A DNA stretch of 64,000 nt, taken from NCBI GenBank assembly GCA_907163375.1, contig CAJQUW010010466.1:1-64000 (forward strand), read 5' to 3'. Position numbers and translations under genes: made by a program. The notes beneath the pieces are model-generated. The model was not told the origin of the DNA. It was given only the letters and a program-made list of their open reading frames with translations, and ran no database searches. Shown one piece after another: positions 1 to 64,000 of this stretch. Numbering within the stretch: the first letter of the stretch is position 1; the number at the start of each line of letters is the position of its first letter. The stretch is from Prostheceraeus crozeri. Its lineage: Eukaryota > Platyhelminthes > Polycladida > Euryleptidae.

Positions 1-460
1 TATTTATGAAGACTTCTTTATAAGTAGTAACACATTTTTGGATTATTTTGAAATGTTTATTCTATTTTTCTTTGTGTTCTCCAGTCCTCAATGGAGTAGA
101 CTGTCATTGTACGATTGTATGATAAGATCTGATATGTTCAGTTATGTATCAGAATCTTTGATATTTAAGAATGATTTCATGGAACTTAGTAGTATCTGCA
201 ATTTTGGGATTATTTTGATATGTAATTCTATTTTCTTTTGTTTCTCCAGTCTCATGGTAGTAGACCTGACAGTGTAATAGATCTAATATTTCAGTATGTA
301 ACATAATCTTTGATATTTATGAATGATTCATGGAAACTTAGTATATCGCATTTTGGGTTATTTTGAAATTGTAATTGCTATGTTCTTTTGTTCTCGCAGT
401 CTACATGGTAGTAGACTGACCATTGTCCAATTGTATGCATAAGAATTGCTTTGTTGTATA
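1..460. repeat. ~150-bp tandem repeat, about three copies
   Basis: Three diverged copies follow one another, starting near 1, 166 and 317. Each carries the same ordered blocks: 'tttgatatttatgaatga', 'ttttgggattattttga', a pyrimidine run with 'ctccagtc', and 'atggtagtagactga'. Period is about 150 bp. No coding signal is credible. It lies just outside the viral element, so it is either host satellite-like sequence or the worn outer end of the element. Confidence 0.75.
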
Positions 461-639
461 TATTACTATTTGATGGCAAAATTACCACTGGCCGTTTTGT
501 TTTCATTTTTCCTGTACAAGAAGTAGACATTATAACAGTTATTGGTCAATTTATTTCCCTTTAAAATGACATTGGGGGAAAAATGATGAAAACGAGCCGT
601 AGCGCCGTATTACTTACTGAGTAATATAGGTGATATATT
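461..639. other. Unassigned left flank of the viral element
   Basis: AT-rich sequence with no recognisable gene or repeat. The left end of the viral element should lie somewhere here or just beyond, but I find no counterpart of the palindromic end seen at 18038-18103. The exact junction cannot be placed. Confidence 0.4.
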
Positions 640-735
640 ACCATCAGGTTAATATCCTGACTGAGTTCTTAGAAATATACGACAAACAAACAACTACGTA
701 TTTCGATTTAAATAGCATTTCAGAAGAATTGGTTT
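640..735 (+). pseudogene. Partial duplicate of the adenain-type protease N-terminus
   Basis: The translation contains EFLEIYDKQTTTYFDLNSI. This aligns with EFFKLYGTQTTTNFDLKKI at the N-terminus of the element's own protease (15438, minus strand). Only about 30 codons are present before the sequence runs into the terminal repeat near 739; there are no catalytic residues. It could be a relic of a second, related element or a rearranged terminal segment. The resemblance is clear at protein level and weaker at DNA level. Confidence 0.6.
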
Positions 736-810
736 TCAAAATATTTCATTCAAAATATTTCTTTAAAAAAAAATGGAAAGAAACAAAAATGGAAGAAACC
801 GCAAAGAATA

Positions 811-979
811 ATATCCTTCGTTATCATATGAACGTAGTTCTACTTTAATGGACATTGAAAAGATTAACATTGAAAAAATGAATAAAGAAAAACACAAAGA
901 TAGAGTTAGGTATATGAAAGATAAGGAATCTCAATTATTATTAAGATTAGAGCATTATAAAAAATTAAGAAAGAGATGG
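811..979. repeat. Left arm of a 169-bp perfectly identical inverted repeat
   Basis: This segment is the exact reverse complement of 17575-17743, read base by base (169/169). Outside it the two ends are still related but contain indels: a 2-nt difference just upstream, and about 55 nt missing in the right copy downstream. It represents the surviving core of the terminal inverted repeats. Confidence 0.9.
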
Positions 980-1300
980 ACTAAAGTTAAGAATGTAACA
1001 CAAGGAATTGGCATATACTTAACAATAAGTTTAGGTGTTGTAACAATTGTTATATCTTCAGGTGTTTTAGTAATTCCAGTAGTTGCTACAGCTTTCACAG
1101 GTACGGGTGTTGTTGCAACTTCACTTGCTACAAAGTTGATAACTCTTTAATAACTAAGAAACGAAAATCATTAAAAACCTAGCATTTACAACTTAAAGCA
1201 GTTGATGATAAATACCACTCTACTTCAAAGAGTTTGTGATGATAATGTTATTACGTTAGTTGAGATTGAAAAAATTTGATGCAAATAGCTAATGAAGTAA
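848..1300 (+). pseudogene. Terminal-repeat gene: coiled-coil plus hydrophobic protein, left copy (broken)
   Basis: The first open part (848-1150, 100 codons) is a charged helical stretch with KMNKEKHKDRVRYMKDKESQ and LEHYKKLRKRW, followed by a hydrophobic, Gly/Val-rich segment (LTISLGVVTIVISSGVLVIP). After the stop, related coding sequence resumes (CDDNVITLVEIEK near 1229-1267), so the gene once ran on and has been broken by frameshifts. A 2-nt insertion upstream also cuts it off from a start at 789 that matches the start of the right copy. From memory, similar proteins (coiled coil, KKRW, hydrophobic block, then a helical C-terminus) occur in animal Polintons; the function is unknown. A membrane-active role is only a guess. 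Confidence 0.65.
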
Positions 1301-1628
1301 ATTCAACTATCCTTTTCAATCACAGACAGAAAAAAGTTAATGATAAAAAATAAAATGGATGGTAAAATTCTAGTGATGGTAAAACTTCTAATGAAGATTG
1401 ATGATAGAAAATTTTTTAATGAAGAAAATGACTAAAATTTTTGTTAGAGCGAAGAGCTAAGCAAAACTATTATTAAGACAAAACTTTATTAAACAAAACT
1501 TAATACGAGAAATTAATTTAAACGAAAAGATGTACCAAACAACAAAGCAATAAAAAAATAATTTGTTCAGTAAAATGTTTTTGCTGTATTCCAATGTTAC
1601 CACAAAATTCAAATATTTTATTTAAAAA
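1301..1628. other. AT-rich spacer with no supportable gene
   Basis: Low-complexity A-rich sequence between the broken terminal gene and the next gene. No open frame of useful length and no known domain. The last ~20 bases before 1629 form the AT start motif (ATTTTATTTAAAAAATG) shared by genes of this element. Confidence 0.5.
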
Positions 1629-2533
1629 ATGGATAAAATTAGAGCTGATAATTTTAAAAGAATAAAACAATTAGAAGAGTTAATAAAACAAAGAAATATT
1701 ATGAAAGAAAATCATCTTCAACATAGAATGATAAAAGCTGGTATTCAATCTGATATGTTTGAAAAAATGCAGCAAACCGAGCACGTAAAAACTGATTTTG
1801 AGACAACTATGAAACATTTAAAACTCTTGAAAAAGAAAGTACAAATAATGATAAACAAAATTGATATAACAGATCCAGAGCACAAAACTGTATTAGATGA
1901 CTAAAGCGGATTACTAGAAAGCAAACATTAATAAGAAATTACCAAAATCTATGCAATTTGAACATTCTATTTCATTTATAGATGGAAAAACAAGACCTAG
2001 ATTTTATCTCGGACAAAAAGAAATATTTCCACAACCTTTTCGAGGTTTAATTTTTTCACCAGATAAATCTCCTTTTAATTTAGATAGAAATTTTGTTAAT
2101 CTTTTAAGAGGAGCAGATTTAAATAATTATGCTGTATGAAGATCTCCATAAAATATAAAGCTATGTTAGGACCAGAGTTGGTGCAGTAAAATCTCTATAG
2201 ACTGTTTAATAAACAATTAAAAATTTATTATCAACGGGAGTTAAAGTAGGGAAAAGGTTTAATATCTGAAAAAACAGAAAACAAAAAAAAACAACAAAAC
2301 AGAAAACAGAAACAACCATATTTTTACCAGATGATCCACAAGAATTACTAAATAGATTAAATATTTTAATATCTGCAATAAAAGAAGGACATAATTCTAG
2401 TTTCAATGAAATTCATGCTATATTGAAAAGACTGTTAGAAAAGAAGATTCTAAATGAAGAGGATTATAAAAGTATAACCGGTCTCTCTGATGTCTTAACC
2501 GTAGCTGAAATTGTTGTTGTTTTAATTTTTTAG
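1629..2533 (+). pseudogene. Conserved adintovirus/Polinton protein of unknown function, broken into three frames
   Basis: Three blocks in three frames read as parts of one protein. Block 1 (1629-1904) is a coiled-coil N-terminus (KRIKQLEELIKQRN, HLKLLKKKVQIMINKID). Block 2 (1951-2139) contains RPRFYLGQKEI and a following LL.GADLNNY. Block 3 (about 2324-2533) contains PDDPQELLNRLNILISAIKE and ends at a TAG. From memory, animal Polintons carry a protein with this order: helical part, a 'FYLG' block, then a C-terminal 'DP..L..RL..L.AS...G' helix. At least two frameshifts separate the blocks. The function is not known to me. The start at 1629 carries the element's AT start motif. Confidence 0.6.
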
Positions 2534-2583
2534 AAAAAAAAAATATTTCATAAAAAAATATTTATTTAAATTTTAACTAAAAA

Positions 2584-3369
2584 ATGTGTTCAGCAGATTT
2601 AGACAAATTAATAATCATTTAGAAAATTTGACAGAGATTTTGGTTCATCAAAATTTAGTACGACGTTAAAAATTATAACAACTACTTCATCACACACTTG
2701 TAATTTAGAACCCATTCTACATTTGGAACAAAATAAAAATTATCAAATTGCATTGACTAGTTTCTCACATTTAACACTATTCAAAACGTTATCAAAGATG
2801 TGAATGATCAATTTAGATATTCTACTGATAAAGGCAAAACATGGAAAATATTAACTTTTCTTCCTGGTTCTTACGAAGTTGAAACAATATCAAATGAAAT
2901 TAAGAGACATTTAGGTATACCATTTAAAGATAAGAAACAATTACATTTTGCAGTTGAACCGGCAGTTAATAAATTTTCTCTTACTTTAGACGAAAATCAT
3001 CAAGTTGATTTTAATCATGATAGATCATTGTCAAAGCTATTAGGATTTAATAAACAAACCTATAGTCAAGGTTATCATTTAGGTGAGAAGATTCCAAAAA
3101 TAACTGAAATAAATTCAATTGTTGTACATTGTGACATTATTGAAGGAGGATATATAAATGGTAAATTGTCAAATTTAATATTCAGTTTTCCAGCTTTTAC
3201 TGTACCCATTGGTTATAGATTAAATGTATTTCCACAAACATTAATATATTTTCCTATTACAAGAAAAACTATTAACAACATTAACATTAGAATCACTGAT
3301 GAAAAAGGACAAGAAATAAATTTTGGAGGTGAAGAGATTATGATAGATCTTTTGGTTCGGGAGGTATAA
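2584..3369 (+). pseudogene. Penton-like minor capsid protein, N-terminal part frameshifted
   Basis: The long open part (2800-3369) is read without a normal start. Upstream coding sequence continues in other frames back to an ATG at 2584 that carries the AT start motif. The frame order is 1, 2, 1, so there are frameshifts near 2615-2627 and 2765-2780. Recognisable blocks: FSTTLKIITTTSS, LEQNKNYQIALTSF, FRYSTDKGKTW, LPGSYEVETI, and the C-terminal NINIRITDEKGQEINFGGEE. These are the signature of the penton-like protein of animal Polintons (single jelly roll, five-fold vertices). It lies just upstream of the packaging ATPase. The last codons and the stop fall in a 21-nt hairpin repeat that begins at 3361. 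Identification is from remembered family motifs. Confidence 0.75.
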
Positions 3370-3438
3370 ACTCCCGTTCGAGAGGTATAAACTCCCGTTC
3401 GAGAGGTATAAACTCCCGTTCGAGAGGTATAAACTCCC
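3361..3438. repeat. 21-nt hairpin repeat, 3.7 copies
   Basis: Unit gaggtataaactcccgttcga repeats at 3361, 3382, 3403 and 3424. In the first copy GGGAG and CTCCC can pair around a gtataaa loop. It begins inside the penton C-terminus and supplies that gene's stop codon. It belongs to the GC-rich hairpin family scattered through this element. Confidence 0.9.
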
Positions 3439-3520
3439 ACGCGAAGCTAGAGAAGTTTAATTTTCTTCTTCTTTAGAAACAAAAAATAAAAAAAATAAAG
3501 ATAAATTTTTTTATTAAAAA

Positions 3521-4287
3521 ATGAGTGAACTACCTCCATTAAATAAAAAAAAACTTAAATTTAATCATCATCCAAATTTATCTAATAAAGTTTTGTCAGT
3601 TATTTGTGGAAGATCAGGATGTGGAAAAACATATCTAATATTTAAAATTTTAACGACTCCAAATTTTTTGGATTATAACAATCTTATAATTTATACAACA
3701 ACAGCAGAACAACCCGTCTATCAATTTTTAAAATATGGATTTGAAAATAATCTTAAAAAAACTGCAATTGCTTCATTATTCAAAGAATATGAAAAATCTG
3801 AAGATGAAGAAGAAATAAGTTCGTGGTGTGAAGAAGCAACAAAAAATAATCAGTTAGTAGAATCTAATAAAAATAAGCATATAAAAATACAATTAATAGA
3901 TGATAGTGGTAATATGCAAGATCCTAGTAAACTAGATAAAACAATGAAACATTGTGTAATTTTTGATGATTGTGTTAATGATAGAAATCATCAGTTCAGA
4001 GAAATTATTTCACAAGAGGTAGACATAATAACTGTAGTGTATTTTATTTAACACAAAGTATGTATTCATTAGACGGAAGTGTTATTAGAAAGAATGCAAA
4101 TATATTTATACTATTTGAAATAAATGCAAGAAACTTAAGTGATTTGTTAAGAGATTTATGTGTAAGAAATAAAGATGAATTTAAACAATCGTGTAACAAT
4201 GCTTGGTCAAAAGATTATGGATTTATCACAATTAATATTGATAAAAAAATTCATGAAAGAGTTATAGAAAATATTTTCGAGGAGTGA
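3521..4287 (+). pseudogene. A32-like / FtsK-HerA family DNA-packaging ATPase, one frameshift
   Basis: The packaging motor expected to drive viral DNA into capsids. The N-terminal part (3521-4051) has a Walker A motif, CGRSGCGKTYL (about residues 28-38), and a Walker B strand ending in FDD (CVIFDDCVN). The protein then leaves frame near 4000-4012. Translation one frame back from about 4010 gives RGRHNNCSVFYLTQS, the usual sensor-like block, and runs through to 4287 (ILFEINARNLSDLLRDL). The shift is one base; the local sequence gaaattatttcac has no X-XXY-YYZ slippery site, so a deletion or a sequencing error fits better than programmed slippage. It is preceded by TTTTTTATTAAAAAATG and followed directly by a short GC-rich repeat. 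Confidence 0.85.
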
Positions 4288-4317
4288 TCGAACGGAGTGA
4301 CCGAACGGAGTGGCCGA
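4278..4317. repeat. 13-nt GC-rich repeat (cgaacggagtgac), about three copies
   Basis: Three successive copies with small changes overlap the last codons of the ATPase. CGG-agtga-CCG can pair within a unit. Composition stands out from the AT-rich surroundings, as in the other hairpin insertions. Confidence 0.75.
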
Positions 4318-4363
4318 ATAATTTTTTCTTATAAATTTTTTGTTAATAAAAATAAAAAAAAAT

Positions 4364-4693
4364 ATGTTGAATGATTATAAGATAGAGCATGTACCAGTTT
4401 TAAAAGATTATCGTCATCCTACAAATCCTGTAAATTCGAAGAAAGAAGCTAGATTTTATTATCATCATAAATACGTAGCGCTCGTTACAGATTATAAAAC
4501 AAAACATGGTATTAAACCGTGTGTTAAAACAAAAGACTTTCCACTTTGTTTAAGAAGTTTCCGAGTATTTTTGGCGTATAATAATTTATGGTGGTTGGTT
4601 AAGAAAGAACATTTAACAGCACATGAATTAGAAACATTACATCAATTACATATTCCTGTGTATATGCAAAAACGGAACCGAGGTTCTATGTAA
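4364..4693 (+). CDS. Hypothetical adintovirus protein, 109 aa
   Basis: The start is taken at the ATG at 4364, after an A-rich run; an in-frame TTG farther upstream is not convincing. The protein is basic and aromatic, with FYYHHKYVALVTDY and FRVFLAYNNLWWLVKKEHL, and ends with two short helical stretches. No family is recognised. It sits between the ATPase and the polymerase on the same strand. Its final codons include a 12-nt hairpin (GAACC-ga-GGTTC, 4675-4686), so the C-terminus RNRGSM may be recently added. It could be an early regulatory or DNA-binding protein, but nothing in the sequence proves this. Confidence 0.6.
   Translation: MLNDYKIEHVPVLKDYRHPTNPVNSKKEARFYYHHKYVALVTDYKTKHGIKPCVKTKDFPLCLRSFRVFLAYNNLWWLVKKEHLTAHELETLHQLHIPVYMQKRNRGSM
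4675..4686. repeat. Short hairpin GAACC-ga-GGTTC
   Basis: Single perfect 5-bp stem at the 3' end of the 4364-4693 gene. Weak alone; listed because it matches the composition and placement of the other hairpins of the element. Confidence 0.5.
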
Positions 4694-4718
4694 AAATTCA
4701 TTTTTTCTTTTAAAAAAT

Positions 4719-5069
4719 ATGAATCGTGAAATGTCTCTCGGACAAACCTCTAGGATTGATGAATTAATCGAGAAACAAATTGCTGAGTTTGATGCGCAAA
4801 TTAAACATAGTAAACGTAGTAAACGTATTAGAAAACAGAAACGTACTAGGCGTAGTATTAGACGTAATACTAAAAAACAGAAAAGTGGAACAAAAGAAAT
4901 ATTAGAAACTCCTATTACTGATATCTTTTTCGATGATAGAATTAAGGATGAACTTGGTGATGATTTATGTAATTTATTTAATCCAAATGAAATTAAATAT
5001 GAAAATGTATCTTTTATTAATGTAGTAAATGATATGCGGAAACTTTTAGCAAATGGTAAAAATTATTAA
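4719..5069 (+). CDS. Hypothetical small basic protein, 116 aa
   Basis: ATG follows TTTTAAAAAAT, the common start motif. The middle (about residues 30-60) is a run of Arg/Lys (KRSKRIRKQKRTRRSIRRN) typical of a nucleic-acid-binding or nuclear-localisation segment. The C-terminal half is acidic and helical. The end overlaps the start of the polymerase reading frame by 17 nt (5053-5069), so the two are probably expressed together. The position immediately before a protein-primed polymerase makes a replication accessory role conceivable, but no motif shows it. Confidence 0.55.
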   Translation: MNREMSLGQTSRIDELIEKQIAEFDAQIKHSKRSKRIRKQKRTRRSIRRNTKKQKSGTKEILETPITDIFFDDRIKDELGDDLCNLFNPNEIKYENVSFINVVNDMRKLLANGKNY

Positions 5070-6056
5070 TTTACTTGGAAAAGTTATTAAAGATCAGGAA
5101 AATATAATTCAAAATTTTTACGTAACCTTCTATAATAAAAAATCATTTGAAACATGGTTTTCGAATCTGGATGAGAAATCCGATGCTAACGAATGGATTT
5201 TTACAGGTAATATTAAATATGAAGATTTTGGAATGAAGTTAGTACAAAGATCGCATAGAGGGGCAGGGATTAATATGAAATATAGAATCAAAGAATATTT
5301 CGGTGAATATTGTTATATTCCTTCTGAAGATTTTTGTTTTATTAAATGTTATAATGTTTTACGAGGTTTTAATGAAGAACAAGGAGAAATTATGAAAGAA
5401 ATGTTTAATAATTTTTTATATAAAGAGAAAGCCACATCTAGAACAGGAGTAATGTCAAACTGCAAATTTTCTCAATTCAATAAATATTTTGGAGAATGTG
5501 TTCAATATTATAGTCCTGCCAATCGTCATTTAAATCCTAGAGGAATTGAAACGTTTCATAATTATGTTTATTACAATTATTTTCACGCAGGTTCAACAAT
5601 TGGTCACTATTGTTTAATTAATAAATCTCATAAATTAAAAGCTATTAGAGAAATTGAAAATAATTTCAAACCCATATATAAAACAGTTACTGATGAAAAT
5701 CTAACAACGCGTCCATATAAAATCATAACAAAGAAAAAAATTGACTATGGTTCAACATATATTTGGGATCTCGAAACTTTTCCCGATCCTAACTGTTCAA
5801 CAGCTCATCCTATTCCTTACGCTGTAGGAGCTATTAATTTTAATAAATTTATATGTTGTTTACCGAAACAAAGATTGAAAGAATTAGAAACACGTTTGCT
5901 AAGTGATATGATTAAAATTAAACGATCAAAAGATGAAGATGAAATTAAAAAACTTAAAAAACAGATTAATGAGTATAATAATTTAACTGAATTAGAATTT
6001 AATAAACTTCAAAATTGTGTGAAAATATTTACGAGAACTGAGGATGATGAATGTTC

Positions 6057-6089
6057 GATCGGGGAAACCCAGAGGACGTATGTCCGATC
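6057..6089. repeat. Double-hairpin insertion at the first polymerase frame break
   Basis: Outer arms GATCGG/CCGATC enclose GGG-aaa-CCC and GGAC-gtat-GTCC. The 33-nt unit shares its layout with 12837-12870 and 9081-9111. The reading frame of the polymerase changes at or next to it. Confidence 0.85.
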
Positions 6090-6803
6090 CATCAATTTTT
6101 TAAAACTCTTGGAAAATTTAATTATTCTAGAGTAACTTTAATAGCACACAATTCATCAGGTTTTGATTCCTATTTTCCGATAAAAGCTAATTTTAAATTA
6201 TCTAAACCGCCTCTTAAAACTTCAAGAGGAATATTGACTGCTTCATTACAAAATCCTTATACAACTGAATGTGTTAGTAGATACATTCAAAAATCTTTTA
6301 GATTTAAAAACAATATGAAAAAAGATTCACCTTCAGGTAAATTAGCACTTCAAACTATTATAATGAAATGTAGTTATCAACATGTAAAAACAAGTCTTTC
6401 TAAATGGTGTGAGAATTTTAAAATTCCTACGAATGTGTGTAAATTAAATTATGAAATTGGAGACATAACACATGAAAATTATAAAGAAAAAGAAAATGAA
6501 TGGAGACCATATTTAGTTAACGATATTCTTTCTTTAGCTTTTTGTATCTACAAATATAATAATGTTATGCGAGATTTAGTTGGTGAAGATATAACTACTA
6601 ATTTGACATCCTCTGCTTTAACATTTAACGGTTGGATGAAAAGCGTACAAAATGACAATATAAATATTCATTCTCATATAGATTTATGGGCTAGAAATTA
6701 TATTAGAAAATCTGTTAAAGGTGGAAGAGTTTCAGCAAATATAAGAAAATACATATCGCCATTTTTGTAGCATCTTGTTACCAATATTAAAACAGTATTT
6801 ACC

Positions 6804-6893
6804 TGGTCGCTGCGCTGGGGGGACTTTGTCCCTTGGTCGCTGCGCTGGGGGGACTTTGTCCCTTGGTCGCTACGCTGGTGGGACTTTGTCCCC
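6804..6893. repeat. Three 30-nt hairpin units inside the polymerase gene
   Basis: Units at 6804, 6834 and 6864. Each contains GGGAC-ttt-GTCCC and, in the first two, CGC-t-GCG. The last unit has three base changes. The block is in frame and encodes a Gly/Cys/Leu-rich repeat unlike polymerase sequence. Confidence 0.92.
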
Positions 6894-8286
6894 GGGAAAT
6901 AATTTAATAGATTTAATGAAACAGTATCGAGATTTAGGAGATAAAACTGAAATTTGTAAGAAAATTTCAAATCAACTACTTGAACAAAAAAATGAATTTC
7001 TAATGGCTTTTGATGCAACATCTTTATATCCATCAGCTATGTATGATGAAAATTCAGAATACCCTAAAGCTGAATCAGCTAGAAAATTTCGTCAAGAAGA
7101 AGAGCGGGAAATAGTATATAAATTTAATACTCAAACATTTAGACCTAAAACTGGAATATTCTCTGTTGTGTTTCAATATCCGAATGATATGTTTTTCCAA
7201 CCAGTTCCTATTAAAGATAAAGTTAAAAATCAAAATAATAATTCTCATGTAAAAGTAATCAGGTTTAGAAATGGTATATGTTATGATGTATTAACTTCTG
7301 TTGACATACAAGAAATTGTTAGATGTGGGGGGAAAATCTTACATATTACTGATGGTATAATTTATGAAAAAAATTATCAAGTTTCACCATTTCGAAATTA
7401 TATTGAAAAACTTTTTAATTTGAGAAAAAGATATAAAACAGAAGGAAATACTGTAGGTGATGAGTTAATTAAATTATTGATGAATTCGCTATATGGCAAA
7501 ACTGTGCAAAAAGATATAACCACTAAATATCATTTATGGAATGAGAATACATTGAGAAAAAATTTCACTCAAGAAGTAAAAGATTATGAAAAATTAAATG
7601 ATGAACAATATTTAGCGAAAGTAGAAATGGAAGATGATGAATTTCTCAAAACTAATATTGTAAAAGATGGGAAGACGTCATTCATGCCATCACACTTAGG
7701 TTCTTTCATTCTTTCTCACTCTAGAAGAATCATGAATAACTTTATTTTAGAAATTAATGGTTTCAAAGAAAAATACATTCATTATACAGATACTGATTCA
7801 ATATATATTTCCAATGAGCTCTTTAATAAATTAGATGCTGCTGGATATGTTGGTGGGGAATTGTGTCAAGGAAAAAATGATTATGGAAATGGTGGAATTA
7901 TTTTTGCAATGTTTATTGCTCCTAAAATAAAATACTGTATTACTGTAGATGAACAAGGGAGACTTAGTGAAAAGAAAACATTCAAAGGATATTCACAAGA
8001 TAAAGTAAAAGTAGAAGATTTTCTAAAATTATATTCGGGGAAAACATTATCGACTACAGTTAATAAACCATGGAAAAGATCTTTAGAAACTGGAATTAGT
8101 ATTCCTGATAAAAATAATAATACTGAAGAAAAAAAATTTTCTGGTCAAATAAATATTCTTAAACGTCAAGCACCTGATGAAAATGAAATTATGTTACCTT
8201 ATAACGGAGAAGATATTCAAGCTGAAATATTTCAAACAATCATCTGTGAGAGTAATTTAAGTGATGATGATGACACGTGGGAATAA

Positions 8287-8480
8287 TAATTTTTTTATAA
8301 CATCTAAAAAATTTATAACATCTAAAAAATTTATAACATCTAAAAATTTATAACATCTAAAAACTTATTCCATCTAAAAAATTTATTACATCTATAAACT
8401 TATGACATCTAAAAACTTATTACATCTAAAAACTTATTACATCTAAAAATTTTATTACATATGAAAATATATTTATCGAA
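8287..8480. repeat. Short AT tandem repeat between convergent genes
   Basis: About ten imperfect copies of an 18-20-nt unit built on 'aacatctaaaaaattta'. It separates the 3' ends of the polymerase (plus) and the 8513-9847 gene (minus). It could act as a bidirectional transcription end, but this is inference. Confidence 0.8.
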
Positions 8481-8512
8481 TATTTTGGTATTTTCTATTA
8501 AGTTTTATCTTA

Positions 8513-9847
8513 TTAAGTTTCATCATATAATGTTTTATCAAAAGATAATTTAAATTTTTTTTCACTAACTATTGATTCATCATCATCATCATCATCATAA
8601 ATTGTTTCTTCATCATCATCATAAATTGTTTCTTCATCATCATAAATTACACTTTTTGGTATAGGATGCCCTTCCATGATAGGATACCATTCTCTTATTG
8701 GAATATCTAACTCTAAATTACATCTTTTATCTGATAATAATATAATAGAGAAAAATATTGGTCTTTGATCTCTTTTGGAAAATTTAATAACACCACCATA
8801 ATCTGAATCACTTTTAGTTTTTGTTAAAGATGATAAAATTTTAAATTGATTAGATGTAAATCCTAATTTAAATTTTGTAGACCCGACACATAGTTGTCTA
8901 ACAGTATCTTCAACTATACCATCATTATTATTTTCAATTGTAAGAAAATGAAATTTAGATAAATTTTTATAATTACTAATATTTTTATAATCTTTTTTAC
9001 CATTTACACCATTTTCAGATGTTTCAGAATCATCATTATTATCATCTATATTATTATCATTATTATCATAAGATTCTTTAAGATCGGGCAAAGCCCTAGA
9101 ACCTTCAGTTCGTTTATTATGAATATGATTATGGTCATTGTTAATAGTATAAGGCGTAGTCCACATATAAATTTTCTCTTGTTGAGCTAAGCCATTTATG
9201 TAAGATTTTAGCAAATTAATATTTAAGTTTGAATATAATCCTATATACGTATCATCATCATATCTTTGCGGCATTTCTAATGTTTCTTGTTTATAAATTG
9301 TGTCTCTATAATAAACTTGACATAATAATTCTTCATTATGTTTTTTACTCTCTATGTGAATGTTATATTGATTTTGTTCGTCAACAAATAATCTAATTTT
9401 TTCTTTCGAAAAAGATTTTAATTTTTTAACTAATTCTTTAATATTGATATAATTAATAATTTTAGTTTCTATCCAATCAGTATTACTAATTGGTAACACT
9501 GCTCTAATAAATCCATAAACATTATTATGACCTATTATAACCATATTTTCTTTATTTAATTCCACATAAGCTACATCATTATATTTACTAACAATCTCCA
9601 TAAATTTAATAAATGGATCACCTGGAAAAATACAATAATTGGTTTCTATAGAAGGTAAACCTTTAGTCTGTTCTCTAAATATTTCGGCTTGTAATTGAAA
9701 TAAAATATTAACATCTATACATGGATTTGTAATAGTATTATTATTATTATTATCAAAACATTTATTTTCAAATCCCGTTGATCTCGTCGAATAAGAAGAA
9801 CAGGATGATGCGGACGAATATAATTTTTTTAAATTTGGGGTTTCCAT
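8513..9847 (-). CDS. Unknown 444-aa protein, possibly sliding-clamp-like
   Basis: One of three minus-strand genes in the element. The N-terminus is low-complexity (Ser, then Asn runs). About residues 60-190 and 310-390 look like two beta-rich domains separated by an Asn/Asp-rich linker. Segments such as KELVKKLKSFSKEKIRLFVD and FKLGFTSNQFKILSSL loosely resemble the strands of PCNA-like clamps. The C-terminus is an acidic repeat (IYDDDEETIYDD). The clamp idea is weak; I recognise no defining motif. The linker contains an in-frame double hairpin (9081-9111) encoding part of GSRALPDL. The gene is divergent from the fibre-like gene and convergent with the polymerase, so it may belong to an early unit. 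Confidence 0.6.
   Translation of the reverse strand: METPNLKKLYSSASSCSSYSTRSTGFENKCFDNNNNNTITNPCIDVNILFQLQAEIFREQTKGLPSIETNYCIFPGDPFIKFMEIVSKYNDVAYVELNKENMVIIGHNNVYGFIRAVLPISNTDWIETKIINYINIKELVKKLKSFSKEKIRLFVDEQNQYNIHIESKKHNEELLCQVYYRDTIYKQETLEMPQRYDDDTYIGLYSNLNINLLKSYINGLAQQEKIYMWTTPYTINNDHNHIHNKRTEGSRALPDLKESYDNNDNNIDDNNDDSETSENGVNGKKDYKNISNYKNLSKFHFLTIENNNDGIVEDTVRQLCVGSTKFKLGFTSNQFKILSSLTKTKSDSDYGGVIKFSKRDQRPIFFSIILLSDKRCNLELDIPIREWYPIMEGHPIPKSVIYDDEETIYDDDEETIYDDDDDDESIVSEKKFKLSFDKTLYDET
9081..9111. repeat. Double-hairpin insertion in the 444-aa gene
   Basis: GATC, then GGGC-aaa-GCCC, TA, then GAAC-cttca-GTTC. Same layout as 6057-6089 and 12837-12870. In frame, within the low-complexity linker. 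Confidence 0.85.
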
Positions 9848-9943
9848 TTTTTTATTTTTATTAGAAAAAATTTTATTTTTATTAGAAAAAATTTTATTTT
9901 TTTATTTTTATTAGAAAAAATTTTATTTTTTTATTGTTAAAAA
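9848..9943. promoter_or_regulatory. Divergent AT-repeat promoter region
   Basis: About 95 bp between two divergent start codons, made of repeats of 'tttttattagaaaaaatt' and ending TTTTTATTGTTAAAAAATG on the plus side. On the minus side the start is preceded by AAAAATAAAAAAATG. It must hold both promoters. Which polymerase reads it is unknown. Confidence 0.6.
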
Positions 9944-10831
9944 ATGATGTTACCAAATGTTGGTGGAGGTGCATATATCCCGAATAATCGTGAATTAGAA
10001 ATAGAGATAGAAAATTATATTATGAAAACTGGAGACGTTTTATCTGGTCCATTGCATCTTTCTATTCTTCCACAACAAAATACAGAGTTAACAAATAAAC
10101 AATATGTTGATACACAAATCAATGACTTAAAGGAAAAATATATAAACGATGTTTTGGTTCCACTGATGAACGAATTGAAGTTGCTTAAACTTAATGACAA
10201 ATCATTAAACGAAAAATTATTAAAACTTGATAAAAAGGATAGAGAGCTAGAAGCAGATATAGCAAAACTTTTTAAAAAGATTTCTGAACAATCAAAAATT
10301 TTAATATTACTTTCTATAAATTTAAAATCTGCAGTCATTAAAAATAAACATCAGATAAAAATGTTAAAAGAACAATTAGAAGATGAAATAGAAAAACTAC
10401 CTGAAAGAATTAAAAAAAATTTAAAGCAGTTACAAACTACATTCCAAAAAAGTGTTGATGAATTGAGTTCTAAAATTACTCAACAAATGAAAAAGATGAA
10501 TAGAATAATAAATGAAGTAAACTCACTTAATGAAAAAGTTGATAAAATGAAAACTCTTAAAATCAATTTAGAAAATGAATTAAAGAAAAATTTACAAGAA
10601 AACTCTAAAGAAAATAAAGAACAGTTAGATGCTGTTAAAAGACAATTAGATGTTCTTAAAATTAAGTTAAATGCTCTTAAAACGGCGTTGAAGATTAATC
10701 AGCAGAAAATGCAAGTTAATAGAAGAGAAATTAAAGTACATCACACGCTGCTTGACGCAATAGATAAAGTGCAACAGGCAATTAATAAAGTTATCTCGAA
10801 GTTGTTGTCCATTCACAAACGTAAATCTTAA
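9944..10831 (+). CDS. Fibre-like coiled-coil protein with tail-fibre type N-terminal motif
   Basis: 295 aa. Residues about 28-62 read MKTGDVLSGPLHLS ... ELTNKQYVDTQI. This matches the 'M-(x)-G-xLxM ... AVNKKYVD' block that recurs at the shaft of phage tail fibres and in some eukaryotic virus fibres. The remaining ~230 residues are an almost unbroken Lys/Glu/Leu heptad coiled coil (LNEKLLKLDKKDRELEADIA and onward). This suits a trimeric vertex spike, though no receptor-binding head domain is recognisable. The gene heads a plus-strand run followed by a minor virion protein and the major capsid protein, in keeping with a structural role. Confidence 0.65.
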   Translation: MMLPNVGGGAYIPNNRELEIEIENYIMKTGDVLSGPLHLSILPQQNTELTNKQYVDTQINDLKEKYINDVLVPLMNELKLLKLNDKSLNEKLLKLDKKDRELEADIAKLFKKISEQSKILILLSINLKSAVIKNKHQIKMLKEQLEDEIEKLPERIKKNLKQLQTTFQKSVDELSSKITQQMKKMNRIINEVNSLNEKVDKMKTLKINLENELKKNLQENSKENKEQLDAVKRQLDVLKIKLNALKTALKINQQKMQVNRREIKVHHTLLDAIDKVQQAINKVISKLLSIHKRKS

Positions 10832-10873
10832 CACGTAGATATTTTTCCCAAAAGTCAAATTTAATCCTAAAAA

Positions 10874-11395
10874 ATGCCTATAATTTATAAACACAATCTT
10901 AAACATTTTGCATCAAATAATAAAATTGCTCATGAACCATCTATGAAACCTGTGTACCATTATGATAGTGTAGAAACTGTCGGAACACAAAAGTTCCTAG
11001 GCACCGCAGGTGCCGTCCAAAAAGAAGGAGATGGCATCTTTTCTGGTATTGGTAGTATCGTTAACTTAATTAAAAATAATAAAGATTTGATTACATCTGC
11101 TGCAAAAGGAGCAGCTGCTATAGGTAGTACAGCTAGTGCAATATCAAATGCTGTTAAGTCTCAAAACGAATTAAAACAACTAGAAGCTATTCGTAAACTT
11201 AGGAATGATTCTGAAGAACTAAAAAAATTAAAAAAACTTTCAGATGAAACAAAAAATAAAATTGCTAACATAGCTGTGGATGGTGATAGTAAACATAATG
11301 AAAAAACAATTGAAGAAATAAGAGGTAATGGCGTGAGCAGCAACCTTCGGTCTAACCAGCAAAGCTGTAGCGGAGCTGGTCTAGCAAAATTCTAA
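10874..11395 (+). CDS. Minor virion protein candidate (Gly/Ala-rich hydrophobic centre), 173 aa
   Basis: Starts 42 nt after the fibre-like gene at CCTAAAAAATG. A central segment of Gly, Ala, Ser and Ile (SIVNLIKNNKDLITSAAKGA, then AAIGSTASAISNAV) is followed by a Lys/Glu helix. Adintovirus structural clusters carry one or two such proteins, compared by others with adenovirus pVI/pX; here this rests on composition and position only. Two hairpins (10981-11015) and another cluster (11341-11382) are translated, the latter forming the Ser/Asn/Gly-rich C-terminus. It ends just before a 23-nt repeat. Confidence 0.5.
   Translation: MPIIYKHNLKHFASNNKIAHEPSMKPVYHYDSVETVGTQKFLGTAGAVQKEGDGIFSGIGSIVNLIKNNKDLITSAAKGAAAIGSTASAISNAVKSQNELKQLEAIRKLRNDSEELKKLKKLSDETKNKIANIAVDGDSKHNEKTIEEIRGNGVSSNLRSNQQSCSGAGLAKF
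10981..11015. repeat. Double hairpin in the 10874-11395 gene
   Basis: GGAAC-acaaaa-GTTCC followed by GGCACC-gca-GGTGCC, with CGG/CCG at the outer edges. Translated in frame. Confidence 0.8.
11341..11382. repeat. Hairpin cluster at the 3' end of the 10874-11395 gene
   Basis: ACC-ttc-GGT, then ACCAGC...GCTGGT with an inner CAGC-aaa-GCTG. It forms the gene's last ~18 codons. Confidence 0.75.
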
Positions 11396-11457
11396 AATTA
11401 TATTTAGTAAAATTCTAAAATTATATTTAGTAAAATTCTAAAATTATATTTTAGTAA
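11384..11457. repeat. 23-nt AT tandem repeat downstream of the minor virion gene
   Basis: Three copies of 'aaaattctaaaattatatttagt'. The first overlaps the stop codon region of the preceding gene. Possible 3' end signal or simple expansion. Confidence 0.85.
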
Positions 11458-11511
11458 AAATTTTTTTTCTGTCTGTGAGAAAAACAAAAAGTCAAATTAT
11501 TTCTTATAAAA

Positions 11512-12846
11512 ATGCCTTCGCTTATCGAAAATAAATTTAGATTAGATGATCCTCCGTTCACCAGTTACAATCAAAAAAAGAATGACTATATAAGAATTGC
11601 TATGAATCCCGGATCTTCCAGTAGAGTAAATACTGGAGGTGATTTAATTTTTGAAGTTGATAATCAGCAGAGTTATTTATATTTACCTGATTCATTTTTA
11701 CACTGTGAATATTCTTTATATAGTGATGCTAATTTTACAACACCATTACCAGATACCGATAATATTACACTAGAGAATAATTTTTTTCCAAGATTATTTA
11801 CACAAATGCGTTTAGATGTTGCAACTCAAAATATAGAAACAATAAGTGATTCCCCAGGTGTAATTGATACAATGCTTAGATTTGTAACAATTGGTGAAAA
11901 TAATAAAAAGTATGAAATCGAAGGTTGGTTTCCTGATACTAATGATGGTATAATTGTTGATGATTTAACTCACGCTGGAACAGATGCAGCAGGAATTGCG
12001 AAAGATGTAGAAAATATTGCAAAACATTTAAATAAAACAAATAATGATGCATATAAAGAAAGACGTGAATTTAACAAGAAAAGTAAACAGACAGTAAATT
12101 GGTCATTGTCTCCATTATTCGGATATTTAGATTATGACAAAATATCATATCAATTTAAATTTAAATTAATAATTCATCGTACGGCAAATAATGAATTAAT
12201 CTTTTTTGGTAAGACTGGAAAAAAAGCATATTTAAAAATTGATAGACTTGAATGGTGGATTACGCATATTACTCCTAGTTTAGAGGTTGAAACAGCTATT
12301 GCAAAAAGATTAAATACTAACAAACCAATTCCAGTAAATTTTCTAAAGAGTACTGCTAGTTCAGTAACTTTTTCCGAACAAAGATTTAACTGGCATTTTA
12401 CTAGAACTGCGAATACCCCAAGATATTTATTACTAACATTTCAAAGAAATAATTCTCCAAGTTTTGATAAGAACAATAATATTTTTCATATTAATACAAT
12501 TCGAAGTTTACAAGTTTCATTAAATCAAACTCGATATCCAATTGATCCATTAAGATTCGATGATACCAATAATCAATTTATGGAAGGATATGATTGTTAT
12601 AGAAATCTTTGTATAGAATTTGGAGTTGAACCACAATTAACTCCTGGAGATTGGAGACATTTATATCCAATTTTCTGTTTCGATTTAAGTGCACAATCTG
12701 AAGATATTATTAAAAATGGTTGTGATGTAACAATTAATATTGAAAAGAAAGATTCCACAACTTCATTGATGGCTTATGGTTTATTGCTAGAAGATGTAAA
12801 ATATTCTATTGAAGTTCTTAATGGGAAGATGGTTAGGATCGGCTAA
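11512..12846 (+). CDS. Major capsid protein (hexon-like, double jelly roll)
   Basis: 444 aa, intact. Recognisable blocks: NPGSSSRVNTGGDLIFEV near the N-terminus, LENNFFPRLFTQMRLDV (about residues 90-106), PGVIDTMLRFV, the DRLEWWITHITPSLEVE block (about 244-260) and NTPRYLLLTFQRNN. These are the conserved stretches of the animal adintovirus/Polinton capsid protein, which forms pseudo-hexameric trimers. The start has TTCTTATAAAAATG. The stop codon lies inside a double hairpin (12837-12870), so the last residue or two and the stop come from the insertion. This is the best preserved of the virion genes. Confidence 0.92.
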   Translation: MPSLIENKFRLDDPPFTSYNQKKNDYIRIAMNPGSSSRVNTGGDLIFEVDNQQSYLYLPDSFLHCEYSLYSDANFTTPLPDTDNITLENNFFPRLFTQMRLDVATQNIETISDSPGVIDTMLRFVTIGENNKKYEIEGWFPDTNDGIIVDDLTHAGTDAAGIAKDVENIAKHLNKTNNDAYKERREFNKKSKQTVNWSLSPLFGYLDYDKISYQFKFKLIIHRTANNELIFFGKTGKKAYLKIDRLEWWITHITPSLEVETAIAKRLNTNKPIPVNFLKSTASSVTFSEQRFNWHFTRTANTPRYLLLTFQRNNSPSFDKNNNIFHINTIRSLQVSLNQTRYPIDPLRFDDTNNQFMEGYDCYRNLCIEFGVEPQLTPGDWRHLYPIFCFDLSAQSEDIIKNGCDVTINIEKKDSTTSLMAYGLLLEDVKYSIEVLNGKMVRIG

Positions 12847-12870
12847 AGCCAGAGGAGCTTCGCTCCGATA
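12837..12870. repeat. Double hairpin carrying the capsid gene stop
   Basis: GATC, GGC-taaa-GCC, AGA, GGAGC-ttc-GCTCC, GATA. The TAA of the capsid gene is in the first loop. It closely follows the layout of the polymerase insertion at 6057-6089, including the shared AGAGGA between hairpins. Confidence 0.88.
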
Positions 12871-12899
12871 GGTTAAAGCACAAGACTTAGTCGATTAAT

Positions 12900-13060
12900 T
12901 AATTTTTTTCATAACAAGAATAGATTAAAATTTTTGTTAACTTAAAAATTCTTAACTTAAAAATTTTTTCATAACTAGAATAGATTAAAAAAATTCTTAA
13001 CTTAAAATTTTTTCATAAATAGAATAGATTAAAATTTTTGATAACTTAAAATTTTTTTAT
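12900..13060. repeat. AT tandem repeat between capsid and pX-like genes
   Basis: Imperfect copies of 'cataactagaatagattaaaaatttttgttaacttaaaaatt', four in about 160 bp. No gene. The last copy leads into the start motif TTTTTTTATTAAAAATG. Confidence 0.8.
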
Positions 13061-13065
13061 TAAAA

Positions 13066-13548
13066 ATGTCGCAAGCGAAAAGTAATAATAATAAAACTGT
13101 TGAATTAAAATTACGTAATATTGTTGACAAAAATACCCCTAAAACTATTACGATTAACAAAAAAAAGTATTACATAAGTAAACCAATGATAGAGAATATT
13201 CAATTACAAGAAGAAAAGAATGGCGGGATTCTCCCATTAATTCCACTAATAATAGGAGGCATAGCTGCAGCAGGAAGTGTTGCAGGTGGGACAGCTGGTA
13301 TTGTCCAAGCAGTAAATAAAAATAAATCAGAGAAGGCAGCATTAGAAGAACAAAAACGTCATAACAGAGAGTTAGAGAAAGTTGCTAGGGGAGAAGGAAT
13401 AGTAGATAATTTTATTAGTAAATTAAAATTAATTGATGAAGGAAAACGAGTTCTTAAAAATATTCTCCACAATGTTGATGATTTAATTGAAATTAAAGAA
13501 ACTAAAGATGGTTCTGGAATATATCTAAGTCCTAGTATGATAAGGTAA
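13066..13548 (+). CDS. pX-like minor virion protein
   Basis: 160 aa. The hydrophobic Gly-rich core ILPLIPLIIGGIAAAGSVAG (about residues 50-70) is followed by a basic/acidic helix with EEQKRHNRELEKVARGEG. The C-terminus has GSGIYLSPSMIR. In adintoviruses, and loosely in adenovirus pX/pVI, a short protein with this hydrophobic block is thought to act on DNA or membranes during entry. The assignment rests on this block plus its place between capsid protein and PLA2/integrase. Start motif TTATTAAAAATG. Confidence 0.65.
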   Translation: MSQAKSNNNKTVELKLRNIVDKNTPKTITINKKKYYISKPMIENIQLQEEKNGGILPLIPLIIGGIAAAGSVAGGTAGIVQAVNKNKSEKAALEEQKRHNRELEKVARGEGIVDNFISKLKLIDEGKRVLKNILHNVDDLIEIKETKDGSGIYLSPSMIR

Positions 13549-13624
13549 TAACCTCAAGACCTTTGGTTCTTTTCGGTAAAACATTTATTTTATTTTATCT
13601 TTTAAATTTTTTTTATCTTTTAAA

Positions 13625-14962
13625 ATGAATTCTAAAAATTCCGAAAATTTAATTAAATTAAAAATTTCTAATTTAGATTTATTGAATTATCTATTAAACA
13701 AAAATAAAAACTCAAATTGTCAGCATATTGGAGGTGACAAGAACAAAGTTCCACACCACTTCGGTGGTGATATACAAAAAACATTAGAAAACTTTCCTGG
13801 ATTTATTTGGAGTAAATATTCGAAAGAAAAACATCTTCCTGGTCATTCATATACCGGTCCAGGAACTCGATTAGATATAAGACTAGATGAGAATAATAAT
13901 CCGAAACCAGGTGAAGAACCAATAAATAGAGTAGATGCCGCCGCTTACAGGCATGATTTAGCTTATCGAAATCATGATCTAAGTTCTCGACATGCAGCTG
14001 ACAAGAAGATGATTCAAGAATTAGATAGTATTCAGAATCCTACATTTAGAGAAAAAATTGAAAGAATGTTTGTTAAGAAAGCTTTACAAGCTAAAATATT
14101 ATTCGGCCAGGGTTTAAATGAAACGACAGCAAAGCTGTCTGAGAGCAACGCTCGAAATCATAATTCAGACGTTTATGCATCTGAAATTCATAAAGAATAT
14201 AGAAAGCCTAAATATTTATTAAAAGTAAAAGTATTTAATAAAGATGATATTTGGAGTGCTGATCTTATTCATATGCCGAATGAAAGGGACTACAAATCTG
14301 CATTGACCGTTATAGATTTATATACACGATATGCTTGGGTAAAGCCTTTAAAAAATAAAAGTGGTCTTTCAGTTAAATATGCGTTTGAAGAAATCTTTAA
14401 AGAAAGTAATAGAAAGCCAAAAAAATTGTTTGTTGATAAAGGGTCGGAATTTTATAACCGAAACGTTCAGCCACTATTTGAAACTGTTTATTCAACTGAA
14501 AACGCAGGAAAAGCTATAGTGATAGAAAGATTCAATCGGACGTTAAAAAATAAATTTTTCAAGAAATTTACTCAGCAAGGAAATCAGAAATGGTTAAAAA
14601 TATTACCAGGAATTGTGGAAGAGTACAATAATAAAGTTCATTCAGGTATTGAAGAAACTCCAAAGAATGCTTCTGACGACCCTGATTTGATACGAAAGAA
14701 AATATTCGAGAATAATAATTTGAATGAGAGTAATCCGAATTTGCAGAAACTTAAGCCGAAATTTAAAATTGGAGATAGAGTTAGAATAATTAAATATAAG
14801 AACAAATTTGAAAAAGGCTTTGTTGGCTATTGGACTAAAGAAATATTTGAAGTTTGCAAAATAAATAAAACTTATCCGATTACTTATGAAATTAAAGATT
14901 TAGATAATGAGGATATCAGAGGTCGTTTTTATCAAAATGAATTACAGAAAACAGAGCTTTAG
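13625..14962 (+). CDS. Phospholipase A2 domain fused to retrovirus-type integrase
   Basis: 445 aa in one frame. Residues about 60-135 form a PLA2 domain of the parvovirus VP1 type: YTGPGTRLDIRL (Ca-binding loop), then VDAAAYRHDLAYRNHD with the catalytic HD pair, then the AADKKM helix. Such domains breach endosomal membranes in parvoviruses. After KILFGQGL, a usual end of stand-alone PLA2 proteins, comes a hairpin insertion and then a DDE integrase: SADLIHM, KLFVDKGSEF, VIERFNR supply D, D, E. The C-terminal part (KFKIGDRVRIIKY, YEIKDLDNE) is an SH3/chromo-like domain. Normally I would expect two genes; the join may be secondary or an artefact of indels. A second in-frame hairpin lies at 13739-13770. 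Confidence 0.85.
   Translation: MNSKNSENLIKLKISNLDLLNYLLNKNKNSNCQHIGGDKNKVPHHFGGDIQKTLENFPGFIWSKYSKEKHLPGHSYTGPGTRLDIRLDENNNPKPGEEPINRVDAAAYRHDLAYRNHDLSSRHAADKKMIQELDSIQNPTFREKIERMFVKKALQAKILFGQGLNETTAKLSESNARNHNSDVYASEIHKEYRKPKYLLKVKVFNKDDIWSADLIHMPNERDYKSALTVIDLYTRYAWVKPLKNKSGLSVKYAFEEIFKESNRKPKKLFVDKGSEFYNRNVQPLFETVYSTENAGKAIVIERFNRTLKNKFFKKFTQQGNQKWLKILPGIVEEYNNKVHSGIEETPKNASDDPDLIRKKIFENNNLNESNPNLQKLKPKFKIGDRVRIIKYKNKFEKGFVGYWTKEIFEVCKINKTYPITYEIKDLDNEDIRGRFYQNELQKTEL
13739..13770. repeat. Double hairpin in the PLA2 N-terminal region
   Basis: GAAC-aaa-GTTC, then CACCAC-ttcg-GTGGTG. Flanked by a direct repeat ggaggtgac / ggtggtgat spaced 33 nt, suggesting a 33-nt duplication or insertion. 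Translated as KNKVPHHFGG. Confidence 0.82.
14125..14153. repeat. Double hairpin at the PLA2-integrase junction
   Basis: GACAGC-aaa-GCTGTC, TGA, GAGC-aac-GCTC. Read in frame as part of TAKLSESNAR. The TGA between the hairpins is out of frame. Confidence 0.82.
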
Positions 14963-14977
14963 CTAGCTTCGCTTGAG

Positions 14978-15438
14978 TTATAGATTGTTTAACTCTAACA
15001 TAATATCTAGAAATGGTACTCCTTTTTGTAATTTAAATAAAACATAAAGACATAATTGTCCACAATAAGTAGTGCCTGGTGTTTGAATTTGAAACGTATT
15101 GTATGTTCCCGTTCCAAGTAATTCTTTTACTTCATTTGTAGGTGGAAGCCCGTATGAGTCAAAATAATAATTATCTCCGTTTTTACTAAAGATACCTGCT
15201 GACCAATGTACGCCGTTTTGGTCTGAAGTGTGAAGATTCGTTATGAAATTTACAGTTATTGATGGAACTTTGTTCCGGGAACTGAAGGTTCCTGATGGCC
15301 TATTTTTAGGAATTGTAATTCGTTTCTCATTAGAACATGAAAATTCTTTATTCCTAATTCATTTGCGATTTTCTTTAGGTCGAAATTTGTCGTAGTTTGC
15401 GTTCCATATAATTTAAAAAACTCATTTATGTTGCTCAT
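14978..15438 (-). pseudogene. Adenain-type cysteine protease, one frameshift
   Basis: Virion maturation protease related to adenovirus protease. The N-terminal part reads from an ATG at 15438 (preceded on its strand by TTATTATAAAATG) with FDLKKIANELGIKNFHVLMR. The frame then ends at 15256, and the rest is read one frame over to a stop at 14978. The second part shows the catalytic His in GVHWSAGIF, the acidic residue in YYFDSYGLPP, the FQIQ glutamine region and the active Cys in YCGQLCLYVLF. A double hairpin (15261-15297), with direct repeat CCATCA on its coding-strand edges, lies at the break. It is convergent with the integrase gene 15 nt away. All catalytic residues remain, so the break may be recent or a sequencing error. 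Confidence 0.85.
15261..15297. repeat. Double hairpin at the protease frame break
   Basis: GGAAC-ttt-GTTCC then GGAAC-tgaag-GTTCC. On the coding strand the insertion is bracketed by the direct repeat CCATCA. It sits between the N-terminal and catalytic parts of the protease. Confidence 0.82.
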
Positions 15439-15475
15439 TTTATAATAAAAAAAATTTCTTAAGAGACCCCTAGAA

Positions 15476-15837
15476 GTCAGAGGGGGGGGGTATTGATTTA
15501 AAACTGGTCTCTAATGATGTCTTTCCTTACTACTTAGTCAGAAGGGAGGGGGTATTGATTTAAAACATTTTTATAATGATGACTTTCCTTACTACTGGGG
15601 GGGGTATTGATTTAAAACTGGTCTCTAATGATGTCTTTCCTTACTACTTAGTCAGAAGGGAGGGGGTATTGATTTAAAACTGTTCCACAATGATGACTTT
15701 CCTTGCTACTTAGTCAGAAGGGAGGGGGTATTGATTTAAAACTGGTCTCTAATGATGTCTTTCTTTACTACTTAGACAGAAGGGAGGGGGTATTGATTTA
15801 AAACTGTTCCACAATGATGACTTTCCTTGCTACTTAT
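15476..15837. repeat. 61-bp tandem repeat with alternating variants (six units)
   Basis: Units contain G-run + tattgatttaaaac + variable core + ttactacttagtcag. Two core variants alternate: 'ggtctctaatgatgtc' and 'gttccacaatgatgac' (an acatttttataatgatgac form occurs once). This is a dimeric higher-order repeat with runs of five to nine Gs. It is non-coding and lies upstream of the protease start. Confidence 0.9.
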
Positions 15838-16231
15838 TCGATTTTGAAATGATTTAATTTAATCTAAATTTAAACGTTACATTGTTGCATTTTATTCTTA
15901 TGAACTCTTGTTAAGAGAATATTGATTGTTTGATCTGTATTAAGACATTAGCAACATCTGTTACCAAATTTCTCAACATGAACAGCTGCTAGCAGTTTAA
16001 GCTATTCAGTATGAGAGAATTCTTTGTGACCCGCATAACTCAACTTTTCACTTGAACAGCTGCTGCCATTATTCCACGTATTACTGCGTGCATTATTCAT
16101 TCTGCGAGCGTTCTACGAGACTGTGACTGCTTACGAATCATCTGTGACCTTTATCTATTTTGGTCAATTTCATCAGCGACTTTCAACAATTTTATTTTTT
16201 ATCATAATTAATTCACTACGTTTTAACGAAA
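15838..16231. other. Non-coding spacer, less AT-rich than the viral core
   Basis: No gene or repeat recognised. It may hold the promoter of the 16232 gene. It contains 'gaacagctgct' twice (about 15980 and 16055). Confidence 0.5.
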
Positions 16232-16822
16232 ATGGCACGTTCAAGCATCGCCTTTGCCGATTTGAAAAGAAAAATTTCAGACACTATTGTGAACGAAGAT
16301 CAACGGAAGAAGTGTATTGAGATGCTAACAGAATTTCAGGAGAAATATCTTAAACCAAGGGAGGAAGAAGACATCCACGCATCAAAAACATTCAGAGAAT
16401 TTTTAGTGATAAATCGATTTGAAGACACATTGCAAGATAACGCCATCAATATCAGTTCAAACTATAATTTTGAAGAAGAAATTCAAAGAGACATCTTACC
16501 ATCAGAGCTAACTAATTATTTAGCACATTTAAGAAGAGAAGAAGACATTTCGGTGAACAATACTGTGAAGTTATCGCGTATAAAAGGAAGAGCTTTGACT
16601 GCAATCCGGGGAAGTGGCCATGTTTGTAAACAATTAGGTTATTCGAGAGGCTATAGCATCTTTTTAAGAAAATTTTATAAACTATATTTACGATTTCCGT
16701 TTATTAAGAACTCGACGGAATCTATATCATTTTTCAAAAGGAACTTCGCTATTATTGACTCGTATCTTCGCCATGGGAGACACCGCCCAACCCTTGATCA
16801 AATTTTAAACTCAATCAATTGA
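16232..16822 (+). CDS. Orphan accessory protein, 196 aa
   Basis: A clean open frame from ATG 16232. Base use is less AT-rich than in the viral core genes, and the start lacks the AT start motif (it has TTTTAACGAAAATGG). The protein looks alpha-helical: an N-terminal helix pair (LKRKISDTIVNEDQRKKCIE, LTEFQEKYL), a charged middle, and a basic C-terminal half with GRALTAIRGSGH and LRKFYKLYLRFPF. No family recognised. Position between tandem repeats at the right end is typical of variable accessory genes of Polintons. It may have come from the host or another virus; a role against host defence is speculation. Confidence 0.6.
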   Translation: MARSSIAFADLKRKISDTIVNEDQRKKCIEMLTEFQEKYLKPREEEDIHASKTFREFLVINRFEDTLQDNAINISSNYNFEEEIQRDILPSELTNYLAHLRREEDISVNNTVKLSRIKGRALTAIRGSGHVCKQLGYSRGYSIFLRKFYKLYLRFPFIKNSTESISFFKRNFAIIDSYLRHGRHRPTLDQILNSIN

Positions 16823-16887
16823 AACGGTAAGCTACTCCCAATAGATAATAGTACTATGACCCTTCCCTTATTTCAATTTACGAGAAA

Positions 16888-17440
16888 CAATTGTATCATG
16901 TCATAACACATTTTCTAGTCAACATATTTTATTCGTTGTAAACCATGCTACTTGTCCTCATTGGTTTTATAGTTCTATGAGCCTTACTTTATTTTACTCA
17001 TACAGAAACAATTGTATCATGTCATAACACATTTCTAGTCAACATATTTTATTCGTTGTAAACCATGCTACTTGTCCTCATTGGTTTTATAGTTCTATGA
17101 GCCTTACTTTATTTTACTCATACAGAAACAATTGTATCATGTCATAACACATTTTCTAGTCAACATATTTTATTCGTTGTAAACGATGCTACTTGTCCTC
17201 ATTGGTTTTATAGTTCTATGAGCCTTACTTTATTTTACTCATACAGAAACAATTGTATCATGTCATAACACATTTTCTAGTCAACATATTTTATTCGTTG
17301 TAAACGATGCTACTTGTCCTCATTGGTTTTATAGTTCTATGAGCCTTACTTTATTTTACTCATACAGAAACAATTGTATCATGTCATAACACATTTTCTA
17401 GTCAACATATTTTATTCGTTGTAAACCATGCTACTTGTAC
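16888..17440. repeat. ~120-bp tandem repeat, about 4.6 copies
   Basis: Copies start at 16888, 17008, 17128, 17249 and 17370 with 'acaattgtatcatgtcataa' and run through 'tcattggttttatagttctatgagcc'. Near-identical copies imply recent expansion. Non-coding; next to the right terminal repeat. Confidence 0.93.
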
Positions 17441-17472
17441 ATAGTACTTGTCTGTGATGTGAATAAAATATT

Positions 17473-17793
17473 TCAAAGATGGAAATGTGTTTTCATTTTG
17501 TATCGAGTTAAAGCAGTAGCAACTACTGGAATTGTAAGAACGCCAGATGAAATGACAATTGTTAAAGCATTAGACCATCTCTTTCTTAATTTTTTATAAT
17601 GCTCTAATCTTAATAATAATTGAGATTCCTTATCTTTCATATACCTAACTCTATCTTTGTGTTTTTCTTTATTCATTTTTTCAATGTTAATCTTTTCAAT
17701 GTCCATTAAAGTAGAACTACGTTCATATGATAACGAAGGATATATTCTTGCGGTTTCTTCCACTTTTGTTTCATCCACTTTTGTTTCTTCCAT
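17473..17793 (-). pseudogene. Terminal-repeat gene, right copy (internally deleted)
   Basis: ATG at 17793 (minus) after ATTTAAAAATG. The N-terminus has a short repeat (EETKVDETKVEETA), then the same helical block as the left copy (KMNKEKHKDRVRYMKDKESQ, LEHYKKLRKRW). About 55 nt present in the left copy are missing after RKRW, which joins directly to a shortened hydrophobic segment (TIVISSGVLTIPVVATAL), and the frame soon ends. Here the N-terminus is intact where the left copy is frameshifted; the left copy keeps more of the hydrophobic part. It is either a small functional variant or a relic. Confidence 0.6.
17575..17743. repeat. Right arm of the 169-bp identical inverted repeat
   Basis: Exact reverse complement of 811-979. 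Together they define the paired ends of the element. Confidence 0.9.
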
Positions 17794-17861
17794 TTTTAAA
17801 TGAATATTTTGAATAAATATTTTGAATAAATATTTTGAATACAATCTTCTGGTATATTGAG

Positions 17862-17990
17862 ACTACGTGATATTTTGAGACAACTTAAATTTTCGTCTGC
17901 CTAAATTTTCAAAATTCTTAGACCACGTGATATTTTGAGACAACTTAAATTTTCGCCCTTCGGCCACGTGAAATTTGAAATCTACCTAAA
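17862..17990. repeat. Direct repeat near the right end
   Basis: The segment 'acgtgatattttgagacaacttaaattttcg' occurs at about 17868 and 17929, followed by a partial third 'ccacgtgaaattt'. A GCC-cttc-GGC hairpin follows the second copy. Not present at the left end. Confidence 0.7.
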
Positions 17991-18037
17991 TTTTTGAAAT
18001 TTTGATTTTTTTGAAAATTTTGAAAAACCCCCGCAAA

Positions 18038-18103
18038 AGTGTGACATCCGGCGCAAGCGAAGCGAAGCAAAGCGAAGCGAAGCGTCGCGCCGGATGTCAC
18101 ACT
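18038..18103. repeat. Terminal palindrome, likely right end of the element
   Basis: Two perfect 17-nt arms (AGTGTGACATCCGGCGC at 18038-18054 and its complement at 18087-18103) enclose a 32-nt loop of gcgaa-type pentamer repeats. The outer edge ...GTCACACT read inward starts AGTGTG, compatible with Polinton ends. Sequence character changes to host-like beyond 18103. Confidence 0.65.
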
Positions 18104-21100
18104 ATAAACTACTAAGGCAATCATCACAGTGAATATACGTAATGACTAATTCACAATGCCAGTGAGATATTCGAAGTGATATTCAGGCAAATCCGATTTT
18201 TGGCTCATCAGAACCAGTTAACATAAGTTTCTACGCATCAATATAAACTTCCTCCCTGACAAACACTGCAGGGAAGTTCGCAAATTAATTCGATGATCAT
18301 GAAAGCGATAAAAAGCTCTCTACACATGCACATGTACATGTAGCACTGCATTGCGCAGATGCGCATGATCGAAAAAATCTTCAGTTTCAAAATTTTTGTA
18401 ACAACGATGATTCTTTCGTGTTTTAAATATATCTAAAACGGGGTGTTTAGAACTATTCCTCATCATTTGCTCAAGACCCCCAAACCCCGGTTTGAATCAG
18501 ACCTTTTTTCGCTAAGTGAAGTTTTGTGCATATTCGAAATTCATTGTAAATTTATGTACAAGTATTCATCAGACGGCTATGATCACACAATTGCTTCGCT
18601 AGCCAGTTGAATTTTTCATAGGAAGACTGTGTTGTTTTTGATTATTCTACGTTACCGAATTCTGGTAACTATAAACTAAGAATGAGACTGATTTGACGGG
18701 ATTCTGATACTAATTAGCTGTCTAGGACGGTTGCAATGAAATACATAGATTAGATGATTAGATTATAATAGAATAGAATAGAACAGGATAAAAGAGCATC
18801 GACGAGTAATGTCAGACAAGAAGGCATCATGAAGTGAGCAAATAAATTACTATATCAGTGAAGAATCTTGTGCAGATTACTCTACAAACGTCAAACAGAT
18901 AAAAACTTTCTGTGCATGTTGGCTTTTGAAAATGGTGCATAATAGCGGCCACCTGTGGTATCTGAAATTAATTATTGAACAGAGACCGAATGACTTTCTC
19001 TCTCTTCCAATTTATGCGATTTAGATCCCAGTAGGCAGATCATCAGTTTTTGGAACAGATTATTCTCTGCGAGCGTCGAAATATGGAGTTCAAAGTATTT
19101 CGGCATCTGATGTTAGCAACTCATATTGGAGCAGCAAAAAAACACCATCAATGGAGGAGCCAAAAACCTGGTGTAATCAGTTCATCATGATCCAAATTTG
19201 CTTCAATATTCGCAATGACTAAATACGTCTGGAACATCGTGAATGCAAATCGTAAAAATGTAGTAACTAAGACAGATCAGAGCTAGCAAGAACTTTCTAT
19301 TGAGGTGCACTGGTAAATGGGATGCTGACATAGCCAGGAGCAAAACCATTTTTGATTGTTTTGGTTTTGCAGAAACGAGATTGATCCAAAAACGGGATTT
19401 ACTGATGAACTGATTACGCTTTAATTTGCGATTTGTTAAGTTACTATTAAGCTGAATTAGAAATAGATTATTCAACATTTTCAAAATTAAAAAATGGATA
19501 TTTTTCTTACTTTTCGTCAGTGTGACCAAGTTCGGCGTATATTGTGAGACGTTTCTGTCTCCATTTATTATGTCTTTTCAAGTCAAGCATCTTTTATTAT
19601 CAAGTATCTTTGTCTATTTGTAGTTCGCAATTAATCATTCTGTAAAACAAACTAAACCATGATATCTCTTAGAAGAGATTTCAGTGAGTTTAAAATATCT
19701 GTTGCATTGCTTAAGGTCTAAAACAAGGATATTTAATTGTTTAAAAGGGCTGATGAGAAATAGATGCCTAAATTTGAACCCAATGTCATTTTTGGCATTT
19801 CAGGGCCAACTGGAATCGATCATCGCATGTCTTTCAATGTCAAAGATGTTGTCAATGTGCATTGTATAACATACGTAGTATATGTTGTGTGTTCTTATTT
19901 GCTTAAGCCAATTTTATATCAAATTTTCTGAGAGTTCATATTTATTTTTTCTGTTATATCACGTAATTTCTTACCACAAAATTGCATATACACGTTAGAT
20001 TATTGCCAAGCTTGACAATCGCGTCTGGTTTTCATTTGTTTTATTTCTATCTAACATGCGCTCTTCAAAACTAATAATCAACTGACATAAAATAATGCAA
20101 TAAAGTCTATTTGAAAGAATTGTTACAGCAGGGCTCTTACATGTATTTACGACTGCGTTTTGCAAAACATCTGAAAAAGTAGAATGCTAAACTAGGTCCT
20201 ACTTGCTGCAATTTGGACGTTGTTTTTAGACAAATATGAAAACGTCTTGATCTTTTATTAAAATGAGTTATAGTTCTTTAATTACTAAAAAGAAGCAATG
20301 AAAAGGAAGATTTGTTGTTCGCTTACAAATATTTTCAAATTCATGCAATGTCAGCTGATTTTCTCTGGCTTGGTTGCATACCAAGGTAAAAACACGACTA
20401 TTCAATCTAGACCTTTATAATATTAAATATCTTTGGTCTAAAACCACAATTATCAAGATCATAAATTTATAGAAAACTGTCTAAGCACATTATGTATAAA
20501 GAAGTCATGCTTGACGAACCAGTTTTCTTTATCTGTCTATTTTATCCGTTAGTGTTTAATAATCACGAAACATTGTTAATATATCACCCTTTTGAGAATT
20601 GCTTAGATCTGTCTGTCAGTACGGAGAATTTTATATGAAATGACTGAGAACTTGTATATTTATGTCATGATTGCATGCATAAGTTCACTTGATTTAAATA
20701 AAACATGCCACCAGTGAACTATGTCTTCGTATATAGTTAAAGAGCTGCAACTAAAATATTGGCCGAGCATATGAGATGATATGGAAAAACAGAAATATTT
20801 TTGCTAATTTATATCCTTTCTTGACTTGAAACTAAAAAAGATGCATTCACAGAACAAGATTCATCTGCGCGCGCTTCGGTTTCCTAGAAAGAAACGATTG
20901 TATGCAACTTTAATATTGAAATGGCAAATCACAGAATTAGATAACCTGCTCCTTCTCGAATGGATAATTCGTGCATCGCTTGCTATTGGAATGGCAAACA
21001 ATAAGCTGTCAGCAGAGGACACCAGAGCCAGTGAGAGATGCGTGCGTGCTGTGATATCACTTCACACACACCAAAACACACATCGTCTAGCTAACATTCG

Positions 21101-21185
21101 ATTCAGTGTATGCATTATGCAGTAAGGAATGGTGAGAAGACGATTGTGAAATCATCAAGTGAACTAATTTTCGTACGCATGCTAC
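18104..21185. other. Host non-coding DNA
   Basis: Mixed-composition sequence without credible genes; reading frames here are short and show no domain. No strong tandem or inverted repeat was noticed apart from simple A/T-rich stretches. Confidence 0.5.
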
Positions 21186-21470
21186 TTTTTTTAATGATGA
21201 TCAGAAGGGCCAACATTATGGAGAAAACTTGTGCGCAGTGATATGAATTCTTCGAATCTGAATGAATTTTGGCAATCGAAGCACTTTGCTTGAACTCACA
21301 GTAATCCGCAAGCGACGCACGACTTTTTTTCCTATCTCTGTAAGGTATTAGGAATTTCTTTTTGCCTACTTAGTAATTTCCTCGATGTGCCGGCGATTTC
21401 GTATTAATCACACTTCTAGCAAACCGAAGCAGATAAACAAAATATTTAATTCTGTGCATACATTAGATGA
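21186..21470. repeat. Dispersed repeat, copy 1
   Basis: Shares long blocks in the same order with 47885-48150: 'gggccaacattatggagaaa', 'gaattcttcgaatctga', 'aatccgcaagcg', 'ttttcctatctctg', 'cacttctagcaaa'. Identity is perhaps three quarters. Non-coding, of unknown type (SINE or MITE remnant). Confidence 0.7.
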
Positions 21471-22215
21471 GTATATAGCTTGAAACATGACACCAAGTAC
21501 CATACTGTCGGTGCATGTAATTCCTCAGTGATGGGAATGACAATGTACTCTACAGTCCTCGACAATAAGTGACAATGAGTATGAGCATAGAGATAAGATA
21601 ATCACTGCCTGAACAAGTGAGTGTCAATAGTTTTAACTCACTATGTCAGGCCATACATGTGAATTACGCTATCTAATAATCAGCCTAAATTTGGCTGCTG
21701 CACGTAGCAGATCTTTGAGCATCATGGCTTAATTAATGTAATATATAATTGTTCAACATTTTCACTGTACGTTATGCACCTAAGTGCAATTTTTCCAAGC
21801 CGGTTACTTTTTGAAAAATTTGAAAATTGAAAAATTACCGGAGTTCATGAATTCTATGCGTTTGGTTGGCATATAGGCGAATGGATTGTCGAAGTTGTTC
21901 GACAAAAGAGAAAAAAGATCAATAAAATTCTCTCTTTGCATCTTCGGACCATGGTATCATGCTCGCTGCCCATGGGACCATGGGCACTGCTTTTCATTGG
22001 TGGAAAGCTGGACTTGAATCTCGTGATGCCTCTGCGAATGCTTGCAAGTCCAAGGTAATGCAGACATGCACCCTGTCTACCATGCCCATTGAATATCTAA
22101 CGCCGTCATTATATTTTCATGTGATCTAATTATTCTTGACCATTGTCATTCCATTATTCTTAACGGTTCAGCTACATCATCCAACTAATTATCCAACTGA
22201 TCCATGAAGCTAAAT

Positions 22216-23480
22216 TCAATTAATTGCTAGACAGAAATCTATCGAAAGCAAACGAAAGCGATCTAACGAAAGCAAAATAGCATTGCGCATTGCGTTAACA
22301 GTGCAGCCAGCCTTTCTTAGGTTCCACAGTATATGCAAACGTCGGGAAGCGTTAGTAACAATTTTCTTTACGTGGTATTTCATTTCATGTCTGCAGACAA
22401 ATGGACCCCGAGAATCTTTTGACATCGAGCAATTTTTAAATCTATAGAGTCATCAGATAGCTTCACATGAACCAGACACAATTCTTTCCTGGTCACTAGG
22501 CCTATACCAGTAATGTTGCATTTAGAATGATTAATTGGCAAACCTGTAGTATTGGACCAAGACACGATATTGTCAAGTTCGGAATGTAGATAGTCATCTT
22601 CTGGTTTTCTGATAAAGCGCAATAGGGTTAGGTCATCGGCAGACATTTTAGCGGAGGAGATAGGGTGCATACAATGCGGAGAAATTGCCAACAGCCCAAC
22701 AGAATACAATAGGTCTAGTCACACTGCCGTTAGGTACACCATAGGAAACAGGAAAAGAGGGCGAAACATCGAAGTTGATTCGAACACTTTGATTACGATT
22801 TGAGAGAAAAATACGTAACCAGTATATGACAGACACAAGAATCTGAAATTCAACACAAAAATCAACGATCACGTCATGCGGTAATTTGTCAAGCGCCTTT
22901 GAAAAATCGACAGTTAAAATGCGTACAGCACCTGACATTTTTTCTAAAGACTGCAAGCTACGAGTATACATCAGAGTCAAGGCTTCAGATGTTACTCTCT
23001 CGCCGACAAAGGAAATTGTTTATGTTTAATCCCGTTTTGCACAAATGGTAGAAGCCATTTCTTGACCGCCAGCTTTTCAAGGCACTTAGACATAGTGGGA
23101 AGAAGGGAAATTAGGCGATAGTGTTCAATTTGAGTCGGTATAGGGCATTTCGGGATTAGAGATATGAATGTATGCTTTAAACAAGCAGGGACTTGTCCAC
23201 AATTGAGACTCCTGTTGAATAAATTAGTGATTGCAGGGCTAGTAACGAAGAAAAATCACGAAAGATAAAGAATGGAATTCCACCAGGGCCTTGGACTCTT
23301 CTCCCTCACCTTCCGTAATGTAGATTCAACTTCCACAACAATATTTCAAGGTTTTGTTTCAGTAGCCTGCTTATTTCATCATCATTTATATGTAGATCAC
23401 GAGAGGGGGGAGGCAGGAGCAGAGAATGGCTTGCTAAAGAGGCTAATACTTTCAAGAAATTAATAGGCGTCCGCAAATTT
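22216..23480 (-). pseudogene. LINE reverse transcriptase relic
   Basis: On the minus strand, several frames give the standard order of non-LTR RT blocks: YRLISLLPTMSKCLEKL, VDFSKALDKLPHDVI, WLRIFLSNRNQSVRI, SYGVPNGSV and a degraded active site (SADDLTLLRF in place of YADD). Frames change several times and the active-site Tyr is lost, so it is dead. It resembles Jockey/CR1-type RTs. No endonuclease part is visible upstream; the copy is probably 5' truncated near 23480. Confidence 0.8.
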
Positions 23481-25337
23481 AAGCGTGTGATACAAGCATG
23501 CAACTTCGTAAACGTATCATCATAACCTGTTCATTATTAAAACCTCAAAATGGGAGAATGAACGCCACATTCGTCGTCTTTGACGTTCTTCCTTAACTTT
23601 CCATATACTGTGATTGCCTATGAACGATCTTTATGTCTTCCATACGATGTTAATTTCATTACCTTAATTACCTTGTATTGCTTGTACACTACGATTTTTA
23701 ATTACTGGAAATAAAAACGCATATTATTATTATTATTATGTTATCTACAATGCAGGTGCCATCTTCCACACATAAAATAGGTTTGATGTTGCCAATTATG
23801 TTGTTCAATTCAAATAAACTATGAAAAGTGCTGGAATTAAAAGCAAACAAGCAAGATATCATTGTCTTAAAGCATTTCGAGACCCCCATCATTTACCGAA
23901 TAATTTTTTGTGCATACATGTACATGACAACGGGATCGTTTACAGAAGAACTTACAAATCCGATTCCCAGTAACGGTCTGCTGAGTGACCATAGGCTGCC
24001 GCAGGAGTTGCATGAGTTAATCTCGTGGTAGTGACGATCCCTGTCGACAATCCTGATTCTGCTGCGTGCACGAAAATGCTCTTGATATCTGCGTCCGGAG
24101 AATACGATGAACAGTTTCGGTATTTTACTCGTGAATCAACTCCAACAACTCTTGAATTAGTTTTTATTCCTGCAAAAGAATTTTCAGAGATCAGCTTGCG
24201 ATTCTTTGAGTTATCAATGGATATTTACAACTGAAAAAAGTAGACTTGTCTGAACCTGAGTTTTGAATGCAGATTCAATGATGCTCCTTTCATTTTAGCC
24301 ATCCCACGATTGAGACTCTGAAGAGCATTGATATCCCACTTCCATCAACTTTTCATTGCTTTCACAAAAATTGCTCAGAATGAGAAAAAATCGCAACAAA
24401 TAAAAGAGCTTCCATGCTCATTTTCTAATGTTCGCACATGTTTTATCATGCTCAAAGTTTTGAGCTCCGAATTCTTGACACTTTAAGCTATCAAAGTTTT
24501 GCTGAATCTCCTTATATCAACATATTTCAATGTACTTCAATAATATTTGCAATGTTTGCTCTACGGAATGCATGCAATATTATTCTTTGAAAAATTGAAA
24601 TTATAGTGCTAGATAAAAAAGAGATAGCTCAATGTAATAATGTCTCCCTTTCAGCTTTACTTTTTTCTAGTGCTGCCTTATATACAACTTTATGTAGGCT
24701 ATACACACATGCATTCTAAAATTAAAGTTTCTTTGCATTTGTAATCAATTTTGTTTTACTGACTTGCGCCTTTGCTACTCATTTCATTAGAACCATACTT
24801 ATGCATGCAGTGTACTAGCAGATTAGTGATCACGTGTTGTGGTTTGTCAATTGCTGCTACTCACTCAATATGCACTCAGTATTCACCTCAGAGTCATGTA
24901 GATTACGTGACCATTAGCTACAGTTGATAATGTACATATTTATTAATAAAACATTTTGTCTGACTCAGATGACATTGAATAAGTTTAACAACATGGGTAA
25001 ACATGCAACTGCTCTAAATATTATCTCCGGGATGAAAATTGGTTCTTAAATCAATTATCCTTTTTATCAATCACAAGTTGATCATGAGGCAAACTTTTGT
25101 GAACACTCGACCCAGCATTAATAAAAAGCTTATAAACCCGAAATAAGATATTAACTTCAAAACACGCAACTCACAAATCCGGTCATTCCACAAATCAGTA
25201 CGAGATTGAATTATAGATTTATGATACTTTTATTCAATGTAAATATATTAGATTATTCATAAATTGTAAATTAAACTGAGTATTGCCAGCATGTATGAAG
25301 TAAGCGGTGCCACCCAGCGTAGTCACCTTTTATCACA
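23481..25337. other. Host non-coding DNA
   Basis: No gene recognised. A short ATT microsatellite lies at about 23722-23737. The rest is unique-looking AT-rich sequence. Confidence 0.5.
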
Positions 25338-25341
25338 ACAT

Positions 25342-25766
25342 GATTCTATTCGAATCGACTTTTACTTTATCAGATTCAACGTCCTGATCACGAATCTGGG
25401 CTCATATTTCACAAATTCGTTGTAGTATTTTAGAGACTCCAATTTTGAGATGAAGGTGGTTCCGCTAGTTAGCGGAACCACTTACTTAGTCTCGCTTGTA
25501 GGAGCAGTAAATCAATTTTATTTCATCACTGCCTGACCCAATTTGCTGCGCTGATTTATCACAGCCATGCATTTTTTAATCGGAAATCCAAATTTTACTT
25601 TTTCAGCAATCTGATTGTGAAGTTAGAGGAACCACTTCTAATCAGAATAATTTCAAAGTAAAATATGCGTACTCACACAGAATTTGAAGCTCCAAATCAC
25701 AAATCTGTGGTCAGACTAAGAAATTGGTTCCGCTAACATCAAGTTCAAGGTGTTTCGAATAGAATC
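25342..25766. repeat. Foldback/MITE-like element
   Basis: Bounded by the inverted 13-mers gattctattcgaa (25342) and ttcgaatagaatc (25754). Inside are a perfect hairpin GTGGTTCCGCTA-gt-TAGCGGAACCAC (25456-25481) and further 'ggttcc(g/t)cta' copies near 25625 and 25730. No coding capacity. Probably a non-autonomous DNA element. Confidence 0.55.
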
Positions 25767-26183
25767 AGGCTGTGAAGACTCCTGTGCTATGAAATTCCAA
25801 TAAAATTCTATCGAGAGGAACGACAATCAATTTCTAGGGAAAATTCTCCAATTCATGCTCAATGTCTTTTGTGTTGACACAATCGCTTTATTGGTGAATT
25901 CTCAGTCTCAAAGCGGAGGCGACTCAGCACTGAAGAGATCTGCCTATTCAGCGTAGCGACAATCAGGGCACCACTACAGTATGTTGTATTTAACTGAATC
26001 GCATAAGGTTGCTAATATCAATTGAAGAGTTGCACTGTCAAAGCGACAAAATAGCAGTTTTTAATACAATGTCTTCCATAAAACAGCTTATAAAAGATTT
26101 TGAAGCTTTCAAACCAAGTTTTTAAACATGGTTTTCGAAGATGGTCTTAAAACCGCACTTTTGAACATGAGTTTCATACTGGG

Positions 26184-26842
26184 CATTGACGGATTTATGG
26201 GGGCCACCGTGCTCGATCCCCCACCCCTTCGGTATGAAATTAGTATTCATAGGTACCAAATATTGTTTTTAGACGATTTCTTAGGATAGCTTATTTCAAC
26301 ACATCATTAATTTATTTGAATGTTTATGCTACCTTTTACTGTCAACCTATCTAATAATTCAAAAAGAAAAATAGACTTCTGAAGTTTTGAAATCTTATTG
26401 ATGTTATACTGATGGATGGATTTTGATGAAACATTTTATAATAGAAAAATATTCATGCTAAGTAAGCTTATGAATTAAAGAATGGAATAGATGAGATTAT
26501 AATAATTAACGAGTAACATAGGCATTTTATCTTTCATAATGTAATTGGTACACTTATGAATTCAGTTGCAAAACTATTAAATAAGAAACAGTAGGGGAGA
26601 CGGGGGGCCTAATTGTTACAATTTTTTATTTTTTTGAGATTGTTACAAAAGTATTGAGGAGGTCCTAATTCATTATATATCCCTCAAAATGCAGTAAGTC
26701 CCTTATTTTAATGTCTTTTCGATAACAGAAATCAGCAAAAATCTAAGATAGCTTGTTATCTTATTGACAAGAATATTTACCTAAATAATAAATTACAATA
26801 ATGAGCCCTCCCTAACAAAACTCGCAGATCCGCCACTGATGC
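26184..26842. repeat. Possible non-autonomous DNA transposon
   Basis: Left 'cattgacggattt' and right 'agatccgccactgatg' form an imperfect inverted pair. 'CAGTGGCGGAT' ends are common in hAT-like elements. No transposase inside. Target duplication not evident. Confidence 0.35.
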
Positions 26843-28791
26843 AAGGCTGTAAAAATAAGGGTATAAAGTCTTTTTTCCAAGCATGCTCTTTAAATTGTGC
26901 TTTCAAGCAAAAATTTGCCATCTTTCAATTTGAATTTAATCTCTCAAAACTAAACTTGCTCTATGACTGTGACCACAGGAAGTTGAGTAGATCATTACTG
27001 ATATTTGATAGCTTGCGAGATTCTCACTAGAATAGCTCATAAACCCCTGGCAATGCAACTCAGATGGTTTTAGTTTAATTTGTCCTCTTTTGCATGGACC
27101 AACGTTTTGTAAAAGGATTTAACGAAATACTTATCAACCGTTATTATTTTTTGTTCAACTAAGTCTGATTGACATTACGTTTGCCTTTTCTCTCATAAGT
27201 AAGACTTCAGTATCGGCTTTTTTGTGCAACCATGTCAGATTTTCAGAAAATAACTTGATCTGACGAATCATGACAAATTCATGTAACAGTGATCGATGAA
27301 AAAGGAAAAAAATTGTAGTAATCAATTTTCTCAAGATAAAGGCATTTGAGTTAAAAATGAAATGTGTGATTTTACCATTTCACGCTTCTTTCTTCTTCTT
27401 CTTTACTGCAATTTCTCCCATTAGAACTTTCAAGTGTTGTTAACGTAAAGAGGTTAGGAACTGAGCTAAGGAGACTTTAGGTTTTCATGATATACAATTT
27501 GTAAATCTATGACAAATTTCCATTGAATTTTGAAAATGTAATCATTCCATCATAGAGCCGAAACCGGTTGGGAAAAAGTGCTGACCTTTCCTCTGGCATA
27601 ATTGTGTTTTTACATACTCGTATAAAGCTCTTCACGCAATTTATGCATGAACTGTGTTCTTTTAGGCAATTTTGTGAGTATGGGTGTGAATAATGTGAAT
27701 AAATTTAACGAGTTCGATTTTATGAAAAAAAAAACTGTTATCATTTTACCTGTTGACTTGTTGAACTCCTTTTTTAACATGCCTCAACAGCATAAAGCCA
27801 GTGTTTTTGTTTATGACAGATTTAAGCAATAAAAGTTTGTTGCGATATCAATGAAAAAGACCTTTCTATGAATCAGTGTTAAGTAGGGCCAACACTTAAA
27901 TGCACCGAGCAGTTTTGTGTCAATTCATTTTGTTTAGTATTATGCATTTATAAAAACAAATTTCACTTGGAAAAATTCATTTGCTGATCACACTTCGATA
28001 ATCAATCTTGCTCATCATTAAAGATTTTATGTTTAGCGTGAGTTCTACATTCTGACTGACAGTTTTAGACTTTAGACTCTGACTGAAATCATTGAGTGTC
28101 GTAGACTGAATTGCGATGTGATGATTTGCGCGATATGCTTGCGTTGTAAAGAACCATATTATCATTTCCACATATTGAAAATATTATTCAGTTTATAATT
28201 GCGAATAGTAGAACTCTTTTGATGATGTTCCCGGATCACTATTCACAAATGCACTAAGAAAAGTGACTTCAAATTTGAAACTTTAACTTATTTTGAAGCA
28301 GACATTTCTTAAGTCTGACCATTCATGAATAAATGAAAATTGCTTTTGAGTTTTGACGGTGCAGGATTCATGCAAAAATACGATCTCCTTAAGTTATCAA
28401 GATGCAATTTATGCAATGGCAAAGACCATATACGCCGTAGCTAGAGCATGTGTTGTACTGCCGATAATGCATGATTTGCCGCTTATTCTCTGTACTATAT
28501 GTCAAACTTCTTTACATGTGGTGGAATCCTTATTTTCAGTATTTCAAAATTATTATGGACGAAAGCTCATCAAGCGTTATATGATGCAATATAGTGACAG
28601 ATTAATTTGCGCTTGGGTTAGTCTAAAGCGGACACAATCATATCTCGGTAATTGTATGCAATGGGTAGCAAGCGATTGAAATTGACATGGAGATTGGTCT
28701 CTCTTTGGCTTGCGTGATTGGTCAAGCGCACGCATTGCAGAAGTAGCTCGTATTAGCGAACACACGAACCTTAGCGGTCAGATTGCAGGCG
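26843..28791. other. Host non-coding DNA
   Basis: No gene, domain or repeat that I can support. Reading frames are short and without similarity to known families. Confidence 0.5.
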
Positions 28792-29539
28792 TAGTCCGGG
28801 AGCTAGCGTGAAGTTGTGCAGGGAACGAGGTAGTACATAAAACTTTCACATAGCATAGTACACCTCTAACCTACTGCAAAACTTCGCGTCTGCCGGATCA
28901 GATCATTTGCTTTTACGAAATAGAGAGGATAACACAATCCTATGTATTTCCAGTGGTAAAATTGTGACATTTAAGGTGTTGACTCCATTTTTTCGAATTT
29001 TTGCTCATAAAAGTTACACAAATTGGTATTTTGTTGAACTGTTTATTATAGAAATCATCTACAGATCATGATCTTTCAAATGAGTCATCATTCAGTGACA
29101 GAGGATGAAGTAAAGTGTACAGACAGACACTTTTCGTTTAAGTATAGCAACAATTTTCCTGAAATTTCTATGTTAAAATTTGTAGTTACATCAACGAAAA
29201 GTGTCTGTTTGTACACTTTACTTCATCCTCTGTCACTGAATGATGACTCATTTGAAAGATCATGATCTGTAGATGATTTCTATTATAAACAGTTCAACAA
29301 AATACCAATTTGTGTAACTTTTATGAGCAAAAATTCGAAAAAATGGAGTCAACACCTTAAATGTCACAATTTTACCACTGGAAATACATAGGATTGTGTT
29401 ATCCTCTCTATTTCGTAAAAGCAAATGATCTGATCCGGCAGACGCGAAGTTTTGCAGTAGGTTAGAGGTGTACTATGCTATGTGAAAGTTTTATGTACTA
29501 CCTCGTTCCCTGCACAACTTCACGCTAGCTCCCGGACTA
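28792..29539. repeat. 748-bp near-perfect inverted repeat
   Basis: Arms of 347 nt (28792-29138 and 29193-29539) are complementary at 345 positions by direct reading, around a 54-nt centre (29139-29192). The outer edges are TAGTCCGGG / CCCGGACTA. No convincing target duplication flanks it. No conserved open frame. Options: a foldback transposon, a recent inverted duplication, a long hairpin-RNA locus, or an amplification/assembly artefact. Confidence 0.92.
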
Positions 29540-30008
29540 GCGAGCCAATCAAGTGAAAGGTACATATCTTTGACTTATTTTTCCTCCGTGATAAATTAGT
29601 AAAATAGAAATATTGCTCACCCCGCTCGATTCTTCACGATGTGTGCTCAGGTATATTTAAAAAAGGAATCAAAAATAAACTTTTCCTTTGCTATATATAA
29701 TTTTAAAAGATTCAATTAAAACCCCAACTTTTTGTCCACCAATGACAGTATTTTAGTCTTGTTACTATTATTTTAGTTATTAGGACCTTATTGCCATTTT
29801 CTTTGTATTTCTGCATAATTTCTGGTTTTATCTAGTTTTGAAGAATTCCGTCAAAATAAAAATCAATCACAGAAAGGTTACAAGTTATTCTCAACAAAAA
29901 GTTAAACAGAGAAGCTAAGCAGAATTATTATATAGACTACATGCCCAAGGAAAGAAAGAATTCTGTTTTCTGGCGGTTCTCAGACTCGGCATTCTTAAAC
30001 TCTCGTTC
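29540..30008. other. Possible 3' untranslated part of the minus-strand LINE
   Basis: AT-rich sequence directly downstream (minus sense) of the LINE RT stop at 30009. No poly-A or short tandem tail was identified with certainty. Confidence 0.35.
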
Positions 30009-31672
30009 TTAGGAGCCTTTTGGCACGTAAGTCTTCAGTGGATGGTTATCGTTCCCGCAATTCAAAAGGAAGTCAACACTTATTCGATGTCGTTTCACAT
30101 CAATTGATGGGAAATTGCTACATTTGCAGTTGTAGCCACATATTATTCGATGTGCACGTTTTTCAGCTTTTTTCGTGTTGTTCAAACTCTTCTTTGACAT
30201 CTTACCAAAGAGAGGACATGCGTAAAGCAACACAGACATAATTAATAACACGTAGTTGTTAGTCAGCTTCTTCTTAGACATAATATACTTTAGACAATAG
30301 ATTACGAATAGACGTCGTGATGTAGTTTGACAGACATTAGTAAAGTGAGTATCCCGTGTCAGATTTTCGCTCCATGTAACTCCTAAGATAGAAAGTTGAG
30401 ATACCACAGGTGTGTCAGGATAAACAGGAATATCAATGTCTCGTGATCTTTTAACCACCAACTGCTTGCTCTTCTTCAAGTTGACATGCAGATGTTTCTG
30501 TTCAATCTTATCTTGGACTGTGGTCAAATGCATTGGGCTGATTGCATCGCGAGAAATCTGTTCGCCCAATGTCATGTCGTCGGCGTACCTTATCAAGCGT
30601 GAATTCCTGGAAGCAATTTGTATTGAGCCAACGAATACTGCGCACAAAAAGGACCAAAGACAGATCCTTGAGGTAATCCTGATTTGACCTTCATTACGGG
30701 ACCAATCATTTGGTTCAGCTTGACACACTGCTTCCGATCAGTAAGAAAGGAATGTAGCCACAATAAAAATCCGTGGTGAAGGTCTCCAACAGTATTAGGG
30801 TAGTTGATAATGCGATTATGTTGGATCTTGTCAAATGCCTTAGCGAGGTCAATACAAGTAATTTTCACAGCAAGTGTCTTCTTCATCCATCATAGTTGTT
30901 ACAGTTTCGTGTATCTGAATCAATGCACTTGAAATTGACGCAAGTGATCGAAAAACATGCTGATGATTTCCATGTAAGTTGATAATATTGTTCCTGTAGG
31001 CTACTTGTTCATAGCGAGTCTTTCGAAGACTTTCCCTATAGATGAAAGCAAGGAGATTGGTCGAAAGTCTTGTAGTGCTGGGTTTTGAGGTTTTGGAACG
31101 GGACCAATTATTGCATTTCCCAAATGATCGGAAAACATTTCTCGTTGACTGATGATGAGAATATGTGTTGCACATCTAATGCTCACTTGCTCGCAGCAAG
31201 CGAGATGGAAGACCATCGTAGCCTGCCGACTTTTCGTCCTTCAGTTTCGTCAAGTGAAAGAAAACCTCTTCAGCTGTATTATTTAAATGCCATGGGACAT
31301 TCTGAAGAGGCAGCAAGTCCGAATCATCGTCTTTGTTGAAATTCTCTGAGAAAAAGGAAGTCAGAGTTCTGAGAGCTTCATGTGTCGATGAATCATCTGC
31401 AAACATGTTCCTGATGAACTTGCGTTTCTTCTTTTTGCCACTTATCTATATTTGTTCTATATGTTATCTATATTCTTTTCTATATTGTTGCCCCACCTTT
31501 CTTTTGATTTCAACACTTCTGATCTTACTTTGTCTTTGAGATGGAAGAAAAGAGGCCAGTTGCGTTTGTGAAAAGCAAGACATTTATCTTCAATCATGGA
31601 CTTCAAGACAAGTGAAATCCAAGGTTTATCCTTGTCACTCATGGCGATTGGTCGTTTTGGGATAACTTCCAT
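30009..31672 (-). pseudogene. LINE ORF2, reverse transcriptase part
   Basis: Blocks in order on the minus strand: KDKPWISLVLKSMI linker, FRPISLLSSIGKVFERLA, CIDLAKAFDKIQHNRII, WLHSFLTDRKQCVKL, SGLPQGSVFGPF, and an intact RT active site, LIRYADDMTL. The C-terminal 'thumb' part (LSILGVTWSENLTRDTHF, KKLTNNYVLLIMSVLLYACP) runs to the stop at 30009. Several frame changes occur between 30590 and 31410. It primes reverse transcription on nicked DNA. Its better-conserved active site separates it from the relic at 22-23 kb. Confidence 0.82.
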
Positions 31673-31787
31673 GGTTCAAGTAAAAACATCGTAAAAAGCA
31701 AAGCAGCTTTCATCATCAGAGGAGGAATCGTACACTGGCGAGAAGCTGGAATTCTTGATGTAGTTACGAAATTCTACTATGCTGGAC

Positions 31788-32565
31788 TTATCGATAATCG
31801 CAAACATCACAAATTTGGGGAAACTGACAGTAAGCTGCTTTTTTAGGTGACAGAAAGATACTATTGTGATCGGACGATCCCAGTGGGGGACCTACAATTG
31901 CTTCTTCGCTGTACTTGTTCAGGAGTCGGTCAGAAATCCATATTTGGTCGAGGAAAGACGAAAGTCTAGTAGGTTGAAGTACTACATTAGTGCACACAAG
32001 CTGGTTTCGAATAAAAGAAGATTCAAAATCATTAGAATTTCCACAAATAATGTAATTCACTTTTGGATCACTGGAAGTTATGAAATCCATGTGCGAGATG
32101 GTAAACTCTTCTAGAAACTGATGTTAATATGCCAGGAGGCCAGGGGAATATACAGTACATTACAAGTATGAAGATGTTGATTTCATGAACACGTATGCGA
32201 AGGGAAAGAGCTTCAACAAAATCAGTAGGTTGTAATTGGAAACCAACTATTCTTGCTCTAAGCGAATGTTGAGTCCAAGCACAAACACCGCCCCCGGATC
32301 GGAATCGGCGATCCTTTCCGAATGCAGAGTAATTGTCAATGTCAATGAAGTCATTGTGAATATTGTCGTGTAGCCAAGACTCAGTCACAATAATCAACAT
32401 TGGTTTAAGATGGGACACTAGAACAGACAGTTCATCCAACTCGTTTGAGATCAAGCTGTCGTTCAACACCATCAAAGAGAGTGCATCCACTTCTGGTTCA
32501 TGCAAAAGCCCACAGGAAAGCCCTGGGAATTCACAGGGCGACAATTTTATCATGCTGAATGACAA
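31788..32565 (-). pseudogene. LINE ORF2, apurinic-type endonuclease part
   Basis: Two frames cover the endonuclease. The 5' part has VTESWLHDNIHNDFIDI and GGGVCAWTQHSL; the 3' part has VNYIICGNSNDFESS and the terminal GSSDHNSIFL, where the SDH triad marks the catalytic His. In LINEs this domain nicks the target DNA. At least one frameshift, near 32090-32130, separates them, and ICGNSND departs from the usual GDFN. Confidence 0.75.
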
Positions 32566-32735
32566 CGTCTTCGCCTCGATGTCGTCTTGTTTTCAATTCA
32601 TCCCGCAGCTTCTTTGATTGAATTCTTTGTAGAGGTGTTAGGTCTGGGTTGATGAATATACATTCTTAAGAGTTTCATGCCTTGAGTTTCGAAGAGACTT
32701 TCCTTTCTTAATGACTAATTGCTTTATCCACAGAA

Positions 32736-33142
32736 TTAAATGTCTTGTTCATCGAAGCGCGCACAGATGAATCTAATTTTGTGTTTATCAGATGACTTAT
32801 AGAATTCAACCTTGAGTAGTCGTGTATTGTCAGTGCGTGGTTTCCTGATTCTGGCTGTCTTTTTAATTTTTATGTCGTCCAGTTCTAATTCGTGAAAAAT
32901 TCCCTCTGACATTTCCATGTCATGGTCAATTCTTTCTTGCAGAGAACCGTCTTGTTTTTTCAAAAAGTCCAGAGACAATTATATTTTTCTTTCGAAATTT
33001 CAGTTGTTCACATTCAGACATCACATCGCTAAATATAGTCTCAGACTTCAGCGCATGCTTGTTCATTTGGCATTCCACAGTTTGAACTCTTTTTTGCAGA
33101 TCCTGCACATCAGAGGTAAGTTTCACGATACCCACAGCTATA
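32736..33142 (-). pseudogene. LINE ORF1, C-terminal part
   Basis: A coiled coil (KLTSDVQDLQKRVQTVECQM) leads into RKKNIIVSGL, the usual opening of an RRM-like ORF1 domain. After a frameshift near 32930 come KIKKTARIRKPRTDNTRLLK and VEFYKSSDKHKIRF. The start of this block joins in frame with the distal ORF1 piece once the transposon and one TA are disregarded. Confidence 0.7.
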
Positions 33143-34003
33143 CAGGTCTTTTCATAAGTAACCATACATATTTGAGGGTAATAACTTTCAGACTTTTTGC
33201 AGCCTTAATGCCCTCCTGCTCCACTTCGGATTGGATACGTATTGATGACGTGCTATGCGTGGGAAAGTAAGAGCGTTACTATGGCCAAGTTGCCCATCAG
33301 CCAATCACATCATTGTCATTTGTCTCACACAGTTAATGATATTGAATGCTAATTTTCAATCAAAACGATGCCCGGACGTTAGATTGAACGCACTCGGTAC
33401 GAGATTGTTTTTGCATGAAAACAACAATTCGGTCAAGAAAATGATGATTCATCGAGGGACCATTCATGATATCATAAAGAAATTTCAATTGACAGGAGAA
33501 GTCCACGATTTGGAGCGCATCGGATGACCAGGAAGACGACACATCAACAGGATCGTCATCTCGTGCGCAAGGCTTTGTCCAATCGTCTGTCATCGACTAA
33601 GTAGCTGCAACTAATAATCAGAATGAATATTTCAAATGTAACTGTCCATCGCCGCCTCAAGGAGGCTGGCTTTCGATCCATCGTCATTAAGAAAAAGCCG
33701 GTTTTGATACGCGACACTAAGAGCGGTAGCTTGAATGGGCACGGGAACATCTTAGCAGGTCGATTGAAGACTGGCAGAAGGTCAGTTTCGTCGCTGAGGC
33801 TCCTTTTTTTGCGAATCGCACGGTTGGTTGTCAATTCGCTCCGTTAAGAAAAAAATTGCTCTGCTAAGAGGAGAGAGTGAACAATTCCTGTTTGTGTAAT
33901 CTAACATTGTATATTTTAAATTTTTTGTTTGAATAGATTCACATGCACGAGTTTTAATGTTTTATTTGAAATGTAAGTGTACGGTTACTTATGAAAAGAC
34001 TTG
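33143..34003 (+). mobile_element. Tc1-type transposon inserted in the LINE
   Basis: Inverted ends CAGGTCTTTTCATAAGTAACC (33143 onward) and its complement ending 34003 are flanked by TA on both sides (33141-33142, 34004-34005). At 861 bp it is shorter than the usual ~1.6 kb, so it is internally deleted. Its insertion splits LINE ORF1. Confidence 0.88.
33380..33880 (+). pseudogene. Tc1-type transposase, N-terminal half, broken
   Basis: Blocks of the two helix-turn-helix DNA-binding motifs can be read in changing frames: TIHDIIKKFQLTGEVHD, then NVTVHRRLKEAGFRS followed by a KKKP tract, then EDWQKVSFVAEAPFF, which resembles the region of the first catalytic Asp. The DDE domain beyond that point is missing. 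Non-functional. Confidence 0.75.
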
Positions 34004-34005
34004 TA

Positions 34006-34180
34006 CTTCTGCAATGCGATTACCGAGACCCGCAATGGCTGTGTTCACTTGTTCAAAATGAGTTTGGATATAAGCGAGTACCTCACGTTTGTTATCCGCT
34101 AACAAACTTTTCATTTCATTAATTTGCACTAGAGTTTGGGAATTAGCTTTGTTACTCCGTGTGACTGGCGGCGGCGGCAT
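34006..34180 (-). pseudogene. LINE ORF1, N-terminal part
   Basis: Starts MPPPPVTRSNKAN and continues as a coiled coil (INEMKSLLADNKREVLAYI). Cut by the TA insertion site of the Tc1-type element at 34003-34005. Probably the start of the LINE's first protein. Confidence 0.65.
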
Positions 34181-34313
34181 TCGTGACAGGATATTCGACG
34201 AACATTAGGAGAGAAAAAAATTCTCGGAGAATTGAACCAGGGGGGTTCCAGTCAATGGTTTTTCACACACCTTTGTCCACTGCGCTTTGCCGAATTTCAC
34301 TGAAGGGAATGAT

Positions 34314-35075
34314 CAAAGATCGGCAATGATAAAATGATATCATTTTATTTTTAGGAAAAATGATATCATTTTATTTCATTTTATTTTTGAAAAATGATGT
34401 AAAATAATATCATCAAAAGTTTTTGTTCCATTTTTTTTTCTAATCTCCGCATTTTGTATTGAAGCAAATTTTGTCTCTTTCGTTTGCTCTACCCATGTCT
34501 TTCCCCACTGGTTGATTCATTTAACGAAAAGCAAGGGGTTATTGTCTGTCAGTCTGTGTACTACACAGGGTCAAACAATGCAGGACTGCAGGTGCGCTAA
34601 GAAGCAGGTATGACTCACCTTTTTTCGTACTTACAATACTGTTAGCCCAACCAACTGCATATTGTGTGCATATTTTTAATTCGAGTGTATAAAACTTAAA
34701 TGAAAACTTGCGATGTCTAATGTATAGGCCATAGGCCCTACCTAAGTTTTGATATACAAGAAGCTTTGTATGACTAAACTGCTTTCTTCGGTCTTCCATT
34801 AATTGGAATATATCGATGCTGCATGCAATCTAATTTTGATTTCACTGCTAAGAGCAGTAAAAGTGATTTGGTAGCAGTGTAAATCGAAAAATTCGTATGA
34901 CTAGATTTGCGTATTTACAGCGTAGGCCTACGCATATTTCATTAAAAATGGTATATTTTCATTATAAAAAAATGAAATGATATAAAATGATGTCATTTTA
35001 TATCATTTGATAAAATTCGTAAAATGGTATTATTTTATATCATTTTGAAAATAAAATGATATCATTGCTGATCAG
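34314..35075. mobile_element. MITE with 10-bp target duplication
   Basis: The direct repeat agggaatgat flanks the element (34304-34313 and 35076-35085). Ends are inverted: gatcggcaatgat... and ...atcattgctgatc. Sub-terminal parts are palindromic runs of 'aaaatgatatcatttta'. No coding frame. A 9-10-bp duplication fits Mutator-like elements; the class is uncertain. Confidence 0.75.
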
Positions 35076-35085
35076 AGGGAATGAT

Positions 35086-36380
35086 AGCCTTGCCGTGAAT
35101 CCGGAAATCAAGAACTCGTGTGCATGAAGTGTCTGATCGATGACGTCGGAATTTTCTACAGCGGTGCAACGACAGACAAATGAAGTTATTTGTAAGCACT
35201 AATCACGGAGATCGATGGATAGGATCACAAATCGACGATCTACGGAGTATCCCTCAGGATAATGAGCACACACGAAGCACGATGAGCCAGACGAGATGAC
35301 AAGGATAACGGAGATACAAATAATTTCCAGAAAAGACGGACACAAACCTAAGTGCGACCACTATAACGATGAATAGAACGCAGATGCAAGACCACGACCA
35401 GCCAGATGATGTTGTGCAAATGGGAGGATTGATTTATAAATGGTTAGATGATAGAAATTCGACTTTTGGTTTAAGACTAGAAATGGATGAGAGCTGCCAT
35501 GACAACGAATGTCTTCGATGTAGCAGTTTTTAATGTGCATGACCTTTCTAATCTTTCATTGCTACAGTGTCGGGTTTATATGGTTAGAATCAAAATATTC
35601 TATGTGGTTGGAATTCAACCACCCTTATGCAATTGAATTTTCTGACTCCTTGGTTTTGAGGCAAAGCACATTGCTCAATCCTCGGGTTTTACTTTTAGCC
35701 AAAAAAAAACGTTTATAAAGTTACATGTAAAATCACATACAACAAAGTCCCGACGTTTCGAGTGTCATACTCTTCCGGGTCTTCCGGGTCTTCCGGGTCT
35801 TCCGGGTCTTCCGGGGAGGATTCTATGGAATGAAATGAATCTCTTCAAATGATTAATTCTATGACAATTGTGGCAAGTCAACTGCAAGCACCTTCGTTAC
35901 ACAAGAAATTAACAGGTGGTGATTCTAACAAGAATGAGACTTGATGAAAAGTAAGATACACACATGTAGGTAGACACTCACATGTATATTAGTGAAAAAA
36001 ACTGTGATATATCGGAAATTCCCGTATACAAGGAAAAGATTAGCTTTCTTAAACGAAAATTACCAAGTCCTGGTAATTTTCTGTTTGCCTAAATAGAACA
36101 TTACCGGGGAACTGAAATTATGTTTCAAAACAAGCATCGTTTTTCATGACACCAATCACATGTCCCAAAGTATAAAATCGAATTGTGCCTACAAACTGGC
36201 CTACACATGATGGGAAAGGATCCTCAATCCTGAAATTGCGTCACATTGTCATCTTGTTATTGAAAATCGTTTCTTTTTTATTGCAGTGACGATTATCCAA
36301 TATTGACATTTGTCGTCGTTTTTCATTGATTTGGATTTAGAATATTGATACGTCTTTACACTGAAAAGTTAAAATTGGAA
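35086..36380. other. Host non-coding DNA with a 9-bp microsatellite
   Basis: Five tandem copies of tcttccggg lie at about 35770-35816. The remainder shows no gene. Confidence 0.7.
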
Positions 36381-36385
36381 AGTTT

Positions 36386-37260
36386 TAAAATTGCCTCCTA
36401 GGAGGCAGTTTTCATATCTGAAATAATTATAGGTGCCTACATAATCAGAAACTTGACAAAAGGGTTCTATGAAGAACTTCTTCGAAACTACTTCATTTCC
36501 ACTTTTTCGCAGCCGTCCATTGTCGGAAAAATTTCATTTTAGAAGTATGTTGTCGTCTGGTCACTCGACATATACGTGCAATTATAATTCAGAAATGTTA
36601 GTTTCATTCATCATAAGCAAACTAAATGACTTATCAGGTGACACTTCTACATCTAAATTGACGTCTACAACACTGTCTGTTTGATAAACGATCAATTTTG
36701 TTTCAACAATAGAGCTTAAATGTGATAATGATCTTCCTTTGCAAAAGTACCTCCTACGTGGCACTTTTAACAACAAAGTATTAGGTGTGGTAAAAAAATA
36801 CAATGCGCATCAGATTAAAAGCTTGCGCACATTCATTGACTGTATGAAATAGTTGTCATATTGACGCAAAGCTATAGGCTCTTTTATTTTTTTCTACCCT
36901 CACACGACTTTAATTGCTATCTCATGAACACATGAAAATATCTATATATTGTGGAATATTCAGATAACGGAGATGTCAGAGGTCAAAATTTTAGTCTGAT
37001 TTATTAGTTGAAAGCATGGCATTTAAAGAAACGTCCTCCGCTACAAAACAAATTGTACAATGACATTGTTCTGCTCAATTTTCTAACGCTGAAACTGAAG
37101 CAATCTAAAACAACTGTTTGTCATAATTATGTCTGATCATCATCTTGCAGAACACAAAGTTCGTTAAAGTTTAAATATGGTCTGATGCATCTGCGAATCG
37201 TTTAACAACAATAAGAAAAATGCCTCCCAGGAGGGTTTAACCTCCTAAGAGGCACTCTGT
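36386..37260. repeat. Region with repeated GCCTCCTAGGAGGC palindromes
   Basis: tGCCTCCTAGGAGGCa occurs at about 36391; a diverged copy 'acctcctacgtggca' at about 36749; and 'tgcctcccaggagg...cctcctaagaggca' at about 37220-37255. The outer pair could be the ends of an ~870-bp element. No coding frame. Confidence 0.45.
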
Positions 37261-38138
37261 TAGAAGATTTTTACTAATGTTTTGAATTTTCAGCTTATCA
37301 ACCGATTCCTTGAAAATGCAATCTATCAAGGGAATACAAAACCGTCTAACTCCATTAGAGAAATCTATGAAAAATGTTTTACATAATGACAGGAGGAAAG
37401 CTGAATATTAGAAATGAGCCAAAAAGAAGAGTAGATTACATGATTTTAATTCTATTACAGAGTGATAGTGAACTGGGCTGGAAAATTTCGCTACTTCGAA
37501 GAATGAGTTATTGCGAGATTTCATGAATTTTAGACACACATTGTAGGTTTATAAAAGAACAGACATTAGATGAATTTTACAGAATAATAATCTTCCTTCA
37601 GTATCAGAATGCATGATATAAAGCTGCGAAAAAGTGAATATCCGCGTGAAAGCTGGGATATTTTTGCAAAACAGGTCCAGCCAAGATAGTGTATGGCATG
37701 TGCTCGTTTCTTCAAACACATTTTATTACAAATAAAAAGCTCACACCGCTTCGAAGCAATTAATCCACCACTGCACGCATTGACATAGGCATGGCCATCA
37801 GCTGCCTAAGTGGATTCATCAATGCCAGCTGAGCTTTTACACTAGCACGCAAGAAGGACGCAAAAAAGCAGTCCTCATCATCATCTAGAAATAATACACA
37901 GCGTAAATTATGAACTGGATAGGATATTTTGTCAGGTTAGAATATGCATAATAATTAAGAGTCTCAAAATCAATTTTCGGCAACTAGATTTAAAATCATA
38001 TGTCGCTAGTGTTGACTAGGTGCATTTCATTGTTTTACTCGCAATTTGAAGTGATTGAATTCGATTAGACATTTATTTTGAATTGAGCATAGGCCTGCCT
38101 ATCGCTTGGCTATCTACTGTCCAAAAATTTATACATAC
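37261..38138. other. Host non-coding DNA
   Basis: Nothing recognisable. Confidence 0.5.
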
Positions 38139-38208
38139 AGGGTGAACGCAAAAGAATGTCTCAACTTAAAACCCATGGCAAGATAAAAATAGTGTCCAAA
38201 ATTAAACC

Positions 38209-38736
38209 AATGTATCTTTCGAAGGGTGACGCTCTGAAGTTTTTCTTGGATACAAAGATGCAACGACTGCACTAAATTTTTCTCACCTACCTTTGCAATA
38301 ATTTGATAAAATGTTTAATTTCAAAAATCACTTTCACAGATTGGTTTAGTTGCTAGGAATAAACTATCTAATTCAGGGTTTTATTTATAACTTATCTCTT
38401 TCTTTATTTTCCAATGGTCGCAGTTTAGAATAACATCTGTATTAAAGAAATGACATCACAAATGTTCAATATGACAGCATCGCGAGGCGAGAAAAACATC
38501 CTCTCGATAAGGAAATTCATGCGTTATTGTTCCGATGACTGCTTTAACAGCTGCTTGACACTTGTTAGATGAGATAGCCTGTAAAACTGTATCCTTGAGG
38601 TAGCCCCGTATGACTTGTTTTTTCATTGGGCTTATGTAAGGCTTATGTATGTGAAGGTGGGAAAAATTTGGTACATTCTTTACAACTTTGTATCCAAGAA
38701 AGACTTCAGAGCGTCACCTTTCGAAAGGTATGTTGG
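38209..38736. repeat. Inverted repeat, ~55-bp arms
   Basis: Left 'tatctttcgaagggtgacgc' through 'cttggatacaaag' (38209-38265) is repeated inverted at 38681-38736 with a few mismatches. 'tacagggtgaacgcaaaag' just upstream (38138) resembles ends of IS630/Tc1-type elements. Likely a deleted DNA transposon. Confidence 0.65.
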
Positions 38737-38921
38737 TGAAATTGAATTTGATGTGATTAACCTATGGGAGCAGGCCGGACCAGGTCTGAAAATTGCCGAT
38801 TTACAACTTTGACAACAAATGTTCATGTAGACGACAAAATAAACCAACTACTAAATATCTTCTAAAAGGAATTAGGAAATACCGATGATTATGTACAATT
38901 GCATTCACTCAAAATACTAAC

Positions 38922-39282
38922 CTGAAAGTAAAGCCGTTGCTGTTGAAGCTGAGTCTGCTACCATTTGATTGTTGCTGTAAGTCTTCGATAGACCAATAAA
39001 AGGCGATTCTTCGAATAGAAGTTTCTGGAATCCGGGATGTTTATCTTTTTCTTTTTGGGCCTTGAAGATACGAGCCGCAGTAACCGTAGGGATAGACATA
39101 CCATCTCCGACAAAAAGAATGATATTTTTTGCCCTGTGATCAATTTTTGTTTTTTTCAAGATCCTATTCAATTCTTCCGCTGAAACTTTATTCCAATAGT
39201 CAGCCGCCTCCGATTGAGTTTCATATCCCAAAGATGTAGAAAGAATTGAAATCAGAAAAATGCTAGACAAGTAGCCAAACAT
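38922..39282 (-). CDS. Alkaline phosphatase paralogue 1, exon 1
   Basis: Animal-type alkaline phosphatase (secreted or GPI-anchored phosphomonoesterase). The start is taken at the ATG at 39282. An N-terminal signal peptide (GYLSSIFLISILSTSLG) precedes AADYWNKVSAEELNRIL. The metal-binding Asp is in ILFVGDGMSIPTVTAARI and the catalytic Ser in DSASTATALL. The exon ends TCAG|GTTAGT at 38922/38921, in phase 1, the same phase as paralogue 2. No further exon was found on the minus strand in this window; the next intron must be long or the rest is absent. Head-to-head with paralogue 2, 3.8 kb away. Confidence 0.88.
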
Positions 39283-39300
39283 TTTGTAGATTCTCTTCAA

Positions 39301-40409
39301 TTGTACTAAGATACAGAAATGCTTGCAGATGTTGATTGAATAGCGAGAGGAGACAACCAGTTAGCAAATGATTTCAGTGATCAAATGCAGGGATGTGCAA
39401 ACCTATTTCGAAAATGCGTTCGACCTTGCATGTATCACAGTTCCAGGACAGAACGTTTCCTGTCGATGATATCCAAACTATCTGTATGCTGCTTTCATAC
39501 AGATGGGAAAGTACACATACATGTAATTGTATCATTGTTGTCTCATGACTTCTAGTGGCCTTATCGGTAACTACAGATAAAATTCCGAACGCGTGTGAAT
39601 CACCATTGGAATTCAATATTTTGCTTTACGCAGCAATTTGTCGTTCTCACGTTGCACCTCAAAGCAAGGATCTCAGAAGAATGTTCTTAAGCGGGAGTCA
39701 GTCAATAATTATAAAATCAAGAGGGTGGCATTATTCGAGCCGGTGTTATGCTATTTACCTTCCCCTATAAACAGTTTCCGATCGAAAAATGATGTAAAAA
39801 ATTAATGTATGCTTTTAACTTTCTGGAGGATAATAAGTGAATGGAGAATATGAATACCATAACACCGGGAAGTGTCTGCTTTCGAAAAATGAGATCGGTT
39901 GGCTGGAGTTCGTTATTTCAGTTTTTATATTTCTGTTTAATCGGCATGTGTGATTGTGCACGAATTGATTTGTTAAAGTCATCGATGAACATATACTGCT
40001 GATGGATTGATACAAACTGAAACGATTTTCAAAGACAAAATTGAATGATGCTAACTGAATGATTAGTGATTATATCGTTGAAGAATAACGACAACTATAT
40101 TTCCTCAAGGCCAGGGCCCATAAAGGTGGCTTTTAAAGGCTTTTGCTCGTTTAATGGCAAATCCATGGCCAGAATGAACGAAGCAATTGCCAACCTCGAC
40201 ATTTTTGTCCGGTCTCAAATGGAGACGTGCTGCAATTACCTAATTACACTTATCGAATATTTTAACCTTTTTTTCTCCTGCCATAATCGTGTTCCTTTTT
40301 GCCTCATCAAGCCCACATACCGAATACTCAATCACCCAAGTAACCCTTCCGCCTCTCCTTTGCAAGCATAGAGGGGCATCTTTGCAATGAACTTCTTCCA
40401 TAGCGTATA
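39301..40409. other. Upstream region of phosphatase paralogue 1
   Basis: Non-coding sequence between paralogue 1 and the IS630-type transposon. No promoter element is certain. Confidence 0.45.
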
Positions 40410-41714
40410 CAGGGTGAGTAAAAGATGTAATGGGATATCTATTGTAAGTTGCAATAAAATGCAACAACAAAGTTATAAACATGGGCAGCACTGCTACTCA
40501 CAAGTCGTGCTTACAAAAGCGACTCAAATTGAGCACCTTCCAGCTGAATGCAAAGAGATCAGCTCCGAACAAATGAGTCATAGGCCTTCCGACAGGCGTC
40601 AGATGCAAAAGTAGTCATTTCCTCTAGAATGTAGGCTGTCAGTTCCTTTGTATTTCTTGGCAGTCGCGCATACACTCGGTCTCTTAAAGCTCCCCAGAGG
40701 AAGAAGTCGCAGACAGTAAGGTCTGGAGAACGGGGTGGCCATTCAACGAGTCCTCTTCGACCAATCCACCAAACCCGTCAGCTTTTCGTCGAGGATTCTT
40801 CGAAATGCGTTGTTGTATTGGGGAGGGACCCTGTCCTGTCGATAGTATCTGTTCTGGTTTCGTTTAGTCGTAAGAAAGGAATAACATGTTGCTTCAGAAC
40901 ATTGTAGTACCTGTCGCTGTTCATCGTTTGCTCACTGACATACAGTCCATGCAGTGACGGATCTCCGGTCATGGAGGTCTTCGACGAAAACTTCAGGGTT
41001 CTCACTGCTCCAGTAGTGCAGATTATACCTATACACAGTTCCGTTCACATAGAAGACAGATTCGTCGGAAAACACAATTCGGAGATGGAATTGAGGATGG
41101 TGGTCACGTTGCTGAGAAATCCATTGACAAAATTCGACACGTCGTGATCGTCATCAGAGAGTTCCTGGACGAAGGTTTGCTTATATGGATAATAAATTTT
41201 CTGGTGAAGAGAACGAGTGACGCTACTTTGAGAAACTCCCAGCATGTTACTAATACGTTGCGTAGAAACGTTGGGGTCGTCTTCAATCATCGGCTTGATG
41301 AAAGAAAAACTATCGTCACCTGTAGACGTCACCGGACGACCACTTACATCTTCACGCTTATTGATATCCTCATACGTGAGGAATTTCTTCATCCAGCGAT
41401 GGACTGTCGGCGGAGGTGGGGCTTCCTCATGAAATTCATCCTTGTAGCTTCTCCTTGCTTCAGACACGTTGTTGAATGTACCTGCTATAGCCTGCTATAG
41501 CTTGGTTTGAATGAAGCACTAAATGACTTCAACCATTCACATAAAGCATTCGTCCGATGATATGAATTTGAATTTAAATTTTTTAACTCAGATCATCAAT
41601 TTGGTGTATAGATATGTTATACAGCAGAAGACAAAACCATAGAAATTTAATCATCAGAATAACAATTCAAAGTGATTTTTCACAAACTTTAAATAACGTT
41701 TTTTACTCACCCCG
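40410..41714 (-). mobile_element. IS630/Tc1-mariner superfamily transposon
   Basis: Ends CAGGGTGAGTAAAA (40410) and TTTTACTCACCCCG (to 41714) are inverted with one mismatch and flanked by TA (40408-40409, 41715-41716). Length 1305 bp. Contains a transposase in the minus orientation. Located between the two phosphatase genes. Confidence 0.85.
40570..41467 (-). pseudogene. IS630/mariner-type transposase, degraded
   Basis: The N-terminal helix-turn-helix (PPTVHRWMKKF) precedes VSGRPVTSTGDD, DDPNVSTQRISNMLGVSQSS and YPYKQTFVQELSDDDHD. After frame breaks, the C-terminal catalytic block EWPPRSPDLTVCDFFLWGAL is read near 40740-40680, holding the third acidic position. Such transposases (here of the 'PPRSPDLTPCDFFLWG' group common in arthropods and other invertebrates) cut and paste at TA. 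At least two frame changes make it inactive. Confidence 0.8.
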
Positions 41715-41716
41715 TA

Positions 41717-43078
41717 TGTGCAACACAGATCCGCCTATTGTATATGCATTGGAGTAGGACCATTGATTTTTTAGTTGTGGAAATGTGGAGAAAAATTACG
41801 GGTCCACGGGTCCGTCCGGGTCCTATAGGTCCAGGTTGGTCCAAGTCCGCGGGTATGCTGACCCGAAGTCTCCGGGTCGTCCGGGTCGAGTACCCAGACG
41901 ACCCGGAACCCGATTTAACCCTGATGTATATCCTATTATTATGCATCACATTCATCCCATGCAGTGCTACACTACATCCTACTTGTCAATTAAAATTAGT
42001 AAATAACTTTAAACATTGTTACAAACTTACAAATATTTTTTTTCAAAAAATATATTTCTTGAGTATCTAATGGAAATTGATGGCAGACGACTTTGATAAG
42101 CTACTACATGCTTTGACCTGATGTCGCATGAAATGTCTTAAGACAATGTCGGTAGTATGTTTGACTGCATTGGGAATGTTAAGTCGAGCTGAATACAACT
42201 CAAATAGAAATTTTTTAAAATACTTGTAAATCATGTATAGTCTCTGCCACTATCTTAGTTATAGATCGTGCAGAGAAATGTAGGTAGCTACTCATTCAAA
42301 TGAAAAAAATACACCAAATACATTGTGAAGAGTGATAATCTATTCATTCTTATACTTGGGATCCACTATTGGCAGCTTTTATGAGGACATCAATTGTGAA
42401 TATATCATGAGTAGCGTTTAAAAGTTATTCCTACTATTCATATAATAATTACTTAGACGATTTGTAAATGAATGTGATAATAACAGTTTCATATATACTT
42501 CGTCAATGGTCTATAAGGATTAATAACACCATTCATTAAGATTTGTCAAGAGTGAAGAAGATTTGATGTGAAAAGTGCCCGCATTATTAGCCCACACGCC
42601 ACAAAATATTTGGGGATACAATCCTTGTAGCGAAGTAACGCAGTGGTAGCTGATAAACGCCAGCAGTCAGTCACGGATATTGTATTCCAAGATGTCATCA
42701 AATTTAAATGCAGTCAGCACTATGGGTTCATTATTATTTTTATTCATACAAACAAAGATGAGGCTCCATCACAACCCTTACTCAAAGCTAACCGACAGAA
42801 AATTAAGCATAACTGTGAAATTATAAAGTGAGCGCATTCACAACAAAGTTTGACAATTCGGGAAAGTCACATAGAGTAATAGGTCTATCCAAAGTATAAC
42901 CAGAATTCAATGCAATGTGTTCAATACTGTGTTGAATTGAATTACTGATATTGCACAGTAGCTTGAAAAACACTTGAATTCACCTTGAATGCGAATCGTT
43001 GCTTGTACCTGCCAATAGCTGATTTAGAGACGTCATCACACTTAAATATTTGATAAACTCAATGTCACTTGAAAATAC
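41717..43078. other. Upstream region of phosphatase paralogue 2
   Basis: Contains a GC-rich low-complexity stretch of 'gggtcc/ccgggtcg' units (about 41800-41915) with matching open frames on both strands, which is compositional and not coding. A 130-bp segment at about 42105-42240 is partly repeated at 43835-43965. Confidence 0.5.
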
Positions 43079-43457
43079 ATGACGAAGTTGAAAATGTCTA
43101 TCGCTTCGTTTCTTCTTGTTCTGTCTCTTATTTCCAGTGGAGCTAATGGATATCCTACAATGCGCGGCTCACAAAGTTACTGGAGGACTATTGCAGAAAA
43201 TGAGTTGATATCAGCCATAAACCTGCCCAAAATTAGCAATGCTCGTCCGAAGAATATGATTTTGTTCATTGGTGACGGCATGTCCATTCCAACTTTGACT
43301 GCAACAAGATTCTACAAAGCGCAACAGCAAAAGGCCGATAATCCTGGTCGAACTGTGCTAGCATTCGAAGATTCACCCTTTACGGCTATGTCAAAAACTT
43401 ATACTGATGATTATATGGTTCCTGATTCAGCTGCTACAGCAACAGCAATGCTTACAG
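43079..43457 (+). CDS. Alkaline phosphatase paralogue 2, exon 1
   Basis: Starts ATG 43079. Signal peptide (SIASFLLVLSLISSGANG), then SYWRTIAENELISAINL. The metal site Asp is in MILFIGDGMSIPTL; the catalytic Ser in DSAATATAML. The exon ends ACAG|GTGAGC at 43457/43458, phase 1. Protein is clearly related to paralogue 1 (same block order, same intron phase). Both would act outside the cell on phosphate esters with Zn/Mg cofactors. The next exon is found 14.9 kb downstream. Confidence 0.9.
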
Positions 43458-46400
43458 GTGAGCTGAATGGGGGTGTCATAGGGATACTTTGCTGTCCCAT
43501 ACAGTCAGTACTGTAAGTGGACTTGATATCCCACGGGCCGGGCCTAAAAATGTTATTGATGCTATTTTACCTCGGCTATTTTGAGCTCTGAATCTGGGGC
43601 TCTTGGAGGTCAATACCTTTGATCTTGATGTCCCCATCATTTAACAGTTCACGAACTTGCTACACTGCAATTGGCGTATGCTCGTTCCAAAGGAAAGCAT
43701 CAATTTTTGCCAACTCGGTCATCTTGTTACCATGAAAAGCGGCTCGAAATTTGAGTCTGAGCTTTTTTCAAAAAATGATGTATTGAACATCGGCAAGAAA
43801 TATTATGGTAAATATGACTATGATTAACTGTACGTTTTAATCAGTTATCGTATGAAAACGTCTTAAGACAATGCAGACAGTGTGTTTGAATGCATTCGGG
43901 TATCTAAACGGTACTGAATGCAACTCAGACAGAGATCTTGAAAATTCATGCAAATTGCCGATAGTCAGATATTATCAGAAAAATTACAATAACTGCTCGT
44001 CCAAATAGACGACTGGCTGATTTAAAACAGCATACCAAAATATGCTTTGGTATCCATCCTTCGTGTGTGTTTGGTAGTGACCGGTTTACAGTGCACATGC
44101 AAACGACAGGGACCTGGAATACTGTGGCCTTCAACTTTCCTGTCAAAATGTAGCACATTTCCGAATTTTCCATAAGTCGTTGGAGGTTGGTTGGCAGTGG
44201 CAAAAAGTTGTCTTCACTGGATAGTAATCAGATTATTTATCAGTCCTGACATTGTCAAGTCAAACAGAATTGTGAGCGAGAATAACTGAGAGTAGATGTA
44301 GAAGGATGTGAGGCAGTTCCTGAGGTAGAACAATTGCATGCATAGAAATCGAACAATTAGTTACCTATCCAGCAAGATGGATGCTTTTCTATTTGGCTGT
44401 TATCAGGGAACCTTAGTTGGCTCCGCTTTTCATATTGTGTCTCATTCGCAAAATAGATGATTGCATAAACGATTTCGTAAATTTTTCTTTATAAGTCAGT
44501 TTCTGACAGAAAAGCGCATCAAATCTGGGTCGTTATTCCATCCACATCAATCAAAATTTCAAATTTCCCCACTATATTTCAAAACAACACGCCTTGTAAA
44601 TGATTTCGCAATTTTGCCTGACAGCAGTATAGCAACTCTGCTGTCTCGCATAGCGACACCTTCAAAATGAATGACACAATGTGTTTGTCTCCTCCGTTTA
44701 AGTATTCGTAATGAGCGTTTTATTTACTATTTATTCCACTAACCCGTGGGTATGAACTGAGTTGATATTTCAAGTCTGGCAACTTTGTCAGCTGAGTACC
44801 TACCTACACTGGCCCTTTTCTTTGCGTCAAATTGCACTTAAATTAGCAAATAGAAAGCGATTTTTAACATTAAAATAATGGCACTTTCTATGAACTCTAG
44901 ACTTAAAATTATTGTGGACTTTTCAAGGTCTACTGCACTATTTAAGCCGACTGTTGTTATTCGTGTCTGTATGGTCTCACTGAAACGATATGTAACGTAA
45001 GAATTACAGTATTTTTCGTTCCAGTCCAATAAAAGTATAACAATGTGATAAATCTGTTGCTATGCCATCTATCTAAAGTGGTGTTTTATTGTCAAAAATC
45101 GCTTTCTTCTTGCTGCTTTAAGTGTGATTTGACGCAAAAAATGGTCAGTGTTTATTCATATAGGCCTATGTAGGTTATAATGCCATTGAATTCTGGTCAA
45201 GGTCAAATATGGGCTTCAAAGATAAGCTGTAATTATTACAACTATTCAATTATCAGACTATTTCATGTTTTCAGTCATCAGTGTTAAATATCACCATTCT
45301 CTTCCCAAGGCCGTTTGTCATCATGCACCTTAACTTAATCAAACCTTCTATTTACGATACACACAGCTCTTCGAATCTGCCATTCATCGACCTACCATTT
45401 TGACATGGTTGATATTGATAAACATGAAGTGAAGTTGTTTAAGGATATTCAAGAATTGGAGGTGTAAACTATCAAATGTAGTTGGCTGTGTCTTACTTTT
45501 CTAACTTGCATGTAGAGTCAGTTGCTTTGTAAATCGAGTGAAGTAATTTTCATGTTCTTTTTGTGCCACAACTGTGTACGTGCACGAACTTAATGGAAAA
45601 ACTGATTGTAAGAAAGCATTCGATCCACAGATGGACACATGTCAGCCACTTAGTGACCTGTGACCCTTATGCATCCCCTGTACGTTGACCCGCTTCACCC
45701 GTCATCCGTGAATCGCCGTGCATCCGTATAATAAATCGTAAATATGACAACTCCAGGTAATCGAGGTCGCAACATTTCCACTTTCAACATAATTAAATTA
45801 GAACACGACACGGTAAAATATTCGAAGGATCCAGGGAACGGAAGATGCCAAAGTTAAACAACTACCCTAGTAGAGAATCGTGTAAATAATTAGGTAACTT
45901 AAAGTCAAGAGCGAATGAATATAAATTAATACTAATGAATTAGAGCAACTTACCCCAGCATAGAGTATGAAACGAAATACATTTAAAGGCTAGCCGACCC
46001 AACTTTTAAAGTGAATTGAATTGAAACTTATAATCAATTTTATTTTGCAGCCAAAGAACTAAAATGAGAGTTCGCCATGGACATGACGAGAAGATAACTG
46101 AAAATTATTAATAGTGAAAATCAAGAAACCTAAGAAGCCGAAATAAGATCGCTATGTATGGAGTCATCAGGGAGGAATCATGTAGCTGCATGAAGCAAGG
46201 TTTCGGCCCTGACCTCCAACCTGTAATACATGGCGGGGCCAGGCCAACCATATTGAATGAACGATAACGATTCCTCTAAGATTGAGGAAACATAGCTAAA
46301 ACCTAACCGAAAATCAGATTTTGGATTTCAGAGAACAAAAGGAAACATAAGAACATGGAAAATAGTTGTTGATCTAATATACCTTTGATGGAAGGTATTT

Positions 46401-48946
46401 GGCCAGGCGAAAAACAACCAAACTTATAAACGAGGAACCTATTCATCGAGAAGGACTTTATGCAAGAGTTAATTAGTGGATTAACCTGGTAACTCCTTTC
46501 CTTGAAGATATTGAAAATATCCTCAGCTCTTGATGTGAAGGCGGAAGCATGAGATGAAATCCGGGCGAACCTGATGAGTTGGGCAGCAAAGATGTTTTAG
46601 CCAGTGTTCAAGAGCATATTACTTTCGGTGAAAGTATGTAGCACCGCAGGGAAGCTGAACTCATCAACCTCATGGTAAACCTCCGTGGTGTATAGGCCAA
46701 TATCTTGGATCTTGATTTAAACATCCAAATAATTTACGCACTTGCTGTTGTCACCGCTGCTGATACCAAGAGGTGCTATCGGGTAGATTTCAGGAAGGAT
46801 CTTATCGAAGTGCTTGTAATTACACACAAATGTCATCGACATACTTTGTGGTGCAAGAGAGAAGTTTGGCCAAGCCAAATCTCATACTCGCTGGAAGCCC
46901 CGTCACGAATTTGAACTCCTGTGTGCTAAGAAGAGGTCAGCCAGGGTCAGCCAAGAATAGGTCTAATCAAGTTCTTCTAGCAATGGAGCAAATTTTGTCG
47001 AAAAGTCAATAAATGGAGCATGCAGTTTGTGACAACAATTAATTCATTTCCCTCTTTAAATGCGTCCAACCATCAATAATAGCCGATTCATTTATCTTTC
47101 TCAGTGCACTGAAAATTGCACTGGTTCTGGAACAAGTTCCCAAATAAGTAAATCGGCAAGGCACAAATTTGAATCCCATCAATACGTGGTTATTTAAGAA
47201 TAAACAGCTGCCTAGTGAACAGAATCTGGGGAATAGAATTTCTGTCTTGGCCAAGAACGTAAAATGCAATCCTTTACTGTATGATTCATTTTTATCTGGT
47301 CACATGTTTACTGTTGCTATAGAAACTCAGTGCACTCAGGCCTTGTTCTGCTTCTAAGGCAGAACCACCGAATTAGACAGGTCGTCTCTTCTTCTGTTTG
47401 ACTCATAGAAATGAACTGTTTATCTGAAGTTGACTAGAATGGAAATTGACTCAAGGTCGCGGCACATCCGGGGGAACTAGGTTGGGGCATGAAGAGCCAA
47501 TTAAAAGCTTAAATATGCATATATGACTGATTCTAAGCCAATGATACAGCTGTTGACAAGTGTATCTAAGTGAAAATGCGTGGGATTTATGTGCCACTAT
47601 TGTGTATTGCATGAAGCTTAACTTCCATTCTAGAGGTTTTATTGTTGTCAATTTCTATGGTTTGACTAGAAGGGAAACATTGGAACATGTAACGGTAATG
47701 AAATGGCGCAATCTGCTGACATAGCACCATAGCAATCGAACAATGAGCAGCCAGTTCAACATTAAACACGCCAAATTGTGCAAAGTTTCAGTGACTGCTA
47801 TCAACCGGATCACACAGCAAAGAGACACGGTCGATGGCAAGTTCTGCAGAGAAGTTTGTGAACGTTTTTTCATGCGCCTGCTAACTTTTTTTTAAAATGA
47901 TCGGAGGGCCCAACATTATCGAGAAAACTTTTGCGCACTGATCAGAATTCTTCGAATCTGAGGGAATCGTGGCGATTTGTGCATTTTGAAGGAATTCACA
48001 ACAATCCGCAAGCGGCGCGCGCGACTATTTTTCCTATCTCTGCAAAGTATCAAAAATTTATTTTTGCCCACTTATTAAGTTCCTGCATGTGCCATCTGTT
48101 TGAATCAGTTTGCACTTCTAGCAAAGTGATACGATTAAACAATCTAATTCTGTGGTGCGAAGTCTCAGTGACTGTAATTTGCCATTTTGAAGGAATATTT
48201 TTCCCATCTCTGCAAGGTATTAAAATTTTCTTTTTGTCCACATAGTAAGTTCTTCCATGTGCGATCGTTTTGAATCAGATGGCACTTCTAGCAAAGTGAT
48301 GCGCTTAAACAATCTAACTCTGTGATCATCACAGACGTGAAAGGATAAAACCTTCTATGGCAGACAACTTCATCGTCAAATTTCACGAAAACTAAAATTA
48401 TGCTTTAAGTGTCATCCATGATTGAGGAAGCGCATGCTTTGTACGTTGAGATAATTTCAAATTTAATATCACACTGTCGTCGCTTCATTTTGCTTCTGGT
48501 CTTGTGTGCTCGACAAGACATTGCGTAGGCCATTTCATGATATTTCACAAGATCAATATTCGCTTCCACATCATCAAATTTATTTTCATATTCATGTTCT
48601 CCTCCTATTCATCAAAATAATGTCAGTCGCACTATTTCCTCGTGAAGGAATATTGTTACAATCATTCATAGTCAGTTGGAAAACTCTATCAAACGTTGGT
48701 TGTATCTTTATACAATGCACACTATTTCGAAACAATCACGATACAATTCACGATACGAAAAGCTGATCAAGTTCACCCTTTGCGTCAGATTGAAAATATT
48801 CGCCTAGTTGAGCTTAATACAAAATAAAAAGCACATGTTTTGACATCACTGTCGCAACAACGAAATGCGCTTTCCTCATAGTGCTTTGCTTTATTAACTG
48901 TTTGGTCTATCTGCCTAAGGACAGGGATGCGGAGTCTTATCAATTT
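43458..48946. other. Phosphatase paralogue 2, intron 1, 5' part
   Basis: Non-coding. Holds the second copy of a ~130-bp segment (43835-43965, compare 42105-42240) and the second copy of the dispersed repeat (47885-48150, with a partial third at 48190-48330). No gene recognised. Confidence 0.55.
47885..48330. repeat. Dispersed repeat, copy 2 plus partial tandem copy
   Basis: 47885-48150 matches 21186-21470 in block order. From about 48190 the segment 'ttttcccatctctgcaaggt ... cacttctagcaaagtgat' is repeated again. Confidence 0.7.
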
Positions 48947-48951
48947 GACAG

Positions 48952-49409
48952 TGTTGGATATGTGATCTAACCCCATGTTGTTTATGCTATTTTTCTCCAC
49001 GTTTGTATCTCAGTGAATGACAGACTTTTTCATGAAATAATGACAATTCACAATACTGACAATCATAGTTAGTAGTGCTGATAGCTAACCATCTGCTATC
49101 CATGTTAGAGTGATACATTTTTCCTTTTGTCCGTGAATCAGAGCAATGTGTAACAGTTTTCTTACAAGTGCGCCGGGATGTGTGTTTTTCTATTAACTTT
49201 GATTCGTTGACTACTGTACTCCCGAGCATCTGCACGCAATATGTTTGTTACGTTTGCAATTGTATTTAAGTAAAGTTCTCACGTCTGCGCAGTGTCACCG
49301 TCACCTTTCTCAGAATTGTCTGAGAAGAACTCTGCACAAGCGTGAATATATTACAACTGCTTGTTTTTACTTCCCTGCGAAATTGATGGCCATGTCATCA
49401 AACTCAACA
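48952..49409 (+). repeat. 5' LTR of the copia-type element
   Basis: 458 bp. The gag start codon (49386) lies inside its 3' end. It differs from the 3' LTR by an A/T and an A/C substitution. Confidence 0.95.
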
Positions 49410-50021
49410 GGTTATGGGCCCAGGCGAAACTACAGGCGGATCACCACGAACTACACAACGGGAAACACCCAACGTGTCTACGCTACGAACCTGCCTACGA
49501 ACCCTACGTCAAGGTTCCAACGCCTATGCTTTGACGGTGACACAAATAACTATGACATCTGGGAATTGAAATTCTTATCTTACCTCTACACGAAGGACCC
49601 CAAGCTCCATGCTGCAGCTCTCCCATCAACGACCACACCAGATGCGGACTCGAATAAATCAGCCTTCGCGGAACTGGTGCAGTACTTGGATGACAAATCT
49701 CTTCAACTCATCAAGAATGATGCACAAGACGACGCCAACAAGGCAATCAAGCTTCTACGAGGACAATACAAATCCAACGAAATGTCTCGTGTTGTGTCTC
49801 TCTATACAGACTTAACCTCTCTCCGAATGACCGAAGAGGAGGACATCACGGACTATCTGATCCGCTCAGAAAACGCAGCCACAAACCTCATTGCTGTAGG
49901 TGAGACTGTATCAGACAATCTTGTCATTGCCATGATTTTGAAAGGTTTACCCGCATGTTATGATACGTATGTTGCTGTTCACAGCCAAAATAGAAAAGAT
50001 CAAATCTTTGTCCGATCTTAA
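49386..50021 (+). pseudogene. Copia-type Gag, N-terminal part
   Basis: The best start is ATG 49386 within the LTR, because no other Met occurs for over 100 codons. The UBN2/Gag core shows FDGDTNNYDIWELKFLSYL, DDKSLQLIKNDAQDDA and VIAMILKGLPACYDTYV. The frame closes at 50021, but related coding continues one base over from about 49990 (IKSLSDLKTSLITF), so the gene is frameshifted here. Gag forms the cytoplasmic particle. Confidence 0.8.
49410..49424 (+). promoter_or_regulatory. Primer binding site, half initiator-tRNA-Met type
   Basis: GGTTATGGGCCCAGG follows the LTR directly. It is complementary to the anticodon stem-loop (CTGGGCCCATAACC) of eukaryotic initiator tRNA-Met, not to a tRNA 3' end. 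Drosophila copia is primed by such a cut half-tRNA. The site also lies in the Gag reading frame. Confidence 0.8.
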
Positions 50022-51460
50022 GACCAGTTTGATAACTTTTACAAAGACGAATTTGAATTTACGTAATGATTTTAGTGATTCTGTAATGAAAACGTCATCG
50101 TATAAACATTTTGATAGAAAGAATGTACAAGTTGTTAAACATTCGAAATGTTTGTCATGTGGCAAACAAGGTCACAATAGTAAAACTTGTAGATCTAGAA
50201 ACAGATTGTGGTGTACTTTTTGCCAAATCAAAGGTCATATTGATTCAGTGTGCTTAAGAAAGAAACGAAATGAAACAAATGTTAGTGCAAGTAGCGATAA
50301 GACTACAGTATCTTACACCGATGACTACGGATTTTCTGTATTGATTGACTCAAGCTCTGTGAATTTTAACGAGTCAAATTCCTACGATAGTAACAACACA
50401 GTAATGTCCGACACTAGTTATGATTACATTTATACTGTTACGATAGATACAGTAAAGGCAACTAAATTCAAGAATGAGGCATTATTAGTAGATTGTGGTG
50501 CAACCAGTCATATCGTGAAAGATAGAAACGCATTCATTGATTTCGATACTAATTTCGATCCAAAATCACACTACGTAGAACTTGCAGACGGAAGACGATC
50601 AAATAGTTTTCTCACAGCCAGAGGTACGGCAAAAGTCTCGATGACCGATCAACGCGGTAGAACGCAAACAATTTTACTCTACAATGCTCTATGCGCTCCA
50701 ACATTCCCTGTGAATCTATTCTCTGTCATCGCAGCTACGCGAAGAAACGCATCCCTGAGTTTCCAGAAAAATTCAACACACCTTGTTGCTCCAAATGGTA
50801 ATGTATTTCCTATCATTGAAGACATCAATCTCTACTATTTCCGACTGACCAGCATCAGCCAAGCTTACGCTACAAAAACCTTGTCAGAATGGCACCAGAC
50901 TCTCGGCCACTTAAACTACGAGGACATTATCAAGACCCTACCAATCACCGAAGGAATGAGAATCTCCGACAAGAAGACACCTGAGTGCCCAACGTGTGCC
51001 ATCAATAAACAGACGCATGCTCCTATAAACCGATCTGGATCTGCTCCAGCTAGCAAACCTCTCAAAAAGGTATACAGCGACATCTGTGGACCTATCAGCC
51101 CTACTTCCAGAGACGGATTTCAATACACGATCAACTTCGTTGACGACTTCTCCGGTATGATTCATACATACTTCCTGAAAACCAAAAACGCAGCTGCCAA
51201 CGCATTACGACAATATCTGGCAGACACTGCACCTTACGGCAAAATGCTACGGCTACACAGCGACAACGGTGGAGAATACATTGATCAACGCTTTAAGGAA
51301 GTTCTTCTGTCAAATGGAATCAAACACACAACTACGGCTCCATACTCTCCTCATCAGAACGGACGGGCAGAACGTACTTGGAGAACAATTATGGACATGT
51401 CACGCTGCCTTCTCAGTGAAGCAAGCCTCCCAAAGGAACTGTGGACCCACCAGTGCGATA
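49990..51460 (+). pseudogene. Copia-type polyprotein: nucleocapsid, protease, integrase
   Basis: Two zinc knuckles (CLSCGKQGHNSKTC and CTFCQIKGHIDSVC). Protease active site LVDCGATSHIV, with Cys in place of the usual Ser/Thr. Integrase: an HHCC-type finger (HQTLGHLNYEDI ... CPTCAINKQTH), then the DDE core YSDICGP, LHSDNGGEY, HQNGRAERTW. The frame is lost near 51441-51460, after PKELWT, and integrase C-terminal sequence continues in another frame. Confidence 0.85.
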
Positions 51461-53507
51461 TGCTACATACATTAGAAATAGAGTTTATCAACGACGCACA
51501 GGAAAAACAGCTTGTGAACTTTTCACAAATCGCAAGCCAAATATGCAAAACGTCCACAAATTTGGCTCATCATGCACAGTATACGATGAAGCCCACAAAA
51601 CAAAACTAGAACCCAGAAGTTCACCTGGAGTTTTCCTCGGTATCAACCCACTGAATGACACGTACTTCATCATGGACACTGCAACAAGAAGAATCAGGAA
51701 CTCGAGAAATGTTCGATTCCTCGATAGCTCAGGAAACACTCGGGACGCTCCAACATCGAAAGATGAATTATCTGAAGTCTGCGAATCAGAAGAAGACGAT
51801 TTCTGCACAATTCCTGCGCCGCATAATACAGCTACTCCAAGTAGGCCAAAACGTACAAGAAAGAGCCCCGACAGATTTATCAACCAACATTATGTAAACG
51901 AGACCATGGCCTATTCGACCAATATCCTGTACGATATACCTGATACATACGAAGAAGCAGTCAACTCGACAGAATCAGAAAAATGGAACGAAGCCATGAA
52001 AGAAGAAATTCAGTCTTTAGAAGAAAACGAAACATGGGACCTAACAGAATTACCTGAAGATCAAACCGAAACCAAAGGTAAATGGGTATTTACGAAGAAC
52101 CTAGATACTGAAGGAAATATCATTGGCTACAAAGCGAGATACGTCGCTAAAGGATTTTCACAAATCCAAGGACTCAACTTCGACGAAACATACTCGCCCA
52201 CGACACAGATGACTACAATACGTGCCTTAATGCAAACGGCAGTACAAAACGGTATGCAAGTCCATCAAATGGACGTGAAATCAGCTTACCTTAACGCACC
52301 AATTGATTACAATATTTACTTACAGCAGCCGAAAGGATTTGAGAAAACAAAAGAAAACGGTCATCTTACGTGTCATCTGAAAAAGTCTATATACGGATTA
52401 AAACAGAGCGGCAGAAACTGGAACAATCTTCTTGACACTTATTTCAAAGAACGCGGATTCTCGCAATCGAGAACGGACCCGTGCCTGTACACCAAAACTA
52501 CATCTGAAAGCCCGTATTCCAGCCTATCTCAGAGTAACGACAAAGAACATTATATGATTATTATTATTTGGGTTGACGACATAATCATCACATCGACAAG
52601 CGAACAATTCACCAACGATGTGAAATCTCAGTTACAACAGCGATTTAAGATTGATGATAGAGGACCGATCAACTGGTTTCTGGGCATTCATTTCAAACAT
52701 GATAGAGACAATATATCAATGAATCAATCAGCTTATGTGAAGAGACTTTTACATAAATATGGAATGAACGACTGCAAACCGGTCTCCACTCCTGCTGTCG
52801 AGGGAATACGATTAACGAAAACCGAAGACGAAGTAACTCCTGATTTCAACTACAGAGGACTCATCGGAGGTTTACTTTATCTAAGTCTGTCAACTCGACC
52901 AGATATATCATGGATAGTCTCAAAACTATCACAGTTCTTAAATTCCCCGAGCAATGAACATGTTATGGCAGCGAAGAGAGTACTACGATACCTGAAAGGC
53001 ACAGCAGATTTGAAACTTGTCTATAGCAAGGTACAAGATGGCAATCTATCAGGATTCTCCGATTCAGACTGGGCATCGGATCACGACGACCGACGTTCTA
53101 CTTCAGCCTACTTATTCAAAATATCAGGCAGCAAAAGTCCAATAAGCTGGAAAACGCGAAAACAACCGACAGTCGCGCTCTCTTCGTGTGAAGCAGAATA
53201 TCTTGCGTTAGCAGAGGCAATCAAAGAGGCACAATTCCTTATTCAACTGCTAAATGATTTGAAATGCGAATATCAAGAACTCAAATTATACTGCGATAAT
53301 CAAGGGACAATCACTCTCGCTAAGAATGCCTCACTTCGTCAGAAAACTAAACATATAGACATAAGACACCACTTTATACGTGATTTCATTTGTTCAGGAC
53401 AAGGAACTTTGCAATATATTTCCTCAGATGAAAATGTAGCCGACGCTTTAACTAAGCCTTTAGGACGCATTAAGTTCTCATCTCATGTACATAAACTTTG
53501 TGCTTAG
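51441..53507 (+). pseudogene. Copia-type integrase C-terminus, reverse transcriptase and RNase H
   Basis: 688 codons in one frame. Starts with the integrase tail (TGKTACELFTNRKP, GVFLGINP). RT: WVFTKNLDTEGNIIGYKARY, HQMDVKSAYLNAP, KSIYGLKQSGRNW, active site IIWVDDIIIT. RNase H: FSDSDWASDHDDRRSTSAYL, ALSSCEAEYLALAEA, DNQGTITLAKN, then ADALTKPLG. The stop at 53507 lies just before the polypurine tract. All catalytic residues are visible. Confidence 0.9.
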
Positions 53508-53508
53508 C

Positions 53509-53519
53509 TCAAGGGGGCG
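53509..53519 (+). promoter_or_regulatory. Polypurine tract
   Basis: Purine-rich caagggggcg immediately before the 3' LTR; primes plus-strand synthesis in LTR elements. Confidence 0.75.
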
Positions 53520-53977
53520 TGTTGGATATGTGATCTAACCCCATGTTGTTTATGCTATTTTTCTCCACGTTTGTATCTCAGTGAATGACAGACTTTTTCA
53601 TGAAATAATGACAATTCACAATACTGACAATCATAGTTAGTAGTGCTGATAGCTAACCATCTGCTATCCATGTTAGAGTGATACATTTTTCCTTTTGTCC
53701 GTGAATCAGAGCAATGTGTAACAGTTTTCTTACAAGTGCGCCGGGATGTGTGTTTTTCTATTAACTTTGATTCGTTGACTACTGTACTCCCGAGCATCTG
53801 CACGCAATATGTTTGTTACGTTTGCATTTGTATTTAAGTAAAGTTCTCACGTCTGCGCAGTGTCACCGTCACCTTTCTCAGAATTGTCTGAGACGAACTC
53901 TGCACAAGCGTGAATATATTACAACTGCTTGTTTTTACTTCCCTGCGAAATTGATGGCCATGTCATCAAACTCAACA
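53520..53977 (+). repeat. 3' LTR of the copia-type element
   Basis: 458 bp, two substitutions from the 5' LTR, followed by target duplication GACAG. Confidence 0.95.
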
Positions 53978-55636
53978 GACAGGACCCCGGATTTTGATAG
54001 GACTACGACTCCGGGAGTAAGCCTTAGCAATAGAAAAAAATTAGACCCCCGGCCCACTCTATGCGTTAGGCACCAATATCAATTCACCGGATCCATGGAA
54101 TCAATTATTGCGCCAGACTAATCTAACGCGGGGTGGATTTAGCAGGTCAAATCATCTTAGAATATTCAATGAATATACCGGTTATTGCCTAAAGTACCCA
54201 AATACAAGAGCGCCTTTAGATGTACGTGCCACATGTTCGTGAATCTGCATAAAAAATATCCACGAATGTTGTGGAAATTGGACTTGATGCTTTACATTTT
54301 GCCTTTGATATGCGTAGACATCGCATGTTGTGATGCAGATATTCATGCTTACTTGTATGTTTCATTGAAACATCTTGATATAGAATAATATTATCCGTGA
54401 ATTTGATAGATAACTATCGGTGCTTAATGTAATGAACCATTTAATCATAATATACTCATAGCATCGTGACAGATGATGATCATATCATAGCATAAATGGC
54501 AATCAGTAGATGGATACCAGCTGGGTTACCACTAGCTGAAATCCGAGGTTGACATGGCCACATTCCAAATTTTAAAATTGTCTCTTTGTGAGAGCCAGTC
54601 AAGATGCTCATGAAAATCACCTTCGACAGAAAGTTAATGACTGTCGACGAGAGCAAGCGAGACCTAGACTTTCAAGTGACCCTGAGACACTATCAATAAT
54701 GAGGATCCAATGCATGCGCAAATGGCTTGTATTTGAGAACATGCAACTATGAAATCACTGTCTTCATGTCTCTGTACAAAGTAAAGTAAAGTACGTTCAG
54801 CATGGAAATATGATTTCGCATGTCATGCGTCAATCACTTGCTGCAGCATCATTAATGCCTATAAACAACTCTTTTCAAAGACTTAGAAGAATAACTGAGA
54901 AAATATTCAGTTCATGGAGGCCTTTTCTCAAGAAATCATTTTCAATGCTTACTGAATCTGACGGAATCTTGTATTCATCTTCTCAAATATACTGTTACCT
55001 CAACAACTCTATGGACTGTGCTAATTGGCCCATTGAATCAGAGGAAATTAAATGATTGCTACTGTAACCTTGATTTCATGAGTTAGATACTAACGGGGAG
55101 AATGTCATTCTATTCGATAAATTGTACTATTTTGAGTATATTTGAGTGATATAATGATAGGAAAATATGAACTTAAAGTTTTATGATATGCAAGTATCGT
55201 CTACTTCAAGAAGTCATAATTTGCTTATTTGATTGTTAACACGACGAAGTTGATATTCCAAATTTAGGTATGTAAAGAGGGATTCCCTCTACATATTTGT
55301 AACGATTCAAAATGTTAACCGTAGCCTGGAGTCCCATCATCTTGAAAGGACTCAGACTACGGCCAAAACAATATTTCTCCAGGACTCCGACTTTGCATCC
55401 TTGCCTATGAACTGCCCAAACATTGGACTAAGAAGAAATCGTTTAATTTCAGATTGTATCGAGCATAAGCACCATCTCAACGAAAACGGCCAAATATGAA
55501 AATAAAAGGGAACATATTTTATACGAATAGAAACAGTGCACTAAAACACAAACGCCAATGAAGTTTGTTCCAATGAATTAAAAGCATCATGCCCATTGGT
55601 GTTGATTCTCATTAAGTTTGAATAAATTTGAAAGTT

Positions 55637-55685
55637 TCATTGTACTTCGGCGGTCACAATAATTGTGACCGCCGAAGTACAATGA
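55637..55685. repeat. Perfect palindrome, 24-bp arms
   Basis: Two 24-nt arms (TCATTGTACTTCGGCGGTCA... and its complement) with a single central A. GC-rich core GGCGGTC. No flanking duplication seen. Confidence 0.9.
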
Positions 55686-56569
55686 ACTCAAAAATTATGT
55701 TGACGTGTTTTATATTTATTATGATTATTTGACAACTACAACTGATGTTGGTGGTGTTGTTGATTGATGAGCCAATTGACGAGTCGCGCTTGTGTAGCTC
55801 ATTCAGTAGGTTAGAGGTCAGGTTAACCTAACCTTGGTCGTTAGTCGAAGGTACCAGCCGCACATCTTTTGCATGGCAATTTGATCTATTGTTTATTTAA
55901 TTTCATTTTTGTTAATTGAAGTGACCCGCTCATGTGCACTGTAAACCGTAGACCGACAATTATCCTACAAAATTACTGACATAATCAACCGACGATTGTC
56001 ACCTCCAATATTCTGCGATATCCGACGAATTTTGTAGGTTATCCACCGACATTCGAAACAGATGCTTTGTATACAAATGAACTAAACAAAAACTGTTGAA
56101 TATAGATTCATTTATTCGATTAGTGATTGCTTTGACTTTTGGGCAATCTGTATTGTTGTGTGGCAAAACCATGATTTATTTTGACATAATTTAATGAATT
56201 ACCAACATCTTTGACAAAATTTAAGCTATAATTCATTGCTATTCATTTTGTCGCTTTTTGTCAGATAATTCAGTGGCAATCATCCTACGAGAACTAACAA
56301 TGGCCGACAAAATGGATTTTGTAGGATAAATGTCTATCAATTATCAGTCAACGGTTTACAATGTGGAATTATATAATTTTGTAATTATTATGAATTTATA
56401 TATAATATACAAAATATAATATATAAAACCTTATAATTAGCAATCATAAAGCTTGCATATTTCATTGTTCCTGTGCCATTATTGTAGTTTTTGCATGTGT
56501 ATACATGTGTATGTATTTACAAAACCATCCTTGAGCGTGAGGCATTCTCTTAGATTGTGAGACTACTAA

Positions 56570-56770
56570 GGCCTATTAACTGAATAACATAAAGTCACTA
56601 AAGATCTAAAGAGAATAATAATGACTAAGTCAGTAAAAGACACCAACACCCTTGATTCCCCGAACGCACTCGCCCGAAACGGGAATTGAACATAAGTCCA
56701 CGGTGGAGACGAGCTCGCACTTTCTTCACTATGGGCCATGCTGACTGTACCGTAAGTCGAAAGACTTTTG
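56570..56770 (-). mobile_element. tRNA-derived SINE
   Basis: On the minus strand an A-box-like TGGCCCATAGTGAAG (about 56738-56724) is followed ~40 nt later by a B-box-like GTTCAATTCCCG (about 56691-56680) and a tRNA-like arm CCCGTTTCGGG. A non-tRNA tail follows toward 56570. These are internal Pol III promoter boxes. An exact tRNA source cannot be named. Confidence 0.55.
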
Positions 56771-58363
56771 TTGTCATTAAACCGCTGGCGTGGACATGAA
56801 GCTGAACTCAAATTCAAAGCATAATTAGCCAGATCGGAGCGAGACTCCAAGAAATATAGCTGGAGCAGAACGTGCAGTTAAGGAAATATGGTCCGAGCGT
56901 AGAGGAATTGTTCATTTTACACCGCTCCACATCACTGATTCTCATCTAGCACAATTGAAATTATAAAAATAGGAACCAAAAAGATATTAGCCTATATTGC
57001 GTATGTATTAATGTGAGGTTGTATGGATCTAAATTATGGTAATTTAGTGTTCGGATAGCTTTCTGTAAGTTACGGCAATGTTCGTCGACTATCACAGCTT
57101 TTCTCATACAGCAAAAATGTATCATTCTAATTTTAATTTTTCATTTCTCAATGAGTGAGCTACCTCTGTCTCATTAGTGTTCCCACACATTAACAGAGGT
57201 TATTCAAACGTAGAGAATTCACTCGTGTTTATTATTCTGTCTTGTGTATGTGCACGCATGTGGAAGTTATTGTATACATGTGCAAGAATTTTTTGAAAGC
57301 AAATATTAATAATCGAAAGCTATTAAAAAAGCTTCACTTGGCCTATTACATTATTAGTCATTACGATAAAGCTGAAAACTCGTAGGTAATGTTGTAATGT
57401 ACAAAGATCTGACAGAATAATACCGGGGTCATTGTGAACAAGAAATGTTCATTCACAAAAAATGTGCGATGACTCGCCAATCGACGCACAAGCGCACTAT
57501 CTCAGTTGATAGAACAATTGATATAGATAATTAGTGATGTCGTGGGTTAAAAACTCAAGAAAATGCATTTCGATCCAGCTCTCTTCAATTTCAATGTCAG
57601 TATGTTAAAAAAGGGTTTTGAAACCGGTTTTAAAGAACTTTAAGCGGTTATTGCCTAGGTCAGTGATAAAACACTAACAAGGGAAAAGTTAAATTAGGCC
57701 AAACATTTTACTCATAATCTAAAATATCATAAAAACGCAAGGATATACTCGTAGACCGAAGCTAAAAAAATACATTATTCGACCACCTGATAACACAGAA
57801 ATGAAATGAAATAATTCGCTTAGTCGTGGAAAAAGTGCAGTGAATGGGCCCTATACTAAAAACTGGAAATTGAAGTCACTAACAAGTCAAAACATCAACA
57901 ACCATAATGCCTCAATTCTGCAAATCACCCAAACTTAAGTTAATCACGTCACCACCTTCCTCCAGGCAAAATCTCATTTCTCTCACATATTAAACACATT
58001 AGAGCACTTTAAACTCCTCAAATATCACTCAAAACTCCATTATATGCTACTAACAAACCAAAGTTTTTGCGGAGTTTGAAATGCTTTATGGAAGGTGATG
58101 AGATCTTGCATGCAGGAAGGTGCTGATGTGATTGACCTTAGTTTTGGTGGTTTGTAGAATTGAGTCATTGGTTGTTGATATTTTCCCAGGTAGTCATCAG
58201 AAACGCACTGATATTCTAGCAACCCTTAATTAGAATTCTGATAACCCTTTCTTCTATGAAGAACCCATAATATGCTTAAAGATAAAGATAATTATGCTTT
58301 TCAAGTAAGTCTTGCTTTTCATCTTGTAACTGTGGATTTTATAGGATCATCTCTCTCTTCTAG

Positions 58364-58580
58364 GGGTGAAGATAAATTCGATGACAGTTGGTGTGGATTC
58401 CAATGTTCAATTTGAAAACTGTTCATCATATGCCACCAAATATAATGTCAATACCAACATCTTCAAGTATGCAAAGGAGGCCGGAATGTCTACAGGAGTT
58501 GTCACAACAACCCCATTAACACATGCGACGCCAGCGTCATCATATGCTCATACTCCAAGCCGATATTGGATGTCAGATAA
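58364..58580 (+). CDS. Alkaline phosphatase paralogue 2, exon 2
   Basis: Acceptor TAG at 58361-58363; two bases finish the Gly codon opened by exon 1 (phase 1). The translation NSMTVGVDSNVQFENCSSY is followed by KEAGMSTGVVTTTPLTHATP and ASSYAHTPSRYWMSD, the family's Mg-binding THATP and following YAH block. The donor GTAAGT is at 58581, phase 2. The downstream exons are not seen before 64000. Confidence 0.9.
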
Positions 58581-60199
58581 GTAAGTACCCCATATAACTT
58601 TCAAATGCTCTGTTGCTGTGCAAACGATGAATTCTATCTTTGCCGCAATCACAACAGGCTCTGAAAATAATTCGGCCCACACACCTAAAAAATGTTTGAT
58701 GTATTGTTTAAAATGGGATAAAAATTAGTTTGCACTCTTTCCGGCGTTGGATACGTGACGCCCTGACCCGCGAGATTCAGAACGAAACTTGGTCGGCAGC
58801 GGTCCTTTGTGGCCGATAAAAGAGTTATTTCTGCTCTCTCACGTTTCTTCCCTTACAAAAATCATACATTTAAAGATGATGGCATTATTGAAATGAAAGC
58901 TACGCGATGACTTGTTATTTTTTTATGCCCCCTCGTCAATAATGGGTCAATCTTCATAATCATTAACAAATGTTTTCTCGAATTGATTCAAAAATTTTTT
59001 AAGAGCATTTGAAGGAAAATTATCAAACCGTCAAACTGTCGGAGGACATTGATTTTGCAGCTTATAATTAGATGTTGATCAGCTAAATTTTGCTACATGA
59101 CTTTTCCTCGGACAGTTTTACCAAATGTGAGTTTCAGGACCATTAATAGTCCATTTTGACATGGAACCTTTTAAATGCGTGCATGCATTTGTTCTTTTCA
59201 TCGCTTCAAAATGTATACAAAAATTTGACTAAAGAACTCTCGATAAATCACAGGAATATGTACAAAATTATTGCACAACATGGAACACAAAATTAAAAAC
59301 TTAACATAGATACCAGAAGACACCAACAAATTATAACGTGATCTCTAGATAATCACTCATGTCAGAAAATCTGAAAGGAAACGTTGAAAATACATATTCT
59401 TCAAGAAGCAAACTTACCAAAGACGTAAAAGTTCCACTGTCTTTGGAACTAACTGAATGGAAATCCACTGAAATTCACTTGAAAAGAGTAGGTGCCAAAT
59501 TCGAAGCTTTTTCTGACCAGTCACTTTTGATACAATTTTTCAGAAAGGGGAACGTCTGCAATACTTGCCTTAGAGGCCTTGCAAAATCAGCGTGCTTTTC
59601 ACTTTCATGTAATAAGTCATCATTGCCGGAAATCATTATTTCATTACATTTACTGAAGAAAATTTGTGTGGGGAGAATTAGACTTCTCCTGGTCCATTTC
59701 TCCACACACAAATTTTCTTCAGGAAATATAAATCCATATGCTGCACTAAATATAAGTTATCAAAGCTATTTGTTGAGAAGGCCTTATGCATTTGGCCGTA
59801 TTGACCCAGGTGGATCAAACTTCCAAGTGGCATTTAGTTACAATTGATAACCAATGTGGCTTCAGACGTAATTAGCAGAAACAGAAATTTACGAATATTC
59901 TTAGGTGAAAGCAAAAAGCACCTGGTAAACCGCAACAACGTGTGGCAGAAATTGGTAGCGAAATTGTCTTGCTATACTCTTTAAGTTGTATTCTTCAGAA
60001 AGAAATTGTGATATTTGGGACGATCATTTCTCTTCATTCTCCCCTAATATTTGATATACTGTAGAATCAATATTTAATGACTTGCCCCGGAACCTAAAAC
60101 TAGCTCCGACCCACCTAAACACGAAAACTTGCGACGGAGCTGCGAGGAAGAGGAGGACGAGGTTCTGGACCTGTAACCCCATGAGGGTCCAGTTTATAC
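58581..60199. other. Phosphatase paralogue 2, intron 2, with a hairpin
   Basis: No exon recognised. A 25-bp stem-loop lies at 59653-59722 within an otherwise unremarkable open frame (59359-59847) that shows no domain. Confidence 0.5.
59653..59722. repeat. Hairpin with 25-nt arms
   Basis: Arms 59653-59677 and 59698-59722 pair with one mismatch around a 20-nt loop. Size would fit a small-RNA precursor or a tiny palindromic element; strand unknown. Confidence 0.75.
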
Positions 60200-60480
60200 T
60201 CACGAAGCATATGACGTTGTCTGCTTATTGTTTGAGTCAAATATCACGCCAAGGATTTTCAGCTCTTCTACCAGGGGTATGTTCGACAGATGGATAGGAG
60301 TAAAGCGTGGATAACGTTCAATTGCCAACACTTTGCACTTATTCATATTTAGAGGTAAGTCAACGCTCTCAGACCATTTCAACAGTGAATAATGGACTTC
60401 TTCCACGTGAGCATTCGCTGAATCTACAAAGAGGTGAGAAAGTAGCAAAGTCATCAGCATATTTTACCATTTTACACGGT
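60200..60480 (-). pseudogene. LINE reverse transcriptase fragment
   Basis: Minus strand: EVHYSLLKWSESVDLPLNMN and KCKVLAIERYP, then PLVEELKILGVIFDSNNKQ. This is the stretch after the RT active site in non-LTR elements (WS...N.LPLN..KC, then LGV.FD). The active site and all other domains are absent. A short relic within phosphatase intron 2. Confidence 0.7.
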
Positions 60481-61849
60481 TTGCCGGATATGTCGAAAGA
60501 ATTTCATTATTCATGACTTGCTATCCGAAGAACATTTCAGCTCGCCCTCGAACTCGGAGGCCGAACTCTTCAACTTGACTCCTGACCCTTTTCCGATCCG
60601 CAAGTGCCCGAGACATCTTTCCTCAATTCCCGACCTCAAGGACCTTCCAGCATGGGCGCATAATTTACCAACCAGATAAAGGCATAATGATGATAACAGT
60701 CAGTGGCGTCTTCTCCGTACCTGCGAGGCCTTCGACGCATCCTCAAAAATTATTTACCAACATTTACGAAAATGAAAAGTGTCATCATTCATTTAAATTC
60801 GATAGCTTCTCGTGATAGCTTCCGTCTCAAAATCAGACGCTAACCTCAAGAGTGAACAGTTTTTCAACACGTTCTTGAATCACAGCTGTTTTCTTCGAAC
60901 AATTAGACACACAAGCTAGTCGTGTGTTCAGACGGAGCACTGATGTCAGACAGCGAAAAAGAGTTGTGTGCGTGTGAGGCAGTAAGCGCACGCGCCCGCT
61001 TAAATGTTGGCTTTCCCGATAGACATGATGCTTTGCCTTCTCCAATTTTTGCAATGAAATTCTACGTAATTCTTGATCGAGGCGCGGTGCCTAAATATAG
61101 TAAGGGAAGCGCAACCCAATTGTTCCCAGCTTCGCTTAATGTGAGAGAGGCCAATACGTCGACAGTGACAGATGGATGACGTTCAGACAAGACTGCGATC
61201 AGATGATGAGCGTTCTCCAATGAATGCAGAGTAATGCATCTGACTCGAACACCCAGATTCGGTAGAATTCCATAATTTGCTTTTACGTGATTGATGTGAC
61301 ACTATGTTTATTACTGCAGATGAGATCAAAAACACGCTTTTCGTCGGAAGGGAATACATTGAAAAGATGACAGTCGTCAAAGCAAGGTAGGCCAACACCT
61401 GTTATAAAATGAAAGTACTCACTGAGAAAAAAATAAGAAATACTACACAAGACATTTTAATGCATCAAATTTCAAACAAGTGAGTGACTGACCAGCCGTG
61501 AGAAACACAGAAAACTGTTGGCCTGGCCTCCTTTTTCTCGAGAAAATGTGGTCTCAGCTCCTAGCGACATGAGCAATCACTTCTCATGTGCACATTCACT
61601 TTGCCTTAAAAAATGTTCGGGATATTGTTATCAAAAATTCAGCTTTTATGAAAATTAATGTTGCAACATAAAAGTGTTTGGTATAGAAATAGTATTCCAA
61701 TGCCGAGTGAAGGCCTATGGTCTGAGAGCACGCGACGCCACTGATAACAGTGTTGATTCCGAATAGCTCGACGATTCCACAACTTCACCCAACACCTCCC
61801 ACTCTAAAAGTCTCACTGCAGCCAATTAATGGGGCCTATTTTACCGAAG

Positions 61850-62560
61850 CATTCGACCGCAATTGTTACATAGGACCCCTCTACTGAGAAGCCCTTCCCT
61901 TATTCTTTGGAAGAGCAATCAGTACTGCGTAAATCTATTGAGCAATTCCAAACTCAAGTAATTACCGCATAGGCAAAACATGACCCTTATCTATGATATC
62001 CCTTCACTATACCCAAAACTGGATGGAACCGAGCGTTTTTAGTTGGCTTTTCTCATCTAGTCAAACAACTACCAGTTCTTCTCATTTACCTCCTAACATT
62101 TACTTCAGTCCAACGACATCAGATAACATCAAGACGAGCAATGGCAACTCGTGTTGACTTTACACAGGCCTTTTTCTCGGTATCCTTGAATAGATAGGTG
62201 AGACACATTACTGCTTTCCGATTTCAAAAACAGAATGTTTTGCTTCACACTACTCCCGATGGGAATCGCCATTAGCTGCAGAAAATCAAAGTGACTGCTC
62301 AAAGACATCATTCAGCCGAATTGACAAGAACTAGTCGTGAGATGGGTGCATGTCGATGACTTCTGGGTCATCGCCAGAAGACGGCTGAATCATAAATTGC
62401 GGCGCCGATTGTTATCATATATGCAATCAAAGAATTTCATGCTTAATGTCGGCAAGTCTAAACTTTGTCCTATGCTACATCAAAGGTGGATTATGTCGCC
62501 TTTGAATCGATATTTCCAAAAGCATTTTCATCTTCCTCAATAAGTCTGTAAAGCATCAGA
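61850..62560 (+). pseudogene. Degenerate reverse transcriptase of uncertain class
   Basis: In shifting frames: FTIPKTGWNR (an early RT block), RVDFTQAFFSVSL (catalytic Asp region), then MRWVHVDDFWVIARRR with a VDD active site and LNVGKSKLCPMLHQR. The VDD box and the following 'N.GKSKL.P' order suit DIRS- or gypsy-like RTs better than LINEs. Many stops. No LTRs or other domains found. Confidence 0.5.
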
Positions 62561-62564
62561 TCAG

Positions 62565-63862
62565 GTAGGGTAGGGTGGGGTAAGACGCCCCCTTAAGCGA
62601 GATTCGACTGTTCAGGAACTATTGCGCTTCTTTCTGCCAGATCTTGCCATTATTAATTATTTCAGTGTATGCACAAGTTACATGGACAGGGACTACACCT
62701 AGAAATTCAGAGAAGATCCATATTTTTCAACTTTCAAAAAGCACCAAAAAGGGGTAGGTAAGACGCCCCACCCTGGGCGCAACCCACTCCCAACTTTTAA
62801 AATTATGAAATATCTTTAGGAAAGCTTGTCTATTAGGCCAATGTGATATGATCATCTAGCAAAACCAAAACAACTTGTCTTCCAGCTATTTATTCTATAA
62901 CATACAGGGGCCTATAGAACAAGATTAGGCCGAAACACTAGACTTATCAGTAAAAAGCATAATTCACAAATATAACTTGGCAGATTGCCGGCAACACATT
63001 CCTCATGCGCCCACTGACTGCATTGTATACACCAACTGTATCCACTTTTTATGTGGTCGGCTATTCGAATACATTTCGTTGCATTCTGATTTCTGAATCG
63101 CCTATATCGTCTGCCACTAGGTCTTCTTCACTGTGCGAAGACCTAGTGGCAGACGATATAGAGCTACTTTCATTTTGGCCTGTAGGTGCTGCTTATTTGG
63201 AGATGACATGAGTTTTTGTGCCCTCTATGCTCTCCGCTTCCTTGAACGCTATGGTTCTAGTTTTCATAGCTGACGTCTACGTGCATGATGCTTGTGATTG
63301 CATACCCAACTCGCGCGATCATAAAGCAACTACACTAATTAACTAGTCAATCAGTGCGCATAGACAACAAAGAAAAAAGTCGTGAGTTTGACTTGAAATC
63401 AATGCCATAAATTCAGAAGATATGAATTAATGCCGTTGACAACGAAGGCGTTAAAACGTATTATGGGGGCAAAATGCCGTCTTAGCCCGCCATGCAGGGC
63501 GGCGTCTTACCCCCAGCTGTATCTTCTTTTCTTCAATCTGTTTTCGAATGAAAACGTTAAACTGAATCAATCAGCTGTTTAAATCATATCTAGTGATGTG
63601 TTGACTTAAATTTACTACATTAAAGATATCAAAATGATATCTGATTGCTTCATAATACTTCATTTAACTTCAAAATAAATTACATCAAAAGCATCGAAAA
63701 TGAGAAAAGCAACATAGTTTCTAAACTAATGATGAAAATTCAATGATTTTTGGGTTCCAACCCATTTTTCTATGAGTATTAACCCTGGGAGGGTTCAAAT
63801 ATCCTGCATCATTATAGACTTCTGAGAAATCGATGGGGGCGTCTTACCCCACTCTACCCTAC
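62565..63862. mobile_element. Element bounded by 28-bp GC-rich inverted repeats
   Basis: GTAGGGTAGGGTGGGGTAAG... at 62565-62592 is matched inverted at 63835-63862 with one mismatch. The core GGTAAGACGCCCC recurs inside at about 62757 and, with palindromic surroundings, at 63477-63515. The interior (~1.24 kb) has no transposase. It also contains the hairpin at 63103-63160. Likely a non-autonomous DNA element. Confidence 0.7.
63103..63160. repeat. Perfect hairpin, 24-bp stem, 10-nt loop
   Basis: Arms 63103-63126 and 63137-63160 (TATATCGTCTGCCACTAGGT... and its complement) around ttcactgtgc. It resembles the other 24-25-nt-armed palindromes in this window in size only. Confidence 0.9.
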
Positions 63863-64000
63863 GTCGATGCCTGCAAACCGATTATTTTGCCGAGATTGTT
63901 TCTGATTGGCCAATTCTTATTGGTCAATCCTTTAGGTATAGTCTCTTGCAAACTGCCCCCATCGGCGTCCTCCGTGTTTAAGAAAAGAAACTAAAGCTCT
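63863..64000. other. Host non-coding DNA
   Basis: No feature recognised up to the window end. Confidence 0.5.

What the first reader, a model, noticed from the sequence alone, without database searches (positions are those of the whole stretch)
3361..15297. A family of double-hairpin micro-insertions scattered through adintovirus genes
At least ten GC-rich sites occur in AT-rich coding sequence: 3361-3438, 4278-4317, 6057-6089, 6804-6893, 9081-9111, 10981-11015, 11341-11382, 12837-12870, 13739-13770, 14125-14153, 15261-15297. Most are 30-35 nt and made of two short perfect stems. Stem sequence changes from site to site while loops stay alike: AAA/TTT in one hairpin and TTC, TTCG or TTCA in the other. 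Three copies share the layout GATCGG..aaa..CC(A/T)AGA....(6057, 12837, 9081). Stems that vary while pairing and loops are kept suggest selection on, or templating by, structure. The nearest known analogues are Rickettsia palindromic elements and mitochondrial double-hairpin elements; I know of no description in adintoviruses.
Basis: partly seen in the sequence, partly recalled or inferred. Interest (0 to 1): 0.88.

Follow-up and report, generated by a model that had tools for sequence, protein, structure and literature searches.

The report
Tiny mobile DNA hairpins in proviruses
Pieces of DNA only about 28 to 35 letters long, each folding as two little hairpins, appear to have moved many times through the genes and ends of an abundant animal provirus, which offers a good testing ground for how such tiny hairpins move.

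Summary
The window carries a ~17-kb adintovirus/Polinton-like provirus; its 2.05-Gb host genome holds many relatives (95 integrase places scored). Double hairpins occur far above chance. In paralogous copies, sites 10981, 12837 and 14125 are precisely absent in some, and 11341 and 15261 absent with small flank differences; two such copies are 99.5% identical to occupied ones. One unit, CGGCTAAAGCCAGAGGAGCTTCGCTCCG flanked by AT, lies in at least four dissimilar contexts; its 24-nt core occurs 3,344 times. For one context I predicted the empty site with a single AT: 1,822 exact matches; with both ATs, 0. So these are mobile micro-elements, often with a 2-nt target duplication, that also form tandem arrays and stay paired while stems change. 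Closest known kinds: yeast mitochondrial GC clusters, Rickettsia palindromic elements, Pandoravirus MITEs. The mobilising enzyme is unknown.

The parts
737..17851 (.). adintovirus/Polinton-like provirus holding the insertions, bounded by imperfect terminal inverted repeats (about 737-1098 and 17507-17851)
   Evidence: inverted repeats; capsid PF21738, polymerase PF03175, integrase PF00665 with PF08398; protease by comparison with L001
12840..12867 (+). unit A, CGGCTAAAGCCAGAGGAGCTTCGCTCCG, AT on both sides, overlapping the capsid-gene stop codon
   Evidence: coordinates; zero to four units in 29 copies; same unit in at least four contexts
6060..6086 (+). unit of the same layout in the PolB gene, AT on both sides
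   Evidence: occupied in 3 of 3 aligned copies out of 10 pieces fetched; no empty copy seen
9085..9112 (+). unit CGGGCAAAGCCCTAGAACCTTCAGTTCG inside a minus-strand gene; flanking dinucleotides differ (AT, TT)
   Evidence: 12 of 12 aligned copies occupied, 19 pieces fetched; similar stretch (91% over 33 nt) in L158, L161, L167, L174
10981..11015 (+). in-frame double hairpin; 36 nt absent in some copies; flanking dinucleotides differ (GT, TC)
   Evidence: 5 of 20 copies empty; relatives' proteins
11342..11371 (+). in-frame 30-nt hairpin insertion near the C-terminus of gene 10874-11395; ends uncertain
   Evidence: absent in 7 of 20 copies, flanks slightly different
14124..14154 (+). 31-nt unit CGACAGCAAAGCTGTCTGAGAGCAACGCTCG, AA on both sides, in the linker of the PLA2-integrase gene
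   Evidence: 2 of 25 distinct copies empty, exactly 33 nt
13739..13770 (+). double hairpin near the start of the PLA2-integrase gene
   Evidence: a differently sequenced, re-paired version in 2 of 25 distinct copies and both versions in tandem in 1
15264..15292 (+). double hairpin inside the minus-strand protease gene
   Evidence: 39 nt absent in 4 of 10 copies
3355..3438 (+). tandem array of a 21-nt GC-rich hairpin unit at a gene end
   Evidence: 4 units here; 1 in four and 2 in one of 5 informative copies
4281..4318 (+). tandem array of the 13-nt GGAGTGACCGAAC unit at the end of the ATPase-like gene (name by position and recall; no family match)
   Evidence: one more unit in L131, 1 of 5 informative copies
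6804..6892 (+). tandem array of a 30-nt unit between the two Pfam-matched parts of PolB
   Evidence: 3 units here, 2 in 3 of 3 aligned copies

Best explanation
A family of very short, GC-rich, non-autonomous mobile DNA elements (mostly 28-35 nt, CG...CG ends, two adjacent mini-hairpins with loops such as AAA, GAA/TTC or TTCG) has spread through an AT-rich, abundant adintovirus-like provirus family. Shown: copies of one unit in at least four dissimilar contexts; precise empty sites; one AT in the empty site where the filled site has the unit between two ATs; tandem arrays of units joined by AT; persistence in open reading frames. Inferred: insertion by a trans-acting nuclease or transposase that acts on the folded DNA hairpin, probably when single strands are exposed during viral DNA replication; units that keep the reading frame in linkers, gene ends and terminal repeats survive selection; stems drift while staying paired because one arm is re-copied from the other (template switching).
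For: Unit A 24-mer: 3,344 exact copies, reversed control 0. The 20 pieces fetched around matches that I chose from the first 100 listed fall into four contexts: capsid-gene end 2, provirus-end context 8, an unidentified open gene 7, near the protease/terminal repeats 3 (flanks judged dissimilar by eye); the frame stays open through the unit in 7 of 7 pieces of that gene. Predicted empty site with one AT: 1,822 exact copies; with both ATs: 0. Twelve fetched empty copies, chosen by that exact match, align with 8 filled ones and differ by 30 nt; flank identity to the nearest filled copy 79-97%. Presence/absence: 14125 2 of 25 distinct copies empty (copies partly chosen for their length); 10981 5 of 20 empty, 11341 7 of 20, and a further 24-27-nt hairpin insertion, absent from the window, in 8 of 20; 15261 4 of 10; 12837: 4 of 29 without a unit, 19 with one, 6 with two to four (counted by eye). 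L029 and L022 are 1296/1302 identical yet differ by the 33-nt unit; L078 and L077/L110 409/411 identical yet differ by a 31-nt unit. CG...CG double hairpins in 156 pieces: 38 flank contexts, 26 with identical flanking dinucleotides; my own later collapse gives 10 of about 17 loci, chance 0.095 each, P 6e-7; host part of the window 0 of 10.
Against: No enzyme was identified or searched for. For unit A the contexts seen have AT, so a 30-nt element inserting beside AT is formally equal to 28 nt plus a 2-nt duplication; AA at 14125 argues for duplication, but 10981 and 9081 show unequal dinucleotides and at 15261 none is clear. Two earlier flanking-repeat tests with hairpin-based ends were not significant (P 0.11; P 0.49), and the CG-end rule was set after looking. 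The two empty integrase copies fall among filled ones on the tree, so some empties may be losses or products of recombination. Copies were found through an open integrase frame, so frame-keeping inserts are favoured in the sample; the match lengths are multiples of three by construction and prove nothing. Allelic duplicates in the assembly were not excluded. Filled copies of the end context could not be counted. Whether units lie outside provirus DNA was not tested.
Confidence: 0.8

Rival explanations
1. Template switching alone: hairpins arise and are perfected locally when the polymerase copies one arm from the other, without transposition.
For: GGTTAAAGCC in the 12837 empty copy L078 is a quasi-palindrome; unit A (GGCTAAAGCC) and unit B (GGTTAGTAACC) look like its two possible corrections. 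In 15 of the 20 distinct segments, two stem pairs change on both sides: 13 cells against 6.2 in shuffles, 0 of 500 as high. The mechanism is published for RNA genes (PMC8794818, abstract and passages seen).
Against: Cannot place the same 28-nt unit in four dissimilar contexts with exact single-AT empty sites. The native half may itself be a decayed unit. The number of covarying pairs (2) is not above shuffles (1.8), and the shuffle ignores relatedness.
Confidence: 0.1
2. Functional RNA hairpins: transcript ends shaped by hairpins, as in the Mimivirus hairpin rule, kept by selection.
For: 4 of 14 gene 3' ends have a GC-rich site within 15 nt against 0.77 expected, P 0.007; the capsid-gene stop codon lies in the first hairpin of unit A. 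Hairpin rule: PMC4402537, passages seen.
Against: Most listed sites lie inside reading frames; 4 of 29 copies have no unit at the capsid-gene end; 10 of the 14 gene ends have none; units lie in genes of both strands.
Confidence: 0.06
3. Recombination and tandem duplication among proviral copies spread a few old hairpin segments; there is no transposition now.
For: Tandem arrays with variable unit number; site states need 2 to 5 changes on gene trees; all four combinations of the 24-27-nt and the 11341 insertion occur among copies.
Against: Homologous exchange does not move a 28-nt unit between contexts without other similarity, nor create single-AT empty sites.
Confidence: 0.08

Closest known systems
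Yeast mitochondrial GC clusters (GC42 and kin; PMC4478555, passages seen)
   Same: short GC-rich palindromic elements in an AT-rich genome, polymorphic presence/absence, short flanking repeats (AG or ACT) like target duplications, merger and shuffling of units
   Different: mitochondrial, mostly intergenic; here nuclear proviruses of an animal, mostly AT, often in frame inside genes, one unit alone with 3,344 core matches
Hairpin-forming elements of sponge and Allomyces mitochondria (PMC2800124, passages seen)
   Same: GC-rich hairpins, doubles formed by tandem insertion, mobility suggested
   Different: the paper reports conserved stems with differing loops and, for Allomyces, no flanking duplications; here stems vary with loops kept and a 2-nt duplication is seen at some loci
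Rickettsia palindromic elements (PMC10969869, passages seen)
   Same: palindromic mobile segments inserted in frame in unrelated genes
   Different: about 150 bp, bacterial; here about 30 nt with two mini-hairpins
Submariner MITEs of Pandoravirus salinus (PMC4495683, passages including the abstract seen)
   Same: non-autonomous elements with a 2-nt target duplication and a paralogous empty site in a DNA virus; 10 of 30 in coding regions
   Different: 243 bp with long terminal inverted repeats and a Tc1/mariner link; here 28-35 nt, CG...CG ends, no known transposase

Membership tests
MITE (non-autonomous DNA transposon) | short direct target duplication and precise empty sites | tested here: met
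   AT; AA at 14125; unequal dinucleotides at 10981 and 9081
MITE (non-autonomous DNA transposon) | 100-600 bp with terminal inverted repeats (definition from PMC4495683) | tested here: not met
   units are 28-35 nt; only short ends such as CGG/CCG or CGA/TCG are inverted
MITE (non-autonomous DNA transposon) | autonomous partner with related ends | not tested
   no search for a transposase with such ends was made
Yeast-type GC cluster | GC-rich palindromic unit in AT-rich DNA, polymorphic, short flanking repeat, merger of units | tested here: met
Yeast-type GC cluster | mitochondrial location | tested here: not met
   units lie in integrated proviruses beside host genes and retroelements; sequence relation to yeast clusters not compared
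Rickettsia palindromic element | in-frame insertion of a palindromic element into unrelated genes | tested here: met
Rickettsia palindromic element | RPE sequence families of about 150 bp | tested here: not met
   by length only; sequences not compared with RPE families; no Rfam match at E up to 1 in 700-17900
Adintovirus/Polinton-like provirus (the carrier) | double-jelly-roll capsid, family B polymerase, retrovirus-like integrase, terminal inverted repeats (list recalled) | tested here: met
   protease similar to L001

The most novel reading that the evidence does not exclude
These would be among the smallest transposon-like elements in nuclear DNA (size comparison recalled, not searched): 28-35-nt hairpin units moved in trans by an enzyme that reads folded DNA rather than a long recognition sequence. 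They ride in, and remodel the proteins of, an animal virus lineage, while template switching rewrites their stems and so keeps generating new families.
Probability: 0.45. Interest if true: 0.92.

Novelty: new variant of a known kind. Interest (0 to 1): 0.86.

Why it matters
How tiny GC-rich palindromes move is unsettled: the yeast paper seen still weighs DNA- and RNA-based routes. Here one genome offers thousands of matches to one unit, matched empty and filled sites and near-identical sister proviruses, so rates, target choice, gain versus loss and stem rewriting could be measured directly. It also shows a source of new in-frame protein segments in a DNA virus family.

Tried and rejected
Tried without result: relatives in IMG/VR by integrase, MCP and 10874-gene queries and one repeat pattern (none confirmed); phage records (none); Rfam (none). 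Back-translation of relatives' inserted peptides cannot tell hairpin-coding peptides from others. Flanking direct repeats measured from stem edges were not significant; the 2-nt pattern appeared once empty sites were known. Similarity of 6057 and 12837 was only suggestive before the genome search (21 of 33, P 0.025 against synthetic double hairpins). Loose folding thresholds show no excess. Multiples of three among the integrase match lengths were dropped as evidence, since translated matches have such lengths by construction. Considered and rejected: sequencing artefact (independent copies and proteins share the units); conserved protein segments (exact absence in close copies).

Rows dropped or counted by eye: one of 30 pieces at 12837 lacked the left anchor (L113); unit numbers there were corrected by eye because the script also cut native 26-nt segments; 5 of 20 distinct segments were left out of the covariation alignment (two 38-nt forms, one native, L069 first unit, L071); at 9081 7 of 19 pieces, at 6057/6804 7 of 10, and at 3361 and 4278 most of 20 pieces did not align. 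Two integrase copies were fetched twice (L027/L047, L028/L035), so 27 pieces are 25 copies; L063 and L064 are identical.
Full report
What the window holds. Positions 737-17851 are a provirus with imperfect terminal inverted repeats (174 nt at 99% in the best part). Pfam finds a double-jelly-roll capsid protein (11512-12846), family B polymerase pieces (6051-6770 and 6775-8286) and a fused phospholipase A2-like/integrase gene (13625-14962). The minus-strand gene at about 14983-15438 resembles the protein next to the integrase in L001; that it is an adenovirus-type protease is recalled. Several frames in this copy are broken. The rest of the window is host DNA with copia-type and other reverse-transcriptase matches and an alkaline phosphatase match.

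The observation. The sites exist. Double hairpins with perfect stems are far above chance (5 against 0.02 in 200 shuffles), and AAA/TTT and TTC/GAA loops are over-represented. Three sites are tandem arrays of other units, and four sites do not fold better than their own shuffles. L001, a contig binned in a bacterial metagenome genome, carries a related integrase (55%), the protease-like protein and a minor protein (43%) at 27% GC and has no double hairpin and no AAA, TTC or TTCG-loop hairpin, so the insertions are not a fixed feature of such genes.

Presence and absence in proteins. Of 16 relatives of the 10874-11395 protein, 15 cover site 10981: its 12 residues are present in 3 and absent in 12, two of which have another insertion nearby. 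At the C-terminus relatives show no insertion, a short one, or the nested form seen here. In the integrase, the closest relative (75%) lacks both linker insertions.

Presence and absence in DNA. The integrase query gave 95 scored places, the window included, of 24,605 first-look candidates; 93 of 95 have no stop inside. Pieces gave: site 14125, 2 of 25 distinct copies empty by exactly 33 nt, and the second hairpin with its spacer repeated two or three times in three others; site 13739, 2 of 25 with a differently sequenced but again paired version (AAACaaaGTTT for GAACaaaGTTC) and 1 with both in tandem (the copies were partly chosen for unusual length). Site 10981, 5 of 20 empty by 36 nt; site 11341, 7 of 20 without its 30 nt; a further 24-27-nt insertion holding GGAGCggaGCTCC in 8 of 20 and not in the window. 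Site 15261, 4 of 10 without 39 nt; site 9081, 12 of 12 aligned copies filled (19 fetched). Site 6057, filled in 3 of 3 aligned of 10 fetched; arrays 3361, 4278 and 6804 vary in unit number (5, 5 and 3 informative copies). Near-identical copies differ by whole units. The five coding insertions with an empty DNA copy (14125, 10981, 11341, 15261 and the 24-27-nt one) have lengths divisible by three, but copies were found through an open integrase, which favours this for 14125.

The capsid-gene end. Among 29 copies with the left anchor (30 fetched), 4 carry no unit, 19 one, 3 two, 2 three and 1 four (corrected by eye). Unit A is GAT-CGGCTAAAGCCAGAGGAGCTTCGCTCC, unit B GAT-CGGTTAGTAACCTGAGGACCTTTGGTCC; both fold as two hairpins, AT follows each, and A and B alternate in the longer arrays. 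Fifteen distinct units aligned to one structure pair in 97.8% of cells with two pairs changed on both sides (13 cells against 6.2 in shuffles; the number of such pairs, 2, is not above the shuffled 1.8). These sequences are related, so the shuffle is a weak control.

Mobility. The 24-nt core of unit A occurs 3,344 times in the genome. I fetched 20 pieces around matches chosen from the 100 listed, partly as pairs; they fall into four contexts with flanks dissimilar by eye. One is an unidentified gene where the unit adds residues such as ESAKARGASLR in an open frame in 7 of 7 pieces; 4 of the 7 pieces also hold the same stretch without the unit, as a repeat of that gene. From the filled end context I wrote down the expected empty site with a single AT: 1,822 exact matches, many of the 100 listed as inverted pairs about 16-21 kb apart, as expected for provirus ends. 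With both ATs kept: 0. Twelve such empties and eight filled copies align with a clean 30-nt difference; three of the twelve have flanks only 79-87% identical to the nearest filled copy. In 156 fetched pieces, CG...CG double hairpins fall in 38 flank contexts, 26 with identical flanking dinucleotides, mostly AT. Contexts of one site are not independent; my own collapse gives 10 of about 17 loci.

Mechanism. Shown: insertion beside AT, repeated use of one unit, array building. Inferred: trans-acting mobilisation of folded DNA, and template switching that keeps stems paired. In the AAA/GAA orientation, 15 of 17 distinct stem strings in 129 pieces end in C before the loop (read; some are variants of one hairpin), which fits very stable DNA mini-hairpins (that class is recalled). 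A role in transcript ends is possible for some units but not needed.

Known kinds. Searches for adintovirus with palindrom, polinton with palindromic and hairpin and a six-term mix listed, by title and abstract start, no description of such insertions in this virus group; subscription papers are not held. The closest analogue is the yeast mitochondrial GC cluster, then hairpin elements of sponge mitochondria, Rickettsia palindromic elements and Pandoravirus MITEs.

Noticed in passing
window 737-17851; host genome G000: The provirus family is very abundant in a 2.05-Gb genome: 95 integrase places scored of 24,605 first-look candidates, 93 of 95 without an internal stop, 95-100% identical to this one. 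One other copy (L067) is identical over the 10874 gene stretch.
   Followed up: partly
window 15475-15836 and 16848-17438: Two large tandem repeats (62/114-nt and 121-nt units) lie at the right end of the provirus, between the protease-like gene and the terminal inverted repeat.
   Followed up: no
window 8294-8473: An AT-rich 17-nt tandem repeat (TTTATTACATCTAAAAA) lies between the two convergent genes PolB and 8513-9847.
   Followed up: no
L159, L163, L164, L165, L168, L176, L177: A long open gene with low-complexity repeats, not similar to the window by DNA outside the unit, carries unit A in frame; matches in several contigs pair with the end context about 7 kb away, which suggests a related provirus type with other genes.
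   Followed up: partly
L001: A 7.2-kb Polinton-like contig with an integrase 55% identical to this one is binned in a bacterial (Muriicola) metagenome genome.
   Followed up: no
window 49245-53507: Copia-type LTR retrotransposon matches (gag, integrase, reverse transcriptase) in the host flank.
   Followed up: no
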